A DNA stretch of 64,000 nt from Shinella kummerowiae. Its GTDB lineage: Bacteria > Pseudomonadota > Alphaproteobacteria > Rhizobiales > Rhizobiaceae. The translations under genes were made by a program, and so were the position numbers. Below are positions 1 through 64,000 of the stretch, piece after piece. How positions within the stretch are numbered: position 1 is the first letter of the stretch; each line of letters begins with the position of its first letter. Location: assembly GCF_009827055.1 (NCBI RefSeq), contig NZ_WUMK01000001.1, positions 620,001 through 684,000 of the forward strand, read 5' to 3'. A model generated the notes under the pieces. It was given only the letters and a program-made list of their open reading frames with translations, was not told the origin of the DNA and did no database searches.

Positions 1-578
1 TGGAGGTCCCTGACTGCATCAACCCATCCCTGGCCGATAAGCTCACGAAAGGCTCCGCGGACCTCGATGCGAAACAGGGCGTCGTCCAACCATCGCTCCG
101 GTTTGTAAACGTCCAGCTCTGTCGGCATGACATTGTAATCGCCCGCAAGGATGACAGGCACTTCGAGTTCCATAAGCTCGGCGGCGTAGTCGGCAAGGCG
201 TTTGAACCAGGCAAGCTTGTATTCGAATTTGGGACCCGGGTACGGATTGCCGTTCGGGAGATAGAGACATCCGATCACCATGCCTTCGACGGCTGCCTCG
301 ATGTAGCGGCTCTGGCTGTCGTCGGGATCACCCGGCAGGCCTTTACGGGTCAACAGGGGCTTTGATTCCTTGGCCAGAATGGCGACACCGTTCCAGCTCT
401 TCTGGCCATGCCAAACAGCACCGTACCCTGCGGCTTCGATCGCCTTGGCGGGGAATTTGGGGTCCGGGGCTTTCAACTCCTGAAGACACACGACATCGGG
501 AGACGCCTCGTCGAGCCAGCGTAAAAGGACTTCGAGACGACCATTGACCCCGTTGACATTATAGGTCGCGATTTTCAC
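1..578 (-). CDS. xth: Exodeoxyribonuclease III (xth), C-terminus cut by window edge
   Basis: The reading frame starts at a GTG (578-576) and begins MKIATYNVNGVNGR, the standard N-terminus of exodeoxyribonuclease III. It runs open to the left edge, so about 192 of the roughly 260 residues of this family are visible. LQELKAPDPKFPA carries the metal-binding Glu, and LAGDYNVMPTELD carries the Asp-x-Asn active-site motif. The enzyme is a Mg-dependent AP endonuclease and 3'-5' exonuclease of base excision repair. It sits just downstream of a small stress-type gene, and rhizobial accessory copies of xth often lie near ku and ligD genes. The island context suggests a second, accessory copy rather than the housekeeping gene; that is inference. 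Confidence 0.93.
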   Translation of the reverse strand, partial: MKIATYNVNGVNGRLEVLLRWLDEASPDVVCLQELKAPDPKFPAKAIEAAGYGAVWHGQKSWNGVAILAKESKPLLTRKGLPGDPDDSQSRYIEAAVEGMVIGCLYLPNGNPYPGPKFEYKLAWFKRLADYAAELMELEVPVILAGDYNVMPTELDVYKPERWLDDALFRIEVRGAFRELIGQGWVDAVRDL

Positions 579-581
579 GGA

Positions 582-758
582 TCAGCGCTTGTGATCGCCT
601 TTGTCACCTTCGCCCGGTTTGGCCTCGTGCTTGGCGTCATGCCGCTTGTCAGCCGACAATGATCGGCTGACATCCACGGATTCCTTGAACTTGCCGTCCT
701 CGTCCCGGCGCACGTAGCGCTTGTCGGTTCCGGTATCGATTAGCTCGCGTTTCGACAT
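582..758 (-). CDS. Small highly charged hypothetical protein (58 aa)
   Basis: Start MSKRELIDTGTDKRYVRRDE is chosen because GGAGG lies 7 bases upstream. The protein is very hydrophilic, rich in Lys, Asp and Glu, and has no membrane segment. I recall similar small proteins as common in alphaproteobacterial stress and repair clusters, but their function is unknown. It ends 4 bp before the xth start, so the two are probably cotranscribed. An EcfG-like promoter lies about 150 bp upstream on the same strand. Confidence 0.7.
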   Translation of the reverse strand: MSKRELIDTGTDKRYVRRDEDGKFKESVDVSRSLSADKRHDAKHEAKPGEGDKGDHKR

Positions 759-910
759 GGGTCTGTCCTCCATTGATTCATAGTCGAGATCGCGGCGGAT
801 GGGTGGGGCGCTCGCCTGCCTATTCGTTGGCCACGGTGAGAAAGCCGAAAAATCACCGTGTTCACCATCCCCATCGCGTCGGCTTGACACGCCGCGACCT
901 CGTGCATGGA

Positions 911-935
911 AACCTATGGCTCACTGGAAAGTTCC
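911..935 (-). promoter_or_regulatory. EcfG/RpoE2-type general stress promoter
   Basis: Read on the minus strand: GGAAC, 16 bases, GGTT. This agrees with the alphaproteobacterial EcfG consensus (GGAAC-N16/17-CGTT) except for one base of the -10. It points toward the 58-aa gene and xth, with a leader of about 145 nt. Confidence 0.5.
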
Positions 936-955
936 TACGAAGACAGGAGGTTGAC

Positions 956-1276
956 GTGAGCAAGTACCCTGATACACCAGACGGCAGATATTTCGTCGTC
1001 CGCGGTCGCCTCTGGCGCAAGAGCAACCCCGCGCTCGCCGAGGACCACCGTCAGCGCCTGGTCAACGACCTCATGTCCGCGCGCCGCGCTGTGCGGGACG
1101 CGAAGGGAAACTCGGACGAGATCGCGAAGGCCCGCAGACGGGTAGACGATGCAAAGGTCGCTCTTGGCGAGCGCGGCCCGGTGTGGTGGCACGACGGAAC
1201 ACCCGATCTCAATCGACATATGATCAAGAACACGCCTTACGTCGGCTGGTATTCCCGGCTCGCCGATGCTCGTTGA
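956..1276 (+). CDS. Conserved hypothetical protein (106 aa)
   Basis: The GTG start follows AGGAGG by 5 bases. An upstream in-frame extension has no ribosome site and reads as noise. The protein opens with YPDTPDGRYFVVRGRLWRKS, has a charged helical middle (about residues 20-65, rich in Arg, Asp and Ala) and ends with a GERGPVWWHDGTPDLNRH motif. I recall homologues in rhizobia next to repair genes, sometimes with the unsupported label 'biopolymer transporter Tol'. No transmembrane segment supports that label. Its end overlaps the next gene by 11 bp, which suggests an operon. Function unknown. Confidence 0.75.
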   Translation: MSKYPDTPDGRYFVVRGRLWRKSNPALAEDHRQRLVNDLMSARRAVRDAKGNSDEIAKARRRVDDAKVALGERGPVWWHDGTPDLNRHMIKNTPYVGWYSRLADAR

Positions 1277-1934
1277 CTTCATCCGCATCGGCACCCATTT
1301 CCCCCGTATGACGAAAGACAAACCCAGCGATATCGAACTCCTGAGGACGTGGACCTTGACCCCTGCCGCCACTCTAGGATCAGCGGTGCGCGCGAAGGGC
1401 ATTCTGCTGGAGCTGCGCGCAAGGCTGCCCATGTCGTCGAGGAAGTCGCTCGTTCTCGAGAGCGGCGAGATCGTGCTCACGATGCCGTCGTCGGCTAAAA
1501 CCGAGTTTCAGGCGGCCGTCGGTATAGTTTCGACGGCCGTGAAAGACATCGAAAGCCTGCCGGTCATTCCGCGGGAAATCCAGGACATCCTGACAATCAA
1601 GCAGGGCGAGAGGCACCGCTGGCTCGCCGACGGACGCCTCCCCAGCGCCGGAACGCGGACCGTGCGACTGGCGGGGCGTGCCAAGCAGATTACCTTCCAC
1701 GTCTTCGATCCCCGTGTCGTAGAGGAACTCCTAAACAACGGTACGGTCGACGAGTGGCGAGAGGACGACATCGCGGCGGCCGCCGAGAACAGACGTCGAG
1801 CGGCGTACAAAGCGAAGCTGACGCGCTCACTGAACAAACAGTCGAAGAATGGGTCTGCGAGCAGGAAGGCGGGCGACGCATCCGCGTCTCTCGATGACTG
1901 GGCCGAGTTCGACCGCGAGGGCCTGTTGCGATAG
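1266..1934 (+). CDS. Hypothetical protein, coupled to upstream gene (222 aa)
   Basis: The frame opens with an ATG overlapping the end of the previous gene. A second ATG at 1308 (MTKDKPSDIELL) is the other likely start. I recognise no family. Residues about 115-155 contain WLADGRLPSAGTRTVRLAGR followed by a VFDP...VEELL segment, which could be a small nucleic-acid binding module. The C-terminal 60 residues are charged and of low complexity. Soluble, no signal peptide. Confidence 0.65.
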   Translation: MLVDFIRIGTHFPRMTKDKPSDIELLRTWTLTPAATLGSAVRAKGILLELRARLPMSSRKSLVLESGEIVLTMPSSAKTEFQAAVGIVSTAVKDIESLPVIPREIQDILTIKQGERHRWLADGRLPSAGTRTVRLAGRAKQITFHVFDPRVVEELLNNGTVDEWREDDIAAAAENRRRAAYKAKLTRSLNKQSKNGSASRKAGDASASLDDWAEFDREGLLR

Positions 1935-2015
1935 CAGTACTTACAAAAATTTGCGGTGCAGTGTTGGTTCTCGGTCTCCTCGTTCGTCCTTCATCAAGAG
2001 CTTAGGAGAGAGATC

Positions 2016-2504
2016 ATGTTGACGATGCCCAAAACCATCGAGTTCGGACCGAAGCCGTACATTGCCGTCCGCCTTCCCGTGACGATCCCGTTCGCCGAGG
2101 AGATGGACCCGGCGTTCGACGAGCTGTTCGGTGCCTTCGAGAAGGCGGGAGTGAAGCCCGACGGTATGGAGTTCGTGAAGTTCAACCTCATCGACATGCC
2201 GAGACTGGAGATCGAGGTTGGCATGACGACTGACGCCGCAATTCCTCTTACGGGACGCCTTGTTAGCGGCACACTGCCGCAGGGTCGGTTCGTCAGTATG
2301 ACCTACACAGGGTCATACGACGGACTCTACGACGCGACCGCAATGCTGATCGGATGGGCCAAGGAGACAGGTGTCCAATGGGACGTCGAACCTACGCCGC
2401 AAGGTGATCGTTTCGCCTGCCGCCTCGAAGTCCACGAGAACAACCCTTCGATAGAAGACGACCCTGCGAAACTCGTGACGACGATCCTTATCAAGGTCGC
2501 CTGA
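2016..2504 (+). CDS. GyrI-like/AraC effector-binding domain protein (162 aa)
   Basis: The ATG at 2016 follows AGGAGA by about 6 bases. Single-domain protein of the GyrI-like small-molecule binding fold, which also forms the effector half of SoxS/Rob-type regulators. Visible hallmarks are the N-terminal PYIAVRLPVTIPF strand, the GRLVSGTLPQGRFVSMTYTG core and the YDGLYDATAML helix. There is no DNA-binding domain, so it is a stand-alone binder, perhaps for drugs or gyrase; that is family-level inference. Convergent with dnaE2. Confidence 0.8.
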   Translation: MLTMPKTIEFGPKPYIAVRLPVTIPFAEEMDPAFDELFGAFEKAGVKPDGMEFVKFNLIDMPRLEIEVGMTTDAAIPLTGRLVSGTLPQGRFVSMTYTGSYDGLYDATAMLIGWAKETGVQWDVEPTPQGDRFACRLEVHENNPSIEDDPAKLVTTILIKVA

Positions 2505-2537
2505 GCAGTGCGACCGGCGTAATCAGGCCTCCGGTAA

Positions 2538-5500
2538 TCAATGAAAGTTCCGAGACTTCACCCGCAAAGTGTCGATGTGCAAATCCGGAATGTAGATGTC
2601 CCGGGCTTGCACCGCAGGCTTCGGATTGTCCCGCGGATCAGGTCCGCCACCATGCTTGACCTGGTCACCACGGCCATGAGGCAGCGGGAACTCTCCATCC
2701 CGCTCCCCGAGGCCAGATAGGTCGCTCGAAAAGTCGAACAGGCGCTGGGCCACCAAATGCACTACCTCGCCCTCACGCTGAATTTTGCCGTGAATGCCCA
2801 TCATACTGGCTGTCATCAAAACCCGCCTCTGTTTCTCGAACAGTGACGGCCATACGACGGCGTTCACGATCCCCGTCTCGTCTTCCAATGTCAGGAACAT
2901 GACGCCCTTGGCCGATCCCGGGCGCTGCCTGACGAGGACCAGTCCTGCAGTCCAAAGCCACCGCCCGTCGCGCTCGCCCATCGCCTCGGCACAAGTGACG
3001 ATGCGCTTGGCTCTGAGATCGGACCGGAGAAACGACATCGGGTGCGCCCTCAATGTCAGCCCCGTATGCGAGTAGTCCTCGACGACCTCCCTGCCCTCCG
3101 CCATGGATTTGAGTACGACCTCGGGTTCCTGCGTTTCCGAGATCGTCCGCGCCTCCCGTTCGGCGGCAGCTGCCCATAGCTCGAGCGGTTCGTCTCGAAG
3201 TGCCTTGATATCCCATAGCGCCTGACGGCGTTCGAGTTTCAGGGACGGCAGAAATGCGTCGGCTTCCGCAAGTTTCACCAGGCTTGCCGTCGGCACGCCC
3301 GAACGCCTCCACATATCGTCCGCGCTTTCGAAGGGGTGATCCGCGCGGGCGAGGACGATCCTCGCGGCGTCGTTCTGCGAAAGTCCTTTCACCACCCGCA
3401 TGCCGAGGCGAACGGCGAAACGGTCCGTCTCCCCGATCCGCTCCATCGTGCAATCCCATCTTGAAGCGTTTACGCAGACGGGGCGGACTTCGACACCGTG
3501 CTGCCGGGCGTCGGTGACGATCTGCGCGACCGAATAGAACCCCATCGGCTGACTATTGATCAAGGCGGCGCAGAAGACGTCGGGGTGCCAGCATTTCATC
3601 CATGACGACGCATAGGCAATGAGAGCAAAACTCGCAGCGTGGCTTTCGGGAAACCCATAGCTGCCGAATCCCTCGAGCTGGCTGAATGTCCTCTCGGCGA
3701 AATCGGCCGTGTAACCGTTTTTCACCATTCCGCTGACCAGTTTGTCCTTGAATTTGCTGACCCCGCCCGTGAACTTGAACGTGGCCATGGCACGCCTGAG
3801 CTGGTCCGCCTCGCCCGCAGAGAACCCGGCGCAGACCATGGCCACCTTCATCGCCGACTCCTGAAAAAGCGGTACTCCGAGGGTTTTTCCGAGAACGGCT
3901 TCCAGTTCGGGCGTCGGGTATTCGACCTTCTCCTTGCCCTCGCGGCGTCGAAGGTAGGGATGCACCATATCGCCCTGGATCGGCCCGGGGCGGACGATCG
4001 CCACCTGCACGACCAAATCATAAAATGTCCTCGGTTTCAGCCGCGGCAGCATGGCCATCTGCGCGCGGGATTCGATCTGAAAAGTCCCAAGCGTGTCGGC
4101 TTTGCGTATCATCGCGTAGGTCCGCTGGTCTTCCTGCTCGATGTCGGCCAGTCCCATCGAGACGCCCTTGTACTCGGCGAGCAGCTCGAACGAGCGCGCC
4201 ATGCACGAGAGCATGCCGAGCGCCAGGACATCGACCTTCATGAATTTCAGGGCCTCGATATCGTCCTTGTCCCACTCGACCACCTGTCGGTCGTCCATCG
4301 CGGCCGGCTCGATCGGCACCAGGTCGTCGAGGCGATCCTGCGTGAGGACGAAACCGCCGGGATGCTGGCCGAGATGTCGTGGCGCGCCCATTAGCTGGCT
4401 CGCGAGATCAAGTGCGAGCTGGAGACGGTAGTCCGACGCATTCATGTTGTTCTCGCGGAGCTGCTTCTCGCCAACGCCATCCTTCGACCATCCCCAGATG
4501 CCGGACGACAGCTGGCCGATCAGGTCTTCCGGGAGTCCGAGAGCTTTGCCGACATCGCGCAGCGCGCCCTTCGCCCGGTAGCGGGTGACGGTCGAGCAAA
4601 GGGCGGACCTCGAGCGGCCGTAGGTCTCGTAAATCCACTGGATGACTTCTTCACGCCTGTTGTGTTCGAAGTCCACATCGATGTCCGGCGGCTCGTTACG
4701 CTCCATGGATACGAAGCGTTCGAACAGGAGGTCGCCCGTCTCGGGATTGATGGAGGTGATGCCCAGGCAATAGCAAACCGCCGAATTCGCCGCGCTGCCT
4801 CTGCCTTGGCACAGGATATCCTTGGACCTCGCGAACCTGACGATGCTGTAGACGGTCAGGAAGTACGGGGCGTATTTCATCACCCGGATCAGTTCGAGTT
4901 CGTGAAGAATAGCCTTGCGGACTTTCTCGGGGATGCCCTCGGGGTATCTGTCAGCCGCACCTTCCCAAGTGAATTTCGTCAGCGACTGCTGCGCATCGAG
5001 ACCCGGTACGATTGCTTCCTCGGGATACTGATACTGGAGTTCGGACATATCGAACTTGCAGCGATCCACGATCTCCCGTGTTCGCGCCAAAGCCTCCGGA
5101 TACTCGGAGAACAGGCGATGCATCTCCTCGGGGAGCTTGAGAAACCGGTCGGCATGGCGCTCGCGGTCGTAGCCGATGTCGTCGATCGTCGTGCGGTTTC
5201 GGATGCATGTCACGATGTCCTGCAGCTGGCGACGGCTGGGGTCATGAAACAGGACGTCGTTGGTAACGACCGTCTTGACCTTGTGCCGGATTGCCATGTT
5301 CGAGAGGTTGTGCAGACGAAGTCGATCATTGGGGCGACGACGAAGGCAGAGGCTCACATATGCCCGATCACCGAATACGGCGGCGATTTTGCGTAGCTGT
5401 CCCGCGCAGACATCGTCGGCTTCGTCCGGGACAAGGACAGCGATCAGGCCCTCGCTGTATGCTTCAACGTCTGCGAGATCGAGGATGCACTTGCCCTTGC

Positions 5501-5798
5501 CTCCTCGAGATTTCCCGAGTGACAGCAGGCGGGTCAGTCGCGAGTACGCAGGCCGATCGGTCGGGTACACGAGGATCGACATGCCGTCCGCGAGGTCGAG
5601 ACGGCAGCCGACGACAAGACGGACCTTCGTCGTCTTGGCAGCCTCCCATGCGCGTACGATGCCTGCAAGGCTATTGCGGTCCACGACGCCGAGCGCGTCG
5701 ATGCCAAGCTCGGCGGCCTTCGTGAACAGTTCCTCGGCGCTCGACGCGCCGCGAAGGAACGAGAAGTGCGTGGTAACTTGGAGTTCGGCGTACCTCAT
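2538..5798 (-). CDS. dnaE2: Error-prone DNA polymerase III alpha subunit DnaE2
   Basis: 1086 residues, the usual DnaE2 length. The start [19 protein letters not shown] is chosen because it overlaps the imuB stop in ATGA; an in-frame extension upstream is noise. Order: PHP domain at about 1-270, polymerase core with [15 protein letters not shown] (catalytic Asp residues) near 370, the [20 protein letters not shown] finger segment, and a C-terminal OB fold ([19 protein letters not shown]). DnaE2 is the translesion polymerase that does SOS mutagenesis with ImuA and ImuB in alphaproteobacteria and others. Last gene of the imuA-imuB-dnaE2 operon, so LexA control is expected. Confidence 0.97.
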
Positions 5799-7309
5799 CC
5801 GAAGACACCGTGAATGAACCAGAGATGGGAGCCTGTCTCGAGATCGACGCCATCGCCGGCGCGGTAGACCCAGTATCGCTCCCCCTGCTCGTCTTCGACG
5901 ACGAAGTAGTCGCGAACCGCCTGCATCTCGCGGGGGCGTTGCCACCATTCGCCGAATATCCGCTCGGGTCCGTCCGCCCGCTTCACGCGGCGACGCTTGC
6001 CACGCCAGGTGAAGACCGCAGGCGGTTGGTCCGGCAGGAGCGCGGTGACCTCGATACGTTCGGGGTGCGCGAACAGGCGCGAGGGCCTCGGCCATTTCAC
6101 GGCCCAGTCCGCCCCGGTTTCCGGCGCGGTGGGCGCGATCCGCATGACGGAACGTTCGGGTACATCCGATGCGACGGGCGACAGGCGATACAGGCGCTGA
6201 CCCCGGTTGGCGAGGACATCAATGACGGGCGTGATATCGACGACATCCTCTTCTATCAGCGACGACGCCACCTGCCTTTCTTCGAGGACCTCGGTCATGA
6301 CGGCGACGAGGTCCAGACGCTCGATGCCGAACCCGGGGTCGATCTTTTCGATCCGGTCGCAAAGGAGCTTGGATAGACGGGCGGGATCGCGCACGGGCTT
6401 GGCAAGGCCAGCCCGCAGGCACTGGCGGGTGTTGTCGACGCGATGGATCACGAGGTCAGACCGTCGGACACCAAGCCCGCGCTGCTCGAGTTCGGCGGTC
6501 AGTTGTCCGACGAGGCGGCGGACATACTTCTCGATCGTTTCCGCCGCGCCGATCGGTTCCTGGAAGTTCTTGGAGACCCCGACGAGGTCGGGGGTCCGCA
6601 GCGGCTCGATCGGTTCCGCGACCCGGCCAAACAACTGGTCCAGCCGCCTCCCCGGCTCGGGGCCGAAACGCAGGGTCAGCGGTGCGCGCGGCATGGCCGA
6701 CAGTTCACCGACCGTTTCCACGCCAAGGACATGTAACCGCTGAACAGTGTCGGGTGGCAAGCGAAGGCAATGGATCGGCAGGCCGACGACGGCATTGGCC
6801 ACTCCGCCAATGGGAACGACCGTGGTCTCGGCAGTCGTCAGTCGCGCGATCGCGTGAGCCGCACCCCACGTGTCCGCCACTGCGGCCCTCCCCGTCAGGC
6901 CACGCCCGCGGAGCATGTTCACAAGCCCTGTGATCATCATCTCCTCGCCGCCACGAAGATGATCCGCGCCTTCCGTGTCCATGACAATGCCGTCGGTACC
7001 ATCGACAGCGACGACCGGGCTGTATTGTCGGAGAGCCCAGAGAGCCAGGCGCTCGAGAGCGGCGGCATCCGCGACGGGGTCGGCATCCATCATCGTCAGG
7101 CCAGCAATGACGGCCTGCGCCTTGCTCGCCGACATACCGATACGCAGGCCGACTTTCCGCGCCGCCGTGTCGGCCGCGGAAACCCATCGCTTTGTCCCGG
7201 ACCGGGAGATGACGACAAGAGGCTGGTCAGCTGGCACGGCTCCCTCTCCATGACGACGTATCCGGTCGGTCGGCAGAAACGGGAAGTAGACAGATACGAC
7301 CCTTGGCAT
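5795..7309 (-). CDS. imuB: Y-family polymerase-like SOS mutagenesis protein ImuB
   Basis: 504 residues starting [19 protein letters not shown]. The fold is that of Y-family polymerases, but at the DinB catalytic motif SIDEAYLD it reads [18 protein letters not shown]. The acidic active-site pair is therefore lost, as expected for ImuB, which acts as a hub linking beta clamp, ImuA and DnaE2. The extended C-terminal tail carries the ImuB-type partner-binding region. Its start lies 83 bp inside imuA and its stop overlaps the dnaE2 start, so translation is coupled along the operon. Confidence 0.95.
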
Positions 7310-7985
7310 CGGGGGCTCCTATTTCGAACTCGGCACACTCGCCCGCTTTGACCCGCATCAGTTCAGCCAGCCAGCGCGCCCTCCCCACGCCCGCCACTGG
7401 TAGCGGCTCCGACGGCAGAACGCTTACGCGCCACCTTGTCGTCGAGGCGGTTGGGTTCCCGTAGTCGGATGCCTCGGTTTGTCTTCGCCACCTTCTGACG
7501 ACAAGACCCATCGTCCCCGTCTTCTCGGCCGCCAGATGAAGACGTCGGGAAGCTGTCATAGGCAGGCGAACCAGCTCCCCGACGACGGCCGCGAAGCCGC
7601 CGAACGACAGCCCTTCTTCCATTGACGCCAGGACATCCTCGTCCTTGTCGCCTTCGCAGTAAACAACGCGATCTGGATGCAAACCCGCCTGCGAGACGGA
7701 CGGAGCAAAGAGATCGGGACGCGTCAGGCACCAGAGGACCTTTCCTTTTGACCTCGCGGCTATTCCCGCGGCGAACAGGGCGGCGGCCGCGCCATCGACA
7801 GTACCGGAACCGCCGCCAGCGACTTCGTGGATCGCTCCGCAGACCAGGCCTCCGCCCGGCAGGCGATCATCGATATCCGGAACGCCGAAGGGCAACACGG
7901 CGGCCTTGCGCGTCGAGCCGCCCTCAAGGTGAGCGATGCGCTCGCGTAGATCATCGATTAGCCGTGAAGTCCGGGCGTGCGACAT
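7227..7985 (-). CDS. imuA: SOS mutagenesis accessory protein ImuA
   Basis: 252 residues starting MSHARTSRLIDDLRERIA, with GGAGG about 10 bases upstream. RecA-like fold typical of ImuA: FGVPDIDDRLPGGGLVCGAIHE at about 33-54, then a degenerate nucleotide loop (EVAGGGSGTVDGAAAALFA). ImuA is needed with ImuB for DnaE2-dependent mutagenesis. First gene of the operon, with the LexA box 62 bp upstream. The 83-bp overlap with imuB is long but both termini look genuine. Confidence 0.93.
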   Translation of the reverse strand: MSHARTSRLIDDLRERIAHLEGGSTRKAAVLPFGVPDIDDRLPGGGLVCGAIHEVAGGGSGTVDGAAAALFAAGIAARSKGKVLWCLTRPDLFAPSVSQAGLHPDRVVYCEGDKDEDVLASMEEGLSFGGFAAVVGELVRLPMTASRRLHLAAEKTGTMGLVVRRWRRQTEASDYGNPTASTTRWRVSVLPSEPLPVAGVGRARWLAELMRVKAGECAEFEIGAPDAKGRICLLPVSADRPDTSSWRGSRAS

Positions 7986-8046
7986 CGATCACGGACCTCC
8001 TTCGGTTCGCGTTGGACAGGACTTCATATCCTGAAAAATGGTTGAC

Positions 8047-8061
8047 GTTCTTCTTCTGTTC
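8047..8061 (-). promoter_or_regulatory. LexA (SOS) box upstream of imuA
   Basis: GTTC-TTCTTCT-GTTC, a perfect match to the alphaproteobacterial LexA operator GTTC-N7-GTTC. It lies 62 bp before the imuA start, where a repressor would cover the promoter. This predicts induction of imuA-imuB-dnaE2 by DNA damage. Confidence 0.85.
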
Positions 8062-8271
8062 CCATCTAAAAGCAGAGTCAAGCCGGCTGAATCTGACGAT
8101 TCCGGGCAAACAGAGGGCCATCTTGGTCGAAAGCCTAGATGAATCAGGACTCTAAGGAGAAGCGCTAAGTGACCGGCGTTATTGAAGATTTTTTCCGACG
8201 GCGAGATGCAACCTTGTCAAAAATGCCGAGAGAGCTCATTTTGCACCTCAATCTGCCGAGGCTGACTGACC

Positions 8272-8445
8272 ATGACGCGCGCTACACGATCCGGAAAAGA
8301 CATGACGGCCTATCCCGGATCGTTGGGCGAAGCTCTCGACGCGGGCGGATGGAAGCCGCTCGGACGACGGATCAAGATAAAGTCGTCGCCAGTGACCCCG
8401 CCACTGCGCCGCTCGCCGCAAACGCACGACACCGGACCAAAGTAG
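8272..8445 (+). CDS. Possible small protein (57 aa), uncertain
   Basis: Short frame MTRATRSGKDMTAYPGSLGE ending in KPLGRRIKIKSSP and a basic Pro-rich tail, with an internal ATG at 8302. A second reading frame is also open across the same stretch (8169-8486), and there is no strong ribosome site for either. I list this one because its composition is the more protein-like. Besides these short frames I see nothing between the LexA box and 8475. Confidence 0.25.
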   Translation: MTRATRSGKDMTAYPGSLGEALDAGGWKPLGRRIKIKSSPVTPPLRRSPQTHDTGPK

Positions 8446-8475
8446 ACTGCAGTTTCCTCAGCGGCGGGCATATGC

Positions 8476-8700
8476 GTGCAGGGTAATCCAACGCTCAGGA
8501 CCCTGAAGGGTGCGGTTATCGCGGTCGAATGCAAGTGTTGCCGCATGTACGGCGAGCTGGACCGAAAGGATGTTGTAAAGCGCTATCGTGCGAGTATCAC
8601 CCTGTCACGCCTCCGCCGTTGCCTTGTCGGCGCTTGCGATAAAATGAGCGCCGAAGACGGCGACAAATGCCAGGCGCGGGTGACGGCTCTCGTAAAATAG
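8476..8700 (+). CDS. Small Cys-containing hypothetical protein (74 aa)
   Basis: GTG start. The core AVECKCCRMYGELDRKDVVKRY followed by TLSRLRRCLVGACDKM has a C-x2-C knuckle, a basic helix and two later Cys residues, like a compact zinc-binding protein. I recall small proteins of this pattern in rhizobial genomes, without known function. The weak start context keeps confidence moderate. Confidence 0.45.
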   Translation: MQGNPTLRTLKGAVIAVECKCCRMYGELDRKDVVKRYRASITLSRLRRCLVGACDKMSAEDGDKCQARVTALVK

Positions 8701-8771
8701 GGCCATCACACCCCGCTTGACCGCACGTGTCGGGTTTGGGTAATCGACGGCGAACATCGGATACCTTCTCA

Positions 8772-9218
8772 ATGGCAACCTACATCACCCGGGCATCACG
8801 CGTCGCCGATCTCCAACGCAACTTCGAGATTTGGCAAACAGCAGTCGAGGCAACCCACGACTTCCTTTCGGACGAGGACAGGGCGGCGATCGCTGACTTG
8901 GTACGTGACAAGTTCCTTCCAAACGCTGAGCTTACCGTTGCTGTGGACGATAGCGACATCGCGCATGGATTTCTTGCTGCAACGGGCGACCATATAGATG
9001 CTCTCTTTGTCCACGCAGACAGCCGCGGAAAGGGGATCGGAAGCATGCTTCTCGAAGATTTCAGGGCGGAGAGAGACAACGTCACGGTCGACGTCAACGA
9101 ACAGAACCCGCAGGCCTGCAAATTCTACGAGTCCAAAGGTTTCAGAACGACTGGGCGTTCCAGTCTTGACGATGCGGGTCGCCCCTACCCCATCGTCAAC
9201 CTGCGCTGGAAATCCTGA
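8772..9218 (+). CDS. yjaB: GNAT N-acetyltransferase, YjaB-like (148 aa)
   Basis: Start MATYITRASRVADL is preferred over a 15-codon extension. The protein follows E. coli YjaB closely in pattern: IWQTAVEATHDFLSDEDR at 20-37, DALFVHADSRGKGIGSMLL (acetyl-CoA pyrophosphate loop R-G-K-G-I-G) at about 76-94, then VDVNEQNPQACKFYESKGF and the VNLRW end. The substrate of YjaB is not established; members transfer acetyl from acetyl-CoA to an amine. Cytosolic, apparently monocistronic. Confidence 0.9.
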   Translation: MATYITRASRVADLQRNFEIWQTAVEATHDFLSDEDRAAIADLVRDKFLPNAELTVAVDDSDIAHGFLAATGDHIDALFVHADSRGKGIGSMLLEDFRAERDNVTVDVNEQNPQACKFYESKGFRTTGRSSLDDAGRPYPIVNLRWKS

Positions 9219-9320
9219 TAAATCCAAAGGTGATGACTTGAAGCTGCCAATGGGCGGTGATCAGAAACGCGACCCGCCAGCTCTCCTGGTTGGGCATCGG
9301 CCGCTCGGTGTGCCAGTTGG

Positions 9321-10085
9321 TTAGCCGTAAAGCCGATTCTTCAGAAAGCTGGCCGCTTCCCGCGCCTGCTCCGACGAGATCGTATGGCCGACGTTCGGGA
9401 AGATTTTGAGCGTGACATCGTAGCCAGCGGATTTAAGCTGTCCGCTTGCCGCCACGGATGCCGTCGATGGTATAGTCCCGTCGGCTCCCCCATGTATTAG
9501 CAAGACCGATGTGTCGGATGAAATCGATGTTGGGGGCAACGGCATGAGGCCAGCGAAGCTTACGAGCGCGCCGACTTTCCACCGTCCCGAGGTGACGGCG
9601 TCGAGTGCCATGATCGCCCCCTGCGAAACGCCGACAAACGCGACGTTCTGCAGGTCGTTCTGAAACCCTTCACGCTGGATGATGTCGCTGACCAGCTCGT
9701 CGAAAGCACGACGCGCGGCTTTGATGCGATCCGGACGGAGGACCTGGTTATCGACAGTGAACCATTGCCGTCCGCCGGACCGATGGGCGAACGGAGCGTC
9801 GGGAGACACGAATTCCGTCTCGCGTAACGTTGCTTTCCATGACTCTCCGATCGCAGCTATAACGGAGCCGCGCCCGCGTATACCGTGGAAGAATATCACC
9901 AGACGGCGGGCTTGCCGGGACTCCGACGCTGCACCATTGACGTCGGCATTACTTCCCTGAACACGGCGGCCAGCGGCAACATCAGTGCGTTCCGATGCCA
10001 CGGCTTTCATAGGATGGGACAGCGATGTCACGGCCATCACAAGTGCGATGGCGGATTTTAGGAAATTCCGTGATCTCGACTTCAA
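9321..10085 (-). CDS. Exported alpha/beta hydrolase, carboxylesterase type (254 aa)
   Basis: I choose a TTG start (10085-10083) because AGGGA sits 7 bases upstream and it yields a clean signal peptide: basic MKSRSRNFLKSA, hydrophobic IALVMAVTSL, then AVA. An upstream extension has no such features. Phospholipase/carboxylesterase fold: FFHGIRGRGS oxyanion loop, nucleophile motif GVSQG, acid in HGGADGTIP and His in NVGHTISS, giving a complete Ser-Asp-His triad. Expected to be a periplasmic esterase; substrate unknown. Convergent with the acetyltransferase gene. Confidence 0.85.
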   Translation of the reverse strand: MKSRSRNFLKSAIALVMAVTSLSHPMKAVASERTDVAAGRRVQGSNADVNGAASESRQARRLVIFFHGIRGRGSVIAAIGESWKATLRETEFVSPDAPFAHRSGGRQWFTVDNQVLRPDRIKAARRAFDELVSDIIQREGFQNDLQNVAFVGVSQGAIMALDAVTSGRWKVGALVSFAGLMPLPPTSISSDTSVLLIHGGADGTIPSTASVAASGQLKSAGYDVTLKIFPNVGHTISSEQAREAASFLKNRLYG

Positions 10086-10280
10086 CTTGATATCCCTGAA
10101 AGAGGCCGCAACTGGCGGCAGGTCTGTCATTCGCCTGGACACGCGAAGGGCGCTCGACCCGATCAAGGGGAGCGCCCTTCGGACCCGGACAGCCACGAAC
10201 GCGCGACGGCATCGTCACAGCAGGTGGTTATCAATCGGGGTGTGAGCCCTAGATGAGAACTCGATTGCTCGATTTCAAGA

Positions 10281-10730
10281 TCACAACGCTTTCGCCGTCG
10301 TCTCGAACCACTCGCGATGACGCTGCTCGTCGTGCAATGCCTTCAGGAAGAAGGCCTTCGACTGCGGGATGGCATCCTCGTGCCGGGAGGCCCGCTCGTA
10401 TGCCGTGACAGTATCGTCTTCGTTCGTCTTCATCGCTTTCAGGATCGCCGAGTCCCCGAACAGGTCCGCCAGCGCGATCTTGCCCGTGGTCAGCATCTGC
10501 TTCATGTCGCCCTCGGTCGGCGCGTCCGTGCCGATTTCGCGTGCCATTTCGTTGAGAACCTGAAGATGCTGGAGGTGGTCGTCACGGAAGGTGGAGACAT
10601 GCGCGCTGAGCTGTTTGTCGTCGAGACGCTCGATCACGGATTCGTACGCGGCGATGGCGTCGTGTTCGAGATAGATGAGGTTCGTGACAAGCTTGTCGAT
10701 CGTGGATTCGTTTCCGACCATGGTAACCAT
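10281..10730 (-). CDS. Ferritin-like four-helix protein, PA2169/DUF2383 family (149 aa)
   Basis: Start MVTMVGNESTIDKLVTNL with GGAG 8 bases upstream. It has the family pattern of two helical hairpins: LVTNLIYLEHDAIAAYESVI, then DDHLQHLQVLNEMAREIG, and EDAIPQSKAFFLKALHDEQRH with the H-D-E-Q-R-H metal-type motif at the C-terminus. Members are stress-induced rubrerythrin-like proteins of unclear activity. A clear EcfG-type promoter with its -10 about 33 bp before the start supports a role in the general stress response. Confidence 0.87.
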   Translation of the reverse strand: MVTMVGNESTIDKLVTNLIYLEHDAIAAYESVIERLDDKQLSAHVSTFRDDHLQHLQVLNEMAREIGTDAPTEGDMKQMLTTGKIALADLFGDSAILKAMKTNEDDTVTAYERASRHEDAIPQSKAFFLKALHDEQRHREWFETTAKAL

Positions 10731-10763
10731 TGAATACTCCTCGTTTTGGAATGGCAGGACGCA

Positions 10764-10788
10764 AACCGAGGCGGCCGCGATAAGTTCC
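10764..10788 (-). promoter_or_regulatory. EcfG/RpoE2-type promoter of the ferritin-like gene
   Basis: On the minus strand GGAAC, 16 bases, GGTTT. The -10 ends 34 bp before the start codon at 10730. This predicts control by the PhyR-NepR-EcfG cascade. Confidence 0.7.
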
Positions 10789-10816
10789 CGCGTCAGGCCG
10801 ATCGGAGGCTCGCAGC

Positions 10817-11293
10817 TCAGTGCCGTTCGTAGAAGGCCTGGATCGTTGCAAACTCGATGCCAAGCTTGGTCAACGAAGCATGGGCCGTCATGTGGTTCTC
10901 GTCGTGGAGAAAGAACCAATCGTTGAAGCCGAACTTCGTCTTCGAACCGTTGGCATCGGGCACCTCTCGATGATATTTCCACTGAAACGCGTTGCCGCTT
11001 TGCCTGCCTTGGGCGGTTCCGTCGATCAGCGTCTCGCGCCCTTCATAATTGCCGTCCCCGCGGTTGATGATGGTCCACGTGAGGATGTCGCGGTGGCCAT
11101 CTTCGAACGCGTATGTCTCCTTGAGCGACAGAGTATTGGCAGACGCCTCGTATCGGCCTTCGGCCTCGATCGTGAAACGGTTCTGAAGGCTGCCCATGCG
11201 ACTGAGCGTGATCCCCCACCCCCGCAGCGAACCCGAGAAGAAATTCTCCAGCACGAAGAGCGGGCGTTGTTCGGCGAAATCGTCAATGTTCAC
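10817..11293 (-). CDS. DUF3833 family protein (158 aa)
   Basis: Hallmarks of DUF3833 in order: FFSGSLRGWGITLSRMG near the N-terminus, TWTIINRGDGNYEGRE at about 71-86, the GNAFQWKYHREVPDANG segment and FNDWFFLHDENHMTAHASL near the C-terminus. Most members are lipoproteins; this one has no signal peptide and starts directly at MNIDDFAEQRPLFVLE. Predicted beta-barrel-like binding protein of unknown ligand. An EcfG-type promoter lies 31 bp upstream of the start. Confidence 0.8.
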   Translation of the reverse strand: MNIDDFAEQRPLFVLENFFSGSLRGWGITLSRMGSLQNRFTIEAEGRYEASANTLSLKETYAFEDGHRDILTWTIINRGDGNYEGRETLIDGTAQGRQSGNAFQWKYHREVPDANGSKTKFGFNDWFFLHDENHMTAHASLTKLGIEFATIQAFYERH

Positions 11294-11323
11294 TAGAGGC
11301 CTCCATCGTTGGGATGGATAATG

Positions 11324-11348
11324 AACCTTGAAATCCGCATCGTGTTCC
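11324..11348 (-). promoter_or_regulatory. EcfG/RpoE2-type promoter of the DUF3833 gene
   Basis: On the minus strand GGAAC, 16 bases, GGTT, with the -10 about 31 bp before the start codon at 11293. Same spacing and same -10 variant as the promoters at 10764 and 16058. Confidence 0.7.
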
Positions 11349-11506
11349 AGCCGTTGTAACTTAGCTTTTCGCGCGGATACCGTGGGGGCGGCGTTTGCCA
11401 GCGGCTGTCAACCAACCAGTGCCGAGCAGGAACTCAGGCCTGACACCCGTTGAGGCAGAGGTGCCCCTGTGTCCCTAAACCACTGAAAACAGAATCGTTT
11501 CGAGTC

Positions 11507-11531
11507 GGAACGAATCGGCCCCGTAACGATT
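11507..11531 (+). promoter_or_regulatory. Possible EcfG/RpoE2 promoter of the ku genes
   Basis: GGAAC followed after 18 bases by TT, which fits the looser Sinorhizobium RpoE2 consensus (GGAAC-N18/19-TT) but lacks the G of CGTT. It sits 35 bp before the first ku start. Sinorhizobium meliloti ku2 is known to be under RpoE2 control, which supports the call. Confidence 0.4.
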
Positions 11532-11565
11532 GAGTCGCGAATCAGTCGAGTCGGAGTTTTGCGTC

Positions 11566-12471
11566 ATGGCAGGGCAGAGAGCGCAGTGGAAAGGGTTCAT
11601 GAAATTCGGCGAGGTTTCCTTCGGGGTCGCGCTCTACACGGCGGCCTCGACGTCGGACAGGTTGACTTTTAACACCATCAACAAGGCCACCGGGAACCGG
11701 GTCAACCGCGTTTTCATAGATAGCGAAACCGAAGAGCCAGTCCCGAAAGAAGCGCAGGCAAAAGGCTTCGAGATCGAGAACGGCCAGTACATCATGATCG
11801 ACCCCGAGGAGGTGGCCGCGACGATCCCGGAGAGCAACAAGACGCTCGAGGTCGATGCTTTCATCCCCTGCGCCGACGTCGACGATGTCTACTTCGACAA
11901 GCCCTATTACCTTGCTCCGGACCGAATGGGTTCCGACGCCTTCGCGGCGCTCAGGGACGGTATGCGGAAATCCAAGGTAGCTGCCATCGCCCGCACAGTT
12001 TTGTTCCGCCGCGTGCGCACGGTCCTGATTAGGGCGCACGGCAAGGGTTTGATCGCGACCACCCTGAACTACGACTACGAGGTGCGCTCGTCGAAGAAAG
12101 CCTTCGAAGACATGCCCAAGATCAAGATCGAGGGCGAGATGCTCGATCTGGCAAAACACATCATCTCCACTAAGAAAGGTGAGTTCGATCCCGCGGCTTT
12201 CGACGATCGATACGAGAACGCACTCGAGGAGCTCGTCAAAGCGAAGATCGAAGGAAAGGCCCCGCCGAAAAGAAAGAGGGTGGAGGTATCCAAGCCGTCC
12301 GACCTTCTGGCCGCGCTACGCGAAAGCGCGGGCATTTCCGCCAAGTCGGACGACAAGCCGAAACGCATCGCCGCCAATGCCAACAAAGGTGCTGGCAGGC
12401 AGCGTGCGGCGCGCGGGGCGGCCACGAAGACCGCCTCTTCGAAGGCCGCCCCGCAGCGCAAGTCGGCGTAG
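11566..12471 (+). CDS. ku: Ku DNA end-binding protein, first of a tandem pair (301 aa)
   Basis: Start MAGQRAQWKGFMKFGEVSFG with GGAG upstream. Bacterial Ku beta-barrel domain over about 5-255 (TFNTINKATGNRV, FIPCADVDDVYFDKPYYLAP, MRKSKVAAIARTVLFRR). The C-terminal 50 residues are rich in Lys, Ala and Arg, the basic tail that binds DNA in bacterial Ku. Ku binds double-strand ends and recruits LigD for nonhomologous end joining. No ligD is in the window. An 11-bp gap separates it from the second ku. Confidence 0.95.
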   Translation: MAGQRAQWKGFMKFGEVSFGVALYTAASTSDRLTFNTINKATGNRVNRVFIDSETEEPVPKEAQAKGFEIENGQYIMIDPEEVAATIPESNKTLEVDAFIPCADVDDVYFDKPYYLAPDRMGSDAFAALRDGMRKSKVAAIARTVLFRRVRTVLIRAHGKGLIATTLNYDYEVRSSKKAFEDMPKIKIEGEMLDLAKHIISTKKGEFDPAAFDDRYENALEELVKAKIEGKAPPKRKRVEVSKPSDLLAALRESAGISAKSDDKPKRIAANANKGAGRQRAARGAATKTASSKAAPQRKSA

Positions 12472-12482
12472 GAGGTTGAGCG

Positions 12483-13295
12483 ATGCCCCGCCCCTACTGG
12501 AAAGGCTACCTCAAGCTTTCTCTTGTCACCTGCCCGGTCAACATGACCCCGGCCACGTCAGAGTCAGAGAAGGTCCGCTTTCACACGCTTAACAAGGAGA
12601 CGGGCAACCGGGTTGTCTCCCAGTATGTCGACTCCGTCACTGGCAAGATGGTCAAGGACGAGAACGAAGCGAAGGGATATGCCCGCGGCGAGAATGACTA
12701 CGTCATCCTAACCGAAGACGATCTGGACTCGGTCGCTCTCGATACCGTGAAAACCATAGATATCGATAAATTCGTTCCCGCCGACAGTATCGAGTGGGTC
12801 TATCTCGAAAAGCCCCACTACCTGATGCCGGACGACGCGGTCGGGAACGAAGCGTTTGCAGTTATCAGGGACGCGATGAAGTCCGACAAGGTCGTCGGAG
12901 TGTCGAAGCTCGTCATCGGCCGTCGCGAACGTGCCGTGATCCTCGAACCGCGCGATGACGGGATCGTGCTCTGGTCGCTCAGGTTCGGCGACGAAGTTCG
13001 TCCTGAAGAGAACTACTTCGACGGCATCGACGACGAGGCCGATCCCGACCTGGTGCCTTTGGTCCAGAAGCTGATCAAGCAGAAGATGGAGCGCTGGACA
13101 CCGGATATGGTGGGCGACCCCATACAGGAGAGCCTTCTCAAACTCATCGCGGAGAAGAAGAAGGCCTTGAAAAAGCCCCCGAAAACCAAGGCTCGGAAAA
13201 GCGATCCTGAACCCGCCTCGAACGTCGTCAACATCATGGACGCCCTGCGGAAATCGCTCGCCGCGGACCTCAAGAAGAGCAGGAAGGCAGGCTGA
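12483..13295 (+). CDS. ku: Ku DNA end-binding protein, second of the pair (270 aa)
   Basis: AGGAGG precedes the ATG by 6 bases. Ku core from MPRPYWKGYLKLSLVTCPVN through YLEKPHYLMPDDAVGNEAF to the KSRKAG end. It differs from its neighbour in a shorter, less repetitive basic tail (KKPPKTKARKSDPEP). Tandem unlike Ku proteins are typical of rhizobia, where some pairs are thought to form heterodimers; S. meliloti carries four ku genes. Same transcript as the first ku. Confidence 0.95.
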   Translation: MPRPYWKGYLKLSLVTCPVNMTPATSESEKVRFHTLNKETGNRVVSQYVDSVTGKMVKDENEAKGYARGENDYVILTEDDLDSVALDTVKTIDIDKFVPADSIEWVYLEKPHYLMPDDAVGNEAFAVIRDAMKSDKVVGVSKLVIGRRERAVILEPRDDGIVLWSLRFGDEVRPEENYFDGIDDEADPDLVPLVQKLIKQKMERWTPDMVGDPIQESLLKLIAEKKKALKKPPKTKARKSDPEPASNVVNIMDALRKSLAADLKKSRKAG

Positions 13296-13296
13296 T

Positions 13297-13563
13297 ATGC
13301 ACCTGACCGACACCACCGTTTCCAGAGACGCCATCGACAGGTGGACAGTTCGTTTTATCAGCGACGATGGTGACGAGGTATGCGTGACCGTGGCCGCCGC
13401 TCAGGAGCTCGATGCCGAAAGCGTCGTTGATCGCGCCCGGACGATGTTGGTACAGCTTACGGCATTCGGCACGCGCGGAGGCGGGCGAAGTGCCAACGCA
13501 TACGATGCCGCAAGCAATGGCAACTTCGACGATGACGAGCCGATCATGGATACGCGACATTGA
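13297..13563 (+). CDS. Hypothetical protein downstream of ku (88 aa)
   Basis: The ATG lies one base after the ku stop, so it is almost surely translated from the ku transcript. Small acidic protein: TVRFISDDGDEVCVTVAAAQ looks like a beta hairpin, followed by a VDRARTMLVQL helix and a disordered acidic tail. No family recognised. The position suggests a role linked to end joining or stress, which is inference only. Confidence 0.65.
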   Translation: MHLTDTTVSRDAIDRWTVRFISDDGDEVCVTVAAAQELDAESVVDRARTMLVQLTAFGTRGGGRSANAYDAASNGNFDDDEPIMDTRH

Positions 13564-13631
13564 CATGATCGCGTGGCGATCTCTTAGCCCGTCCACATCC
13601 GATGACCCTGCGCGCCGTGAACAACTACGAG

Positions 13632-13841
13632 CTATGTTCTGTCGAGGGCTTCAGGCCGATGTGCACCCCTTTTGCCCGACTTGGAACTCTCGACGATGAT
13701 CTGTGGATCAGCCTTTGACGCTTTAACCTTATGACCCTTGATTTCGGTATCCAAGGTCTGCTTTTTCACGACCTTACCTTCCGTCCGGCCCTGGCTTGTT
13801 TCCCAAGTGACCCGATCGCCCTTTTTCAAATTCGTGTTCAC
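13632..13841 (-). CDS. DUF2945 (HVA/TUDOR-like) small protein (69 aa)
   Basis: GTG start with AAGGGGA 7 bases upstream. LKKGDRVTWETSQGRTEGKV and HKVKASKADPQIIVESSKSG are diagnostic of the DUF2945 SH3/Tudor-like fold found in small stress proteins. 13 bp after the DUF2934 gene, hence last gene of the adh-pfpI-DUF2934-DUF2945 operon. Confidence 0.85.
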   Translation of the reverse strand: MNTNLKKGDRVTWETSQGRTEGKVVKKQTLDTEIKGHKVKASKADPQIIVESSKSGKRGAHRPEALDRT

Positions 13842-13854
13842 GTTCGCGTCCCCT

Positions 13855-14097
13855 TCAATCCGGGCTGATAGTTGATGGCGGCCTGATGTCGGACGCGCTC
13901 TGAGCGGTCTTACCGTCCTTCTTGAACACGTTGTCCGCTTTCTGGTTCACCTTCGTGACGTCTTCGGACTGCTGCTCACTTAGCTCGCCCTGTTCCTCGG
14001 CGCGCCGCCAGTGCTCCTCATGCGCGCCCTCCGGACGCCCTTCGTCTTCCCAGATTTTATAGGCGCGTTCGCGACGCTGCTGTTCTCTGTCTCCCAT
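13855..14097 (-). CDS. DUF2934 family small protein (80 aa)
   Basis: Residues 7-33 carry the DUF2934 signature RERAYKIWEDEGRPEG...HWRRAEE. The C-terminal half is charged and probably disordered. GAGGAG lies 8 bases before the ATG. Members are common in rhizobia and often belong to stress clusters; no molecular activity is known. Operon with neighbours on both sides (gaps of 48 and 13 bp). Confidence 0.85.
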   Translation of the reverse strand: MGDREQQRRERAYKIWEDEGRPEGAHEEHWRRAEEQGELSEQQSEDVTKVNQKADNVFKKDGKTAQSASDIRPPSTISPD

Positions 14098-14145
14098 CGT
14101 TCAAACTCCTCTCGTGTGGATGGACGTTAAGTCACGCATCAGCTC

Positions 14146-14715
14146 TCAAGCGCTCCGTGCCTGCTCTGGATGCATTCCTTCCCCGAATTCTTCGACGATC
14201 TTCGCGCAGAATGCCGGGAGATCGTCGGGATTGCGGCTTGTGACGAGCCCCTGATCACAGACGACTTCCTCGTCTACCCATGTGCCGCCCGCATTCTCGA
14301 TATCCTTGCGGACGGTGGGATAGGACGTCACCGTCCGGCCTTGGAGAACATCGGCTTCCACCAGCAACCAAGGTCCATGACAGATCACGCCGACGGGCTT
14401 TGCCTGCTCAAAGAAGGATTTGACGAGGGACACCGTGTCCGCGTCGGCTCGGAGCTTGTCTGCTCCAACACAGCCACCGGGGATTACCAGGCCATCGAAG
14501 TCGCTGGCTGAAACTTCGCTCACCAGCCGATCGACCGTATAGCTGCCACCGGGATCGAGGTCGCTGTTATTGGTGCGGGCTTCACCTTCCTTTAGTCCGA
14601 TCACCGTCACCGACGCTCCGGCGGCTTCCACTGCCTTTTTAGGCCTTGTAAATTCCGGCTCTTCCGTCCCACGCGGTGCGATCAGGATCGCGATCTTCTT
14701 GCCTTCGAGTGTCAT
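14146..14715 (-). CDS. DJ-1/PfpI family protein (189 aa)
   Basis: The ATG at 14715 (MTLEGKKIAILIAPRGTEE) is preferred to one four codons upstream because GGAG precedes it by 6 bases. PfpI-type glutamine amidotransferase fold: Glu in GTEEPEF, GLVIPGGCVGADKLR, and nucleophile Cys in GVICHGPWLLVEAD followed by SYPTVRKDIENAGGTWVDE. Family members act as glyoxalase III/deglycase-like or chaperone enzymes against carbonyl stress. Its place behind an alcohol dehydrogenase gene (44 bp) fits aldehyde detoxification. Confidence 0.9.
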   Translation of the reverse strand: MTLEGKKIAILIAPRGTEEPEFTRPKKAVEAAGASVTVIGLKEGEARTNNSDLDPGGSYTVDRLVSEVSASDFDGLVIPGGCVGADKLRADADTVSLVKSFFEQAKPVGVICHGPWLLVEADVLQGRTVTSYPTVRKDIENAGGTWVDEEVVCDQGLVTSRNPDDLPAFCAKIVEEFGEGMHPEQARSA

Positions 14716-14759
14716 TCCGTTCTCCATGTTGTCGATGCGTTAATTAACGACCTGCTTGA

Positions 14760-15923
14760 TCAACCGTTGGGCCGGATCACCACTTTCACGCAGCCGTCTG
14801 ACTTATCCCGGAAGGTCTTGTAAGCTTCCGGGCCTTCTTCGAGGCCGATCCTGTGAGTGATAAGGAACGAGGGATCGATCTTTCCCTCGACGATCAACTT
14901 CATGAGCGGCTCCAGGTAGCGCTGGACGTGCGTTTGACCGGTCTTGAGGGTAAGCCCCTTGCCGACGAAAGCACCAAGCGGCGTCGGGACAGCCGGGCCG
15001 ATGAACACCCCGGGTAACGATACCGTTCCGCCGGGACGGCATACCATGATCGCTTGGCTAAGCGCGTACGGACGCTCGGTAGAGGTCAGCGTGGATTGCA
15101 GCGACTCCATGATACCGCCAGCACCATGGCTTTCCAGGCCGACCGCTTCGATGACAGCATCTGGGCCCTTGCCGCCCGTGATATCGAGGATGCGTTGTTG
15201 AAGGTCCTCGTCAGCGTAATCGAGTGTCTCAGCGCCGGACTGACGGGCGAGGTCGAGCCGTTCGGGAACGGTGTCGATCGCGATGACGCGCTCGGCTCCA
15301 AGGAGGAAGGCGGACTTGATCGCGAAAAGGCCGACGGGGCCGCAGCCGAAAACGGCGACCGTCTGTCCGCGCTGGATATCGCAGTTTTCCGCCGCCATGT
15401 ACCCTGTCGGGAAGATGTCCGAAAGGAAGAGGACCTGCTCGTCGCTGAGACCGTCCGGCACCTTGATCGGGCCGACATCGGCATAGGGCACACGGAGATA
15501 CTGGGCCTGACCACCGGGAAAGCGGCCGTAGAGTTCGGAGTACCCGAACAAACCCGCCGTTGGATATCCGATCTGCTTGGCCTGTTCGGCCCCATTCGGA
15601 TTAGACCGTTCGCACAGAGAATAATGACCCCATTGGCATTGGCGGCATTCGCCACAGGAGATTGTAAACGGTACCACGACACGGTCGCCGACCTTTAGTT
15701 TCGAATTGCCACGACCGACTTCAACGACTTCGCCCATCGTCTCGTGACCCATGACATCGCCATGGTGCATTCCCGGGACGAAGCCCCCGTAAAGATGAAG
15801 GTCGGAACCGCAGATCGCACAGCTTGTCACTTTGATAATCGCGTCTCGGTCGTCCTGGATAATGGGGTCCGCGACTTCCTCGCAGCGGATGTCGCCGCTG
15901 CCGTGCCAGGTCAAAGCCTTCAT
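14760..15923 (-). CDS. Zinc-dependent alcohol dehydrogenase (387 aa)
   Basis: Start [20 protein letters not shown] with a GAGGAG site; a 44-codon upstream extension is noise. Medium-chain dehydrogenase: catalytic zinc Cys in [14 protein letters not shown] and [13 protein letters not shown], structural zinc cysteines in [15 protein letters not shown], and the Rossmann loop [17 protein letters not shown]. The long insert after the NAD site matches the glutathione-independent formaldehyde dehydrogenase-like branch. Cytosolic NAD(P)-dependent oxidation of an alcohol or aldehyde hydrate is expected; substrate unknown. First gene of a four-gene stress operon with an EcfG-like promoter upstream. Confidence 0.9.
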
Positions 15924-16057
15924 ATTCGTCTCCTCGCCTTCTTTTGGTTGTCTACGACCGGACGCCGCGTCAGAGCCCAACATCGCGCTCCTCCCCTGCA
16001 AAGGCCGGGACAGAGTGCAGAGTCTGGAGGTGCGCGAGGGGTGTCTCCAACCCACTC

Positions 16058-16082
16058 AACCGTGGCGCACCCATAATGTTCC
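16058..16082 (-). promoter_or_regulatory. EcfG/RpoE2-type promoter of the adh-pfpI operon
   Basis: On the minus strand GGAAC, 16 bases, GGTTG, with a leader of about 130 nt before the adh start. Same form as the promoters at 911, 10764 and 11324. Confidence 0.6.
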
Positions 16083-16195
16083 AAGGGAACTTCTTGGCTC
16101 GCACTCGGTGCGCTACCGAACGGAAGGCCAGCGTGGCGGGGAACATTGGTGGAGAGGTTGGGTTATGGGTGGAGGTCAAACACGGGAGCTTCGAC

Positions 16196-16405
16196 ATGGG
16201 TATGGATAAGCCGCGCGATGGCGCGCCCGGAACGACGGATCAATCACCGAGATGGGAGGGGCCTGAAGAAACTCGGCCGCGAGGGTACCTTCCTGCGAAG
16301 GACGATCCGGACATCGAGAAAGATGCAGTCGGTGAAACCAACAAGTCGCCCGAGCGAAATCGCCCTTCGGATGCCTTTAAAACCAAGAACCACGACGATG
16401 GGTAG
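16196..16405 (+). CDS. Small hydrophilic hypothetical protein (69 aa)
   Basis: ATG with GGGAG about 7 bases upstream, beginning MGMDKPRDGAPGTTDQSPRW and rich in Pro, Asp, Glu and Lys throughout (disordered-looking). The next small gene begins one base after its stop. No family recognised. Divergent from the stress operon. Confidence 0.4.
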   Translation: MGMDKPRDGAPGTTDQSPRWEGPEETRPRGYLPAKDDPDIEKDAVGETNKSPERNRPSDAFKTKNHDDG

Positions 16406-16406
16406 G

Positions 16407-16592
16407 ATGGAGCCTGACAAGGGCGCGTTCGCTCAGTCACAAGCGGACCCAAAAGCCGATGGCGTTGCGAGTGCCAAGCCGACCGTCGTAACTGGATCGG
16501 AAGATGCGACGGTCAACAGAACGCCACCTGGCAAGAAGCGGGAGAAAGACTGGGACGTCGGATTTGACGAGACGGCCTCTGATCTTTCGTGA
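16407..16592 (+). CDS. Small hydrophilic hypothetical protein (61 aa)
   Basis: Frame MEPDKGAFAQSQADPKADGV ends in REKDWDVGFDETASDLS. Like the gene before it, charged and without hydrophobic core. The tight junction with the upstream frame is the main evidence that both are real. After it I see nothing clear until 16880. Confidence 0.35.
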   Translation: MEPDKGAFAQSQADPKADGVASAKPTVVTGSEDATVNRTPPGKKREKDWDVGFDETASDLS

Positions 16593-16879
16593 CGAGGAAT
16601 TTGGGAAGCACAAGGCGGTCGGAACAGTTCCGCTTAGTGGCCCCAGGCAGGCGGTTGCGTTGAAATCGAAACGGGCTCGGTTTGCGATCCACATAACGTG
16701 AAAACCGGGTGAAACGGAAACCAGCTAGATCGAAATCCGCCGATGGAAAGCATGGCGATTATGGCGCGGGTCGAGCCATTCAAACCCGGGGTGCCGGCAG
16801 TCCGAAGAATTGGCCGAGGAGACGGTGGCTCGACGTGAGGCGCGCAGAGTCCGAACTGGGTGGGAAGTAGCGTGCTAAC

Positions 16880-17212
16880 ATGACCGAGAACACCTGTGCG
16901 ATCCCGACACCGGAACAGCGCAAATACCTGGAAATCAAGGGGGCCGCCGAGCGCGCGATGCTCGACAAGGTCTTCAACGCCATCGACGACGCAGCCGCCG
17001 AGGTGGCGGAAGGTTTCGCGAAAGCGGGCCTCGAGTTCGAGCCGACCAGTCGCGACTACTTCACGTTCGCAACCCAACAGGTTCTGTTCGTGCGCCTGTG
17101 TGGCGGTGATCCTGACACGCTGAAGGGCGGCGATCCCGAAGTCGGCCAGCGTATCGTGAACAACGGGCAGCACATCATCGATCACTACTGGCGGCACGCC
17201 GACAAAGACTAG
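16880..17212 (+). CDS. Hypothetical all-helical protein (110 aa)
   Basis: MTENTCAIPTPEQRKYLEIK opens a soluble, acidic, mainly helical protein with repeated Ala/Glu-rich helices (DKVFNAIDDAAAEVAEGFAK) and a C-terminal NNGQHIIDHYWRH motif. No signal peptide or known domain. Codon use and composition fit a real gene. It stands alone, convergent with the ClpP-fold gene. Confidence 0.6.
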   Translation: MTENTCAIPTPEQRKYLEIKGAAERAMLDKVFNAIDDAAAEVAEGFAKAGLEFEPTSRDYFTFATQQVLFVRLCGGDPDTLKGGDPEVGQRIVNNGQHIIDHYWRHADKD

Positions 17213-17239
17213 GAAAACGACAGAGACTTCATCGGCCTC

Positions 17240-18268
17240 TCACCGCAGCGCTACCTTGAAGAAATCCTCCAGCGCCCTGCGCGAACCCGCAAGACTGTAG
17301 CGACCGATCTCGACACCGAAGCTATTCAACACGGTCAACTGTGTTCCGGTTGCGAAGGCTGCCCAAAATTTCTGGATCGCGACCGGGTCAGTCGGGAAAT
17401 CGAACGCATAGGCGTTTGTTTCGATGTCCGCATTTACAAACAGGCTGAAGGGGTCATCATTTCCGTGGGCGAAGCGCAACTCAAGCTGTGTCGAGGTCCC
17501 TGAAATACTGCCCTCGGGCACCATGATCTCGACGAACGTCTGTGATCGCTGCGGATAGTGGGCGATACGCAACAACGGCATCATGGTGTTGCTCTCGAGG
17601 GCGATAAAGGGCTGCCTTGTGTGCGTATTCACGAAGACGCCGACGAGCCAGCTCTGACGCAACCACGTCTCGACGGGAAGCAAGTGGGGGACGGACTGAG
17701 CCTTGCTAGCGTCTCGGATATTGATCGAGTTTCGTTCCAGTTCCTCGGGAGTGAAGACGTACATATCTCCGGGCGGCGTGCGGAGCATTCGGGAGACAAG
17801 ATAGCTCGGCGCATTGAACGTAACGAGGTCCTCGTAGATGCGGCCGATGGCGGTTTGCGTGAGGGAGGGGTCATCAACTCCGGACACCTGGTGAACCCCG
17901 AGCTTTCCCTGCGCGATCCTTTCACGGCCAGCCAGGAATATGAACGCACACGCCGAATGACATTCGCTACCCGACGGCACGATGGTGTTCAGGCCGGCGG
18001 CTTTAATCGCCCGCGCTATCTCCAGAGCGGGAAAGACCCGTCCTCCGGGACTGTTCAAACTGACGGACTTCAAACCCGTGCGACCTGCGAGAGCCGCGAA
18101 ATCGGCCGCAACCGCCGGGGTGATCTCGCCGTCAATACATGCCGTGGAACCGTCTACGCTCAATGATACCGGAGCAACCGCCTGCGCCCGCACTGGCAAA
18201 GGTAGGAATGATACGAGTGCGCTGGCCACAATGACGATGCCAAGCTTGCTGGAAATCGATAAACGCAA
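17240..18268 (-). CDS. Exported ClpP-fold protein, COG3904 type (342 aa)
   Basis: TTG start with AGGGGA 5 bases before it; no ATG exists nearby and the start gives a good signal peptide (LGIVIVASALVSFLPLP...VRAQA). The core matches periplasmic ClpP/crotonase-like proteins: SLNSPGGRVFPALEIARAIK and ECHSACAFIFLAG, where the Ser after CH lies at the ClpP nucleophile position, then GKLGVHQVSG. The C-terminal 130 residues form a separate beta-rich domain. Probably a periplasmic protein of unknown substrate, maybe a serine peptidase. It lies 36 bp behind the large membrane nuclease gene, likely the same transcript. Confidence 0.75.
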   Translation of the reverse strand: MRLSISSKLGIVIVASALVSFLPLPVRAQAVAPVSLSVDGSTACIDGEITPAVAADFAALAGRTGLKSVSLNSPGGRVFPALEIARAIKAAGLNTIVPSGSECHSACAFIFLAGRERIAQGKLGVHQVSGVDDPSLTQTAIGRIYEDLVTFNAPSYLVSRMLRTPPGDMYVFTPEELERNSINIRDASKAQSVPHLLPVETWLRQSWLVGVFVNTHTRQPFIALESNTMMPLLRIAHYPQRSQTFVEIMVPEGSISGTSTQLELRFAHGNDDPFSLFVNADIETNAYAFDFPTDPVAIQKFWAAFATGTQLTVLNSFGVEIGRYSLAGSRRALEDFFKVALR

Positions 18269-18304
18269 GCTTTTCCCCTTCGTTGTCGCGGTTCGTACGC
18301 GCGA

Positions 18305-20686
18305 TCACAGATTCCAGCCAGTGGGCAATTTCGATCTCAATGACGACCAACCTTCCGATACCTTTTTACCCACTGCCGTAGTTTTCGAAGGCTCCGACCC
18401 GAGAACCTCGAGAAGCCCCGTCAACTCTGTCTCGACGGCAAGGGGGTGAACCTTGGCCGCATCCATGGCAGCTAGGCAAGCTCGTGCCTTCGCTGGCTGA
18501 CTCAACGACGGAATTACCATCTCGATATCGTACGTGACTTCACCAAGAGATACGATGTCGTCCGCGAAGCGCGCGTCGATCCAGTCGTTGATCTCGGGAA
18601 GCGTGCCGGGAACGCGGGATTTCTTCGCCTCGAGCATCGCGATCTTGGCCTGAACCACCGCCAGGAGCTCGGCACGGAACCGCTCGGTGGACGCATCGAG
18701 GTCGGCAAGCCAGTCGGAAGACAGCAATCGCGTTGCCTGCTCTCTCGTCCAGCCCGCGCCGACCAGTGCACTGACACCCCCGACACCACTCAGGACCAGC
18801 GCTCCAGCCGGGCCGAACGCCATCAGGCCGATAGCCTTGCCCGACAGCGCGCCAATGGCCGAAAGTCCACCTTTTAAGCTGGCATCCATCACGACCGAAA
18901 ACGGCAGGTCCGACAGGGGCATGCGGCCGCGCCAGACGCTATGGAGGTTTCGAGCCGAAGAAACCGCCATGGCAAAGAACGGGACATTCAGGTCGCCCAA
19001 CGCCTCGGCGGCTTCGAGTGAGGTTGTCATGACGAGGTCGGCGATCTCGCGATCAAAGCCATCGACATAGAAGACGAGTTTCGCCCATTCCTCTCCGCTG
19101 TTGATCACCGCCTCGGCCAATTCGGCATTGGCGTACACAGGCATGTCGGGATACTTGGAGAAATGCGTTCGCAGACCGTCAAGGCTCTGCAGGCATTTCA
19201 CCTGAAACGGGACACCGTCTACGAGGAGATCAAAACCCGCATTGTTCGACGTCTCCGGAAAACTGACCACGTGGCCGACTTCCGAAAGACGGGCCGCCAC
19301 CAACTGTTCGGAGACATAACCGCGCAGGTTATTGCCGGCTCCCGCCGCAGCGGCCTCGCTCATCGATCCGACGCGCTCGGCAAACACACCGAACTTGAAG
19401 ATGTCTCCGAGGTCTTCCGATCTCGAGAAATCGGCCGCCGCGAGAACCATCGGATCGATGGACACAGCGTTGTAGAGCATGTCACCTGCCGACAGAGCGG
19501 TCACAGCAGCCACTTCCAGCGCATCGCCTCGGTTCTTCGAAAGTACGCCCGCAAGCAGATCGCTCTGCCGCTCGGAGGCGAGCGCACCGGTCTTCAGGTC
19601 GCCGAGCGCATTTGGCAACCGCCCTCCCGTTGCCTTTGCGATGGCCGCGTTGCGAAGCATGTTTTCGGCCATAGTAGACGAGGACACCGACGCCAGGTCG
19701 GCTCTGGCCGCGGTCCGGAAATCGTTCAATACGACTGCAAGACCATCCCGTTCTGCCGACAGACCACGAAGGGACAACTGGACCGAGACGATAGCGGCGA
19801 GCTTGGCAGCCTGCCCGCCGTTCACGTAGCTGTTCGCCAGGTACCCGATGCCGAGGACAGCCGGGATACTGAAAAGCGGGTTCGCGAGCATGAAGAGCGT
19901 CGAAACCACGGCTGGCCCGCTCATGAACGGGATAAACGCCGACGCCTGGGCGGCGAGGATGTAGGCACTGAACCCGGCCAGGTTCACGCCCATGCCGATG
20001 GAAAACGCCGCGGTCCCTGTCGCGAGAACGGTAAAGGCCGCCCGATCTCCTGCCGTCAGGGCATCGCGCATGGCGTCATCCCGCAGTTCGGGCGGCAGGC
20101 TTCGAATATGGTCACGGACGCGCTGTCCGAGTGCGCTCGCCAGTTCTTCCGGAATTTCACCTGATGTCGCCGCCTCGGCAACTGCCTTGGCGACGAGTTG
20201 CGCCTGATCGGCGACCAGGGAGGCGAAATCCTGGTGGGATCGACCGCGCAGCGCCTTCACTGCCTGCCAGGCTTTCTGGATGCCCGTCTGCGATGCATTC
20301 TCGCTGTCGTCGGCGACAGGAACGGACATGACCGACGATGCTTTGTGTGCCACACCCGCGCCAACCGAGTTGGCCCGTCTTGAAGACAATGGAAGGGTGG
20401 TGTCGAGGTCGAGAGCCTCCGCGATCCTGATCCACAGGCGAATCCGCAGCGCGCGGTCTGAGGTATCGGACGTATACAGTTCGTCGGCGGCGAGCTTTAG
20501 CCGGCGGGCGAAAGCCGTGGCATCTGACGACTCGGCACTCTTCTGAAAACGGGACAACATATCGCTGACGCGGTCCATGGACATGGACAACAGCGTTGTG
20601 GCCTCGAAGCTTGCGATGAGATTGCACAGTTCGCGGCGATCAAGCGCCCCGAGACCCGCGAAAATCGTCCATGGCGGTACGTACAA
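18305..20686 (-). CDS. Large membrane protein with PD-(D/E)xK nuclease domain (793 aa)
   Basis: TTG start chosen since GGGAG sits 6 bases before it. Order: soluble N-terminal region 1-190; hydrophobic stretch about 210-290 (AAFTVLATGTAAFSIGMGV and LFSIPAVLGIGYLANSYVNG) with two or three membrane helices; a nuclease-like domain at about 460-560 with GYVSEQLVAARLSE followed by GFDLLVDGVPFQVKC, the E...D...QxK pattern of restriction-type PD-(D/E)xK enzymes; a second hydrophobic pair at about 605-640; and a charged C-terminus. I do not recognise a named family. A membrane-bound nuclease beside defence genes suggests antiphage function, which is inference. Confidence 0.65.
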   Translation of the reverse strand: MYVPPWTIFAGLGALDRRELCNLIASFEATTLLSMSMDRVSDMLSRFQKSAESSDATAFARRLKLAADELYTSDTSDRALRIRLWIRIAEALDLDTTLPLSSRRANSVGAGVAHKASSVMSVPVADDSENASQTGIQKAWQAVKALRGRSHQDFASLVADQAQLVAKAVAEAATSGEIPEELASALGQRVRDHIRSLPPELRDDAMRDALTAGDRAAFTVLATGTAAFSIGMGVNLAGFSAYILAAQASAFIPFMSGPAVVSTLFMLANPLFSIPAVLGIGYLANSYVNGGQAAKLAAIVSVQLSLRGLSAERDGLAVVLNDFRTAARADLASVSSSTMAENMLRNAAIAKATGGRLPNALGDLKTGALASERQSDLLAGVLSKNRGDALEVAAVTALSAGDMLYNAVSIDPMVLAAADFSRSEDLGDIFKFGVFAERVGSMSEAAAAGAGNNLRGYVSEQLVAARLSEVGHVVSFPETSNNAGFDLLVDGVPFQVKCLQSLDGLRTHFSKYPDMPVYANAELAEAVINSGEEWAKLVFYVDGFDREIADLVMTTSLEAAEALGDLNVPFFAMAVSSARNLHSVWRGRMPLSDLPFSVVMDASLKGGLSAIGALSGKAIGLMAFGPAGALVLSGVGGVSALVGAGWTREQATRLLSSDWLADLDASTERFRAELLAVVQAKIAMLEAKKSRVPGTLPEINDWIDARFADDIVSLGEVTYDIEMVIPSLSQPAKARACLAAMDAAKVHPLAVETELTGLLEVLGSEPSKTTAVGKKVSEGWSSLRSKLPTGWNL

Positions 20687-20789
20687 TTCTTTCTCCCTCA
20701 AGCACCCGCATTTTCATGCCGGATTGCTTCCGGGTTGTCTAATGATTTCCGAGAGTTGTCGTAGCCTTATCCTGTCCGAACGGATCGTG

Positions 20790-21566
20790 TTATCGGCCGT
20801 TCTTCAGCTTCACGGTCACGACCTTGTTCTGCCCACCGACACGTTCCACCTCGAGTATGCCGGAAGCCTCCGCCAGATCGCTGAGCCTCGCGTATCCGTA
20901 GTTTCTGGCATCGAAATCGGCCGACTGCTTCGACAGATGTGCCCCGACCCGCGCGAGGTGGGCTCGGCCATCGTCATCCGCCGATGCTTCCACCGCCTTG
21001 CGGAGCATGGACAAGGCAGCCTTGTCCAGCTTGCCGCTTGCGGCTACGCCCTGCGATGCCGTGCCCTTGTCCGCCTCCGGCTTTACCGTCTTCGGCGTGG
21101 ATACCGCCTTTTCCGGAGGTGGCTCGGCTCTATCTTCCCCAAGAACATCGACATAGACGAACTTGTCGCACGCAGTGATGAACGGTCTCGGCGTTTTGCG
21201 CTCGCCGAAGCCGTAGACTGTCACTCCCTGCTCCCGGATACGTGCGGCCAGTCTCGCGAAGTCGCTGTCGCTGGACACGATGCAGAAGCCAGAGAAGCGG
21301 CCCGTGTAAAGCAGGTCCATGGCATCGATGATCATCGCGCCGTCGGTGGCGTTCTTCCCAGATGTGTAAGCGAACTGTTGGACGGGTTGGATAGAATGCT
21401 CGAGCAGGCATTCCTTCCAGCCGTTGAGGTTCGGCTTCGTCCAGTCCCCGTAAATTCGCTTGACGCTGGCAGTCCCGTAGGTGGCGATCTCCGCCAGAAG
21501 TCCGGAAATGACTTTCGGTGACGCGTTGTCACCGTCGATCAAAAGCGCGAGTGTGTCTGCTGTCAT
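20790..21566 (-). CDS. NYN-domain RNase-like protein with C-terminal OST-HTH/LOTUS (258 aa)
   Basis: Start MTADTLALLIDGDNASPK with GGAGA upstream; an in-frame extension is noise. NYN (PIN-like) domain at 1-140 with acidic residues LLIDGDN, NATDGAMIIDAMD and CIVSSDSDFARLA in the expected order. A Pro/Lys linker follows, then an OST-HTH/LOTUS domain (about 180-255: ARVGAHLSKQSADFDARNYG...LSDLAEASG). LabA/Limkain-type proteins of this build are putative RNases or RNA binders in bacteria. The active site appears complete. Confidence 0.88.
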   Translation of the reverse strand: MTADTLALLIDGDNASPKVISGLLAEIATYGTASVKRIYGDWTKPNLNGWKECLLEHSIQPVQQFAYTSGKNATDGAMIIDAMDLLYTGRFSGFCIVSSDSDFARLAARIREQGVTVYGFGERKTPRPFITACDKFVYVDVLGEDRAEPPPEKAVSTPKTVKPEADKGTASQGVAASGKLDKAALSMLRKAVEASADDDGRAHLARVGAHLSKQSADFDARNYGYARLSDLAEASGILEVERVGGQNKVVTVKLKNGR

Positions 21567-21663
21567 ATGCGGGTCTCCAAGGTTACAACACAGCGTAACC
21601 CGGAAGCTGGTGCGCCGATAGCTTCGGCGATGGCTTGGGCCTGATGCAGGGCCACGCGCATAT

Positions 21664-21688
21664 GGAACTTGCGTCACGCGCTACCGTT
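21664..21688 (+). promoter_or_regulatory. EcfG/RpoE2-type promoter, exact consensus
   Basis: GGAAC, 16 bases, CGTT: an exact match to the EcfG consensus, on the plus strand. It points at the toxin-antitoxin-like pair starting 168 bp downstream. The 167-nt leader is unusually long. Confidence 0.55.
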
Positions 21689-21832
21689 ACACATGTACGC
21701 ATTGCGTTGACGCCGTTGTCACTGTACGCGTTTCGGGCGGCGTCGTGTTCGTCACGTCTCTGTTTCTAACGTGTTTCAGTGCCGTTGCACGTGCTGCGTC
21801 TGCCGTGTTTCTTGCGTTTTCACTGTGTACGT
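21685..21832 (+). repeat. Three imperfect direct repeats upstream of the AbiEii-like pair
   Basis: CGTTACACATGTACGC (21685), CGTTGTCACTGTACGC (21714) and CGTTTTCACTGTGTACGT (21815) share CGTT...TGTACG. The first overlaps the -10 of the EcfG-like promoter. The whole stretch 21680-21840 is rich in CGT/ACGTGT words and poor in purines. Could be operator sites; not proven. Confidence 0.45.
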
Positions 21833-21855
21833 ATTACATAGTTGCTTGAAAACTG

Positions 21856-22131
21856 ATGGTGATGTCGATGTCCAGCGTTGCGTTCAAAGTGCTTTCGACG
21901 GTTAACGCCCCTTACGGGACGAACCTTTCGGCTGAGCAACTCGCTTCCAAGATTTCCGACATCGCGAGCGTCGAGAATTACGATGCCAGCGCTTTCTCCT
22001 TCTATTCGGAAGTGAATGCCGACCTACAGCATCAGTTTCTCGATGAGATGGAAATCGATCATACGGCCGCGGTCCAGATCGCCCAGAAGTTCTCCCAGCT
22101 CGCCGGATACCCTCTCGCCCTGGCTGCCTGA
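21856..22131 (+). CDS. Putative antitoxin partner of AbiEii-like protein (91 aa)
   Basis: Three nearby ATGs (21856, 21862, 21868) could start it, none with a strong ribosome site. Small, soluble, helical: PYGTNLSAEQLASKISDIAS and LDEMEIDHTAAVQIAQKFSQ. It is not the usual AbiEi winged-helix antitoxin and I recognise no family. It ends 11 bp before the nucleotidyltransferase gene, the standard position of an antitoxin. The antitoxin role is inferred from position only. Confidence 0.6.
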   Translation: MVMSMSSVAFKVLSTVNAPYGTNLSAEQLASKISDIASVENYDASAFSFYSEVNADLQHQFLDEMEIDHTAAVQIAQKFSQLAGYPLALAA

Positions 22132-22142
22132 GGGTTATCGCG

Positions 22143-22841
22143 ATGAGCCATTGGGAAAGCCTCTTCGACGAGGCCGTTTCGATTATCGCCCAGGCAAATA
22201 AATCCTTCCCCATCGTGGACAGCTGGACGTTCGGCGGCGGAACTGCCTTGATGCTCCAGATAAATCACCGCGAGAGCTTCGACATCGACATATTCATCGA
22301 TGACCCGCAGGTGCTTCCGTATCTGAACCCGACGACACAGGGTTACACCTTGAAAATGAACCCGGATGACTACCAGTCGGACGGGACCCACGCACTCAAG
22401 ATCATTTTCAAGGAAATCGGTGAGATCGACTACATCTGCGCCCCGGGCCTGACCGACGAGCCGACCAGTCGCGTTAGCGTGCGCGGGGTGGAGGTCGATC
22501 TGGAGACACCAGCCGAAATCATAGCAAAGAAAGTTCATTACCGGGGAAGCACCCTGCAGCCTCGTGACATGTTCGATATCGCCTGCGTTGCTCGGGCATA
22601 CGGCGACGACTACATCATCGAAGCGCTTCTACCCTTCAAGGAAAAGGCTGCCGCGGCACTGAACGTAGCCGAGAATATGGACGAGGGGTTTGCCCGTAAG
22701 ATCATGGGTAAACTCCTATTCAGAGACGGCTACGGCGATATCGCGAAGAGCGCGCAGGCGACCACCGTTTCGCTCCTAAGATCGGTCTGCGAGCACGAAC
22801 CGTCGGTCTCAGTCTCACCTTCCTCGCCGTCTCCACGATAA
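22143..22841 (+). CDS. AbiEii/MenT-like nucleotidyltransferase, putative toxin (232 aa)
   Basis: GAGGG precedes the ATG. Residues about 28-50 carry the AbiEii/MenT signature: SWTFGGGTALMLQINHRESF followed by DIDIFID, i.e. the G-G-G/T-A-L loop and D-x-D metal site. Later IKVEVD-type strands and the AEIIAKKVHYRG...RDMFDIACV segment match the family, including the conserved Lys and Asp. MenT/AbiEii toxins attach nucleotides to tRNA acceptor ends and stop translation; AbiE acts in abortive infection. The last about 20 residues are low-complexity Ser/Pro, perhaps an added tail. Confidence 0.8.
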   Translation: MSHWESLFDEAVSIIAQANKSFPIVDSWTFGGGTALMLQINHRESFDIDIFIDDPQVLPYLNPTTQGYTLKMNPDDYQSDGTHALKIIFKEIGEIDYICAPGLTDEPTSRVSVRGVEVDLETPAEIIAKKVHYRGSTLQPRDMFDIACVARAYGDDYIIEALLPFKEKAAAALNVAENMDEGFARKIMGKLLFRDGYGDIAKSAQATTVSLLRSVCEHEPSVSVSPSSPSPR

Positions 22842-23041
22842 TTCCCGCGTTGACCACTGGCTGCGGAAAGCGTCTTCGCATCATGGCTGTGCAACGGGAG
22901 TTGTACAGGCTCGCCGAGGCCGAGCGAGAAGCGGCCGTGGCCGCGAAGCTACAGAGGGAAATGGTCGGTAAGCTATGGGATCGGGTCCACAGTCGCATCA
23001 GCCGTGCGCTCGCCCTATTCCACGTTTGGGACCCCCGAGGT

Positions 23042-24730
23042 TCATATCCGTTCCAAAAGAGGCGAAATTCTCGAATACACTGGTTCGTATTCTTCCTTGG
23101 AAAGGACAGAGCCTTTCTCAGTAAACACACGGAGGTGATCTGGATCGACGGTATTCCCATGAAGGGAGATCGTGCCAATAATCGTCTGCCCGTCATGCGG
23201 TCTCGGCGAGGTGACCAGTTTGATAATCGCGGGGGCGTTGGTCATGTCCTGCTCTTGCTGGACCGGGCTGTCGATTACCAAGGGAGCGGCGAACGCCGTC
23301 GAGTGTTTTCGGATCGTGGCGTCCAAAGCCAGGACGTAGGCCAACAGAAGACGAGGCTGTTCGCTGCCTGTCTCGATTATGCGACCGCTGATTTTCGAGA
23401 CGGCGTCGTTGTCGGCGTTCAACACGTTTAGGACCCTCATGTACTGCGCCATGAAGCCTGCGTAGTATTTTTCGACCGCCTGACGGATTGACGGATCATC
23501 GACGTTCTTGATGTCGGTTTCGATATCGGAAACGTCCGAAACTGCCTTTCCGATCTGGGCTTCGAGTTCGTCGATCTGGCCGTGTAACAACGTTGCCGCC
23601 GTGCGACGACCCTCGTTCTCTATCACCTCGCGGAGCGTGACGTCGCCGCGTCGCTCGTCGAGAATAGCCTGAATATCCGAAATAGCTTTGTCTGCGGCAC
23701 GGATTTGCTGTTGAATTTCCTGGACGCTTTTGGCCAGCCGACGCTTCTTCTGCTGGGCGTCGCCAAGAAACGTATAGCACTCGTCTCGATCCGTAAGAAT
23801 CGCAAACCGATTGCTGAAATCGTTCAGGTGTACCGTTCCGCAGGTCGGGCACGGTATCTCGGTCCGTCCATCCTCTGTTGCCCAGTCAGAGTCCTTGGAC
23901 AGCTCTGAGAGAGACGCCTCGACTATCGCGATTTGCTCGTCGATCAGAACCCGTTGATCTAAAATGTCGGCGAGCTCCGCCGCACGGGTCTGTCTAAGCT
24001 CGCGGACTGATTTCAGCTTGACGAGGAGGTCCTGAATCGCGTCCTCGTGCCCTTCCGAGGTCAGCTCGACGCCGCTGAATCCCGGATCGAGACGCAGGCG
24101 CGTCATGGCATTCTGGACGACGGTGCGCTCCTGTCCGATTTCCTTTATCCGCAATTCCAGCTGCTTTTTCTCCGCTGTCAGCTCGTAATAGCGGTTCGGC
24201 CTTATGCCGGAATGGAACTCGATGACTGACGTTCTGAAATTTGAATATTGCCCAAGGCGGTCAAACGAATTTAGGGGTTTCGACCATCCAGCGTCTTGGT
24301 CGATGTAAAACGGCAGGAATGCGTAGGCGGGCGGAGGCTGTTCCGGCTCGCCCTTCCTGTTCGACAGGACCAGTTTGAAATCGAGAAGGTCGGCGAGAAA
24401 CGGGCCGAGTTCGCTCGTGAACGAGTTGGTCGACAAGAGGAGCTGATCCTCGTCGTCGAAAATCGCCACGCGGTCCTTATTGCGCAAAGCCTTGTATCGG
24501 ACGCCGTCGATCGTGAACGTCAACAAAGTCTTGACGGCGACCGATTTCCATTTCGAGTTGATCACCGCAGGTGTCGCGCCGAGTGTCCAGTAGATGTGTT
24601 TAATCAGCGATGATTTTCCGACCCCGTTTTCTCCGGTTATCACCGTCAGAAGAGGGTGGAACTCGACCTTCCGCGCTTTCTTTTCGGTCAGCGACAGCAA
24701 CTCCAGACTTTCGAAGATCAAGTTTTTCAT
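23042..24730 (-). CDS. SMC/Rad50-like ATPase, Lamassu LmuB-type (562 aa)
   Basis: Walker A GENGVGKSSLI at about 33-43. Coiled coils flank a zinc hook, IPCPTCGTVHLND (C-x2-C) at about residue 290. The ABC-type C-terminus holds PRLLLAYVLALDATIR and Walker B-like PLVIDSPVQQEQD. At 562 residues it is a short Rad50/SMC protein. The neighbour, 51 bp upstream on the same strand, is a DUF4297 nuclease. That pairing is the two-gene Lamassu layout (LmuA effector, LmuB ATPase), in which the ATPase senses aberrant DNA and releases the effector. No LmuC-like gene is seen between. Confidence 0.78.
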   Translation of the reverse strand: MKNLIFESLELLSLTEKKARKVEFHPLLTVITGENGVGKSSLIKHIYWTLGATPAVINSKWKSVAVKTLLTFTIDGVRYKALRNKDRVAIFDDEDQLLLSTNSFTSELGPFLADLLDFKLVLSNRKGEPEQPPPAYAFLPFYIDQDAGWSKPLNSFDRLGQYSNFRTSVIEFHSGIRPNRYYELTAEKKQLELRIKEIGQERTVVQNAMTRLRLDPGFSGVELTSEGHEDAIQDLLVKLKSVRELRQTRAAELADILDQRVLIDEQIAIVEASLSELSKDSDWATEDGRTEIPCPTCGTVHLNDFSNRFAILTDRDECYTFLGDAQQKKRRLAKSVQEIQQQIRAADKAISDIQAILDERRGDVTLREVIENEGRRTAATLLHGQIDELEAQIGKAVSDVSDIETDIKNVDDPSIRQAVEKYYAGFMAQYMRVLNVLNADNDAVSKISGRIIETGSEQPRLLLAYVLALDATIRKHSTAFAAPLVIDSPVQQEQDMTNAPAIIKLVTSPRPHDGQTIIGTISLHGNTVDPDHLRVFTEKGSVLSKEEYEPVYSRISPLLERI

Positions 24731-24781
24731 GGTTCTTTTTTCTGAGGTTTCTAATCAGGAGGTGGAATTTGTCGCTGTCTC

Positions 24782-25822
24782 TCATCGCTTGTACTCGTAA
24801 AGGATGGCGGCTTTCACGTAGTCATCGGTCGCGCCTGGCTTCCAAGCCCGTACTTGATCTCGAACGCTTGGAACACATGCTTCCAGTCCCTCCGCAAGAG
24901 TTGGAGACGTATCGATGATCGGCGTGACGTTTTCCTTTATCTTCGTCGCGAACTCGAGTGTTCCGGCGCTCCAACGGCGCTTACGCTCCGCCATGTAGTT
25001 GTTCCACTCCCGCTCCAGCCTGGCGTCCTGCGAATGCGGGAGCGCGAGCTGTCGTGAAGTCGTCTCCCAGTTTGGCCGGTACAGGTAAACGTTGTCGAGT
25101 GCCCCTAGCCATTTATCCATGTCGGCCCGGGTCATGAATTTCGAGGCTTTCAACTCCCCGAAACTTTTCAGATTTGCGAGGCGCTTTGAGCGTCTCTTGC
25201 CCTCGTTCACCAGATGGGCGGTGAAGGGAACAGAAGCGGATTCGGCGGTCGAATGATCCCTCAGGAAGACGCTGACCTGTCCGATGACGGCCGATTCGAA
25301 ACTCGCAAGATTGAGTTCGCAGTAATCGAAATTGAAGAAGCTGACGTGTTCGTCTTTGAAAGACTTGATCTCGAGCTTCAGCGCTGTCACGAACTTGGCG
25401 ATGTTTTCGGGCGTCGCTGCTGCAAAGGAGACCTCGCCGTTCTTGGTTCCGGTTTCCGTCATAGGCTGGTTGCTCACCAGAACGAGCTTCTCGGCCCCGT
25501 CGCCAAAGCGCTTGAGGTTGCCGAACATCTTTCCCGCAATTGATGCCTTGGGCTTAGGTTGCTTGCCCGTGCCCATCGGCCGATATACCACGCTGGCTAT
25601 TGACCAGTTCCCGGCCTGCTGCGTTTTGATCTGATAGAACACCGCCTTTGTTGGCGCATCGGCGTCATCCAACGAAACGACATCGTCATGGAATTCGAAG
25701 GCCACAGCGTAGTTGAGATCAGCGGTATGCAGTTTGAGGACCTTGGATATGCCCCATGCGGTCTGGAAATCGAACCTCTCGATAGCGGTGCGGCCGCCGT
25801 CTTCGCGCTCCTCCACCGTCAT
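24782..25822 (-). CDS. DUF4297 (Cap4-type) nuclease, Lamassu LmuA-type effector (346 aa)
   Basis: The likely start is MTVEEREDGGRTAIERFDFQ; an extension of up to 43 codons is open, and a GTG seven codons upstream with AGGTGG before it is an alternative. The N-terminal 120 residues match the DUF4297/Cap4 dsDNA endonuclease domain: AIERFDFQTAWGISKVLKLH, FEFHDDVVSLDD and FYQIKTQQAGNWS, giving the D...QxK active-site pattern of PD-(D/E)xK enzymes. The rest lacks a SAVED sensor domain, so it is not a CBASS effector. First gene of the pair with the SMC-like ATPase. Confidence 0.78.
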   Translation of the reverse strand: MTVEEREDGGRTAIERFDFQTAWGISKVLKLHTADLNYAVAFEFHDDVVSLDDADAPTKAVFYQIKTQQAGNWSIASVVYRPMGTGKQPKPKASIAGKMFGNLKRFGDGAEKLVLVSNQPMTETGTKNGEVSFAAATPENIAKFVTALKLEIKSFKDEHVSFFNFDYCELNLASFESAVIGQVSVFLRDHSTAESASVPFTAHLVNEGKRRSKRLANLKSFGELKASKFMTRADMDKWLGALDNVYLYRPNWETTSRQLALPHSQDARLEREWNNYMAERKRRWSAGTLEFATKIKENVTPIIDTSPTLAEGLEACVPSVRDQVRAWKPGATDDYVKAAILYEYKR

Positions 25823-26040
25823 CAAGTCGTCGACAAGTCTCACCAGGCCACCTAACTTCCATCGAATCGAGTATTTCTCAAGATGAATGCACCCTATTGG
25901 TGTCAGCCAAATATTGGAAGATGGCGTTGAGCGAGAGCTGTATAGGTGCACAATCTACGAAAGTGGCGGAGCATCGCCGCAGCATTCTGCGCCAGAACAG
26001 CTTCCAGCGGGGTGCGACAGACAAGGTTTCGTTGGGACTA

Positions 26041-26529
26041 ATGACCTTCATCCTCCCTCCCGTCATCACCGACCTGGTCCTCGCCCGCAATCGCCTTTGC
26101 GATCACTACCGCTCGGCCGCCCTCGAATTCACCCTCGACGGCAACCTGATCGGCGACATCGGCGAGGCCGTGGCGGCCGAGTTGTTCGGCCTCAAGCTCT
26201 CCCCTCGTAATGGGACGGGCATCGATGGCCATGCCCCGGACGGCCGCTCCGTTCAGGTGAAGGCGACGGGGACAAATCGCGGTCCCGCCTTCAGGATGGT
26301 GGACACCCGCGCCGATCATTTGCTCTTTCTGGTCTTCGATCTCGAGAACCTCAAGGGCGAGGTCATCTACAACGGCCCGGAAGAACCCGTGATCAAGCTG
26401 TTGCCGACGGAATGGGTTGGCCAGAAAACAGTGTCGATGGCCCAGATGAGGCGGGTGGATGCGTTGGTCGCCGAGGCGCAGAGATTGGGTCGCCACTCAC
26501 CAGGAAAACAGTCACTCCTGAAAGCATAA
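26041..26529 (+). CDS. DUF6998-like PD-(D/E)xK-fold protein (162 aa)
   Basis: Start MTFILPPVITDLVLARNRLC; the 48 codons before it overlap the Lamassu promoter region and look non-coding. Residues 37-75 show GNLIGDIGEAVAAELFGLKL...NGTGIDGHAPDGRSVQVKAT, the conserved G-E...D...QVK layout of DUF6998 and related restriction-like folds. This keeps possible catalytic residues (E, D, K). Short for a restriction enzyme and without a partner methylase. Divergent from the Lamassu-like pair; its job is unknown. Confidence 0.7.
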   Translation: MTFILPPVITDLVLARNRLCDHYRSAALEFTLDGNLIGDIGEAVAAELFGLKLSPRNGTGIDGHAPDGRSVQVKATGTNRGPAFRMVDTRADHLLFLVFDLENLKGEVIYNGPEEPVIKLLPTEWVGQKTVSMAQMRRVDALVAEAQRLGRHSPGKQSLLKA

Positions 26530-26587
26530 ATTCAGCCGGCGGAAAAAGACACCCGGCTTTCGGTCATGATGTTCGCGGGAGGACATC

Positions 26588-27190
26588 ATGACACTCATTT
26601 CGACGCTTTTCGCCATCGGGATAGCATGTCTTGCAGCATCCGATGCCAGCGCACGCAATCCGATCTACAGCGTACCAGGGCTTGTCGGTGCTTACGACAC
26701 GAACCTACAGAGGGGCTCGCCTCCGGCGAATATCCCAGCTTTCACGGGGAAGATGCTCTGGTTCGCCTCCATCGGCGACGAGACGCGCGGCGCGAGATTC
26801 TCAATATCCAGCCTGGACCCCACGCCGATACCGAACGAACATATCGCAGCAATGCCTGAGTATGCTCTGAACCGCTTGATGGACAAACTGACAAGCGCGG
26901 TGACTGGTACGTTGTCGCAGTCAGGCTTGATGCTGTCAGGCCGCTCAGAACCCTTCAGATTGACGACTTCCGATAAGGTCAACGTCATCGGCTATTCCGC
27001 GAAGCTTGTCAGGTCGGACACAAGCGCTTCGGAGTTCCCTGTGAACTATTGTAAGACTGCCCTAATTTTCAACAAGGCAAACACCGTTTCCATCACAGGA
27101 TGCTGGGATCAATCGCACATCGAATACGGGGTTCCCGAATTCTACAGCATTCTCGACAGCCTGCATTTTGTGAACCAGGACGACAACTGA
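26588..27190 (+). CDS. Exported protein of unknown function (200 aa)
   Basis: GGGAGGACATC gives a strong ribosome site. Signal peptide: MTLISTLFAIGIACLAASDASARN with likely cleavage after ASA. The mature part is beta-rich with two Cys (NYCKTALIF and ITGCWDQS) that could form a disulphide. No family recognised. Monocistronic between the DUF6998-like and vWA genes. Confidence 0.65.
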   Translation: MTLISTLFAIGIACLAASDASARNPIYSVPGLVGAYDTNLQRGSPPANIPAFTGKMLWFASIGDETRGARFSISSLDPTPIPNEHIAAMPEYALNRLMDKLTSAVTGTLSQSGLMLSGRSEPFRLTTSDKVNVIGYSAKLVRSDTSASEFPVNYCKTALIFNKANTVSITGCWDQSHIEYGVPEFYSILDSLHFVNQDDN

Positions 27191-27307
27191 CGCAGGTCGC
27201 GTACCGAGTATGGATGCTCGTGAACATTTCCATGTAGGCGCGTGGCTTTGACTTGTGTTTTGAGAGCCATGCAATCAAGAATACGCCATCATCACCGGAG
27301 CATTTGC

Positions 27308-27988
27308 ATGACCAATCCTTTCGAACAACAACCCTTCGACGGCGCGGAATTCATCGACAACCCGGAGCCACGTTGCCCTTGCCTCCTGCTCCTGGATGTC
27401 TCTGGATCGATGCGCGGCAAGCCGATCAGGGAATTAAATGATGGGCTGTCCCAGTTCCGTGATGAACTCTTCGCGGATTCATTGGCCGCCAAGCGGGTGG
27501 AGGTTGCAGTCGTCACGTTCGGTCCCGTCAACGTCGTCAATGATTTTACGGGTGTTCAAAGCTGGATCGCTCCGGAGTTGACAGATCAGCGAGACACGCC
27601 GATGGGCAGCGCGATCGAACAGGGCCTCCAGTTGCTCAGAGAGCGGAAGAATTCATACCGCCAGAATGGCATCTCGTACTATCGGCCATGGATTTTCCTG
27701 ATTACGGACGGCGGGCCAACGGATAGCTGGCAGGCTGCCGCTCAGGCTGTGAAAGCTGGAGAGGCCGAAAAAGCCTTCAGCTTCTTCGCCGTCGGCGTCG
27801 ACGGTGCGAATTTCGAGGTCCTTTCACAGATCAGCACGCGCCAGCCGCTGGTCCTCAAGGACATGCGGTTCCGTGATCTTTTCAGCTGGCTGTCCAGCTC
27901 GTTGAGCTCGGTCTCCCAGTCCAATCCGGGCGATGCCGTGCCGCTGGCCAACCCTGCCACTCCTGACGGGTGGGCATCGATTGCATGA
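27308..27988 (+). CDS. von Willebrand factor A protein, TerY type (226 aa)
   Basis: Start [20 protein letters not shown] after a GGAG site. vWA domain with complete MIDAS motif: [15 protein letters not shown] (D-x-S-x-S), the Thr in [14 protein letters not shown] and [12 protein letters not shown]. This is the TerY class, which binds a divalent metal and works in phosphorylation-linked triads. Its stop overlaps the phosphatase start in ATGA, and that gene overlaps the kinase start. The three form a TerY-P triad, here without any ter genes nearby. Confidence 0.9.
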
Positions 27989-28755
27989 CGCAGGCATGGC
28001 GTTGGGCGGGCGCTAGATCGAAAGGCACCTCGCACGAAAGGACAGGATCACCCTGTCAGGATTACGGTTGCGCCAGCGAGATCGAAAGTCCCGCTGGTCC
28101 CGTCTTCATTGCCGTCGTGTCGGATGGCGCTGGCAGCGCTACGCACGCCGACGTCGGCTCGAAGCTCGCGTCGACAACGCTGTTGCGCCTGGCGCGGGAG
28201 TTCCTCGCTGGTTCGCCGCGTTCGTCTATTCAGGAAGAAGCGGTGTGGGAATGGCTCGACGCAATCCGTGACCGGATCAATGTCGAGGCCAAGCGTCTGG
28301 AACTAAGGCCGAGGGATTTCGCGGCCACGGTCGTAGCTGTTCTTGCCGACGACAGCGGTGCGACGGTGATCCACGTCGGTGACGGAGCGGTTGCTCTCAA
28401 GGCTCTTGGGGCGGATGCCTGGACCGTCCCTTCCTGGCCATTCCAAGGGGAGTACGCCTCGACAACGAGTTTCGTCACTGACGACCCCCAACCGCGACTG
28501 GACTTCGTGACCGTCGAAATCCAGATTTCCGAGTTGGCCGTTTTCTCGGATGGCATTGAGCGGATGGTGCTCGATTTCACCAGTCGTACTCCCCACGGGC
28601 CATTCTTCGACAGGATGCTGAAGCCAATCACTGCACTCACGACGCCCGGAAGAGACATCGATCTATCGAAAGCCCTCCAGAGTTATCTTGCTAGTCCGGC
28701 GGTCTGCGATAGGACCGACGACGACAAGACGCTCATTCTCGGAGCGCGGCTGTGA
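27985..28755 (+). CDS. PP2C-family Ser/Thr phosphatase of a TerY-P triad (256 aa)
   Basis: Opens [20 protein letters not shown] and contains PP2C metal motifs: [27 protein letters not shown] (the D-G loop), [11 protein letters not shown] and a C-terminal [10 protein letters not shown] with the last metal-binding Asp. These residues are all kept, so it should be active. It would reverse phosphorylation by the kinase encoded next. Overlaps of 4 bp at both ends indicate translational coupling. Confidence 0.9.
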
Positions 28756-30671
28756 CCGAGACCTTTGTTGTCGGAGGGAAGAAGGTCAGCCTCGGGCCGT
28801 TGCTAGGCAAGGGCGGCGAAGGCGCTGTCTACAATGTCTCTGGCAACGCCGACATCGCCGTGAAAATCTACAACGACGGCAAGGCTCCCGAACGTCGCGA
28901 CAAAATCATGGCTATGGTGTCCGCTAACTTGTCGCGTACGTCCGACTATGTGGCTTTCCCACTCGAGGTCGTGACGCGTCAGAATGGCAAGTTCGCAGGC
29001 TTCTCGATGAAGAAGGTCGCGGGCTTCAAAACTGTCCATGACCTCTATGGTCCAGGGAGCCGCCGCACGGAATTTCCGACTGCGGACGTCCGTTTCCTTG
29101 TCCGGGCCGCCTACAACCTTTCTAGCGCCATAGCCAGCATCCATCGCTCGGGATGCGTCGTCGGCGACATCAACCACTCCGGTATTCTTGTCTCGACAAA
29201 GGCCTTGGTGACGCTCATCGACAGTGACTCTTTCCAGTTCAGGAACGGTGGGCAAACCTTCCGTTCTCTGGTGGGAGTTGCGGAATATACCCCCGCTGAA
29301 TTGCAGGGGGTCTCTTTCGAACGTACCGACCGAACTTCGAACCACGACGCCTTCGGTCTTGCCGTTCTACTGTTCCAACTTCTGTATCTCGGTAGGCACC
29401 CATACGCCGGACGCTATTCCGGCGGAGACATGGACATCAAGACTGCCATCGCGCAGAGGCGTTTCGCCTATAGCGACAGGCGTGCAGAAACGCAGATGGA
29501 GCCGCCGCCGCATGTGCCAGCCCTCAACGACTACGGCGATGAGGTCAAGGCCGCCTTCGAACGCGCATTCTCGCGCGCGGCTGAAACTGGTACGCGGCCG
29601 TCTGCGCTGGACTGGGTCGGAATCATTGATCGCTTGCAGACAAACCTCATCACCTGCGAAATCGACAAGTCGCATCATTACCATAAGTTCAAAGGCAGAT
29701 GTCCGTGGTGCAAGCTCGAAGCGGGCATCGGCCGATCACTGTTCACCGCCCAACTCGCGACGCCAACGCCATCGTCGATGGCCAACATCGGCCAGGTCAT
29801 AGCCCATATTGGCCGCATGAACTCGCCAGCCAACCCGCCGAGCGCCGAGAACGTCATGCCGCCCGTTCGGGACCTCAAGGTGTCAGCCGCGGCGCGCGGA
29901 AAGCGAAGTAGCAGAGGCATCGGCATGGTCAGCGCCCTCAGCGCCGCCGCCGCTGGCGCTTTCGTGACGTTCACCGTCCAACCACTTGTCGGGATCATCC
30001 TCACGGTGGGATCGCTTATCTGGTTTTTCAACGTCAAGAACCAGAGCAGCCCCTTTGAGACCGAATTGCGAACTGCGACGGCCGCATGGCACCAGCAGCG
30101 GCAATTATGGGAGAAACATGCAGGACCCGAGCATTTCAACGAGCGGAAAGCCCACTTCCTGACGCTTGCGGCGAACCACAGCGCCCTACCTCAACGCGAA
30201 CGTGAACGCCTTGAGGAACTCGACAGGAAGAAGCGCGATCTTCAGATGCGGAAGTACATGGAATCGCACCTTCTCGACCGCGCAAAGGTGCCTAGCATCG
30301 GCCCGGGGAGGAAGGCGACCCTCGCGTCCTACGGTATCGAGACGGCGTGGGACGCAAAATCAAAGCGGATCACCAATATTCCGGGGTTTGGCCCCGCTAT
30401 GCAGGAAAAGCTGAGAACATGGTCGAAGTCAGTGGAGCGCAAATTCGTTTTCAACGCCAACATCCCGACGGACCCACAGGCCATCCGCGAGGTGAAGACC
30501 GACATCGCGAGACAGCGGGCGGAGCTGGAACGTGACTTGCTTAAAGCCCCTGCGGAACTCCAGAAAATCTATGACGACGCCACGAAGCTTCGTGCCAACC
30601 CTCCTGCCAGCCTCGTCGAGGCCCACCGCAGGATGAAGCAGGCGGAGCTCGATTGCGGCAAGAAAATCTGA
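28752..30671 (+). CDS. Protein kinase with zinc knuckle, membrane pair and HhH domain (639 aa)
   Basis: GTG start overlapping the phosphatase stop. Kinase domain about 1-290: LLGKGGEGAVYNV glycine loop, IAVKIY lysine, CVVGDINHSGILVS in place of HRDxxxxN, and LIDSDSFQ in place of DFG, the usual variants of the TerY-P kinase group. A zinc knuckle follows (HHYHKFKGRCPWCK near 315), then two hydrophobic helices at about 395-430, a coiled-coil stretch and a helix-hairpin-helix region (about 515-560, RITNIPGFGPAMQEKLRTW). HhH suggests nucleic acid contact. Third member of the triad. Confidence 0.9.
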   Translation: MTETFVVGGKKVSLGPLLGKGGEGAVYNVSGNADIAVKIYNDGKAPERRDKIMAMVSANLSRTSDYVAFPLEVVTRQNGKFAGFSMKKVAGFKTVHDLYGPGSRRTEFPTADVRFLVRAAYNLSSAIASIHRSGCVVGDINHSGILVSTKALVTLIDSDSFQFRNGGQTFRSLVGVAEYTPAELQGVSFERTDRTSNHDAFGLAVLLFQLLYLGRHPYAGRYSGGDMDIKTAIAQRRFAYSDRRAETQMEPPPHVPALNDYGDEVKAAFERAFSRAAETGTRPSALDWVGIIDRLQTNLITCEIDKSHHYHKFKGRCPWCKLEAGIGRSLFTAQLATPTPSSMANIGQVIAHIGRMNSPANPPSAENVMPPVRDLKVSAAARGKRSSRGIGMVSALSAAAAGAFVTFTVQPLVGIILTVGSLIWFFNVKNQSSPFETELRTATAAWHQQRQLWEKHAGPEHFNERKAHFLTLAANHSALPQRERERLEELDRKKRDLQMRKYMESHLLDRAKVPSIGPGRKATLASYGIETAWDAKSKRITNIPGFGPAMQEKLRTWSKSVERKFVFNANIPTDPQAIREVKTDIARQRAELERDLLKAPAELQKIYDDATKLRANPPASLVEAHRRMKQAELDCGKKI

Positions 30672-30675
30672 CTAA

Positions 30676-30703
30676 CTAGGCCAAGTACGAAGACCTGGCC
30701 TAG
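30676..30703 (+). terminator. Inverted repeat after the TerY-P triad, weak terminator candidate
   Basis: CTAGGCC, 14-base loop, GGCCTAG. No T-run follows on either strand. It lies between the convergent kinase gene and the unknown gene at 30732. Confidence 0.3.
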
Positions 30704-30731
30704 AGGCGCGCCGGCTCCGCAGAACGCGGCC

Positions 30732-31565
30732 TCACTCGATAACGGCGAGCTTACCTTCGGAGCTGACTTCAAGCGGCAAGCCTGTCCAGTCCGCTGTATC
30801 GAGGAGCGACTGATCGCAATGGTCCGCAGCAGCCAGCTCTGTCGAGAAGAGGAAAACGCTCGCCGATATCGGCTTCCCGAGATTGGCTACCGGGAGCTCC
30901 GCTTTCAGTCCAAGTTGTTTAGTTTCCTGCCTGAACGTGGCGCGGAGCGTTACCGTTTCGTTTTTCATGGTTAGCGGCGTTCCATGCAGCGTCGCGATGA
31001 CGTAGAGGGCGAGAAAGGTCTTTGCTTCGCAAAACCTGATCGCATCGGCGTCATCAAGATAATCATGGAATTTGAGGACATGGACGAGGTCTTCCATAAG
31101 CGAAACGTCCGTAAATGCGACGTTCCAGATAAATGTCCGCCCTAGATAATTCAGTACCCGACGCTCCTTGTCTTTGAGAACGCCGCCGTCTTCAGCTTTG
31201 CTAAGTGCCGTCTTCAGTGCCGCTTTAGCCTGCCCCTTGTCGAGACCGACCGCGTCCTTGATTTGCTTCTCCGTGGCGACCCTCAATGTCGCCTGCACGG
31301 CCTCTTTGATGTCTTCAAGGCTCGGCGTTATCCCGTTCTCTGTCAAAAGCCAGTGTCGGCAGCTCAAGAGCATATCCCTCGCCCGATCTGTGACTTCACC
31401 TCTGCCGCGTTCCTCTCTGTGCGCGATGAAATCGCCGACATCGCGGACGCTGAGCCGCCCGCAATGGTGGGTGCGGAAAAACAGGAAGATATTGACGAAG
31501 TCTTCGTGCCGACCTTTCCCCCGCGCGATCCGATCTACACGCCGCTTGATATCCGTATTTCGCAT
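30732..31565 (-). CDS. Unrecognised soluble protein divergent from OLD nuclease (277 aa)
   Basis: ATG start at 31565 (MRNTDIKRRVDRIARGKGRH) preferred over a GTG nine codons upstream. The N-terminal 70 residues are basic and helical with FVNIFLFFRTHHCGRLSVRD. The middle holds several charged helices, including KDAVGLDKGQAKAALKTALS. The C-terminal third is beta-rich. No enzyme motif, membrane helix or family recognised. It sits between a TerY-P triad and an OLD gene, so a part in defence is possible but only by location. Confidence 0.65.
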   Translation of the reverse strand: MRNTDIKRRVDRIARGKGRHEDFVNIFLFFRTHHCGRLSVRDVGDFIAHREERGRGEVTDRARDMLLSCRHWLLTENGITPSLEDIKEAVQATLRVATEKQIKDAVGLDKGQAKAALKTALSKAEDGGVLKDKERRVLNYLGRTFIWNVAFTDVSLMEDLVHVLKFHDYLDDADAIRFCEAKTFLALYVIATLHGTPLTMKNETVTLRATFRQETKQLGLKAELPVANLGKPISASVFLFSTELAAADHCDQSLLDTADWTGLPLEVSSEGKLAVIE

Positions 31566-31804
31566 TTCACTGTTCCACGCTAACGCGGCCACACACAGCC
31601 AGGCCGACTAATCACTATGAAACCGGGAAGCCGGCGAGCGATGCAACTCCAAAAAATGCCCGATGTTAACCGAGTGTCGGACGATGCTCACAGCGCGCTT
31701 CAATTCGGTTGAGCGCGAGTTCAAGGTATTTATTTTTCGTGATCCTAAGTTGCAGTACCGCCCGTTTTCGCCTTAAACTTAGAATGTTGTTGGAGGATCG
31801 CCAG

Positions 31805-33817
31805 TTGAAGCTTTCGAAGGCCCGCGTCACGGATTATCGCAGCGTAAAAGATTCCGGCTGGATCGATTTCGAACAGTCGAAGACTATCATGGTCGGCCCG
31901 AACGAGGCAGGCAAGTCGGCGATTCTAAGAGCGCTCCAGCAAATCAACGCGCCTTCGGGTACTGCAAAATTCGACGTCCTCCGTGACTATCCGCGCAAGG
32001 ATTACAACGACATCACTACGCAAAAAGTGGACCCGGCGACGACGGTCGTGGTCATCGCTCACTTCACCCTTGATGCTGACGACAAGGCTTCGATCGACGA
32101 AGACTTTCGACAAGCGACTTACGTATTCACTAGGTACTTGGACAATACGTACAACCACACCTTCGAAGGCGGTCCGGAGCGCCCAACCACAGAGGGCATC
32201 GCCAAGGACTTGCAGCGACTGGCAGCGCATATAGACACGCGGCAGAAGGACGACGAAGAAAAATCCAGCACACTGTTGGAGACGGCACTGGCCAAATGGT
32301 CTGGTGGAAACTATTGGCTTCAGGGGGATATTGCCACGGCGGTATCGACTTGGTTGACGAAACACCTGCCGCTCATCGACGAGGCTAACGAAACTGAAGA
32401 GGCGCGGTACGACAAGCTCCTGAAGTTGACGAAGTTCGCGGCTCGACGGGATGCCGCTCTTCAGGCCCTTATGAAGGCGATCCCAGTTTTCGTGCTGTTT
32501 TCAAACTACTATCGCGTTCGACCGCTTATTCATCTCGATCACCTGGCTACGCGTATCGAACAGAAGCTGCTGGATGACGACCAGTATGACTATGGAAACG
32601 AGTGCTTGCTGAAATTGCTCGGCTTTACGGCGCGCGAGCTTTCCACGCTCGGACGAGCGCCCGAACCAAGTGCTGCGGATCACGATGCGCTGAAGAAATA
32701 TAGAGACCAACTCGATCAACGTTCCTACCAACTGAACGCCGCAAGCGTCAAATTGACGTCGGAAATCGTGAACATTTGGAATCCAAACCCGGATCGAGCC
32801 GAAGCCAACCGACTAAGGATCACCGCAGACGGCCAGTATCTCAAGGTGGTCGTCGAAGACGAGTTGGGTGTCGAGATCGAGTTGGATCAACGTTCAGAAG
32901 GCTTCCAATGGCTAGTGTCGTTTTTCGTGGTGTTTTTCTCGGAGACTGCAGGGAAGCATGCCAATGCGATCCTTCTCCTTGACGAGCCAGGAATGAGTTT
33001 GCACGCGCTTAAACAGCGTGATTTCCGCGAGACAATTTCGAAGTTGGCGGAGGCGAACCAGACTGTCTACACCACTCACTCGCCGTTTCTCGTCGGCCCG
33101 GATGAGCTTGATCTGGTTCGAGTCATTGAAATGAAAGATCGTCGAACCGGAACCAAGGCCCATACGACGATTACCGCCGCCGACCCCGCTGCACTCCTGC
33201 CTCTGCAGGAAGCATTAGGCTACGATCTCGCACAGAGTCTCTTCGCCCAGCAACGTAACCTCATACTCGAAGGCCTCACCGACTTCTGGTACATTGAGGC
33301 GACGGCTGAGATGCTACGGCAGGAAAGCATTGCCGATCTGAATTCCAAGATTGCACTCGTACCGGCTAATACGGCCAGTAAGGTGGTTTATTTCGCGACT
33401 ATCTTGGTTGCCCATAATCTAAAGGTCGCGGCGCTCCTCGACTCTGATAATGCTGGTGATCAAGCCGCGAAGCAGGATGTCCTCGTTCATAGATTGGGCG
33501 CGAAACGTATCTTGCGAACTACGGACTTCACAGCTCCTCCTATCCCCAAGGCCGAAATTGAGGACTTGCTCCGCGATACGCTTGTCAAATTGGCGGCGTC
33601 AGACCTCGGGATCGATATTTCGGCGGAGGTTACCGCATCGCCGACCACTCCGGTGATTGACCTATTGACGAGGAAAGGAGGGGCCAATTTTTCAAAATAT
33701 AAATTGGCAAAAGCCTACGTAAAATGGACAAGAGATCACTCATCGGCTGATCTAAGCGAAGCCGAGCGGAATGGCTGGTCGAAGCTGATAAACGCGATAA
33801 ATGCGGCTTTGAAATAG
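31805..33817 (+). CDS. OLD-family ATPase-TOPRIM nuclease (670 aa)
   Basis: TTG start chosen because GGAGG lies 8 bases upstream and the protein then opens MKLSKARVTDYRSVKDSGWI; an ATG seven codons upstream is the alternative. ATPase half: Walker A MVGPNEAGKSAILRAL at about 35-50, DQRSEGFQWLVSFF, Walker B AILLLDEPGMSLH and YTTHSPFLV. TOPRIM half: LILEGLTDFWYIEA (Glu) and AALLDSDNAGDQAAK (D-x-D). Class 1 OLD proteins are nucleases acting in phage defence. No UvrD-like helicase follows, so it is not a Gabija pair. Visibly more A+T-rich than its neighbours. Confidence 0.9.
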   Translation: MKLSKARVTDYRSVKDSGWIDFEQSKTIMVGPNEAGKSAILRALQQINAPSGTAKFDVLRDYPRKDYNDITTQKVDPATTVVVIAHFTLDADDKASIDEDFRQATYVFTRYLDNTYNHTFEGGPERPTTEGIAKDLQRLAAHIDTRQKDDEEKSSTLLETALAKWSGGNYWLQGDIATAVSTWLTKHLPLIDEANETEEARYDKLLKLTKFAARRDAALQALMKAIPVFVLFSNYYRVRPLIHLDHLATRIEQKLLDDDQYDYGNECLLKLLGFTARELSTLGRAPEPSAADHDALKKYRDQLDQRSYQLNAASVKLTSEIVNIWNPNPDRAEANRLRITADGQYLKVVVEDELGVEIELDQRSEGFQWLVSFFVVFFSETAGKHANAILLLDEPGMSLHALKQRDFRETISKLAEANQTVYTTHSPFLVGPDELDLVRVIEMKDRRTGTKAHTTITAADPAALLPLQEALGYDLAQSLFAQQRNLILEGLTDFWYIEATAEMLRQESIADLNSKIALVPANTASKVVYFATILVAHNLKVAALLDSDNAGDQAAKQDVLVHRLGAKRILRTTDFTAPPIPKAEIEDLLRDTLVKLAASDLGIDISAEVTASPTTPVIDLLTRKGGANFSKYKLAKAYVKWTRDHSSADLSEAERNGWSKLINAINAALK

Positions 33818-33853
33818 CTATATACCCCGCAGAATCCGCGAGCAGAAATCGTA

Positions 33854-36001
33854 CTAGAGGGGTTTGCTCCGCTTCCTCCACCACTCCCTTGTCTTCGCAT
33901 TCTGCCGCTCCGTGGCCTCCTTGACCATTCCGTCGAAGACGTCGAGCATTTCCTTTATCGCGGCGACGTAATCCTCGGTATTGAGATCGAACCAGAACTT
34001 GTGCCGCTCACCGCGGGCGCTCAGGTTGATGTGAATTTCTCCGAAGCTTGGATCGAACTGGAAATGCGCCGACAGGCCCCTGTTCGAATTCCAGACCCGC
34101 TGGCCTGACGGCGGCAGCTTCGGCGGGAAGATCAGGTACGGGCAGGTCTTCGCAGCCTCGGGAACGATGATCTCCCAGAACCTGTTCACTCTATCGTCTT
34201 CCAGAATGGTAGGATCGGCCTCTAGGCCGTACACCCGCATGACGTCTGCCCGTTTGAAGACGGTGTCGACGTGCTTGCCGCCCTTCACGAACTTCACCAC
34301 GGGATCGACCCCTTCCCGCTTCATCTTCCAGCTGACCGCATGTCCCGAGATGCCCATGCCGTGGCCGAAATCCGAAGCCTTGGCGTGACTGGCCGCGAAA
34401 TCTTCGACGGCCTTTCTCGAAATCAGGACCTGGCGCGGGCTGGCTTCGACCTCCCCGAGATGGCCATGCTTCACGAGAATCTGGGTCGTCTCGTACGTCA
34501 TGTTAAGGAGCGCCTGCGCCTCGCCCATGGTCATCGTATCTTCGGACCTGGTGAACGATTGGCGCTTCCGCTTGGCATCGGTCTGGACCATCAACCGCTT
34601 GAAGCCCGGAACGTTGTCCCGCTTCTCGCAGATCACGATCTCACCCTTGAGGCAGGCGACCGCGACGGCACCCGGAACCAAGCCGTTGCGAACACGATAG
34701 GTGTGAAGCGTCAGGCCGTAGGCAGGCGAGCCGGTGACGGGCAATTCGTCGATAAGCCTGAGGACGGTGTCGATCTGATCAGGCGAGTACCGACCCCCGC
34801 TCCGTCGGCCAGGCCTCAGATTCGTGAAGACCTTGAGATAGCCTGCGTGGACGAGATGGCGGATGGCATCCTGATTGATGCCAAGCCGTCGTGCGGCTTC
34901 CGAGATCGGGACAAGCGTTTCCTTGAACCCGGCGATGGTTTCCACGGCATGCGCGGCAACCGTGCGCCGCTCTCGGGTCTTCTGGAGGACGCCCACCTCC
35001 TTGGCGAGCTGCTCGACCGCACGGGGACCGATACCGAGGGTTTGCGCGATTTCCAGTCGCGGCATGAACTCGATGTCGAAGTCTTCGTCACGGACACGGC
35101 GATCATATCGCTCCGTCTCGAATACCGCAGCCTCGTGGAAGGCACGGCGGACCGTCAACCTTAGGCTCTCCGGCAGGAAGTTGAGTTTGGGGTAGCCCCA
35201 GCTGAAATGCGCCGCGACGCCGCGGGCCTTGTGATTTCCCCTGTACTTGCGGTGCCATTCCCTCATGAGCTCCGCAAGGTCGCCGCGATCACCGGACAGA
35301 GCGCGAAAACCCACGTCGGCGGAGTGTGTGCCGACGGGCGGGTGTTTACGCGAAGGCGGGTTCTCGAGAAACCTGCCGACAAACTCGCAGTAATCGATGA
35401 CATCGGGGATCGGGATGGCATCCAGCAATGGCGCACTGATCGGCTGGAGCCAGCCAAAGCGGCCGAGCAGGTATCGAGCGAAAGGCGCACCGTCGTCACG
35501 GCGAGGCAGCTGGCGGCCGAGCGCAAAGCCGTCGCGGGAATATCCGAAGCCAAGCCAAGTCCATGGGACTTGCGCGCCGCCTTCGTCGCGAGTCTCGAGC
35601 TCGACGCAATGGATCGGGCAGTGTCGGATGGATTCGACCTCCCACCATCCTCGATGATGAGAGGATTCATGGATGCAGCCAGGGCACCAGCGCCGTGGCT
35701 CGAACCGGATGTGATGGTAGGGCAAACCATGTCCGCGGAGGACATAGCCATCGCCGATACGGAGCGGCGTGTTGAATCGGAGGAGCTTAAACCAGTCGGT
35801 CGGCATGGGATGGCGCTCAAGCGCTTCCATGAGCTGGTTTGTGGCGACCCGGTTAACCTCCAGATCGTTCCAGTTCGCGAAGGTTGTCATGGTGACCGAG
35901 CCTTCCAGCTCGGCCAGCCGCATGAAAAACCCATGGGCGGGTTCGTCGACAGCCGGAGTTGCGTCCCACCTGGAAAATACGAGCGTCTGAATGAACGCCA
36001 T
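33854..36001 (-). CDS. tniQ: TniQ/TnsD-family target-selection protein, oversized (715 aa)
   Basis: The ATG lies one base after the tnsC stop; it begins MAFIQTLVFSRWDATPAVDE. TniQ domain at about 10-150 with GFFMRLAELEGS and a zinc finger RRWCPGCIHES...RHCPIHCVELE. Further on come two or three helix-turn-helix or MerR-like units (ISEAARRLGINQDAIRHLVH at about 330; MTMGEAQALLNMTYETTQI at about 470) and a beta-rich C-terminus. In Tn7, TnsD binds the attachment site and recruits TnsC. At 715 residues this is longer than Tn7 TnsD (about 508), consistent with an extended DNA reader. Confidence 0.88.
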   Translation of the reverse strand: MAFIQTLVFSRWDATPAVDEPAHGFFMRLAELEGSVTMTTFANWNDLEVNRVATNQLMEALERHPMPTDWFKLLRFNTPLRIGDGYVLRGHGLPYHHIRFEPRRWCPGCIHESSHHRGWWEVESIRHCPIHCVELETRDEGGAQVPWTWLGFGYSRDGFALGRQLPRRDDGAPFARYLLGRFGWLQPISAPLLDAIPIPDVIDYCEFVGRFLENPPSRKHPPVGTHSADVGFRALSGDRGDLAELMREWHRKYRGNHKARGVAAHFSWGYPKLNFLPESLRLTVRRAFHEAAVFETERYDRRVRDEDFDIEFMPRLEIAQTLGIGPRAVEQLAKEVGVLQKTRERRTVAAHAVETIAGFKETLVPISEAARRLGINQDAIRHLVHAGYLKVFTNLRPGRRSGGRYSPDQIDTVLRLIDELPVTGSPAYGLTLHTYRVRNGLVPGAVAVACLKGEIVICEKRDNVPGFKRLMVQTDAKRKRQSFTRSEDTMTMGEAQALLNMTYETTQILVKHGHLGEVEASPRQVLISRKAVEDFAASHAKASDFGHGMGISGHAVSWKMKREGVDPVVKFVKGGKHVDTVFKRADVMRVYGLEADPTILEDDRVNRFWEIIVPEAAKTCPYLIFPPKLPPSGQRVWNSNRGLSAHFQFDPSFGEIHINLSARGERHKFWFDLNTEDYVAAIKEMLDVFDGMVKEATERQNAKTREWWRKRSKPL

Positions 36002-36002
36002 G

Positions 36003-36956
36003 TCAGGCCGCCTTCTCGAACGGGTAGGTGAGGTCGCCCGTCCGCTTGCGCAGGAAACATGCCTCGCGAAGATGACGACCCTGGATACAGGGCGACCCGT
36101 CGTAGATCGCCTGTCGTGCCGCATCGATCACGATGTTCATGGTCAGACCGACTGACCCCCTCGCGGCAAGCCTCCACTCGGTTTGCCATTCTTCGCGATC
36201 GAGAATGGAATCTTCGGCGAACGGGAGCCTGTTCGAGACACCGATCAGAAATCCGAGATAATCGTCGATCTCGTCGGTAATCGACATGTCATGCTCGGCG
36301 AGATGGACCGTAGGAAATGATCCGCGGTTGAGATGCTGGGCCTCGTTGAGCATCGAGCCCTCGATCGTATAGAGGCCCGCCAGCCAGACGGAGCAGGAAC
36401 CGCTGTCTGCCAACGCCTTGATCAGGGAGAGAATGGAACGCCGTTTGGCTGGCGGAGCCGAGAAAATGTAGTGGGCATCGTCGAAGACCACGAGAGGCGT
36501 TCCATGGGTCGCCACCCGTCGCACGCATTTCGCCTCAAGAGACTTACCACCGATGTACGGGACGGAAGACGCTCCCGTCGCTAGGAAGAGAGCCGACGCG
36601 ACATCCGGCGCTCCCCAGCGCTCCATAACCGGGATGTAGGCCATCGGGAATACATAGCCGGAGCTATCGTCAACCCGATAGGGTTTGTTCTCCCGCAGCA
36701 GCGTCTTGAGCATGAAGCTTTTGCCTGCACGGGAGTTTCCGAGGAACCCGGCGATCTGGCCCACAATGGGAGCCCCCTGCTGACCGGGCCGATGGAGCTT
36801 TTGAAGGCGGGCGAAAGTCTGGTTGAAGCGAGGATAGCGGTACAGGAGATTTTCGACCATCCGCTGACGCGCCGCCTCAGGAAGCCTAAGCATCTCACGG
36901 CGAGCCTCGCTATCGTTGGCAAAGGAAATTTCGTGGAAGTCCGGGAGGATGATCAT
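36003..36956 (-). CDS. tnsC: TnsC/TniB-family AAA+ transposition regulator (317 aa)
   Basis: AAA+ ATPase: Walker A GFLGNSRAGKSFMLKT at about 70-85, Walker B TPLVVFDDAHYIF at about 150-162, and a C-terminal GLTMNIVIDAARQAIYDG lid region typical of TniB/TnsC. TnsC forms ATP-dependent filaments on DNA and links target selection (TniQ) to the transposase. Shorter than Tn7 TnsC (555), closer to TniB size. The start overlaps the tnsB stop in ATGA, so translation is coupled. Confidence 0.9.
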   Translation of the reverse strand: MIILPDFHEISFANDSEARREMLRLPEAARQRMVENLLYRYPRFNQTFARLQKLHRPGQQGAPIVGQIAGFLGNSRAGKSFMLKTLLRENKPYRVDDSSGYVFPMAYIPVMERWGAPDVASALFLATGASSVPYIGGKSLEAKCVRRVATHGTPLVVFDDAHYIFSAPPAKRRSILSLIKALADSGSCSVWLAGLYTIEGSMLNEAQHLNRGSFPTVHLAEHDMSITDEIDDYLGFLIGVSNRLPFAEDSILDREEWQTEWRLAARGSVGLTMNIVIDAARQAIYDGSPCIQGRHLREACFLRKRTGDLTYPFEKAA

Positions 36957-39352
36957 TCATCAAATCCTTTCTTGGCAAGGCGCTCGCGCAATGCGGCGCG
37001 TCTGTCTGCTTCGGTGATCAGCGGGGCTTCCACGGGCGCGACGGCGACGGAAACCGGACCGGAGGGCTCGGTGCGCGGAGTACCGCGCCTCTTATGTTCG
37101 GCTACAGCGTCCTCGAGGGGATCGCGCTCCACGATCTCGCCATCAGCCGTCTGGCTGACTAGGGCTGCAGGCGTGCCGTCGCGGCCCCTGCCCGGGCGGT
37201 TGGGAGATTTGGTACGGGCAGGTCCGGGGCTAAACGGAGCTGCGAAATCCAGATGGTCGGCACTCGCCGCCTCGCTCTCGACCACGTTTACGATGGCCGA
37301 ACGCTTGAGCTTTCTCGTAACCTGGCTCTGGAACTTCGCGAGCGCCTGAGCGGTCCGCTGGAGCTTCTTCTTGTCGAGGAGTTTCGAAAGCTCATCCGGA
37401 AGGGTGCGCCTCGCAAGCTCAAGCGACTCGATCGTGATCGGCTTGCGTTTGAAGACCTTGTTATGGTGTTCGATGATCTTGCGATGCACGAACAACCGGA
37501 GGCCGTCCGCATACTTCGCACACCGCCCGTTCGGTCGCAGTCTGATGACGCGATCACGTCGATAGGGGTTCGTGATGAAGGCGTTGGAAAGATCGGACGG
37601 ATCGACGGTCAACTCATATTCCGTGCCAGGCTTATGGTTCGGATGAGCCGTGATTTCGAGAAGGTCCTCAGAGTACCAGGTCAGGTGCTTGTAGGTGACG
37701 CCGTCGTTCTGGATCGTCACCTTGCGCCGATGTCCACCGAGCGAGACGAAGATTTCCGGATCGATCGGGTCCCTCGGCGGCATGTTCTTGAGGTCTGCGT
37801 CCCACACATCCTGGGGAATGGCTTTCAAGCGCGGCGTAAGACCGATGCCACGGCGCGGAGTGCGGTGGTATTCGACGATCCAGAGCGTGATGAAGTCCTC
37901 CAATTGCTGGAGGCTGATCATCGGCAGGCCGAGGCCCTTGGCGTCGTCGAAAAGTCTTCGGCGCTCGACGTTCGACATTGTCGTGCCGGGAAGCAGGTGA
38001 AAGACCTGTGTGTTGAGCGTGCGGAACATGCGCTCGACCAGACCCTTGCCGGTAGGCTCCCCCGGAAGGGTCTCGATGATCTCGAAACCGATCTCTTCCG
38101 ACGCGCGCTTGATGTCCTCGCCCCGTAGAAACGTGGCGTTGTCGGACGGAATAGCCATGAAGTCGCCGTACTGCGCCCACTCAGCGCCCGGGAAGCGGGA
38201 CATGTCCTTGGGATAAAGCGCCATCCGCAAGCCGTAGAGAAAGGCCTCATAGCTCTGGTTGTCGAAATGGACCGCGAAACCGAGGATGCACCCGCTTTTC
38301 TTCGAAACGAAAAACAGGACACTGGGACGGCCGAAGAGGCACATGTTCTCGGCGTCGTATACGCAGATATCCGCTGTCGTGTAATCGACCTCGACCACGC
38401 TTAGGCTATGGTCGGGCAAATCCCTGTGCGTGTAGAAGGTATGCTTTCGCCGCGCCGCTTCGATCCCGTAGCGCCACAGGTCTTTCGAATAGTTGTCGGG
38501 AGCCGCGAAACGACGTTCGATAGTACGGAAGCTCGGCACGTTGAGTGTTCCGTCCGGGAGCTCGATCTCCTTGAGAAGCTGCCGGTTCTCCCTTTTCGCA
38601 AGTTCCAGTTTGAACTGACTTTCGACGTTCAGCGCCGTGCCGGCGGGCAGTTCCCAGGCCCACTGAACGCAGTCGTCTAGAATGTCTTCGATCCGGGGAT
38701 CAAACTTCCGGATGGGATTTCCGGACGAATGCTCGGAAACAAGAGCCAGAATTCGGTTGAACGGATTGGCCTCGTACTTCTTGAGCCAGATACGGAGGGA
38801 ATTGTAGCAGGGTGTTTTCTCGTGACCCTTCTCGCGTGCGTGGTTGGCTGCCACCTCGAGGATCAGCTTCTTGGTGAGCCGCACCTTGCCACCTTCGCGG
38901 GCGAGGACGAGCTTGCGCGCATACCACCATCTCTTGATGGCCTCTGCGCGCCGCTCCCGAGGGATGGAAAGATAGCTCCTGACCTTTGGACGCTCGGTTG
39001 GGGCGATTTCACGCTTCGCCGCGGAGTTGATCGGAACAAGCCTCCACTCGCGTTCGAGAATGCTGATCTGCCAATCCGACAGGAACGTCGTCTCGTTCGT
39101 GTCGGTGTTCTGGACCAAGAATTTCTCGCCGCCCAAACCATAGGAGTTTCGGGAGAGCACGGCGCAGTTCGCAACCCGGCGACGGTCGGGGTCGAAGATC
39201 ATGAACTGCGATCCCATGGCGAAGTTATAGCGCTGTGCCTGGTGTTTTCCTCCGTTGACAGGATGAGGGGGAACATCGAGTTCTGCGAAGCTGGACGCCG
39301 GGTTGAGTGCCCCCTTCGTCAGGAATACGCTCTTGTTGTGCATGAAGGACAT
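36953..39352 (-). CDS. tnsB: TnsB/TniA-family DDE transposase (799 aa)
   Basis: Start MSFMHNKSVFLTKGALNPAS chosen because it shares one base with the tnsA stop (TGATG); an upstream extension overlaps tnsA. N-terminal DNA-binding helices about 100-260. RNase H catalytic core with all three acids: VVEVDYTTAD (about 320), MAIPSDNATFLRG (about 404) and GKGLVERMFRTL (about 439). A Mu-type beta-barrel follows (VTIQNDGVTYKHLTWYS), then a disordered, Pro/Arg-rich C-terminal tail that in TnsB contacts TnsC. It cuts and joins 3' ends. Appears intact. Confidence 0.95.
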   Translation of the reverse strand: MSFMHNKSVFLTKGALNPASSFAELDVPPHPVNGGKHQAQRYNFAMGSQFMIFDPDRRRVANCAVLSRNSYGLGGEKFLVQNTDTNETTFLSDWQISILEREWRLVPINSAAKREIAPTERPKVRSYLSIPRERRAEAIKRWWYARKLVLAREGGKVRLTKKLILEVAANHAREKGHEKTPCYNSLRIWLKKYEANPFNRILALVSEHSSGNPIRKFDPRIEDILDDCVQWAWELPAGTALNVESQFKLELAKRENRQLLKEIELPDGTLNVPSFRTIERRFAAPDNYSKDLWRYGIEAARRKHTFYTHRDLPDHSLSVVEVDYTTADICVYDAENMCLFGRPSVLFFVSKKSGCILGFAVHFDNQSYEAFLYGLRMALYPKDMSRFPGAEWAQYGDFMAIPSDNATFLRGEDIKRASEEIGFEIIETLPGEPTGKGLVERMFRTLNTQVFHLLPGTTMSNVERRRLFDDAKGLGLPMISLQQLEDFITLWIVEYHRTPRRGIGLTPRLKAIPQDVWDADLKNMPPRDPIDPEIFVSLGGHRRKVTIQNDGVTYKHLTWYSEDLLEITAHPNHKPGTEYELTVDPSDLSNAFITNPYRRDRVIRLRPNGRCAKYADGLRLFVHRKIIEHHNKVFKRKPITIESLELARRTLPDELSKLLDKKKLQRTAQALAKFQSQVTRKLKRSAIVNVVESEAASADHLDFAAPFSPGPARTKSPNRPGRGRDGTPAALVSQTADGEIVERDPLEDAVAEHKRRGTPRTEPSGPVSVAVAPVEAPLITEADRRAALRERLAKKGFDE

Positions 39353-40146
39353 CAGTCTTCCCTCCCCTTCGCGCTCGACACGTGGGAGGTCTTTGTCACT
39401 GTCGACGCAAATGAAATCGGCTTGGAGATGTCCACCTTCACCTCGCCTGCCACCGCAAGCCACATCAATGCCGAAAAGGCTCGCTTCACCTCCGGAAGCG
39501 GGCGGAACTGTGCGGCCGTGCCGTCGTTTTCGAAAAAGACATGCACCCTCCCCGGCAGGGCAGCCGCATCCGAGATCATCTGGATGGTGGATTGCGATGG
39601 GAGAAGGGACAACGCGCGGCGGACGGCTGTAACCGCTTCATCGTCATGTCGATATGCGTGGTAGCGGATCGTCGCCAGGTTCATCATCCGCGGCTGGATG
39701 TGGAGACTGCTCTCGTCGAGAACCGCATACGTCGCCCGGTATTGCTCCCAGTATACGCCCTTCAGCGTACTCGTTTGATGCTCCATCCATTTCCGCTCGT
39801 CCTGCATGGCGAGCGGGATGATGTCGAAGAAGCTGGCCTGCTTCTGTTTGCTCCAGACACCGACCATCGGGATATGGCTGGCGGACGAGACGACGCCGTT
39901 CCAATCCGAAACCTCATACTCGAGCTTGATCGGATAGGCGCTGATCCTGACGACATCGGGATTGGTTTCAAAGTGAATGAGCGCGTCGCGCATGAGCGTC
40001 GAGCGAGCCCTGATCGACTTCTGGGCGGCTTTGCGCGTCGGAAACGACACCGGAATTTCCTGACGCTTCTGGCTTTTGGCCACCTTGACCAAGGGAACGT
40101 GATCGTCCCCGAAGCCGAAGAACGTCATAAGCTGTTGTTCGTTCAT
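39352..40146 (-). CDS. TnsA-like protein with lost catalytic residues (264 aa)
   Basis: GGAGG lies 6 bases before the ATG. Pattern alignment to Tn7 TnsA by eye: STLMRDALIHFETNPDVVRI falls on the helix with catalytic Glu63 (here Met), SASHIPMVGVW on the Asp114 strand (here Met) and FFDIIPLAMQDERKWMEHQT on the Gln130-Val-Lys132 strand (here Asp-Ile-Ile). The flanking QDER and later YWEQ agree well with TnsA, so homology is likely but the nuclease centre is gone. It may serve only as a structural partner of TnsB. Without 5'-strand cutting, transposition would be replicative. First gene of the coupled operon. Confidence 0.72.
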   Translation of the reverse strand: MNEQQLMTFFGFGDDHVPLVKVAKSQKRQEIPVSFPTRKAAQKSIRARSTLMRDALIHFETNPDVVRISAYPIKLEYEVSDWNGVVSSASHIPMVGVWSKQKQASFFDIIPLAMQDERKWMEHQTSTLKGVYWEQYRATYAVLDESSLHIQPRMMNLATIRYHAYRHDDEAVTAVRRALSLLPSQSTIQMISDAAALPGRVHVFFENDGTAAQFRPLPEVKRAFSALMWLAVAGEVKVDISKPISFASTVTKTSHVSSAKGRED

Positions 40147-40221
40147 CTCTTGCCTCCAGACATGGCTCCGCCGACGCCGATGTTCGTGATCGGCGGAATG
40201 TCCACGGATTGGGTGAAAGGC

Positions 40222-40371
40222 TCAGCAGTCGGTGGAAGGATCGTCTTCGTACAGATGTCCCTGCCACTCGCGCATCAAATCGGCGATCGTGATGCACTCG
40301 CCGCCGAGTGAATCGAGTTCAGCGGCCCTAAGGGGGCGTGACGTGGAAATGGTGTGTTCGGTGATGAACAT
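40222..40371 (-). CDS. Possible 49-aa protein upstream of tnsA
   Basis: MFITEHTISTSRPLRAAELD, ending REWQGHLYEDDPSTDC. GGAG lies 9 bases before the ATG, and the frame ends 75 bp before tnsA on the same strand. Too short to assign. It could be a small regulator or a leader peptide of the transposition operon. Confidence 0.4.
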   Translation of the reverse strand: MFITEHTISTSRPLRAAELDSLGGECITIADLMREWQGHLYEDDPSTDC

Positions 40372-40780
40372 GGCGCACTTCTCCTCTCCCGCCGACGCGC
40401 AGTCGAGCGGGCTACGATGAACTGTGGGGAGAGACACGCACCTCGGAGCGCGTGCCTTTGCGGTCAAAGTTCGGAGAGGTCAGAGGGACCGCCGAACTGC
40501 ATGCAAACGACTACAATCTGCCGATGGCAGTCATATTCGCTTGTCTATGTGCAGTCCGAAGGCGGTCATGGGATCATCCCGTGTTGGGGAAACGGCATTG
40601 CTCATCGTTTCCGTTCTCGGTTTGTACCGGACGAATTCGGTAAGTCAACCGGGCCCCGCCCGCCGGACTGCAGATTTTTTCAGATTAGATGGCTGTCGGT
40701 TTGGAAAAATCCGTTGACAGGACGGGACCAGCCGGCAAGACTGAACCAGTTACTCTTCGCAATGGGTAGCAACCAAAGTG

Positions 40781-40814
40781 ACGGGCCGACCTGTTCAGAG
40801 GTTGGCCCGTTTTT
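40781..40814 (+). terminator. Strong orphan rho-independent terminator
   Basis: ACGGGCCGACCT, six-base loop, AGGTTGGCCCGT, then TTTT. The stem has one mismatch. The T-run is on the plus strand only, yet no plus-strand gene ends here. A TTGACA box at 40714 suggests a short transcript may end at it. Confidence 0.75.
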
Positions 40815-41125
40815 GCTTTTATATGCATGTGGATCATCTCCGTTCCCGATGGATCACAAGTACGAGTGCATTGAGAGCGTGCGAGTTTGAACTTGCAAGA
40901 AATTTCTTGTGGAGGGTGTTCCGCGGATTTTAGTTTAAAAATTTAAATTCGCACGTCTTCGGAGACATTCTTGGGAAAAGCCACCGACTGACATTTCTTC
41001 AGAATTCCCGTTCGAACTATCAAAATTCCGGATGTCTTCAATTTCTAATTTCTCGCCACTTCGAATTTCATCGGATATTGTCGATTACGCTTGGAGATAC
41101 AGCCTCTTCAAAAAAAATAGACCTG

Positions 41126-41147
41126 GGCCCCTAGACAGGGCCGATTT
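41126..41147 (+). terminator. Hairpin with flanking A- and T-runs, possible bidirectional terminator
   Basis: GGCCC, seven-base loop, GGGCC, then GATTTTTG. An A8 run lies just to the left (41110-41117), so the minus strand also ends in T's. It sits 115 bp before the TnsA-like start, where it could insulate that gene from upstream transcription. Confidence 0.5.
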
Positions 41148-41261
41148 TTGTTCTATTTTCGTTCTCCATGAAAACCGACCTCCACACAGTCTCGCGAATA
41201 CGATGAAGTCTTGTCAGCCATGAGGGCTGACGGTCATCGACGATATTGTGGAGTCTGTTGC

Positions 41262-41879
41262 ATGCGTGTTTCTCGTCAAACCGAAATCCTGGACGTCGCG
41301 AAGGCGGCTCAGGCACGGTCCTCCTTCTTCCCGCGCGCCACGGTCAAGAGCGACGGCCCGGTCACGTTTCGGTCTCAGGCAGCGCGTGACATCGCTTGCC
41401 TTTTCGACGTGGACCCCGAGGTCGAAACCTGGACCTGCGATCCACCCTTCCTCTCCGTTGGCCCGGAATTCCACGTCTGCGATTTCCTCGTCTGCCACGT
41501 CTCCGGGCAACGTCTTCTCGTGGACGGATTCGATCGCACTGAGACGCCCGATCCCGTCGTCCTCGAAGCCGCAGCCGCCGAGGCAGGATTCCGGTACAAG
41601 CGCCCGCCCAGGATCGAGGTCTATGGCGGGACGAGACTCCGCAACGCGAAAGACCTGCTGCGCTACGGAAACTACCAGGCAACCCTCGGGGATCGGGTCC
41701 GGCTTCTGGCGGCGCTGGAAGAACACGGATCGCTCACGGTCGCGGAATGCCTGACCGCGTTCTCGGAAACCAGATCGGTGGCCGGGTTGGCGTCGATGAT
41801 CCTGAACGGCTTCGTGGAAGTCGACCTCGACGACGAACTGATCGGGCCCACGACAGCGGTGAGACGGATAGCGCGCTGA
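41262..41879 (+). CDS. Second TnsA-like protein, partly degenerate (205 aa)
   Basis: The ATG at 41262 has GGAG 8 bases upstream (MRVSRQTEILDVAKAAQARS); a 17-codon extension is open. A TnsA-type fold is suggested by VTFRSQAARDIACLFDVDPE (catalytic Glu position is Ala), EFHVCDFLVCHVSGQRLLVD (Asp kept, Lys position not Lys), then YKRPPRIEVYGGTRLRNAKD and a winged-helix end (ALEEHGSLTVAECLTAF...ILNGFVEVDLDDE). It is not a copy of the tnsA-operon protein. 39 bp before the AAA-M41 gene on the same strand. Confidence 0.6.
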   Translation: MRVSRQTEILDVAKAAQARSSFFPRATVKSDGPVTFRSQAARDIACLFDVDPEVETWTCDPPFLSVGPEFHVCDFLVCHVSGQRLLVDGFDRTETPDPVVLEAAAAEAGFRYKRPPRIEVYGGTRLRNAKDLLRYGNYQATLGDRVRLLAALEEHGSLTVAECLTAFSETRSVAGLASMILNGFVEVDLDDELIGPTTAVRRIAR

Positions 41880-41918
41880 CGTCAGCCGTTTCCGTCATCG
41901 TTTTCAGAGGGATTTTGT

Positions 41919-43892
41919 ATGCGTAACCAAACCGACGTCGATGTTCATGACTTCACGCATGGCAGGCGGCGCACGCGCGACCTGTCGCTATCGACCCAGT
42001 TAGCCGTGATTTCGTTGTTGCGGGTGTTGAGGCCGTTAGTCCATAGGTCACGTCGCTTCGTTGCCACGATCGTCGTGCCGGAGGACGCTAACGTCCACGA
42101 CTATGCGGTCGCTGCCCACTGGATCATGGAGAACCCGCGGGCCGACGGAATCCCGATGAAAGTCCATTATGACATCCTGGCGCTAACCGACAGGGAAGAC
42201 TTCAGGACCTCCGTAAAGCTTTCCAGGACAAGCGAAATCCGCAGGGCTATCGTCCTGATGGAGAGCAAGGCGACGCTGAATGCGGATGCACGTCTCGCAT
42301 CCGATCTGGTCGCAATCCTGCCGCCGACGTCCGGCGAGGACATCAAGATCGCCGCTCTCAGAATGGGATTTGGTAGGATCAGCGACGAAGACGCCGAATT
42401 CCTTAGTGGACACAGCCTGGCCAGCCTCACCATGGCCATGCGAGCGGGGCGGCCGATTGGCAACGCGATCGCACGGCTGAAAGCGCATCTCACTGATACG
42501 AAAGAAGAGCAGCCGCTGGCGGTCGTTCTACCTTTCCCCGATAAGCCTACCCTGCATGACCTCCCCGCTTATGGCGATGCCAAAACTTGGGGTCTCGAAC
42601 TGGCCGCCGACATCGCAGACTGGAAGGCTGGTAAGCTGTCCTGGGCAGATATCGATCACGGCATCCTTTTGTCTGGACCGCCGGGAACGGGAAAGACCTC
42701 GTTCGCCACAGCACTCGCGAACACCTGTGGCATGACGCTCGTAGCCGCATCCGCCGCCCGCTGGCAGGCCAAGGGACATCTGGGCGATTTCCTTAAAGCC
42801 ATGCGGTCGGCATTCGACAAAGCGAAAGCCAGCTCGCCCTCTATCCTCTTTATTGACGAGTTCGATAGCTTCTCCGCTCGCGAAGAATATAGCGGCGATA
42901 GCGCCAGCTATTCCCGCCAGGTCGTGAATGGCCTTCTGGAATGCCTGGATGGAATCGACGGTCGCGATGGCGTTGTGGTAGTCGGAGCGACGAACTTTCC
43001 CGATTTGGTTGACCCCGCTCTTCTCCGGCCCGGCAGGCTCGATCGTCAATGCGTCATTCCCCTCCCCGACGCCGCCGGCCGACGTGACATCTTCAGATAT
43101 CACCTTGGCAAAGACCTGAGGTCACGGAACATCGATATCGCCGTCAAAAATTCGAGGGGCTGGACCGGTGCGGATATCCAGCGTGCAACCCGCGACGCGA
43201 AACGGGCGGCCAGACGCGCGGGTCGCGAGATGGAGATGGACGACTTGCTTTCGGCAATGCCGGAACGAGTGAAGTTGCCACCCGAGGTAATCGAGTCCGT
43301 TGCCATCCACGAACTGGGACATGCTCTCGTAAGTTTGCATTACGAATCCGATCCTCTCATGTATGTCACCATCGAAGACACGGTGTCACCAAACGCGAAG
43401 CTTGCGACGCTCGGTGGCGCGCACTTCAAAGAGCCGCCGATCCGGCGGAAGACTTCGACGTATTTCGAGAACCGGATCGCGATGCTCCTGGCAGGGATGG
43501 CTGCCGAACGCCTCGTGTACGGAGATCACTCGATTGGATCGGCCGGCGACCAAAAGGCAGACCTCAATATCGCAACGGACCTCGCCACTATGATGGAAGT
43601 GACGTGGGGCCTTGGACGATGGATGGTATCCGAGTCGATCAGCACGCCTGAGGCGCTCGCCGCCGTAAGAGGTCGGCGGCCTGAATTGGGAGACATCGTG
43701 GAGTCTACGCTTCGGAAACAGTTCGAGCGCGCGACGGCCATTCTGGAGACGCGCCGAGACCTACTTCGGGCGTTGGCGAAATCTCTGGTCGAAAAGAAGA
43801 CTCTGTCGGCGGAGGAGATCGCCGCTGCGGTCGAGAATCATGAGCGGGAGATCGGTCGCGGAGAGCCAACCCTGATCGTATCGAGTTCATGA
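41919..43892 (+). CDS. Soluble FtsH-like AAA+ ATPase with M41 metalloprotease domain (657 aa)
   Basis: Starts MRNQTDVDVHDFTHGRRRTR. Residues 1-240 lack the two transmembrane helices of FtsH and form an unknown domain. AAA+ module: Walker A ILLSGPPGTGKTSFATAL (about 247-264), Walker B SPSILFIDEFDSF (about 306), VVGATNFPDLVDPALLRPGR and an RLDRQ arginine finger region. M41 protease: IHELGHALVSLH (H-E-x-x-H, about 461) and the distal Asp in DQKADLNIATDLA (about 545). All catalytic parts look intact. Together with the TnsA-like gene before it, it may remodel or degrade a transposition complex, as ClpX does for Mu; that is inference. Confidence 0.85.
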   Translation: MRNQTDVDVHDFTHGRRRTRDLSLSTQLAVISLLRVLRPLVHRSRRFVATIVVPEDANVHDYAVAAHWIMENPRADGIPMKVHYDILALTDREDFRTSVKLSRTSEIRRAIVLMESKATLNADARLASDLVAILPPTSGEDIKIAALRMGFGRISDEDAEFLSGHSLASLTMAMRAGRPIGNAIARLKAHLTDTKEEQPLAVVLPFPDKPTLHDLPAYGDAKTWGLELAADIADWKAGKLSWADIDHGILLSGPPGTGKTSFATALANTCGMTLVAASAARWQAKGHLGDFLKAMRSAFDKAKASSPSILFIDEFDSFSAREEYSGDSASYSRQVVNGLLECLDGIDGRDGVVVVGATNFPDLVDPALLRPGRLDRQCVIPLPDAAGRRDIFRYHLGKDLRSRNIDIAVKNSRGWTGADIQRATRDAKRAARRAGREMEMDDLLSAMPERVKLPPEVIESVAIHELGHALVSLHYESDPLMYVTIEDTVSPNAKLATLGGAHFKEPPIRRKTSTYFENRIAMLLAGMAAERLVYGDHSIGSAGDQKADLNIATDLATMMEVTWGLGRWMVSESISTPEALAAVRGRRPELGDIVESTLRKQFERATAILETRRDLLRALAKSLVEKKTLSAEEIAAAVENHEREIGRGEPTLIVSSS

Positions 43893-44220
43893 GTTTGATC
43901 CGGGGTCTTTAATTCTGCTTGAAGACCTCGGGTCTTCGAGTTTGGCCACGCCACGGCAGATCGTCGTAACCGCAGCAGTCGGCTGCGGCATCTCGATCCA
44001 AGCGCCTTGAAAACCGGCTGCAATATCGCCTCTCCGGTCGTCAAGTAGGCGGAACCGCTCACCGAGATTCAAAAATTAGTTAGTTCTTTAAATAGTTTAG
44101 GCCGAACAGAGCGCTGTTCGGCCTTTTTCGCGTTCGGTCACGGATTGCGCAATCGGATGCGAGACAGTTCAGAGGTTGATGGCGGCCGGATCAAAGGATC
44201 GTGGCGGCCAACAACAGAAA
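43893..44220 (+). other. Junction between island and tRNA-Ile2, no gene
   Basis: 328 bp with no supported gene. It holds the terminator at 44099, an inverted repeat GAAGACC-TCG-GGTCTTC (43921-43937) and a 12-bp perfect palindrome GATTGCGCAATC (44143-44154). The island end should lie here if the element inserted beside the tRNA. No clear terminal repeat could be fixed by eye. Confidence 0.5.
44099..44128 (+). terminator. Rho-independent terminator
   Basis: AGGCCGAACAG, AGCG loop, CTGTTCGGCCT, then TTTT. An 11-bp perfect stem. On the plus strand it ends the AAA-M41 transcript; it may also stop read-through from the tRNA side. Confidence 0.85.
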
Positions 44221-44296
44221 TGGTGGGCCCGGAGGGACTCGAACCCCCAACCAAGCGGTTATGAGCCGCCGGCTCTAACCATTGAGCTACAGGCCC
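44221..44296 (-). tRNA. tRNA-Ile2 (anticodon CAU)
   Basis: The minus strand reads as a full 76-nt cloverleaf with encoded CCA. Acceptor GGGCCTG pairs with CGGGCCC, the D stem is GCTC/GAGC, the anticodon loop is CTCATAA and the T loop is GGTTCGAGTCC. The anticodon arm GGCGG-CTCATAA-CCGCT followed by TGG resembles E. coli tRNA-Ile2 (GGCGACTCATAATCGCTTGG) rather than elongator or initiator Met. The C34 would be changed to lysidine by TilS to read AUA. Its 3' end faces the accessory island. Confidence 0.92.
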
Positions 44297-44450
44297 GGCC
44301 CGGCGGGTCTGCCGGGGTCGTCGGTCAATGGCAGCCGACGATGTGGATCGTCTAGACGAATTCGCTGCCACTCACAAGCGCCGCCGTATTCTCTACACAA
44401 TCGCGGGCGAAGAACGGCGCGAGGGACACAACCATCAGGAGACATTCTTT

Positions 44451-45206
44451 ATGATCCACGGGACCTTTGGCCGCCGTACGGGCGCTGGCCTTTTCGCACT
44501 TTCGCTGGCACTCGCCGCCGCTGCGCCGCTGGCCGCCAAGGCTGAGGAGGCTGCCAAGCCCCGCGAGGCGACCATCATCGTCACCGGTGAAGGCACCGCC
44601 GAAGTCGCGCCCGACATGGCGCTGATCGACCTCGGTGTCGTCAAGGATGCCAAGACCGCCCGCGAGGCGCTCGACGCCAACAACAAGGCCATGGCCGAAA
44701 TCCTCGCCGCGCTGAAGGAAGCCGGCATCGAGGAGCGTGACCTTCAGACCTCCGGCTTCATGATCAACCCGCAGTACCAGTATCCGCAGAGCTCGACAGG
44801 CGAAAACCCGCCGCCGGTGCTGACCGGCTTCCAGGTCACCAACACCGTCACGCTGCGCGTGCGCGACCTGGCAAAGCTCGGCGAAATCATGGACAAGGCC
44901 GTGACGCTCGGCGCCAACCAGGGTGGCGGCATCCGCTTCACCAATGACAAGCCGGAAACGGCCGTCAGCGCCGCGCGCAAGAAGGCCGTGGAAAACGCCA
45001 TTGCAAAGGCGAAGGAACTGACTGAAGCCGCCGGCGTCGGCCTCGGCCGCGTGCTGGAAATTTCCGAAACCAGCTATCGCGCCGAACCGATGCCGATGAT
45101 GCGCGCCATGGCCAAGGATTTTGCCGAGGGCGGCGCCGTACCGCTCGCCACCGGCGAGAACAGCTACGCCGTCACCGTCAACGTGACGTTCGCGCTTGGC
45201 AAATAA
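44451..45206 (+). CDS. SIMPL domain (DUF541) periplasmic protein, BP26-like (251 aa)
   Basis: Start MIHGTFGRRTGAGLFALSLA with AGGAGA upstream, followed by a signal peptide ending AAPLAAKAEEA. The mature part is a full SIMPL/DUF541 domain: IIVTGEGTAEVAPDMALIDL, LDANNKAMAEILAALKEAGI, DLQTSGFMINPQY and an AVTVNVTFAL end. Brucella BP26/Omp28 is the best known relative, an immunogenic periplasmic protein that forms ring-like oligomers. Monocistronic with its own terminator. Confidence 0.92.
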   Translation: MIHGTFGRRTGAGLFALSLALAAAAPLAAKAEEAAKPREATIIVTGEGTAEVAPDMALIDLGVVKDAKTAREALDANNKAMAEILAALKEAGIEERDLQTSGFMINPQYQYPQSSTGENPPPVLTGFQVTNTVTLRVRDLAKLGEIMDKAVTLGANQGGGIRFTNDKPETAVSAARKKAVENAIAKAKELTEAAGVGLGRVLEISETSYRAEPMPMMRAMAKDFAEGGAVPLATGENSYAVTVNVTFALGK

Positions 45207-45230
45207 CGCCGGGTGATCGCGTTCAAACGA

Positions 45231-45256
45231 GGGGCCGGGAAACCGGCCCCTTTTTT
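45231..45256 (+). terminator. Rho-independent terminator of the SIMPL gene
   Basis: GGGGCCGG, GAAA loop, CCGGCCCC, then T6. Located 25 bp after the stop codon. Confidence 0.9.
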
Positions 45257-45557
45257 GTTGCGCCGGCCATGGTGTCACGCGGCAGCGCCCAGGTCGTCTC
45301 ATGTGTCCTGTACCGCGAGCGAACTGGGGGAAAATCCGCAAGGCGACATATGCGCGGGCGGAAGCGAAGTAGGATCTGCCCTGCAGGGTTCAAGCCCGGC
45401 GGCGTTTTTGGCGGCCGATGTCCCGATGTTCATCTGTCACGGTCTTGCCAGCCTGACCAGGCACGCCGCCCAGTATGTGCGTGCGACGCTAAACAACGGC
45501 ACATGCCGTTCCCGTAGCGGTCTTCGTCGAGACAAGACCAGCGCCACCGCAAAACGC
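45257..45557 (+). other. Intergenic, no feature recognised
   Basis: Several short frames are open on both strands but none has start context or protein-like composition. I see nothing supported here. Confidence 0.5.
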
Positions 45558-45585
45558 AAAAACCCTCCCGGCCGGGGCCGGAAGG
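45558..45585 (-). terminator. Rho-independent terminator of the exported protein gene
   Basis: On the minus strand CCCTTCCGGCC, CC loop, GGCCGGGAGGG, then TTTTTGCG. About 75 bp after the gene that ends at 45661. Confidence 0.8.
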
Positions 45586-45660
45586 GCAGCCGCTCGCCGG
45601 CCGGGGGTGACAGGACGAGCGGTTTGCGTCAGAGAGCACCGGTCGGGCCAGCGCCTCCGC

Positions 45661-46041
45661 TTAACGCCACATGGTCGGGCAACCGCGGTCGTTGACAAAA
45701 ACGATGCGGCTGAAGCCACCATGACGGTACCCGTCGACAACGACGCGACGCGGCGACATGTCGACGACACGGGCACGCCGGAGGCCGAAATCGCGTGCCT
45801 TGGCCACCGCAAGATCCGGCGAGCAGCGGCCGCGACGACCCATCTCATGGCGGCGCTCGTGGCGGCGATCCCAGCGGCCACGGCCCCAGCCATTGTCATG
45901 AATCTCAAGGAAACCGTTGCGATAGCCGACCGTTTCGATGGTCACGTCAAGGCCGGCGGCAGAGGCGGTCGGCACTGTGGCGGTCAGCGCGCCAAGACCG
46001 AGAACCGCAGCAAGAATGGATTGTTTGAGAAAGCTGGCCAT
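45661..46041 (-). CDS. Small exported Arg/Gly-rich protein (126 aa)
   Basis: Start MASFLKQSILAAVLGLGALT after AGGAGA. The signal peptide ends TASAAG. The mature protein has a GRGRWDRRHERRHEMGRRGR basic stretch and a C-terminal module CSPDLAVAKARDFGLRRARV...RGCPTMWR with two Cys. I recall this module from many small rhizobial periplasmic proteins, without known function. Strong own terminator downstream. Confidence 0.8.
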   Translation of the reverse strand: MASFLKQSILAAVLGLGALTATVPTASAAGLDVTIETVGYRNGFLEIHDNGWGRGRWDRRHERRHEMGRRGRCSPDLAVAKARDFGLRRARVVDMSPRRVVVDGYRHGGFSRIVFVNDRGCPTMWR

Positions 46042-46151
46042 CGAAGCATCTCCTGTACGTTTCGACCGAACCGTCGTGTTCGGCGTTGAGGAGACATTAG
46101 AAGGCAACGGGTGAATGCAGGCCGAAGCGGCCGTTCAGCCTGCATTCAACT

Positions 46152-46502
46152 TCATGAAGCGGTGAAGAAGGAGAAGCGGGTGATCGATCCCTCATCGAGT
46201 TCGAGCAGCAGGATCTTTTCCGCCGAATAGCTCTCGCCGCCGGCCTTCTTGCCATGCGCCGTCAGCCGGATCGCGACATTGCTGCCGAGGGCATCGCTCA
46301 TCACCAGGGCATCGTCGTAGGTTTCGTCGAAGGCCTCGAAATGCCGGGCAAGACGGGCGCGTAAAGCCTCGCGACCATTGTCCATGCCCTCGCCGATGCC
46401 GGAAATCGACACGTCCTCGTGCACCTTCGCGGCAAGGGCGGCAAAGTCACGGCTGTTCAGCGCCTCGATCACGGCATGGTTGATGCTTTCGGTGTTCGAC
46501 AT
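46152..46502 (-). CDS. SnoaL/NTF2-like protein (116 aa)
   Basis: Start MSNTESINHAVIEALNSRDF with GAGGAGAG upstream. Single NTF2-like cone: helix ALNSRDFAALAAKVHEDV, GMDNGREALRARLARHFEAF, and strands NVAIRLTAHGKK and AEKILLLELDEGSITRFSFF. Such proteins are isomerases or binders of small ligands; the ligand is unknown here. Preceded by an exact EcfG promoter, so probably a stress protein. Confidence 0.82.
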   Translation of the reverse strand: MSNTESINHAVIEALNSRDFAALAAKVHEDVSISGIGEGMDNGREALRARLARHFEAFDETYDDALVMSDALGSNVAIRLTAHGKKAGGESYSAEKILLLELDEGSITRFSFFTAS

Positions 46503-46532
46503 GGATCTCTCCTCTCGATGGATCGCCACAGG

Positions 46533-46558
46533 AACGTTCCACTGTGTGAACGTGTTCC
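46533..46558 (-). promoter_or_regulatory. EcfG/RpoE2-type promoter of the SnoaL gene
   Basis: On the minus strand GGAAC, 17 bases, CGTT: exact consensus, with the -10 31 bp before the start codon at 46502. It overlaps the GGAACGTTCC palindrome at 46531. Confidence 0.7.
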
Positions 46559-46559
46559 G

Positions 46560-46982
46560 TCAAGGGCCGAGATGCAGCACGATTTCCCGGCGGTGCGGCC
46601 GGTCGCGATGCTCGAAGAGATAGAGGCCCTGCCAGGTTCCGAGCGCAAGGCGACCGCCGACGACGGGAACGCCGATCGAAACCTGTGTCAGGGCCGCCTT
46701 GATATGGGCCGGCATGTCGTCCGGTCCTTCCATCGTGTGCACGATCCAGCGCATGGACGGGTCGTCGGAGGGCGGCACGAGGCGGCGGAAGAACTGGTCG
46801 AGATCGCGCCGCACGTCCGGATCGGCATTTTCCTGGATGAGCAGCGAACAGGATGTGTGGCGGACGAAAACCGTCAGCAGCCCCTCCTCCACGGCCGCAT
46901 CGCGCACGAAGGCCGCGACATCGCCGGTGAATTCGTAGAGCCCCTGCCCGCGCGTTTGAACCGTCAGGATTTTCTGCGCCAT
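46560..46982 (-). CDS. yjbQ: YjbQ/UPF0047 family protein (140 aa)
   Basis: Start MAQKILTVQTRGQGLYEFTG. Family motifs are complete: VFVRHTSCSLLIQENADPDV at about 40-59, VHTMEGPDDMPAHIKAALTQ and LALGTWQGLYLFEHRDRPHR. UPF0047 proteins have weak thiamine-phosphate synthase-like activity in vitro but no agreed role. Starts 13 bp after the 41-aa membrane protein gene, likely cotranscribed. Confidence 0.93.
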   Translation of the reverse strand: MAQKILTVQTRGQGLYEFTGDVAAFVRDAAVEEGLLTVFVRHTSCSLLIQENADPDVRRDLDQFFRRLVPPSDDPSMRWIVHTMEGPDDMPAHIKAALTQVSIGVPVVGGRLALGTWQGLYLFEHRDRPHRREIVLHLGP

Positions 46983-46995
46983 GGCGCCCGGCGCC

Positions 46996-47121
46996 TCAGC
47001 CGATCGCCCAGAACAGGGTGCCGATGACGATGATGAAAGCAAGGATCACGCCCATGAACCGGGCGAGGCCGACATTGGTATCCGTGGTGGTGCCGACGAT
47101 CGCGTAGTAGAGATCCATCAT
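46996..47121 (-). CDS. Small single-pass membrane protein (41 aa)
   Basis: MMDLYYAIVGTTTDTNVGLA, then a hydrophobic segment FMGVILAFIIVIGTLFWAIG to the end. AAGGA lies 8 bases before the first ATG. The C-terminal 20 residues form one clear membrane helix. It ends 13 bp before yjbQ on the same strand. No named family known to me. Easily missed because of its size. Confidence 0.6.
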   Translation of the reverse strand: MMDLYYAIVGTTTDTNVGLARFMGVILAFIIVIGTLFWAIG

Positions 47122-47175
47122 GGGCGCATCCTTTGCAAAACTGTCCAGCGCAGTGATAGCGCAGCCAGCCCCTGC

Positions 47176-47529
47176 TCACAACTCGAGGAAGGCCTGGAAG
47201 CCGCCGAAGATCATGCGCTTGCCGTCGAAGACATCCTTCCAGTCGTCGCCCTTGAGGCGTTCGTCCTCCATGACCTTGGCGACGATTTCATCACGCCGGG
47301 CACGCGATTCATAGGTGATCCAGGCGAAGATCACGATCTCGTCCTCCTTTGCCTGCACGGCGCGCGGGAACGAGGTGAGTTCGCCATAGGGCACGTCATC
47401 GCCGATGCACTCGACATAGTCGATCGCGCCATGCTTCTTCCAGACGGCACCCGCCGTGCGCGCCATCTCCTTGTAGGCTTCGACATTGGCCTTCGGCACG
47501 GCGAGCAAAAATCCATCGACATAGGTCAT
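47176..47529 (-). CDS. DUF1428 family protein (117 aa)
   Basis: Start MTYVDGFLLAVPKANVEAYK with GGAGGAG upstream. The whole protein matches DUF1428, a ferredoxin-like dimeric alpha-beta barrel: ARTAGAVWKKHGAIDYVECI, FPRAVQAKEDEIVIFAWITY and DGKRMIFGGFQAFLEL. Function unknown, E. coli YbaA is a member. Cytosolic. Confidence 0.92.
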   Translation of the reverse strand: MTYVDGFLLAVPKANVEAYKEMARTAGAVWKKHGAIDYVECIGDDVPYGELTSFPRAVQAKEDEIVIFAWITYESRARRDEIVAKVMEDERLKGDDWKDVFDGKRMIFGGFQAFLEL

Positions 47530-47658
47530 GATCGTCTCCTCCTTGTTTTGAACATGACAAGGACGTGGATCACGCCGCCGATCCGACAAGGGGGCAGATT
47601 TTTTTATCAGCATGGTCCGGAGCCCTGAAACCGGACATCGACCAGCCTCTCGCCCCCC

Positions 47659-49329
47659 TCACCGTCCCGCGCGAAACTTCTCCTTCAGCCGCGCAATGTC
47701 CGCCGCGCTCCAGTCCGTGACATCCGTCACCGCAATCCACGGATCGATATAGTGCTCACCGGCATAGACATGCCCCAAGCCCATCGGGGTCGTCGTCGCC
47801 ATGGCCATATCGAGTGTCAATTGCAGGAAGGTCACCACCGGATACCACTGGAAATCCGGCGAGACATCCGGTCCGCGTGGCACGTCCATCCAGGATGGCT
47901 GGCGGTAGAAGGAATAGGGGTCGTAAAAGACAATCGGGTCGCTGGCATATTGCAGGTAGACGATGCGCATCGGCCCCCAATGGTCGCCCGCCTCCGGCAG
48001 AACGTTGCGCTGGCTGGTGAAGCGCACATAGGAGCCGTCGCGGAAGCGCGGCAGCCAGGCTGGCGTGCCGGGATTGCGATCCGCCGTCATCTTGCGCCAG
48101 ATCCGGCTTGGAAACGGCGGGCCGGCCCAAAGCGCACCCTGATAGGGATCGCCGATCACCTCGAAGAGCTCCGCCGATTGCTCCGACGACAGCGCCCCGA
48201 GGCTGAGGCCGTAGAGATAGAGTTTGGGGCGGCTCTCCTTCGGCAGCGTCGTCCAATGGCCATAGACGGCGTGGAAGAGCGCGCGCGCCGCTTCGGCGCC
48301 GTAGTCCGGCTCGGCAAGCAGCGAGAGCCAGCTTGCGAGATAGGAATACTGGATGGCGACGCTGGCGATGTCGCCGTGGTGCAGGTACTCGACCGTATCG
48401 ATGCCCTCGGGATCGACCCAGCCGGTGCCGGTCGGCATGACGATCAGCAGAGTCGAGCGCTCGAAGCCGCCGACGCGGATCAGTTCGTCCAGCGCGATCC
48501 TCGCCCGGGCCTCCGGCGTCTCGGCGGCATTGAGGCCGGCATAGACCCGCAGCGGCTCGATGGCCGGCTTGCCGGTGAAGGCGGAAATCTCCGCCGCCGT
48601 CGGACCGCTCGCCACGAAGGACCGACCCATGCGGCCAAGCTCGTCCCAGCGTACCAGCGAGGCAGCACTTCCCGATTTCAGCGGCCCGGACGGTTCTGCC
48701 GTATCGGGCTCGATCACCTGGTCGAGCCGGCGGAAGGAGGAATCGGCCGTGTGCAGCACGAAACGCACAAGCAGGCCGTCAGCCAAGGTCCAGAACAGCG
48801 TGGCGGCAAGCGCCGTGCCGATGACGTAGGAGAGCCGCCGCGGGGCCGCGCGGCGCGACGTGCTGGCAAACAGCCGCACGAACAGCGCAAAGAGGCGCCC
48901 CAGGGCAAGAAAGACGAGGAACACCGCAAGCGCGATGAGGCCAACATAGAACGGATGCGCCGTCTCGATCGGCGGCAGGTGCATCAGCGTGCGGATGGAA
49001 TTCTGCCATTCGGCCGTGCGCCACAGGAAGACCAGCACGACAAGACCACAGGCGCCACCGGCTATCGCCTTCAGCCCCAGCCGCGCACGGTCCTTCGGCT
49101 CCGGCAGTTCCAGCCAGAACCACAGCGCGGACAGCAGCACGCCAAGGCCATAGCCGCACGCCATGGCGACCCCGGAGAGCAGGCCCTGCGTGACATAGGT
49201 GCGCGGCAACAGGCTCGGCGTCAGCGACGCGGCGAAAAGCAATGTACCGACAATCAAGCCCGCAGCGGAAAAACCCGCGAAACCCGCAATCCGCTTCAGC
49301 ATTCCCTTGAGCGCTCCCGCATTCGTCAT
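47659..49329 (-). CDS. Membrane alpha/beta-hydrolase, Abhydrolase_9 family (556 aa)
   Basis: The N-terminal 200 residues carry five or six hydrophobic helices (GFSAAGLIVGTLLFAASL, LLSGVAMACGYGLGVLLSAL, PFYVGLIALAVFLVFLALGR). The C-terminal half is a hydrolase domain with the nucleophile motif LYGLSLGALSSE at about 380, a QYASDPIVFYDPYSFY acid loop and GHVYAGEHYIDPW with the likely His. Domain of unknown substrate in actinobacteria and rhizobia, probably facing the periplasm. A long open frame on the opposite strand is a G+C artefact. Confidence 0.87.
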   Translation of the reverse strand: MTNAGALKGMLKRIAGFAGFSAAGLIVGTLLFAASLTPSLLPRTYVTQGLLSGVAMACGYGLGVLLSALWFWLELPEPKDRARLGLKAIAGGACGLVVLVFLWRTAEWQNSIRTLMHLPPIETAHPFYVGLIALAVFLVFLALGRLFALFVRLFASTSRRAAPRRLSYVIGTALAATLFWTLADGLLVRFVLHTADSSFRRLDQVIEPDTAEPSGPLKSGSAASLVRWDELGRMGRSFVASGPTAAEISAFTGKPAIEPLRVYAGLNAAETPEARARIALDELIRVGGFERSTLLIVMPTGTGWVDPEGIDTVEYLHHGDIASVAIQYSYLASWLSLLAEPDYGAEAARALFHAVYGHWTTLPKESRPKLYLYGLSLGALSSEQSAELFEVIGDPYQGALWAGPPFPSRIWRKMTADRNPGTPAWLPRFRDGSYVRFTSQRNVLPEAGDHWGPMRIVYLQYASDPIVFYDPYSFYRQPSWMDVPRGPDVSPDFQWYPVVTFLQLTLDMAMATTTPMGLGHVYAGEHYIDPWIAVTDVTDWSAADIARLKEKFRAGR

Positions 49330-49383
49330 TTCGCCGTCAGACTTGCATGGGGAGCATGCAGGCGCAAGGAACCACGGCGGCCG

Positions 49384-50775
49384 CTACACCAGCCAGTCGT
49401 CCAGGGCATAGGCGCGAATATAGTCGACCTTCAGCTCGGCGCCGTCGTTGAGCCCGGCATCGGGCGTGCCTGCCACCCCGCCGACCGCCAGGTTGACGAT
49501 CATGTACATCGGGTCGTGCATGTCGCTTGGGGTGTCGGCGCTGGCGACCGCAACGTCGTCGAAATACCAGACGATCTTCTCAGGCGTCCAGAGCACACCG
49601 TAAGTGTGGAAGCCGCCGGTATCGTCGACCGTGACGGCATCGGATATCGAGGTGCGCTCGCCGGTCTCGTTCGAATGCACGGTGACATGCACCGTGTTGG
49701 GGTCCTGGCCGCGCATTTCCACCACGTCGAGTTCCGGCGGCCAGGAGCCGTCCGCAGGCAGCAGCCAGAAGGCCGGCCAGGTTCCGCGCTCGTCGGGCAT
49801 GTCGGCGCGGATCTCGAAGTAGCCGTAGGTCTGGGAGAACGACGAATGGGTCGTCAGCATGCCGGACGTGTATTCGTAACCGTCGATGATCGGGCGGATA
49901 TCCTCGGGCGTCTTCTGTGCTGTGATCGTCAGGACGCCATCATCGATCGAGAAGGGATCGACCGACGAGGTCGGGCCGTAGGAGGGATTCACATACCACT
50001 GCTTTTCGCCGTTTTCGGTCAGGGTCGCGCCCTTTTCCGGCGCCCACCAATGGCGGGCATCCCAGGTGCCGCCGTCGTCCGAAAGGCTCAGCCCATTGAA
50101 ATTGTCCACGAAGGTCAGCGCCAGCGCCGACCGGTCGAGCGCGAGGCGAAACTGATCGGCCCGGAAATCGGCGATCGTCGTGTCGGCGAAGACAAAGCTC
50201 TCACCACCACCGAGCGCAAGACGCACGTCGTCTCCCTCCTGGCGCATGGCGGACAGCACGCCGGCGAAAGAGGTAAGTCCGTAGCCATCGAGGCGCAACG
50301 TGTCGTCCGCGCCGAAGTCCGTGACAAGATCGCTGCCATCGCCCTTGCGGATGACGAAGATGTCAGCCCCGCCGCCACCGATCAGCACGTCGTTGCCCGC
50401 ACCGCCGCCGATCGTCTGGCTGCCGGACCCGCCGGTGACGATGTTGTCGAGATCGTTGCCGAATGCGTAGCGGCCATGGCCCGTGACGGTCAGGTTCTCG
50501 ATATGCGCCGGAAGCGTATAGCTCATCCAGGTGGAGATCGTGTCGATCCCCTCACCCGCGGTCTCGAACGCCCGATTGCGCGCCGAATAGAGGTAGTAGA
50601 TGTCGTCGCCGGTGCCGCCGGCCATCGTGACATCGACCGCGCCATCGCCCCACATCGAGTCGTTCCTGGCCGTGCCGTTAAGCCTGGGGCCTGAGCCAGT
50701 GGCGGAAAACCATGCCGAAGAGCCACCGCTGTAGTGAAGGGCGACGCCAAGGGCGTTCAGAATGCTTCCGGCCAT
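49384..50775 (-). CDS. Secreted RTX-type GH16 glycanase, ExsH/ExoK-like (463 aa)
   Basis: GGAGA precedes the ATG by 8 bases. No Sec signal peptide. The N-terminal 190 residues hold calcium-binding RTX-type repeats (DSMWGDGAVDVTMAGGTGDD; VTGGSGSQTIGGGAGNDVLI). The C-terminal 250 form a GH16 domain with active-site ELDVVEMRG (E-x-D-x-x-E) and YGYFEIRADMPDERGTWPAF. RTX repeats point to type I secretion, as for rhizobial ExsH and PlyA/PlyB, which cut beta-glycan exopolysaccharides. Here the RTX part precedes the catalytic part. Confidence 0.88.
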   Translation of the reverse strand: MAGSILNALGVALHYSGGSSAWFSATGSGPRLNGTARNDSMWGDGAVDVTMAGGTGDDIYYLYSARNRAFETAGEGIDTISTWMSYTLPAHIENLTVTGHGRYAFGNDLDNIVTGGSGSQTIGGGAGNDVLIGGGGADIFVIRKGDGSDLVTDFGADDTLRLDGYGLTSFAGVLSAMRQEGDDVRLALGGGESFVFADTTIADFRADQFRLALDRSALALTFVDNFNGLSLSDDGGTWDARHWWAPEKGATLTENGEKQWYVNPSYGPTSSVDPFSIDDGVLTITAQKTPEDIRPIIDGYEYTSGMLTTHSSFSQTYGYFEIRADMPDERGTWPAFWLLPADGSWPPELDVVEMRGQDPNTVHVTVHSNETGERTSISDAVTVDDTGGFHTYGVLWTPEKIVWYFDDVAVASADTPSDMHDPMYMIVNLAVGGVAGTPDAGLNDGAELKVDYIRAYALDDWLV

Positions 50776-51165
50776 CTATCCAGTCTCCGTTGCGCGCACG
50801 CTCCTCCCAGCGATGCGCTCGTCATCCATAGGGTGCGATCAGGCTAGCAGTGGCGGGCGAACGCGTCGAATCGGCCGGCGCCTCGGGCAGGCTGGTGGCG
50901 AGAGGGGACACCCACCGATCACACCCAAAATACCATCGGAAAAACAATATGTTGCGGAAGTTTTTTAGCCATCGGCGATTGCGGCGCGGGTGTCCCAAGG
51001 CGCGACACAAGCCGTCCCGCGTTAATCCAGCGTCACCCATTCCGGCACATTGAAACTGGGAAAAGCCGGTAGACTGGCCACGAGAGTTCTTGAGTTTCAG
51101 GGGATTAAACCAGAGCCTCAATTAGCGGGTTCTGGCGGAGGCCAAAATTGTTCGAGGCCCTGTGC
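50776..51165 (+). other. Intergenic between GH16 and rpoD, no gene
   Basis: 390 bp that must contain the promoter of the GH16 gene (minus strand). No convincing frame on either strand and no repeat seen. The rpoD terminator lies at its right edge. Confidence 0.5.
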
Positions 51166-51195
51166 AAAAACAAAAAGCCGGGCACGAGGCCCGGC
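51166..51195 (-). terminator. Rho-independent terminator of rpoD
   Basis: On the minus strand GCCGGGC, five-base loop, GCCCGGC, then TTTTTGTTTTTG. 32 bp after the rpoD stop. Confidence 0.9.
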
Positions 51196-51226
51196 TTCAT
51201 TTTTGCGGATCCGCGATCCGACAGCC

Positions 51227-53281
<2,055 letters not shown>

Positions 53282-53703
53282 TTATTTCGTCGCTTTCCTG
53301 AGCATCCAGTTTTCAAGCGGTTAGGGTTTCCGCAGCCGATCGCCCTTCGGCATGCGTAATCGCTTTTCAGCGCCCCTGACCTAACGGATTGACAATTAAA
53401 TCCTGATTAACCACATCCCGGCCCGCGGGACTATGGATATGTTGCCGAGGCAACACAATTGACATGACTTCCCGATCTGCCGTACCCATTCCTTGCTCGC
53501 CAACAATGGTGATTCCCAGAATTTTCGGTTCCGTCAAGCTTTTCCGGCAAAAAAGCCGCAAAAGGTTACGATTCGGGTTCGCGAGCGGACAAGTCGGCGG
53601 ATCCGGGTGATTGAGCCTTCATGTAGGCGCAAATCCCGGAAAGACAAGAGCCGCCGTCTTTGCCCGCCAATCCTGCACGCACACCGATTCGCACGCCAGA
53701 GTT
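53282..53703 (-). other. rpoD upstream region, no gene
   Basis: 422 bp. It must hold the rpoD promoter. Two small palindromes are visible, TCCCG-GCCCG-CGGGA (53416-53430) and TGTTGCC-GA-GGCAACA (53440-53455). The short frames here look non-coding. No exact -35/-10 pair could be fixed. Confidence 0.5.
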
Positions 53704-54051
53704 TCAGAACGAGCGTCCATCCACCTTGGTGATGGTCAGTGTCTCAAGATCGATCGCCGGAATACAGCGCAGATTGATCGCCGCCATGCTGTTTCCCTTC
53801 GGATCCTTGCCCTCGCCGTAGGGCGCGATACCGCACTTGGCGCAGAAATGATGTTCGATGACATGGCGGTTGAAGGTGTAGGTCGAGACGCTCTCCGCAG
53901 GCGTCGTCAACGTGAACTGATCCGCAGGCACGAAGGCAAGCAGCCCACCGCGCCGGCGGCACAGGGAACAGTTGCAGTCGAGCCCCGTGTCGAACTCGCC
54001 GTCCACTTCAAACGCGATATTGCCGCAATGGCAGCTGCCTTCGTATTTCAT
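53704..54051 (-). CDS. GFA/CENP-V family zinc protein (115 aa)
   Basis: Zinc ligands in the family order: GSCHCGNIAFEV, DCNCSLCRRRG and HFCAKCGIAPYG. Members resemble glutathione-dependent formaldehyde-activating enzyme but most have unknown substrates. The gene begins 13 bp after tdh, so it is probably the third gene of the kbl-tdh operon. Confidence 0.92.
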   Translation of the reverse strand: MKYEGSCHCGNIAFEVDGEFDTGLDCNCSLCRRRGGLLAFVPADQFTLTTPAESVSTYTFNRHVIEHHFCAKCGIAPYGEGKDPKGNSMAAINLRCIPAIDLETLTITKVDGRSF

Positions 54052-54064
54052 CGCAAAGCTCCTC

Positions 54065-55102
54065 TCAGTACCAATCCATCACGACCTTGCCGGAATTGCC
54101 CGAGCGCATCGCCTCGAAACCATCCCGGAATTCGTCGATCCTGATGCGGTGGGTGATGATCGGCGAGAGGTCGAGCCCGCCCTGCACGAAGGCGATCATC
54201 TTGTACCAGGTCTCGAACATCTCGCGGCCGTAGATGCCCTTCAGCGTCAGCATCTTGAAGATCACCTTGTTCCAGTCGATGCCGAAACCATCCGGCGCGA
54301 TGCCGAGAATGGCGATCTTGCCACCATTGTTCATCGTGTCGATCATCGAGCGGAAGGCCGGCGGCGCACCGGACATTTCAAGCCCGACGTCGAAGCCTTC
54401 CGTCATGCCGATCTCGGTCATCACTTCGGCCAGGTCCTGCTTCGACGCATCGACGACATAGTCGATGCCGACCTTGCGGGCGAGGTCTAGGCGAAGGGGA
54501 TTGATATCGGTGATGACGACTTTTCGCGCACCCGAACGCTTGGCGACCATCGCGCCCATGATGCCGATGGGGCCGGCGCCGGTGACGAGCACATCCTCGC
54601 CCACCAGATCGAAGGAGAGCGCGGTGTGCACGGCATTGCCGAACGGATCGAAGATCGCCGCCACCTCGTCCGGCACCTCGTCGGGGATCGGCACGACATT
54701 GTGCTCGGGAATGCAGACGAACTCGCCGAAGGAGCCCGGTCGGTTGACGCCAACACCTTTGGTGTAATGGCACAGATGCCCGCGGCCGGCCCGGCAATTG
54801 CGGCACTTGCCGCAGACGATGTGCCCCTCGCCCGAGACACGCTCGCCGACGTGATACTTGGTGACCGACGAACCGACCTCGGCGATCTCGCCGACGAACT
54901 CATGGCCGACGACCATCGGCACCGGAATGGTCTTCTGGGCCCAATGGTCCCAGTTCCAGATATGCACGTCCGTGCCACAGATTGCCGACTTCTTCACCCG
55001 GATGAGCACATCGTTCGGCCCGACCTCCGGCACCGGAACAGTCTCCATCCAGAGGCCGACTTCAGGTTTCGCTTTAACCAGCGCACGCATCATGTTCGAC
55101 AT
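54065..55102 (-). CDS. tdh: L-threonine 3-dehydrogenase
   Basis: 345 residues, standard length. Medium-chain zinc dehydrogenase: catalytic zinc site [16 protein letters not shown] and [14 protein letters not shown], structural zinc cysteines [15 protein letters not shown], and NAD loop [20 protein letters not shown]. The HIWNWD segment is specific for Tdh. It oxidises L-threonine with NAD to 2-amino-3-oxobutanoate, which Kbl (encoded just upstream) splits with CoA into glycine and acetyl-CoA. The 33-bp gap to kbl indicates one operon. Confidence 0.97.
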
Positions 55103-55135
55103 GACGAAATCTCCACAAGGGATTCAGAAGACTCT

Positions 55136-56323
55136 TTAAATGACGCCCAGTTCGCGGCCGACCTCGGCAAAGACCTGGATCGCCTTGCGGACATCCGCCT
55201 CGCTGTGTGCGGCCGACATCTGGGTGCGAATGCGCGCCTGGCCGCGCGGCACGACAGGGAAGGAGAAGCCAACGACATAGACGCCCTTCGCCAGCATGCG
55301 CGAGGCCATCTCCTGCGCGAGCGTGGCATCGCCCAGCATGACCGGAATGATCGCATGCCCCTCGCCCGCCAGGGTAAAGCCGAGCTTCGTCATCTCCGTG
55401 CGGAACAGGTCCGCATTGGCATAGAGGCGCTGGCGCAACGCATCGCCGTTGTCGATCAGGTCGAAGACCTTCAGCGAGGCGGCCGCGATAACCGGGGCGA
55501 GCGTGTTGGAGAAGAGATAGGGCCGCGAGCGCTGGCGCAGCCATTCGACGACCTCCCGCTTACCGGACGTATAGCCGCCGGACGCGCCGCCGAGCGCCTT
55601 GCCGAGCGTGCCGGTGATGATATCGACACGGCCTTCCACGCCGCAATGTTCGGCGGAGCCACGGCCGTGTTTTCCGACGAAACCGACCGCGTGGCTGTCG
55701 TCAACCATGACCATGGCGCCGTATTTTTCGGCAAGGTCGCAGACGCCCTGAAGGTTGGCGATGATGCCATCCATCGAGAAGACGCCGTCCGTGGCGATCA
55801 TCTTGAAACGCGACCCCTCCGCCTTCTTCAGTTCCTCCTCCAGCGCCGCCATGTCGTTGTTGGCATAGCGGAAGCGTTTCGCCTTGGAGAGCCGCACGCC
55901 GTCGATGATCGAGGCATGGTTCAAGGCGTCGGAGATGATGGCGTCATCTTCGCCCAGCAGCGTTTCGAAGAGACCGCCATTGGCATCGAAGCAGGAGGAA
56001 TAGAGAATCGTGTCCTCGAGCCCGAGGAACGACGAGATGCGCGCCTCGAGCTGCTTGTGCTCCTCCTGCGTGCCGCAGATGAAGCGCACGGAGGCCATGC
56101 CGTAACCGTAGCGGTCGAGCGCCTTCTTTCCGGCGTCGGCCAGGTCTTCGTTATCGGCAAGGCCGAGATAGTTGTTGGCACAGAAATTCAGCACGCGCTC
56201 GCCGGACGCGACGGCGATTTCGCCGGCCTGTTTGGAGGTGATGACGCGCTCGGATTTGTAGAGACCGGCGGACTTGAGGCCGTCAAGTTCGGATTGCAGA
56301 TGGGCGATGAAGGCGGAGGTCAT
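55136..56323 (-). CDS. kbl: Glycine C-acetyltransferase (2-amino-3-ketobutyrate CoA ligase)
   Basis: Start [20 protein letters not shown]; a 19-codon extension is noise. 395 residues as in E. coli Kbl. PLP-dependent alpha-oxoamine synthase: [20 protein letters not shown] with the cofactor Asp and His, and [20 protein letters not shown] with the PLP Lys in the first GK segment. Second step of threonine breakdown. First gene of kbl-tdh, 37 bp after a GFA-family gene on the same strand. Confidence 0.97.
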
Positions 56324-56360
56324 GGCTAAACACTCTCGGCTTTGAGAACGGTTCAATGAT

Positions 56361-56816
56361 TCAGGCGATTGTCGCCGCATAACCGGCCATCAGCGGTTCG
56401 AAATCCTCCATTGGGGGGAATTTTTCGTAGCTGTGCTTGGCAGGCGTCGTCGCCCAGGCGAGCTTTTCGCTCGTATAGGTTTCCACGAAGGGGCTGTACC
56501 AGCTTATATCGTCGAGCATGGTCGGCCGCACATTGACGAAGAAATCGAGCCCCTGCGGCCGCGTGAACATCCATGTCATGCAGTCCGGGCAGAAATGATG
56601 GCCCGCTTCCGGGCTGGCGCCAGCCACGACGGGTTCACCCTCGATGACGGCAAACCCTTCCGTCGGGATCGCCGCGCTCAGCGAATAGGCGCTGCCCGAC
56701 ATGCGCTGGCAGCCCGTGCAATGACAGGCCATGGTAATCATCGGCGGCGCGCTGATGCGGATCTTCACCCGCCCGCAGCGGCAGGCGCCATCGAGCGGCA
56801 ATTTCAGTCGAGTCAT
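56361..56816 (-). CDS. GFA/CENP-V family zinc protein (151 aa)
   Basis: Zinc motifs [33 protein letters not shown] and [15 protein letters not shown]. The longer variant of the family, with a C-terminal segment [20 protein letters not shown] that is typical of this branch. Not a duplicate of the 115-aa GFA gene at 53704; sequence agreement is limited to the zinc motifs. Possibly cotranscribed with kbl. Confidence 0.9.
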
Positions 56817-56945
56817 AGGTTCGGCTTCCCTTCCGATGCACGCCGGCTTGTTCTTTTGCTCGTGATGCCGGCGATTTGTCTCTACGCGATAGTTCTAGCG
56901 CAGCGGCAGGCCGCGTAAAGGGTCGCGGCTGCTCTTTTGGATGTT

Positions 56946-57674
56946 TCAGGGACGATCGCAGGCGATCAGCAGGAACATCGGCCGGTTCAGTTCCACCTGC
57001 CATTCCGGATGCTCCGCAAGCTGCGCCGCGCTCGGCCGCCACTCCTCCACATGGCGAATGACAAAACCCGCGCCAATCAGCGCATTCAACGTCGTGCCGA
57101 GCGTGCGGTGATATTTGACGACACCCTTGGCGAGCCAGTCCGTCGTGCGCGATCCTTCGACGAGGTAGCCATCCACCGGCCAGACCGTAGCACCGCCGAC
57201 CTCGGCCCATTCGGGCTTCGACGGCGCCATGTAGATCGGATGTTCGATGGTGAAGACGAAGGACGAGCCTGGCACCAATGCCGCGTGGATGCTCCGCGCC
57301 AGCCGGTCGAAATCGGCGACATAGTGAAAGGCAAGCGACGAATAGGCGAGGTCGAAGCCACCTTCCGGCAAGTCCAGCTGGTCGAGATCGGCAATTTCGT
57401 AGCGCACGGCGGGCGACACCGTCTCCGTCCTGGCGCGGGCGATCATGTTTTCCGACAAGTCGAGGCCCAGCACACTTGCGGCCCCTTGCTCCGCCGCATG
57501 ACGCGAAAACCAGCCGAAGCCGCAGCCGAGATCGACGATGCGCTTGCCCGCAAGATCGGGCAGCAGCGCGCGCACCGAGCCCCATTCCGCAGCACCCGCA
57601 AGCCCGTGAACCGAGCGGGGAAGGTTGCTGTAGCCCTCAAAGAAGGCGGGCTGGTCATAGATGTTCTGCGCCAT
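56946..57674 (-). CDS. Class I SAM-dependent methyltransferase (242 aa)
   Basis: Start MAQNIYDQPAFFEGYSNLPR; an in-frame extension overlaps the divergent SDR gene. Motif I RIVDLGCGFGWFSRHAAEQG at about 45-64, post-I VLGLDLSENMIARAR, motif II DLAYSSLAFHYVAD. The IYDQ...FF..Y start resembles a family of methyltransferases of uncertain substrate (YcgJ/UbiE-like). Divergent from the SDR with a shared 115-bp promoter region. Confidence 0.88.
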   Translation of the reverse strand: MAQNIYDQPAFFEGYSNLPRSVHGLAGAAEWGSVRALLPDLAGKRIVDLGCGFGWFSRHAAEQGAASVLGLDLSENMIARARTETVSPAVRYEIADLDQLDLPEGGFDLAYSSLAFHYVADFDRLARSIHAALVPGSSFVFTIEHPIYMAPSKPEWAEVGGATVWPVDGYLVEGSRTTDWLAKGVVKYHRTLGTTLNALIGAGFVIRHVEEWRPSAAQLAEHPEWQVELNRPMFLLIACDRP

Positions 57675-57789
57675 GGGAAACGTCCTTTCCAGGCGGACAT
57701 AGCGTCTTTTCGCCGGAGGGCAAACCCCGCCCGGCGGGCTTGACAGACGCCGCTTGCCGCTATCCGGTGGCGTTGCGAAAGGACGCACC

Positions 57790-58560
57790 ATGACGATACT
57801 GGACAGGTTTTCCCAAAAAGGCCGCGTGGCCATCGTGACCGGCGGCGGGCGCGGCATCGGTTTCGAGATCGCCAAGGCCCTGGCGGAAGCCGGCGCGCAT
57901 GTCGTGGTGACGGGCCGAACGGCAGCGACGCTCGACGAGGCCGTGGCGAAGATTGCAGCCTTCGGCGGCAGCGCGGCGGCAGCCGCCTTCGACATCGCCG
58001 ACCGCGCCGCCCAGCGCGTAATGCTTGCCGATATCGAGTGCCGGCACGGCCGGCTCGACGTGCTCATCAACAATGTCGGCGCCCGCGACCGACGTCCGCT
58101 GGCCGAGATGGACGACGAGGCCATCGACGACCTCATCCGCACCGACCTAGCCGCCGCCGTCAGCCTCTCGCGCGACGCGGCCGCCCTCATGAAACGCAAC
58201 GGTCACGGCCGGCTGATCGCGATCACCTCGATCGGCGGGCATGTCGCCATGCCGAACGACGGCGTCTACCCGGCTGCCAAGCAGGGCCTCACCGGCCTGA
58301 TGCGCAGCATGGCCGTGGAGTACGGGGCTTTCGGCATCACCAGCAACGCCATCGCGCCGGGCTGGTTTGCCACCGAGACCAATGCGGCGATGGCCGCCAA
58401 CGAGGACCTGATGCCCTTCGTGCGCCAGCGCATCCCCGTCCAGCGCTGGGCCCGCCCCGACGAAATCGCCGGCGCCGCCCTGTTCCTGGCGAGCGACGCG
58501 GCCTCCTTCGTCAACGGCCATGTGCTGGTTGTGGACGGCGGGATGACGGTCAGGATGTGA
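57790..58560 (+). CDS. Short-chain dehydrogenase/reductase (256 aa)
   Basis: Start MTILDRFSQKGRVAIVTGGG. Classical SDR: TGGGRGIGFEIAKALAEAGA cofactor loop, LINNVGARDRR (NNxG), catalytic Ser in AITSIGGHVA and YPAAKQGLTGLMRSMAVEYG (Y-x-x-x-K), and a VNGHVLVVDGGMTVRM end. The Arg after the first strand (VVTGRTAATLDE) suggests NADP preference. Similar to gluconate 5-dehydrogenase/3-oxoacyl reductase type enzymes; true substrate unknown. Confidence 0.9.
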   Translation: MTILDRFSQKGRVAIVTGGGRGIGFEIAKALAEAGAHVVVTGRTAATLDEAVAKIAAFGGSAAAAAFDIADRAAQRVMLADIECRHGRLDVLINNVGARDRRPLAEMDDEAIDDLIRTDLAAAVSLSRDAAALMKRNGHGRLIAITSIGGHVAMPNDGVYPAAKQGLTGLMRSMAVEYGAFGITSNAIAPGWFATETNAAMAANEDLMPFVRQRIPVQRWARPDEIAGAALFLASDAASFVNGHVLVVDGGMTVRM

Positions 58561-58563
58561 GGC

Positions 58564-59037
58564 TCAGAGCCCCGCGGCTGCCGCCTCCAGCCCGGCAATG
58601 TCCAGCTTCACCATCGTCAGCATCGCCTCGGTAACACGCTTGACTTTCGCCTGGTCCGGATCGCTCATCAACTCGCCGAGCCGTGTCGGCGCGATCTGCC
58701 AGGAGAGGCCCCAGCGGTCCTTCAGCCAGCCGCATTGCTCCACCGAACCGCCCGCCTTCAGCGCATCCCACAGCCGGTCAAGGTCGCCCTGCGTTTCGCA
58801 TTCGACCATGATGGAAAAGCTGTGGTTGAACGGGTCGAGCGGCCCCGCCTCGATCGCCATGTAGCGCTGGTCGCCGAGCGTGAAGCTCGCGACCTTCACG
58901 CTGCCGGGCGGACCGCTCGGCGTTTCGGCCAGAAGCGGTGAAATCCACTGGACGGATGAGCCCGGGATGAGCGACGTGTAGAAGCCGATGGCGGCCTCCA
59001 TGTCCTTTTCGAACCACAGATGTTGCGTGACTTTCAT
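58564..59037 (-). CDS. VOC family protein, PhnB-like (157 aa)
   Basis: Start MKVTQHLWFEKDMEAAIGFY. PhnB/3-demethylubiquinone-type glyoxalase fold: FTLGDQRYMAIEAGPLDPFN, SIMVECETQGDLDRLWDALK and CGWLKDRWGLSWQIAPTRLG. Members bind metal but usually have no assigned reaction. It ends 3 bp from the convergent SDR stop, so the two transcripts overlap. Confidence 0.9.
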   Translation of the reverse strand: MKVTQHLWFEKDMEAAIGFYTSLIPGSSVQWISPLLAETPSGPPGSVKVASFTLGDQRYMAIEAGPLDPFNHSFSIMVECETQGDLDRLWDALKAGGSVEQCGWLKDRWGLSWQIAPTRLGELMSDPDQAKVKRVTEAMLTMVKLDIAGLEAAAAGL

Positions 59038-59109
59038 GGCGACGTCCTCCTTGCTGAACAGACACAAGGACGAACGGCGGATGAACGTTCCGACAGGCGC
59101 TACGAAAAT

Positions 59110-60981
59110 CTAGCCGGCGAAGTCCTCGATGACGGCAAGGAAGGCGTCGCCGAACCGGTCGCGCTTAGAAAGGCCGATGCCGGGAATGTCGAGAAGCTCC
59201 TCCCGGTCGCGCGGCCGCTCCTTGGCAAGCGCGATCAGGGTCGTATCCGGGAAGACGACATAGGGTGGCACGTCGAGGTCCTTGGCGATGGCGAGGCGCT
59301 CGGCACGCAATGCCTCGAAAAGCTCGCGGTCGGAGCCGGTGAGGTTCGACCGCTCACGGGCGGCCGGAGAACCGCCGGCTTTCGCCTTGCGTCCCGTCTG
59401 CGGCCGGTCCTTGCGGAACAAAACCTCGCGCTCGCGGCGGAAGACGGCACGCGCGTCCGGCTCCAGCTTCAGCGCTCCATAGGCCGAATGATCGACGCTG
59501 ATCAGCCCCATGGACAGCAATTGCCGAAAGATCGACTGCCAGATGCGCGGCGGGACATCGCTGCCCGCCCCGAAGACAGGCATGCCGGTATGGCCGAAGC
59601 GCTCGGTCTTTTCGTTCACCGTCCCCTGCAACACATCGATGACATGGGCCGCGCCGAACCGTTCGCCGGTGCGGTAGATGGCGGCGAGCGCCTTTATGGC
59701 GGCTTCGGTGCCGTCCCAGGTCTCGACCGGATTGCGGCAGGTATCGCAATTCCCGCACTGGCCCACATGGGACTCGCCGAAATGCGCGAGGATCGCCTTG
59801 CGGCGGCAGCCTGCCGTCTCGCAGATGGCGAGCAACGCCATCAGCTTGGCGCGCTCGATGCGTTTTATCTCATCGGCCGCATTGCCCTCGTCGATCATCT
59901 TGCGGCGCTGGACGACGTCGGCCATGCCGTAGGCCATCCAGACCTCGGACGGCAGGCCATCACGCCCGGCGCGGCCGGTCTCCTGGTAATAGGCCTCCAC
60001 CGAACCCGGCAGGTCGAGATGGGCGACGTAGCGCACATCCGGCTTGTCGATGCCCATGCCGAAGGCAACAGTCGCGACCAGGCAGAGATTTTCCTCCTTC
60101 AGGAACGCATCCTGGTTGGCGTCGCGCACCGCGCGGTCGAAACCGGCATGATAGGGCAGCGCACGAATGCCCTGCGTGTTCAGCCACTCCGCCGTGTCCT
60201 CCACCTTGGCGCGCGACAGGCAATAGACGATGCCGCTCGCCCCCTGATGGCGTGACAGGAAACGCAGCAGTTGCTGGCGTGCCTGATCGCGCTCGGCGAT
60301 CTCATAGGCGATGTTCGGCCGGTCGAAGCTGGTGGTGAAGACATCGGCGTCCTGAAGTCCCAGGCGCTCGATGATGTCCTCGCGGGTGTGCGGGTCCGCC
60401 GTCGCCGTGAGCGCCACACGCGGCACGCCGGGATAACGCTCGCCCAGCATGCCGAGCGTACGGTATTCCGGCCGGAAATCATGCCCCCATTGCGAAACGC
60501 AATGCGCTTCGTCGATGGCGAAGAGCGCAATCCGCACATCGGCGACGAGTTCGGCAAAGCCCTCCGTCACGATGCGCTCTGGCGTCACGTAGAGCATGTC
60601 GAGATCGCCGGTGTGCATCGCGTCGCGCACCGCGAAATATTCCTCGCGGGAGAGCGATGAGTTGAGGGCCGCCGCCCTGACACCGAGCTGCTTCAAGGCC
60701 TCCACCTGGTCGCGCATCAGGGCGATGAGCGGCGAGATGACGATGCCCACGCCGTCGCGGCAGAGGGCCGGAATCTGGAAGCACAGCGATTTGCCAGCAC
60801 CGGTCGGGAACAGCACGACAGCGTCGCCGCCAGCCGTCACGCGCTCGATGACCGCCTGCTGCTTGCCGCGGAAGGCATCATAGCCATAGACGCGCTTCAG
60901 CACGTCCAGAGGGCGGGCCGACGGCGCATCGAACAGGGCGGCAACGGGACTGGAGGATCTGGTCTGGGTCATCATGAGCAC
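59110..60981 (-). CDS. recQ: ATP-dependent DNA helicase RecQ
   Basis: GGAGA lies 6 bases before a GTG at 60981; ATGs at 60975 and 60972 are alternatives. 623 residues. Helicase core with [20 protein letters not shown] (motif 0), [17 protein letters not shown] (Walker A), [19 protein letters not shown] (DEAH) and [10 protein letters not shown] (motif VI). A zinc-binding region C..RR...HFGE...CGNCDTC follows at about 390, then a winged helix and an HRDC domain at the C-terminus. RecQ unwinds DNA in recombination repair. Confidence 0.97.
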
Positions 60982-61112
60982 GTTCTATCTCCATTCGGCC
61001 AGGCATGGGACCCTCGACAAGCGCTCCACAGGCAACTTTCATCCTCCATCCATAATGTTCTTGATTTGTTCTTAATTCAAGATAAAGTTGCACACAATGA
61101 GGGAGGAGAACG

Positions 61113-61499
61113 ATGATGGATCTCTATGCGACACTCGGCACATCCGACGCCGCGGCGACGACGGCATTCTACGATGCGGTGCTCTCGACGATCGGCTGGG
61201 CGGTCCAGTCCGATTTCCCGGGATGGCGCGGCTACACCCAGGGCGGCGAAGAAAAGGGCTTCACGCTCTGGCTTTGCACGCCGTTCAATGGCGAGGAGGC
61301 AAGTGCCGGAAACGGCACGATGATCGGTTTTCCGGCAGCGTCACACGACGACGTACACGTCTTCCACGCCGCAGCGCTCGCCCATGGCGGAACCGACGAC
61401 GGCGCGCCCGGTCCCCGTCCGCAATACGGGCCGGACTGGTACTCCGCCTATGTGCGCGATCCTTCGGGCAACAAGCTGGCGATCGTCTTCAACGGCTGA
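61113..61499 (+). CDS. VOC family protein (128 aa)
   Basis: GGAGGAG precedes the ATG pair. Glyoxalase/bleomycin-resistance fold: MMDLYATLGTSDAAATTAFY, VHVFHAAALAHGGTDDGAPG with RPQYGPDWYSAYVRDPSGNK (the usual D-P-x-G-N-K/L end). A single domain that would dimerise. Reaction unknown. Stands alone between recQ and dnaG. Confidence 0.9.
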   Translation: MMDLYATLGTSDAAATTAFYDAVLSTIGWAVQSDFPGWRGYTQGGEEKGFTLWLCTPFNGEEASAGNGTMIGFPAASHDDVHVFHAAALAHGGTDDGAPGPRPQYGPDWYSAYVRDPSGNKLAIVFNG

Positions 61500-61528
61500 C
61501 GGCGGGATGTGGGCGACATAAAGCGGCG

Positions 61529-63496
61529 CTAACGCGCCGCTGGCCCCTTCACCCGCCCGGACAGCACACCAAAACCTTCGATGATCGCCTCCTGATTCTC
61601 CAGTCGCACGGTCTCCTGCTGCACCTCCTGCAGCGCACGGAGAATCTGCGGCACGCGTTCGCCGTCACCCTCTTCGGTCGAGACGGCGAGTTCCCGTTCC
61701 AGCTCGCGGCGCTGCCAGAGCAGCGCGCGGGTGCGCTTGTGCAGAGCCAGCGCCTGCAGGTAGCCTTCGCGGGCGTCCTCGGGGGCGGCTTCCACTGTCG
61801 CGGTCCACAGACGGGAATTGCGGACCTGCTGTTCGAGCGTTTTCAGCACCGTGTCGAAACCGACAGCCTCCAGCTCCTCGATCAGCCGGTCGCGCTCGAG
61901 CCTGGTGCCAATGGCCCCGGCGATGCCGATGAGGGCCGACCACAGCCTTTGCAGGTCGCGGTTCTCGTATTCGATGATGGCGATTTCATCGTAGTCGCTG
62001 AACAGCAGGCCGGGATGGTTGACCACGGTGAGCGCCAGCACGCTTTCGCGCAATGCCGGCAGATCCTGCGCGCCGCGCACCAGCGCCGAACGCATCAGCC
62101 GGTCGGAGATGCCGGTCGGAGCGGTATTGGCCTGCGATGCGTTGCGCCCGCCGCCCTTGCCCTGCCGGTTGCCGGAAAAGGTGCCGCCGCCCTGACGCTG
62201 TGCGGGACGGAAGAAAGTGTTCAGCCGGTCGCGCATGTTCTGCTGATAGTGCCGGCGCACGTCCTCGTCGGCGATCACGGCGGTCACCTGGCGCAGGCGC
62301 GCTTCCAGCGCCGCGCGGCTTTCCGGCGTGTCGAAATTCGCGCCCTGCACCTCGCGGCCCCAGATCATCTCGGCAAGCGGTCGGGCACCGGCCATCACCT
62401 TGTCGAAGGGCGCGCGCCCCTCGTGGCGCACCAGATCGTCCGGGTCCTTGCCGTCCGGCAGCAAAGCAAAGCGAACGGTGCGCTCCGGCTTGATGAACGG
62501 CAGCGCCAGATCGGCGGCGCGGTTGGCCGCCCGGATGCCCGCACCGTCGCCATCGAAGCACAGCACCGGCTCCGGCGTCATCTTCCACAGCAATTCGAGC
62601 TGATTTTCGGTGAGCGCCGTACCGAGCGGCGCCACCGCATTCTCGATGCCCGCCTGATGGAGCGCGATCACGTCCATATAACCTTCGACGGCAATGATGG
62701 TGCCCGGGCCGTCGGCGCCCTGCGCACCCTTGCGGGCACGGGCGTGATTGTAGAGCACGCTCCCCTTGTGGAACAGCTCGGTCTCGTTGGAATTCAGATA
62801 CTTCGCCGGCGCATCCGGCGACATGGCGCGGCCGCCGAAGGCGATGACCTTTTCCCGGATCGACAGGATCGGGAACATGATGCGATCGCGAAAGCGGTCA
62901 TAGGAGACCGGAATCTCCGGTCCGTGCACGACGAGGCCACACGCCTCGATCGCCTCCTTCGGCACGCCCTTGCCGGCCAGGAATTCCTTCAGCGCATTGC
63001 GGCTCTCCGGCGCAAAACCGAGCCGGAACGTCTCAATGGTGCGCCCCGTCAGGCCGCGATCGCGCAGATAGGCGCGCGCCTTCGCGCCGGCCGGTGTCTG
63101 AAGCTGGTCCTCGAAGAATCCGGTCGCCATTTCCATGACCTCGACGAGGCCCATGCGCTCCTTCTCGCGCAGCTCGGCCTGCGGATCCGGTTGCGGCATG
63201 GCGACGCCGGCAAGATCGGCGATCTGCTGCACGGCTTCCGGGAACGACAGCCCGTCGAGATCGGTGAGGAAGCGGAAATGATCGCCGGAAACGCCGCAGC
63301 CGAAACAATGGTAGCGGCCCTTGCGATCCTCGCAGTGGAAGCTCGGCGACTTTTCGCCGTGGAACGGGCAGCACGCCCAATAGTCACCGCGCGAGACATT
63401 GGTCTTGCGGCGGTCCCAGGTCACGCGCCTGCCGATCACGTCCGAAATGGAAACGCGGTCACGAATCTCGTCTAGGAAGGCGTTGGAAAAGCGCAT
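61529..63496 (-). CDS. dnaG: DNA primase DnaG
   Basis: 655 residues. N-terminal zinc finger YWACCPFHGEKSPSFHCEDR...HCFGCG (C-H-C-C, about 40-70). RNA polymerase core with ERVIFPILS-type segment (DRIMFPILSIREKVIAFGGR). TOPRIM acids in TIIAVEGYMDVIALHQAG and VLCFDGDGAGIRAANRAADL. A C-terminal helicase-binding domain ends at KGPAAR. It synthesises the RNA primers for replication forks. The opposite strand is open for a long way but only as a G+C artefact. Confidence 0.98.
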   Translation of the reverse strand: MRFSNAFLDEIRDRVSISDVIGRRVTWDRRKTNVSRGDYWACCPFHGEKSPSFHCEDRKGRYHCFGCGVSGDHFRFLTDLDGLSFPEAVQQIADLAGVAMPQPDPQAELREKERMGLVEVMEMATGFFEDQLQTPAGAKARAYLRDRGLTGRTIETFRLGFAPESRNALKEFLAGKGVPKEAIEACGLVVHGPEIPVSYDRFRDRIMFPILSIREKVIAFGGRAMSPDAPAKYLNSNETELFHKGSVLYNHARARKGAQGADGPGTIIAVEGYMDVIALHQAGIENAVAPLGTALTENQLELLWKMTPEPVLCFDGDGAGIRAANRAADLALPFIKPERTVRFALLPDGKDPDDLVRHEGRAPFDKVMAGARPLAEMIWGREVQGANFDTPESRAALEARLRQVTAVIADEDVRRHYQQNMRDRLNTFFRPAQRQGGGTFSGNRQGKGGGRNASQANTAPTGISDRLMRSALVRGAQDLPALRESVLALTVVNHPGLLFSDYDEIAIIEYENRDLQRLWSALIGIAGAIGTRLERDRLIEELEAVGFDTVLKTLEQQVRNSRLWTATVEAAPEDAREGYLQALALHKRTRALLWQRRELERELAVSTEEGDGERVPQILRALQEVQQETVRLENQEAIIEGFGVLSGRVKGPAAR

Positions 63497-63741
63497 GGGT
63501 CCCTCGGTCAGGCTTCATATAACCATGCCGGTGGCCCGCCGCCAGCAATAGTCGCCCACCCACAGCAATTCACAGGGGCAGAGTGCCGAAGCGCCGCTTG
63601 ATCCATTCTCTTTTGAGGGAATAGGTCGTTGGCGCCGGCGCACCAGATCGAACCACGGAACAGTACCTATCGCGCAATTTCGGTGTTTTTGTTCTCGCGC
63701 AGAACCGATATGGCATTCGGAACTGGGAACTCTGGAAGGTG

Positions 63742-64000
63742 ATGGCAATTCCGATCATACCGCCCCTCTCGTTTACAACGCCCCGGCTGACATTGCAGGC
63801 CGCTCGATCTGAACACGCCGAAAGCCTGTTCGAGGCATATACCGGACAGCCTGAGGCCGCGCTTTACCTTCAGCGCCGCGAGCATTCGTCGCCTGCGCAA
63901 ACGCTCGCTGTCATAGAGACCTGGGGAGCAGGCAAATGGCTGGATAACAACCGTTTCGCCTGGACCATCCTTCTTCCGGAAGGCAAGGCGATCGGGTTGT
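63742..64000 (+). CDS. GNAT N-acetyltransferase (RimJ/RimL type), cut by window end
   Basis: ATG with AAGG upstream. The frame begins MAIPIIPPLSFTTPRLTLQA and contains YLQRREHSSPAQTLAVIETW and RFAWTILLPEGKAIGL up to the window edge (86 residues seen). TPRLTLQAARSEHAESLFEAY is the typical first strand and helix of RimJ/RimL-like acetyltransferases. The acetyl-CoA site lies beyond the window. Confidence 0.8.
   Translation, partial: MAIPIIPPLSFTTPRLTLQAARSEHAESLFEAYTGQPEAALYLQRREHSSPAQTLAVIETWGAGKWLDNNRFAWTILLPEGKAIGL

Follow-up and report, generated by a model that had tools for sequence, protein, structure and literature searches.

A TnsA-like gene and a soluble FtsH-type protease gene recur as a two-gene unit beside Tn7-like elements

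A Tn7-like element of Shinella kummerowiae was found to carry, between its tnsA gene and its right end, a gene for a protein with a predicted TnsA fold (T), followed by a gene for an FtsH-type AAA+/M41 protease that lacks membrane helices (M). T and M form a true two-gene unit, beyond chance, which recurs beside Tn7-like elements in several bacterial families. It may constitute an accessory module for proteolysis and immunity that is at home between tnsA and the right end of Tn7-like elements and occurs apart from them as well, a reading which we hold tentatively and at a little below even probability. The coordinates refer to the window, i.e., the whole analyzed stretch of 64,000 nucleotides (Table 1). 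No description of the pair was found in the open-licence PMC literature, among the matches listed, in line with the initial annotation, which knew of no described system with these two proteins.

Table 1. Features of the Tn7-like element and its attachment site in the window
Feature	Position	Strand	Remarks
Part of the 45,653-bp Tn7-like element within the window	1..44213	.	
tniQ/tnsD-type target selector	33854..36124	-	TniQ 3e-7; ORF as listed, true start may be further in
tnsC, TniB/AAA regulator	36003..36956	-	TniB 2e-8
tnsB, DDE transposase	36953..39463	-	PADLOC TnsB 5e-19
tnsA of the element's own operon	39352..40146	-	NF033179 8e-5
T, predicted TnsA-fold protein	41262 (ATG)..41879 (stop)	+	205 aa
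M, FtsH-type AAA+/M41 zinc metalloprotease without membrane helices	41919 (ATG)..43892 (stop)	+	657 aa
Right transposon end	44166..44213	+	terminal ...ACA at 44213
Target-site duplication ACAGA	44214..44218	.	second copy at G000:C1:618556-618560
tRNA-Met(cat) gene, attachment site	44221..44296	-	

The T and M proteins

T is predicted to comprise a degenerate nuclease-like domain (residues about 20-124) and a C-terminal winged helix (about 125-203). Neither Pfam nor PADLOC holds a model that matches T, and its match to the NCBIfam family NF033179 ("TnsA_like_Actin"; E 6e-7, 29.1 bits) lies below the cut-off of 110; the same family is matched by 50 of 61 T family members at E<=0.001. The AlphaFold2 model (pLDDT 93) has TnsA of the TnsABCD transpososome as its top structural match, and the two PDB matches that Foldseek returned with E<=0.001 are both TnsA (9bw1_M, E 4e-6; 1t0f_A, E 1e-4), further weak matches being mostly winged-helix proteins. 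As the TM-scores over the query are moderate (0.52 and 0.49, respectively) and the rmsd values are 11.0 and 6.4, T appears to share the domains of TnsA in a somewhat different arrangement. The kinship is visible from profiles and folds alone: hhalign of T against the family of the element's own TnsA gave a probability of 95 (E 2e-8) and the T profile matched another TnsA family (A9) weakly (probability 22), while direct BLAST of T against the operon's TnsA gave nothing significant. Among solved proteins, phmmer found no sequence relatives of T and a profile search gave chance-level matches.

In a Rhizobiaceae-centered alignment of 61 T proteins, Asp74 and Asp43 are kept in all rows and Asp88 in 60, and no row has a Lys at positions 86-91. 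We take Asp43 to stand at the Glu position of TnsA, the Glu and Lys correspondences coming from the known motif rather than from a structural residue alignment; read in this way, T lacks the catalytic Glu-Asp-x-Lys set and carries Asp in place of Glu in 61 of 61 rows. Conservation is higher in the winged-helix half, with a mean top-residue frequency of 0.77 at residues 125-150 vs 0.49 at residues 20-124, and N128, D131, D144, and R145 are invariant. In the distant T proteins of loci L149, L152, and L155, which are encoded in tandem with M, the profile is matched by the C-terminal half only and the alignment has a gap at the PDF aspartate region, which suggests that selection acts on a function of T other than that of a nuclease. 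T resembles TnsA of Tn7 (PDB 1t0f, 9bw1) in having both domains, but it differs in its motif residues, from which distant T proteins diverge further, and in being a second gene besides a proper tnsA that is coupled to a protease.

M shows the AAA (6e-33) and Peptidase_M41 (5e-18) domains of Pfam and its best Foldseek matches are FtsH. All catalytic residues of FtsH are present, and K259 (Walker A), D313-E314 (Walker B), R370, R373, the protease residues H464-E465-x-G467-H468, and D548 are invariant in 48 aligned rows. In contrast to FtsH, M is sporadic and mobile and has no transmembrane helices, its membrane part being replaced in the model by an alpha/beta N-domain of its own (residues about 20-195); with 202 bits, it remains far under the 600-bit cut-off of the curated FtsH family. 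The largest mean hydropathy over 19 residues is 1.31, under the threshold of 1.6 for a membrane helix. Seventeen of 48 M relatives have a window at or above this value; in the eight with the highest values, the peak lies in the AAA/protease core in six and in the N-domain in two. In PADLOC, M matched AAA-type models only, with IetA as the best (8e-28). The IetAS defense system combines an AAA ATPase with a subtilisin-like protease. M resembles it in its AAA+ core and in the two-gene logic of ATPase and protease, but its protease is an M41 domain fused to the AAA+ domain, a separate subtilisin-like IetS partner was not encountered, and its constant neighbor is the TnsA-like T. The initial annotation had described T as a TnsA-like fold with a winged helix, its Asp kept and its Glu and Lys positions changed, and M as a protease with full Walker and HExxH motifs and no membrane helices, all of which agrees with the alignments and models.

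The element and the place of the pair

Both transposon ends were located. The element measures 45,653 bp, is inserted at tRNA-Met, and has its left end at G000:C1:618561, 1,440 bp before the window. Its array of tnsB, tnsC, and tniQ/tnsD, its TGT...ACA termini, its repeated transposase-type sites of about 22 bp, and its 5-bp target-site duplication place it among Tn7-like elements; the right end holds two 22-bp TnsB-type repeats (44166-44187 and 44188-44209). An empty site is present in the relative G003 (L056), and the conserved flank starts at or next to tRNA-Met in all 21 genomes of the genus, the window's own included. The T-M pair, with 39 nt between its genes, is divergent from the minus-strand tnsA-tnsB-tnsC-tniQ operon (40146 to 33854), as had been noted initially along with its coordinates, and lies inside the element, 321 bp from the terminus. 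For the window, the ends, the target duplication, and the empty site rule out that the pair is located outside the element or is a chance neighbor. End repeats between tnsA and the pair were also considered, and just weak repeats turned up there. The element's own TnsA family likewise has no recognizable Lys of the catalytic motif.

Elsewhere, end-repeat clusters beside tRNA-Met were found for L058 and, more weakly, L059 (20.1), as for the window; one of 15 shuffled control sequences reached 18.5. L107, also near tRNA-Met, showed no such cluster, nine loci had clusters of 14-21 in other places, and the remainder had none. For the window, the pair is thus shown to lie inside the element; in L058 and L059 the same placement has support, and in the other linked loci it is no more than likely.

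Distribution, linkage, and co-evolution

In a survey seeded with T, 77 loci were not interrupted by a contig end (four more were), and in 73 of these 77 M is the same-strand neighbor of T; T and M distances correlate with r 0.81 over 30 linked loci. Four loci have no M; in L128 and L133 among these, T is directly followed by a short ORF that falls into the same similarity cluster and is perhaps a broken M. M also occurs without a recognizable T (L033-L035, L159, L160, and L163). Loci L017-L020 are repeats of L059, L072, L122, and L121, and in the set of 18 loci, genomes G443, G454, and G246 are covered by a short match locus only. A phage origin of the pair was rejected, since no relative matched in 50,697 phage records and none is encoded in the seven stretches of viral contigs that matched a pattern.

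A tnsB gene was counted within 10 kb in 29 of 81 T loci (the window and 80 scanned loci), and the pair lies on the tnsA side in 28 of these 29. Distance and orientation counts cover 84 loci, as L021, L023, and L024 from relatives were added because they are tns-linked, the unlinked relative L022 being left out; with them, the pair is on the tnsA side in 31 of 32 loci, tnsB is at most 2.4 kb away in 20 of 32, and 15 linked loci have the same-strand and 16 the divergent orientation. In other families, 7 of 10 T-M loci are tns-linked and the pair is in tandem in 7 of 10, and in six of these a same-strand tnsB follows downstream at no more than 10 kb (L167, L168, L169, L171, L173, and L176). In a sample of 247 genomes, a TniQ gene lies within 15 kb in 13 of 38 T loci vs 0.36 expected under random placement, an expectation that overstates the contrast because islands cluster; the one-sidedness toward tnsA is independent of it. 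A TniQ gene is present in 26 of 32 genomes with T vs 40 of 215 others, as judged by Pfam TniQ with at most 15 candidates scored per genome. Pfam TniQ was used for this frequency instead of the TnsB profile A3 because the latter was trained on tnsB genes beside T (and on one beside M only, L034).

In 52 of 81 T-M loci there is no counted tnsB within about 10 kb, though 15 of these have less than 6 kb on a side, and two complete plasmids carry the pair with no tns gene annotated within about 22-25 kb. L076, L088, and L119 were counted as unlinked, as they have TniQ (L088 and L119 also TnsC) and no countable TnsB; in L088 and the near-identical L119, about 7.5 kb separate the pair from tnsC-tniQ, the pair lying toward tniQ. 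Among Tn7-like elements without a nearby T, L159, L160, and L163 have M only, and neither gene occurs in the covered stretches of L161, L164, L165, and L166. The initial annotation had named homologues lying mostly away from both Tn7-like and TnsA-like genes as the outcome that would tell against it; in this T-seeded survey, M is found beside T and tns linkage is far above chance.

Over the same 30 linked loci, distances correlate with TnsB at 0.23 for T and 0.15 for M and with TniQ at 0.31 and 0.26, which exceeds permutation (p 0.0005-0.007), the TnsB-TniQ correlation being 0.87. On an M tree with 73 labeled tips, ten unlinked loci having less than 6 kb on a side being omitted from the labels, tns linkage changes at least 17 times vs 23.8 +/- 2.2 for shuffled labels (0 of 300 shuffles below 17); as it is thus clustered, linkage is partly inherited. 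Judged from these sequence comparisons, the pair behaves as a fairly independent module.

Annotated neighbors of the pair include a CBASS system with HORMA, DUF1837, a Kiwa-like system, and an S8 peptidase with an ATPase; a SIR2-domain protein occupies the same slot in G008, and the window element itself carries OLD-like, Cap4, AbiEii, and NYN genes. Ordinary metabolic genes surround some of the free copies. Two neighbors were considered as candidates for a third component. A PIN cluster is present in 30 of 95 loci. Near T or tnsB lie many of the strongest matches to the PIN family, whose profile was built from PIN genes beside T (members 29-71% identical to its first row); in the window's genome, the search yielded no member of this family. 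A phosphoesterase, the other candidate, directly follows M in 13 of 95 loci and is absent in the window, where no ORF of at least 80 aa was found between M and the right end.

Possible roles of the pair

If the pair is an accessory proteolysis and immunity module, T would be a TnsA paralogue turned into an adaptor, presumably catalytically dead, whose conserved winged-helix half may hold M or DNA and whose variable nuclease-like half may meet the target. M, probably a hexamer in the cytosol, would bind T and act as an FtsH-type machine for unfolding and degrading whatever T delivers to it. Most likely, the module would make the element and its host immune to competing mobile DNA, with the target belonging to an invader whose nucleoprotein complex would be destroyed. 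In favor of this reading are the constancy of the two-gene unit, the conservation pattern of T and the distant T proteins matched in their C-terminal half only, the fair independence from the transposition genes, and the immune-type genes among the neighbors and within the window element. General immunity does not predict the TnsA ancestry of T or its place beside tnsA, including the tns linkage of most distant loci, and these count against this reading, as does tns linkage being partly inherited. The lack of a PADLOC model for T, the free copies among metabolic genes, and the lack of relatives in the phage records and viral contigs searched were also counted against it.

The main alternative is control of the element's own transposition. 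TnsA docks on TnsB/TnsC, and the AAA+ unfoldase ClpX acts on the Mu transposition complex. By analogy, T might dock like TnsA and hand TnsB/TnsC to M, which would dismantle the post-transposition complex or limit the transposase, a part that ClpX plays for Mu and may play for type I-F CASTs. According to PMC12326709, ClpX improves integration by wild-type TnsB and, by hypothesis, assists in disassembling the post-transposition complex. ClpX, however, belongs to the host and to another AAA+ type, whereas here the element carries the machine together with a TnsA paralogue. The ancestry of T, the position between tnsA and the right end, and the tandem loci of other families with a same-strand downstream tnsB favor such control, but the many pairs without a counted tnsB, the weak co-evolution with TnsB and TniQ, the nearly equal orientations, the tniQ-side location in L088/L119, and Tn7-like elements without a nearby T make it rather unlikely. 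The initial annotation had left the choice between remodeling or destruction of the strand-transfer complex, with T as adaptor, and a free-standing defense pair. Residence inside the element and tns linkage bear out the connection to Tn7-like elements; because of the pairs without a counted tnsB, the plasmids without annotated tns genes nearby, and the weak correlation with the transposase, the free-standing option fits slightly better than a role in the element's own transposition.

T might also act as a decoy of TnsA: it would insert itself into a foreign TnsABC complex for M to destroy, so that a pair in an element would guard the attachment site and free copies the replicon. This would explain why T descends from TnsA and has an altered or lost active site, why the pair resides beside tnsA and also exists as free copies, and why its co-evolution with the own TnsB is weak; the frequency of TniQ genes in T genomes agrees with it. 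Yet there was no sign that other Tn7-like elements are missing from T genomes, several of which contain more than one TnsB or TniQ, and the own TnsABC would have to be spared, which leaves exclusion of rival elements improbable. That T is an unusual active nuclease, checked or activated by M as in a toxin-antitoxin or effector pair, appears more improbable still: the aspartates are kept and, since the element's own TnsA family also has no recognizable Lys, an altered motif need not mean inactivity, but no T row has the Lys at positions 86-91 and L149, L152, and L155 lack the aspartate region in the alignment.

A bolder proposal, possible though doubtful, is that Tn7-like transposons of Hyphomicrobiales encode a remodeling protease of their own, in which a TnsA-paralogue adaptor and a soluble FtsH-type machine enter and destroy the TnsABC complexes of the element itself or of a rival, and that free copies have been domesticated as guards against transposons. 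If T is an adaptor, a transposase subunit would have been turned into a protease adaptor. If the pair controls transposition, it would be the transposon's own equivalent of ClpX, the host protein that aids type I-F CAST integration according to the same paper. In the case of immunity, the module would comprise two or three genes, with no PADLOC model covering T, and Tn7-like elements would be seen to have a slot for recurrent cargo between tnsA and their right end.

The T-M gene pair and its proteins

The TnsA-like gene (T) and the gene of an AAA+/M41 protease (M) are separated by 39 nt and diverge from the minus-strand tnsA-tnsB-tnsC-tniQ array, as the initial annotation had described. T shows no match in Pfam, and its TnsA-like match in NCBIfam, which 50 of 61 aligned relatives share, lies below the threshold. 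A structure model of T built from the 61 alignment rows (mean pLDDT 93) retrieved only TnsA from the PDB at E≤0.001, namely the TnsABCD transpososome and the TnsA/TnsC crystal structure, with TM-scores of about 0.5 to both, which is consistent with the predicted TnsA-like fold. Asp43 and Asp74 are present in all 61 rows and Asp88 in 60, while no Lys is found at positions 86-91 of this alignment; the earlier reading of a retained Asp and an altered Lys position is upheld. The best-conserved stretch comprises residues 125-150. In distant families, whose alignment is rough (12-24% identity), the profile match of several T proteins is confined to the C-terminal half, and three T proteins of family f34 encoded in tandem with M (L149, L152, L155) exhibit an alignment gap at the PDF aspartate. 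As judged from sequence, T would act as an adaptor without catalytic activity, its C-terminal half being turned towards M or DNA. PADLOC models yielded no match to T at E≤0.1.

M is a complete AAA+/M41 protease whose model (pLDDT 87.7, pTM 0.65) matches FtsH structurally, but carries an alpha/beta N-domain. No strongly hydrophobic stretch was found, in agreement with the soluble FtsH-like protease originally proposed.

A scan of an 84,980-species collection for relatives of T matched 121 stretches, of which 116 were relatives and 80 were kept. With the window included, 73 of 77 loci have M adjacent to T in the same orientation (another four, cut by contig ends, lie outside this count), and T occurs without a countable M at L098, L127, L128 and L133. 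Across 30 linked loci, i.e., T-M loci with TnsB nearby, the distances of T and M correlate (r 0.81). In 13 of the 95 loci, M is immediately followed by a calcineurin-like phosphoesterase gene. Searches of open PMC papers brought up no account of the pair, and FtsH and M41 are absent from the main texts of two broad surveys of Tn7-like elements (PMC8649781, PMC10293859).

Features of the T-M region and its host element (window positions)
Feature	Position	Strand	Remark
DNA polymerase III alpha (DnaE-like) and ImuB-like Y-family polymerase genes	2538-7309		cargo; apparent mutagenesis cassette
Ku-domain protein gene	11530-12471		within the element
Cargo block	20790-30671		NYN/OST-HTH protein, AbiEii, VWA-PP2C-kinase trio, AAA/SMC-like protein with Cap4-like nuclease
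OLD-like ATPase/TOPRIM gene	31709-33817		immediately past tniQ
tnsA	39352-40146	-	the element's own TnsA
T	41262-41879	+	TnsA-fold gene, tandem with M
M	41919-43892	+	AAA+/M41 protease gene, tandem with T
Two 22-bp repeats	44166-44209		just before the tRNA

The host element and its ends

Sequence to the right of ~44221 is common to all 21 genomes of the genus that were compared, including that of the window, and sequence to the left has no counterpart in stretches from 10 relatives except for two matches in one genome (G001), one to the tnsA region and one to cargo. The tRNA-Met is thus an insertion hot spot. Repeats matching the 22-bp pair are present in inverted orientation on the same contig, 1.4 kb before the window begins, the termini read TGT...ACA with ACAGA flanking both sides, and in a further genome (G003) the left flank of the element joins the tRNA flank with a 5-bp overlap. 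These features delimit an element of 45,653 bp (G000:C1:618561 to 664213, the window's own contig), whose right terminus is at window position 44213, 321 bp past the stop codon of M. Pseudorhizobium pelagicum (L058) shares layout, repeats and tRNA-Met, its TnsB being 67% identical, and Shinella sp. H4-D48 (G008, L059) carries weaker repeats beside the tRNA, past a SIR2-domain gene and the T-M pair. At the same tRNA-Met, G001 retains a decayed tnsA/tnsB remnant (L049 13066-14748), with neither T nor M within the 18 kb read. The element's own TnsA family (seven aligned sequences) also lacks a recognisable catalytic Lys, and such elements may for this reason transpose with an altered TnsA.

Linkage to Tn7-like elements

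The pair had been proposed to remodel the transposition complex, and a survey of 81 loci (the window and 80 scanned; about 10 kb per side inspected) supports its association with tns genes in part: a TnsB ORF lies nearby in 29 loci, with the pair on the tnsA side in 28 of them (binomial p 1.1e-7), whereas 52 loci have no countable TnsB, 15 of these having less than 6 kb on one side. TniQ without countable TnsB is present at L076, L088 and L119. In the near-identical L088 and L119 (7-2489), tnsC-tniQ is situated ~7.5 kb from the pair, which here, exceptionally, is on the tniQ side. Adding three linked loci taken from relatives brings the count on the tnsA side to 31 of 32 (15 same-strand pairs and 16 divergent ones); for 20 of these 32, the distance to tnsB is at most 2.4 kb, leaving space for little beyond tnsA.

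In a 247-genome sample of the family, T was found at 38 loci (one split match counted once) in 32 genomes, and Pfam TniQ, used as an independent marker, in 66 genomes. Thirteen T loci lie within 15 kb of TniQ and 18 within 50 kb, against random expectations of 0.36 and 1.2, respectively; TniQ is present in 26/32 genomes with T versus 40/215 without (p 5e-12). For three other families of the order, TnsB was located within 10 kb in seven of 10 fetched loci (L167, L168, L169, L171, L173, L175, L176; unlinked: L170, L172, L174). T and M are in tandem in seven of the 10 (not in L172, L174, L175), and in six of these tnsB lies downstream in the same orientation. The f34 loci among them, L167-L169 and L171 (three genomes), have two small ORFs between M and a tnsA-like gene, which in L168 matches the Pfam TnsA N-terminal domain; the small ORFs at L168 11898-13012, L169 11407-12801 and L171 6867-8073 show no convincing Pfam match.

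Possible roles of the pair

That T-M controls the element's own transposition is attractive in light of a report that host ClpX aids I-F CAST integration (PMC12326709). However, the correlation of TnsB with TniQ distances is 0.87 over the 30 linked loci, whereas T and M correlate with TnsB at only 0.23 and 0.15, weakly yet above permutation. On the M tree, tns linkage changes at least 17 times (23.8 ± 2.2 with shuffled labels), indicating partial inheritance with frequent change. At some loci the tnsA-side position also accommodates a PIN gene, a SIR2 protein or a C5 methylase, an argument for its being a cargo slot. We consider control of transposition rather unlikely, though it is the strongest of the alternatives. 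A PIN-domain subfamily, mostly of about 175-250 aa, is present in 30 of the 95 loci and recurs in the vicinity of T-M or upstream of tnsA (e.g., L122 9196-9738, L131 8737-9333, L159 2102-2713).

At the annotated plasmid loci inspected, neighbors of the pair include CBASS, DUF1837, Kiwa-like or S8-peptidase/ATPase genes, or plain metabolic genes (five more plasmid loci carry no annotation), and 49-kb stretches of two complete plasmids contain no annotated tns gene in an incomplete gene table. Among eight elements chosen for having no T match nearby, three carry M without T (L159, L160, L163) and four neither gene within the stretch inspected (L161, L164, L165, L166); that of L162 ends too early to count. 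Exclusion of rival Tn7-like elements by T-M appears improbable, and the idea that T is an active nuclease under protease control more improbable still. Over these three alternatives we tentatively prefer, at somewhat less than even confidence, that T-M constitutes an accessory immunity module.
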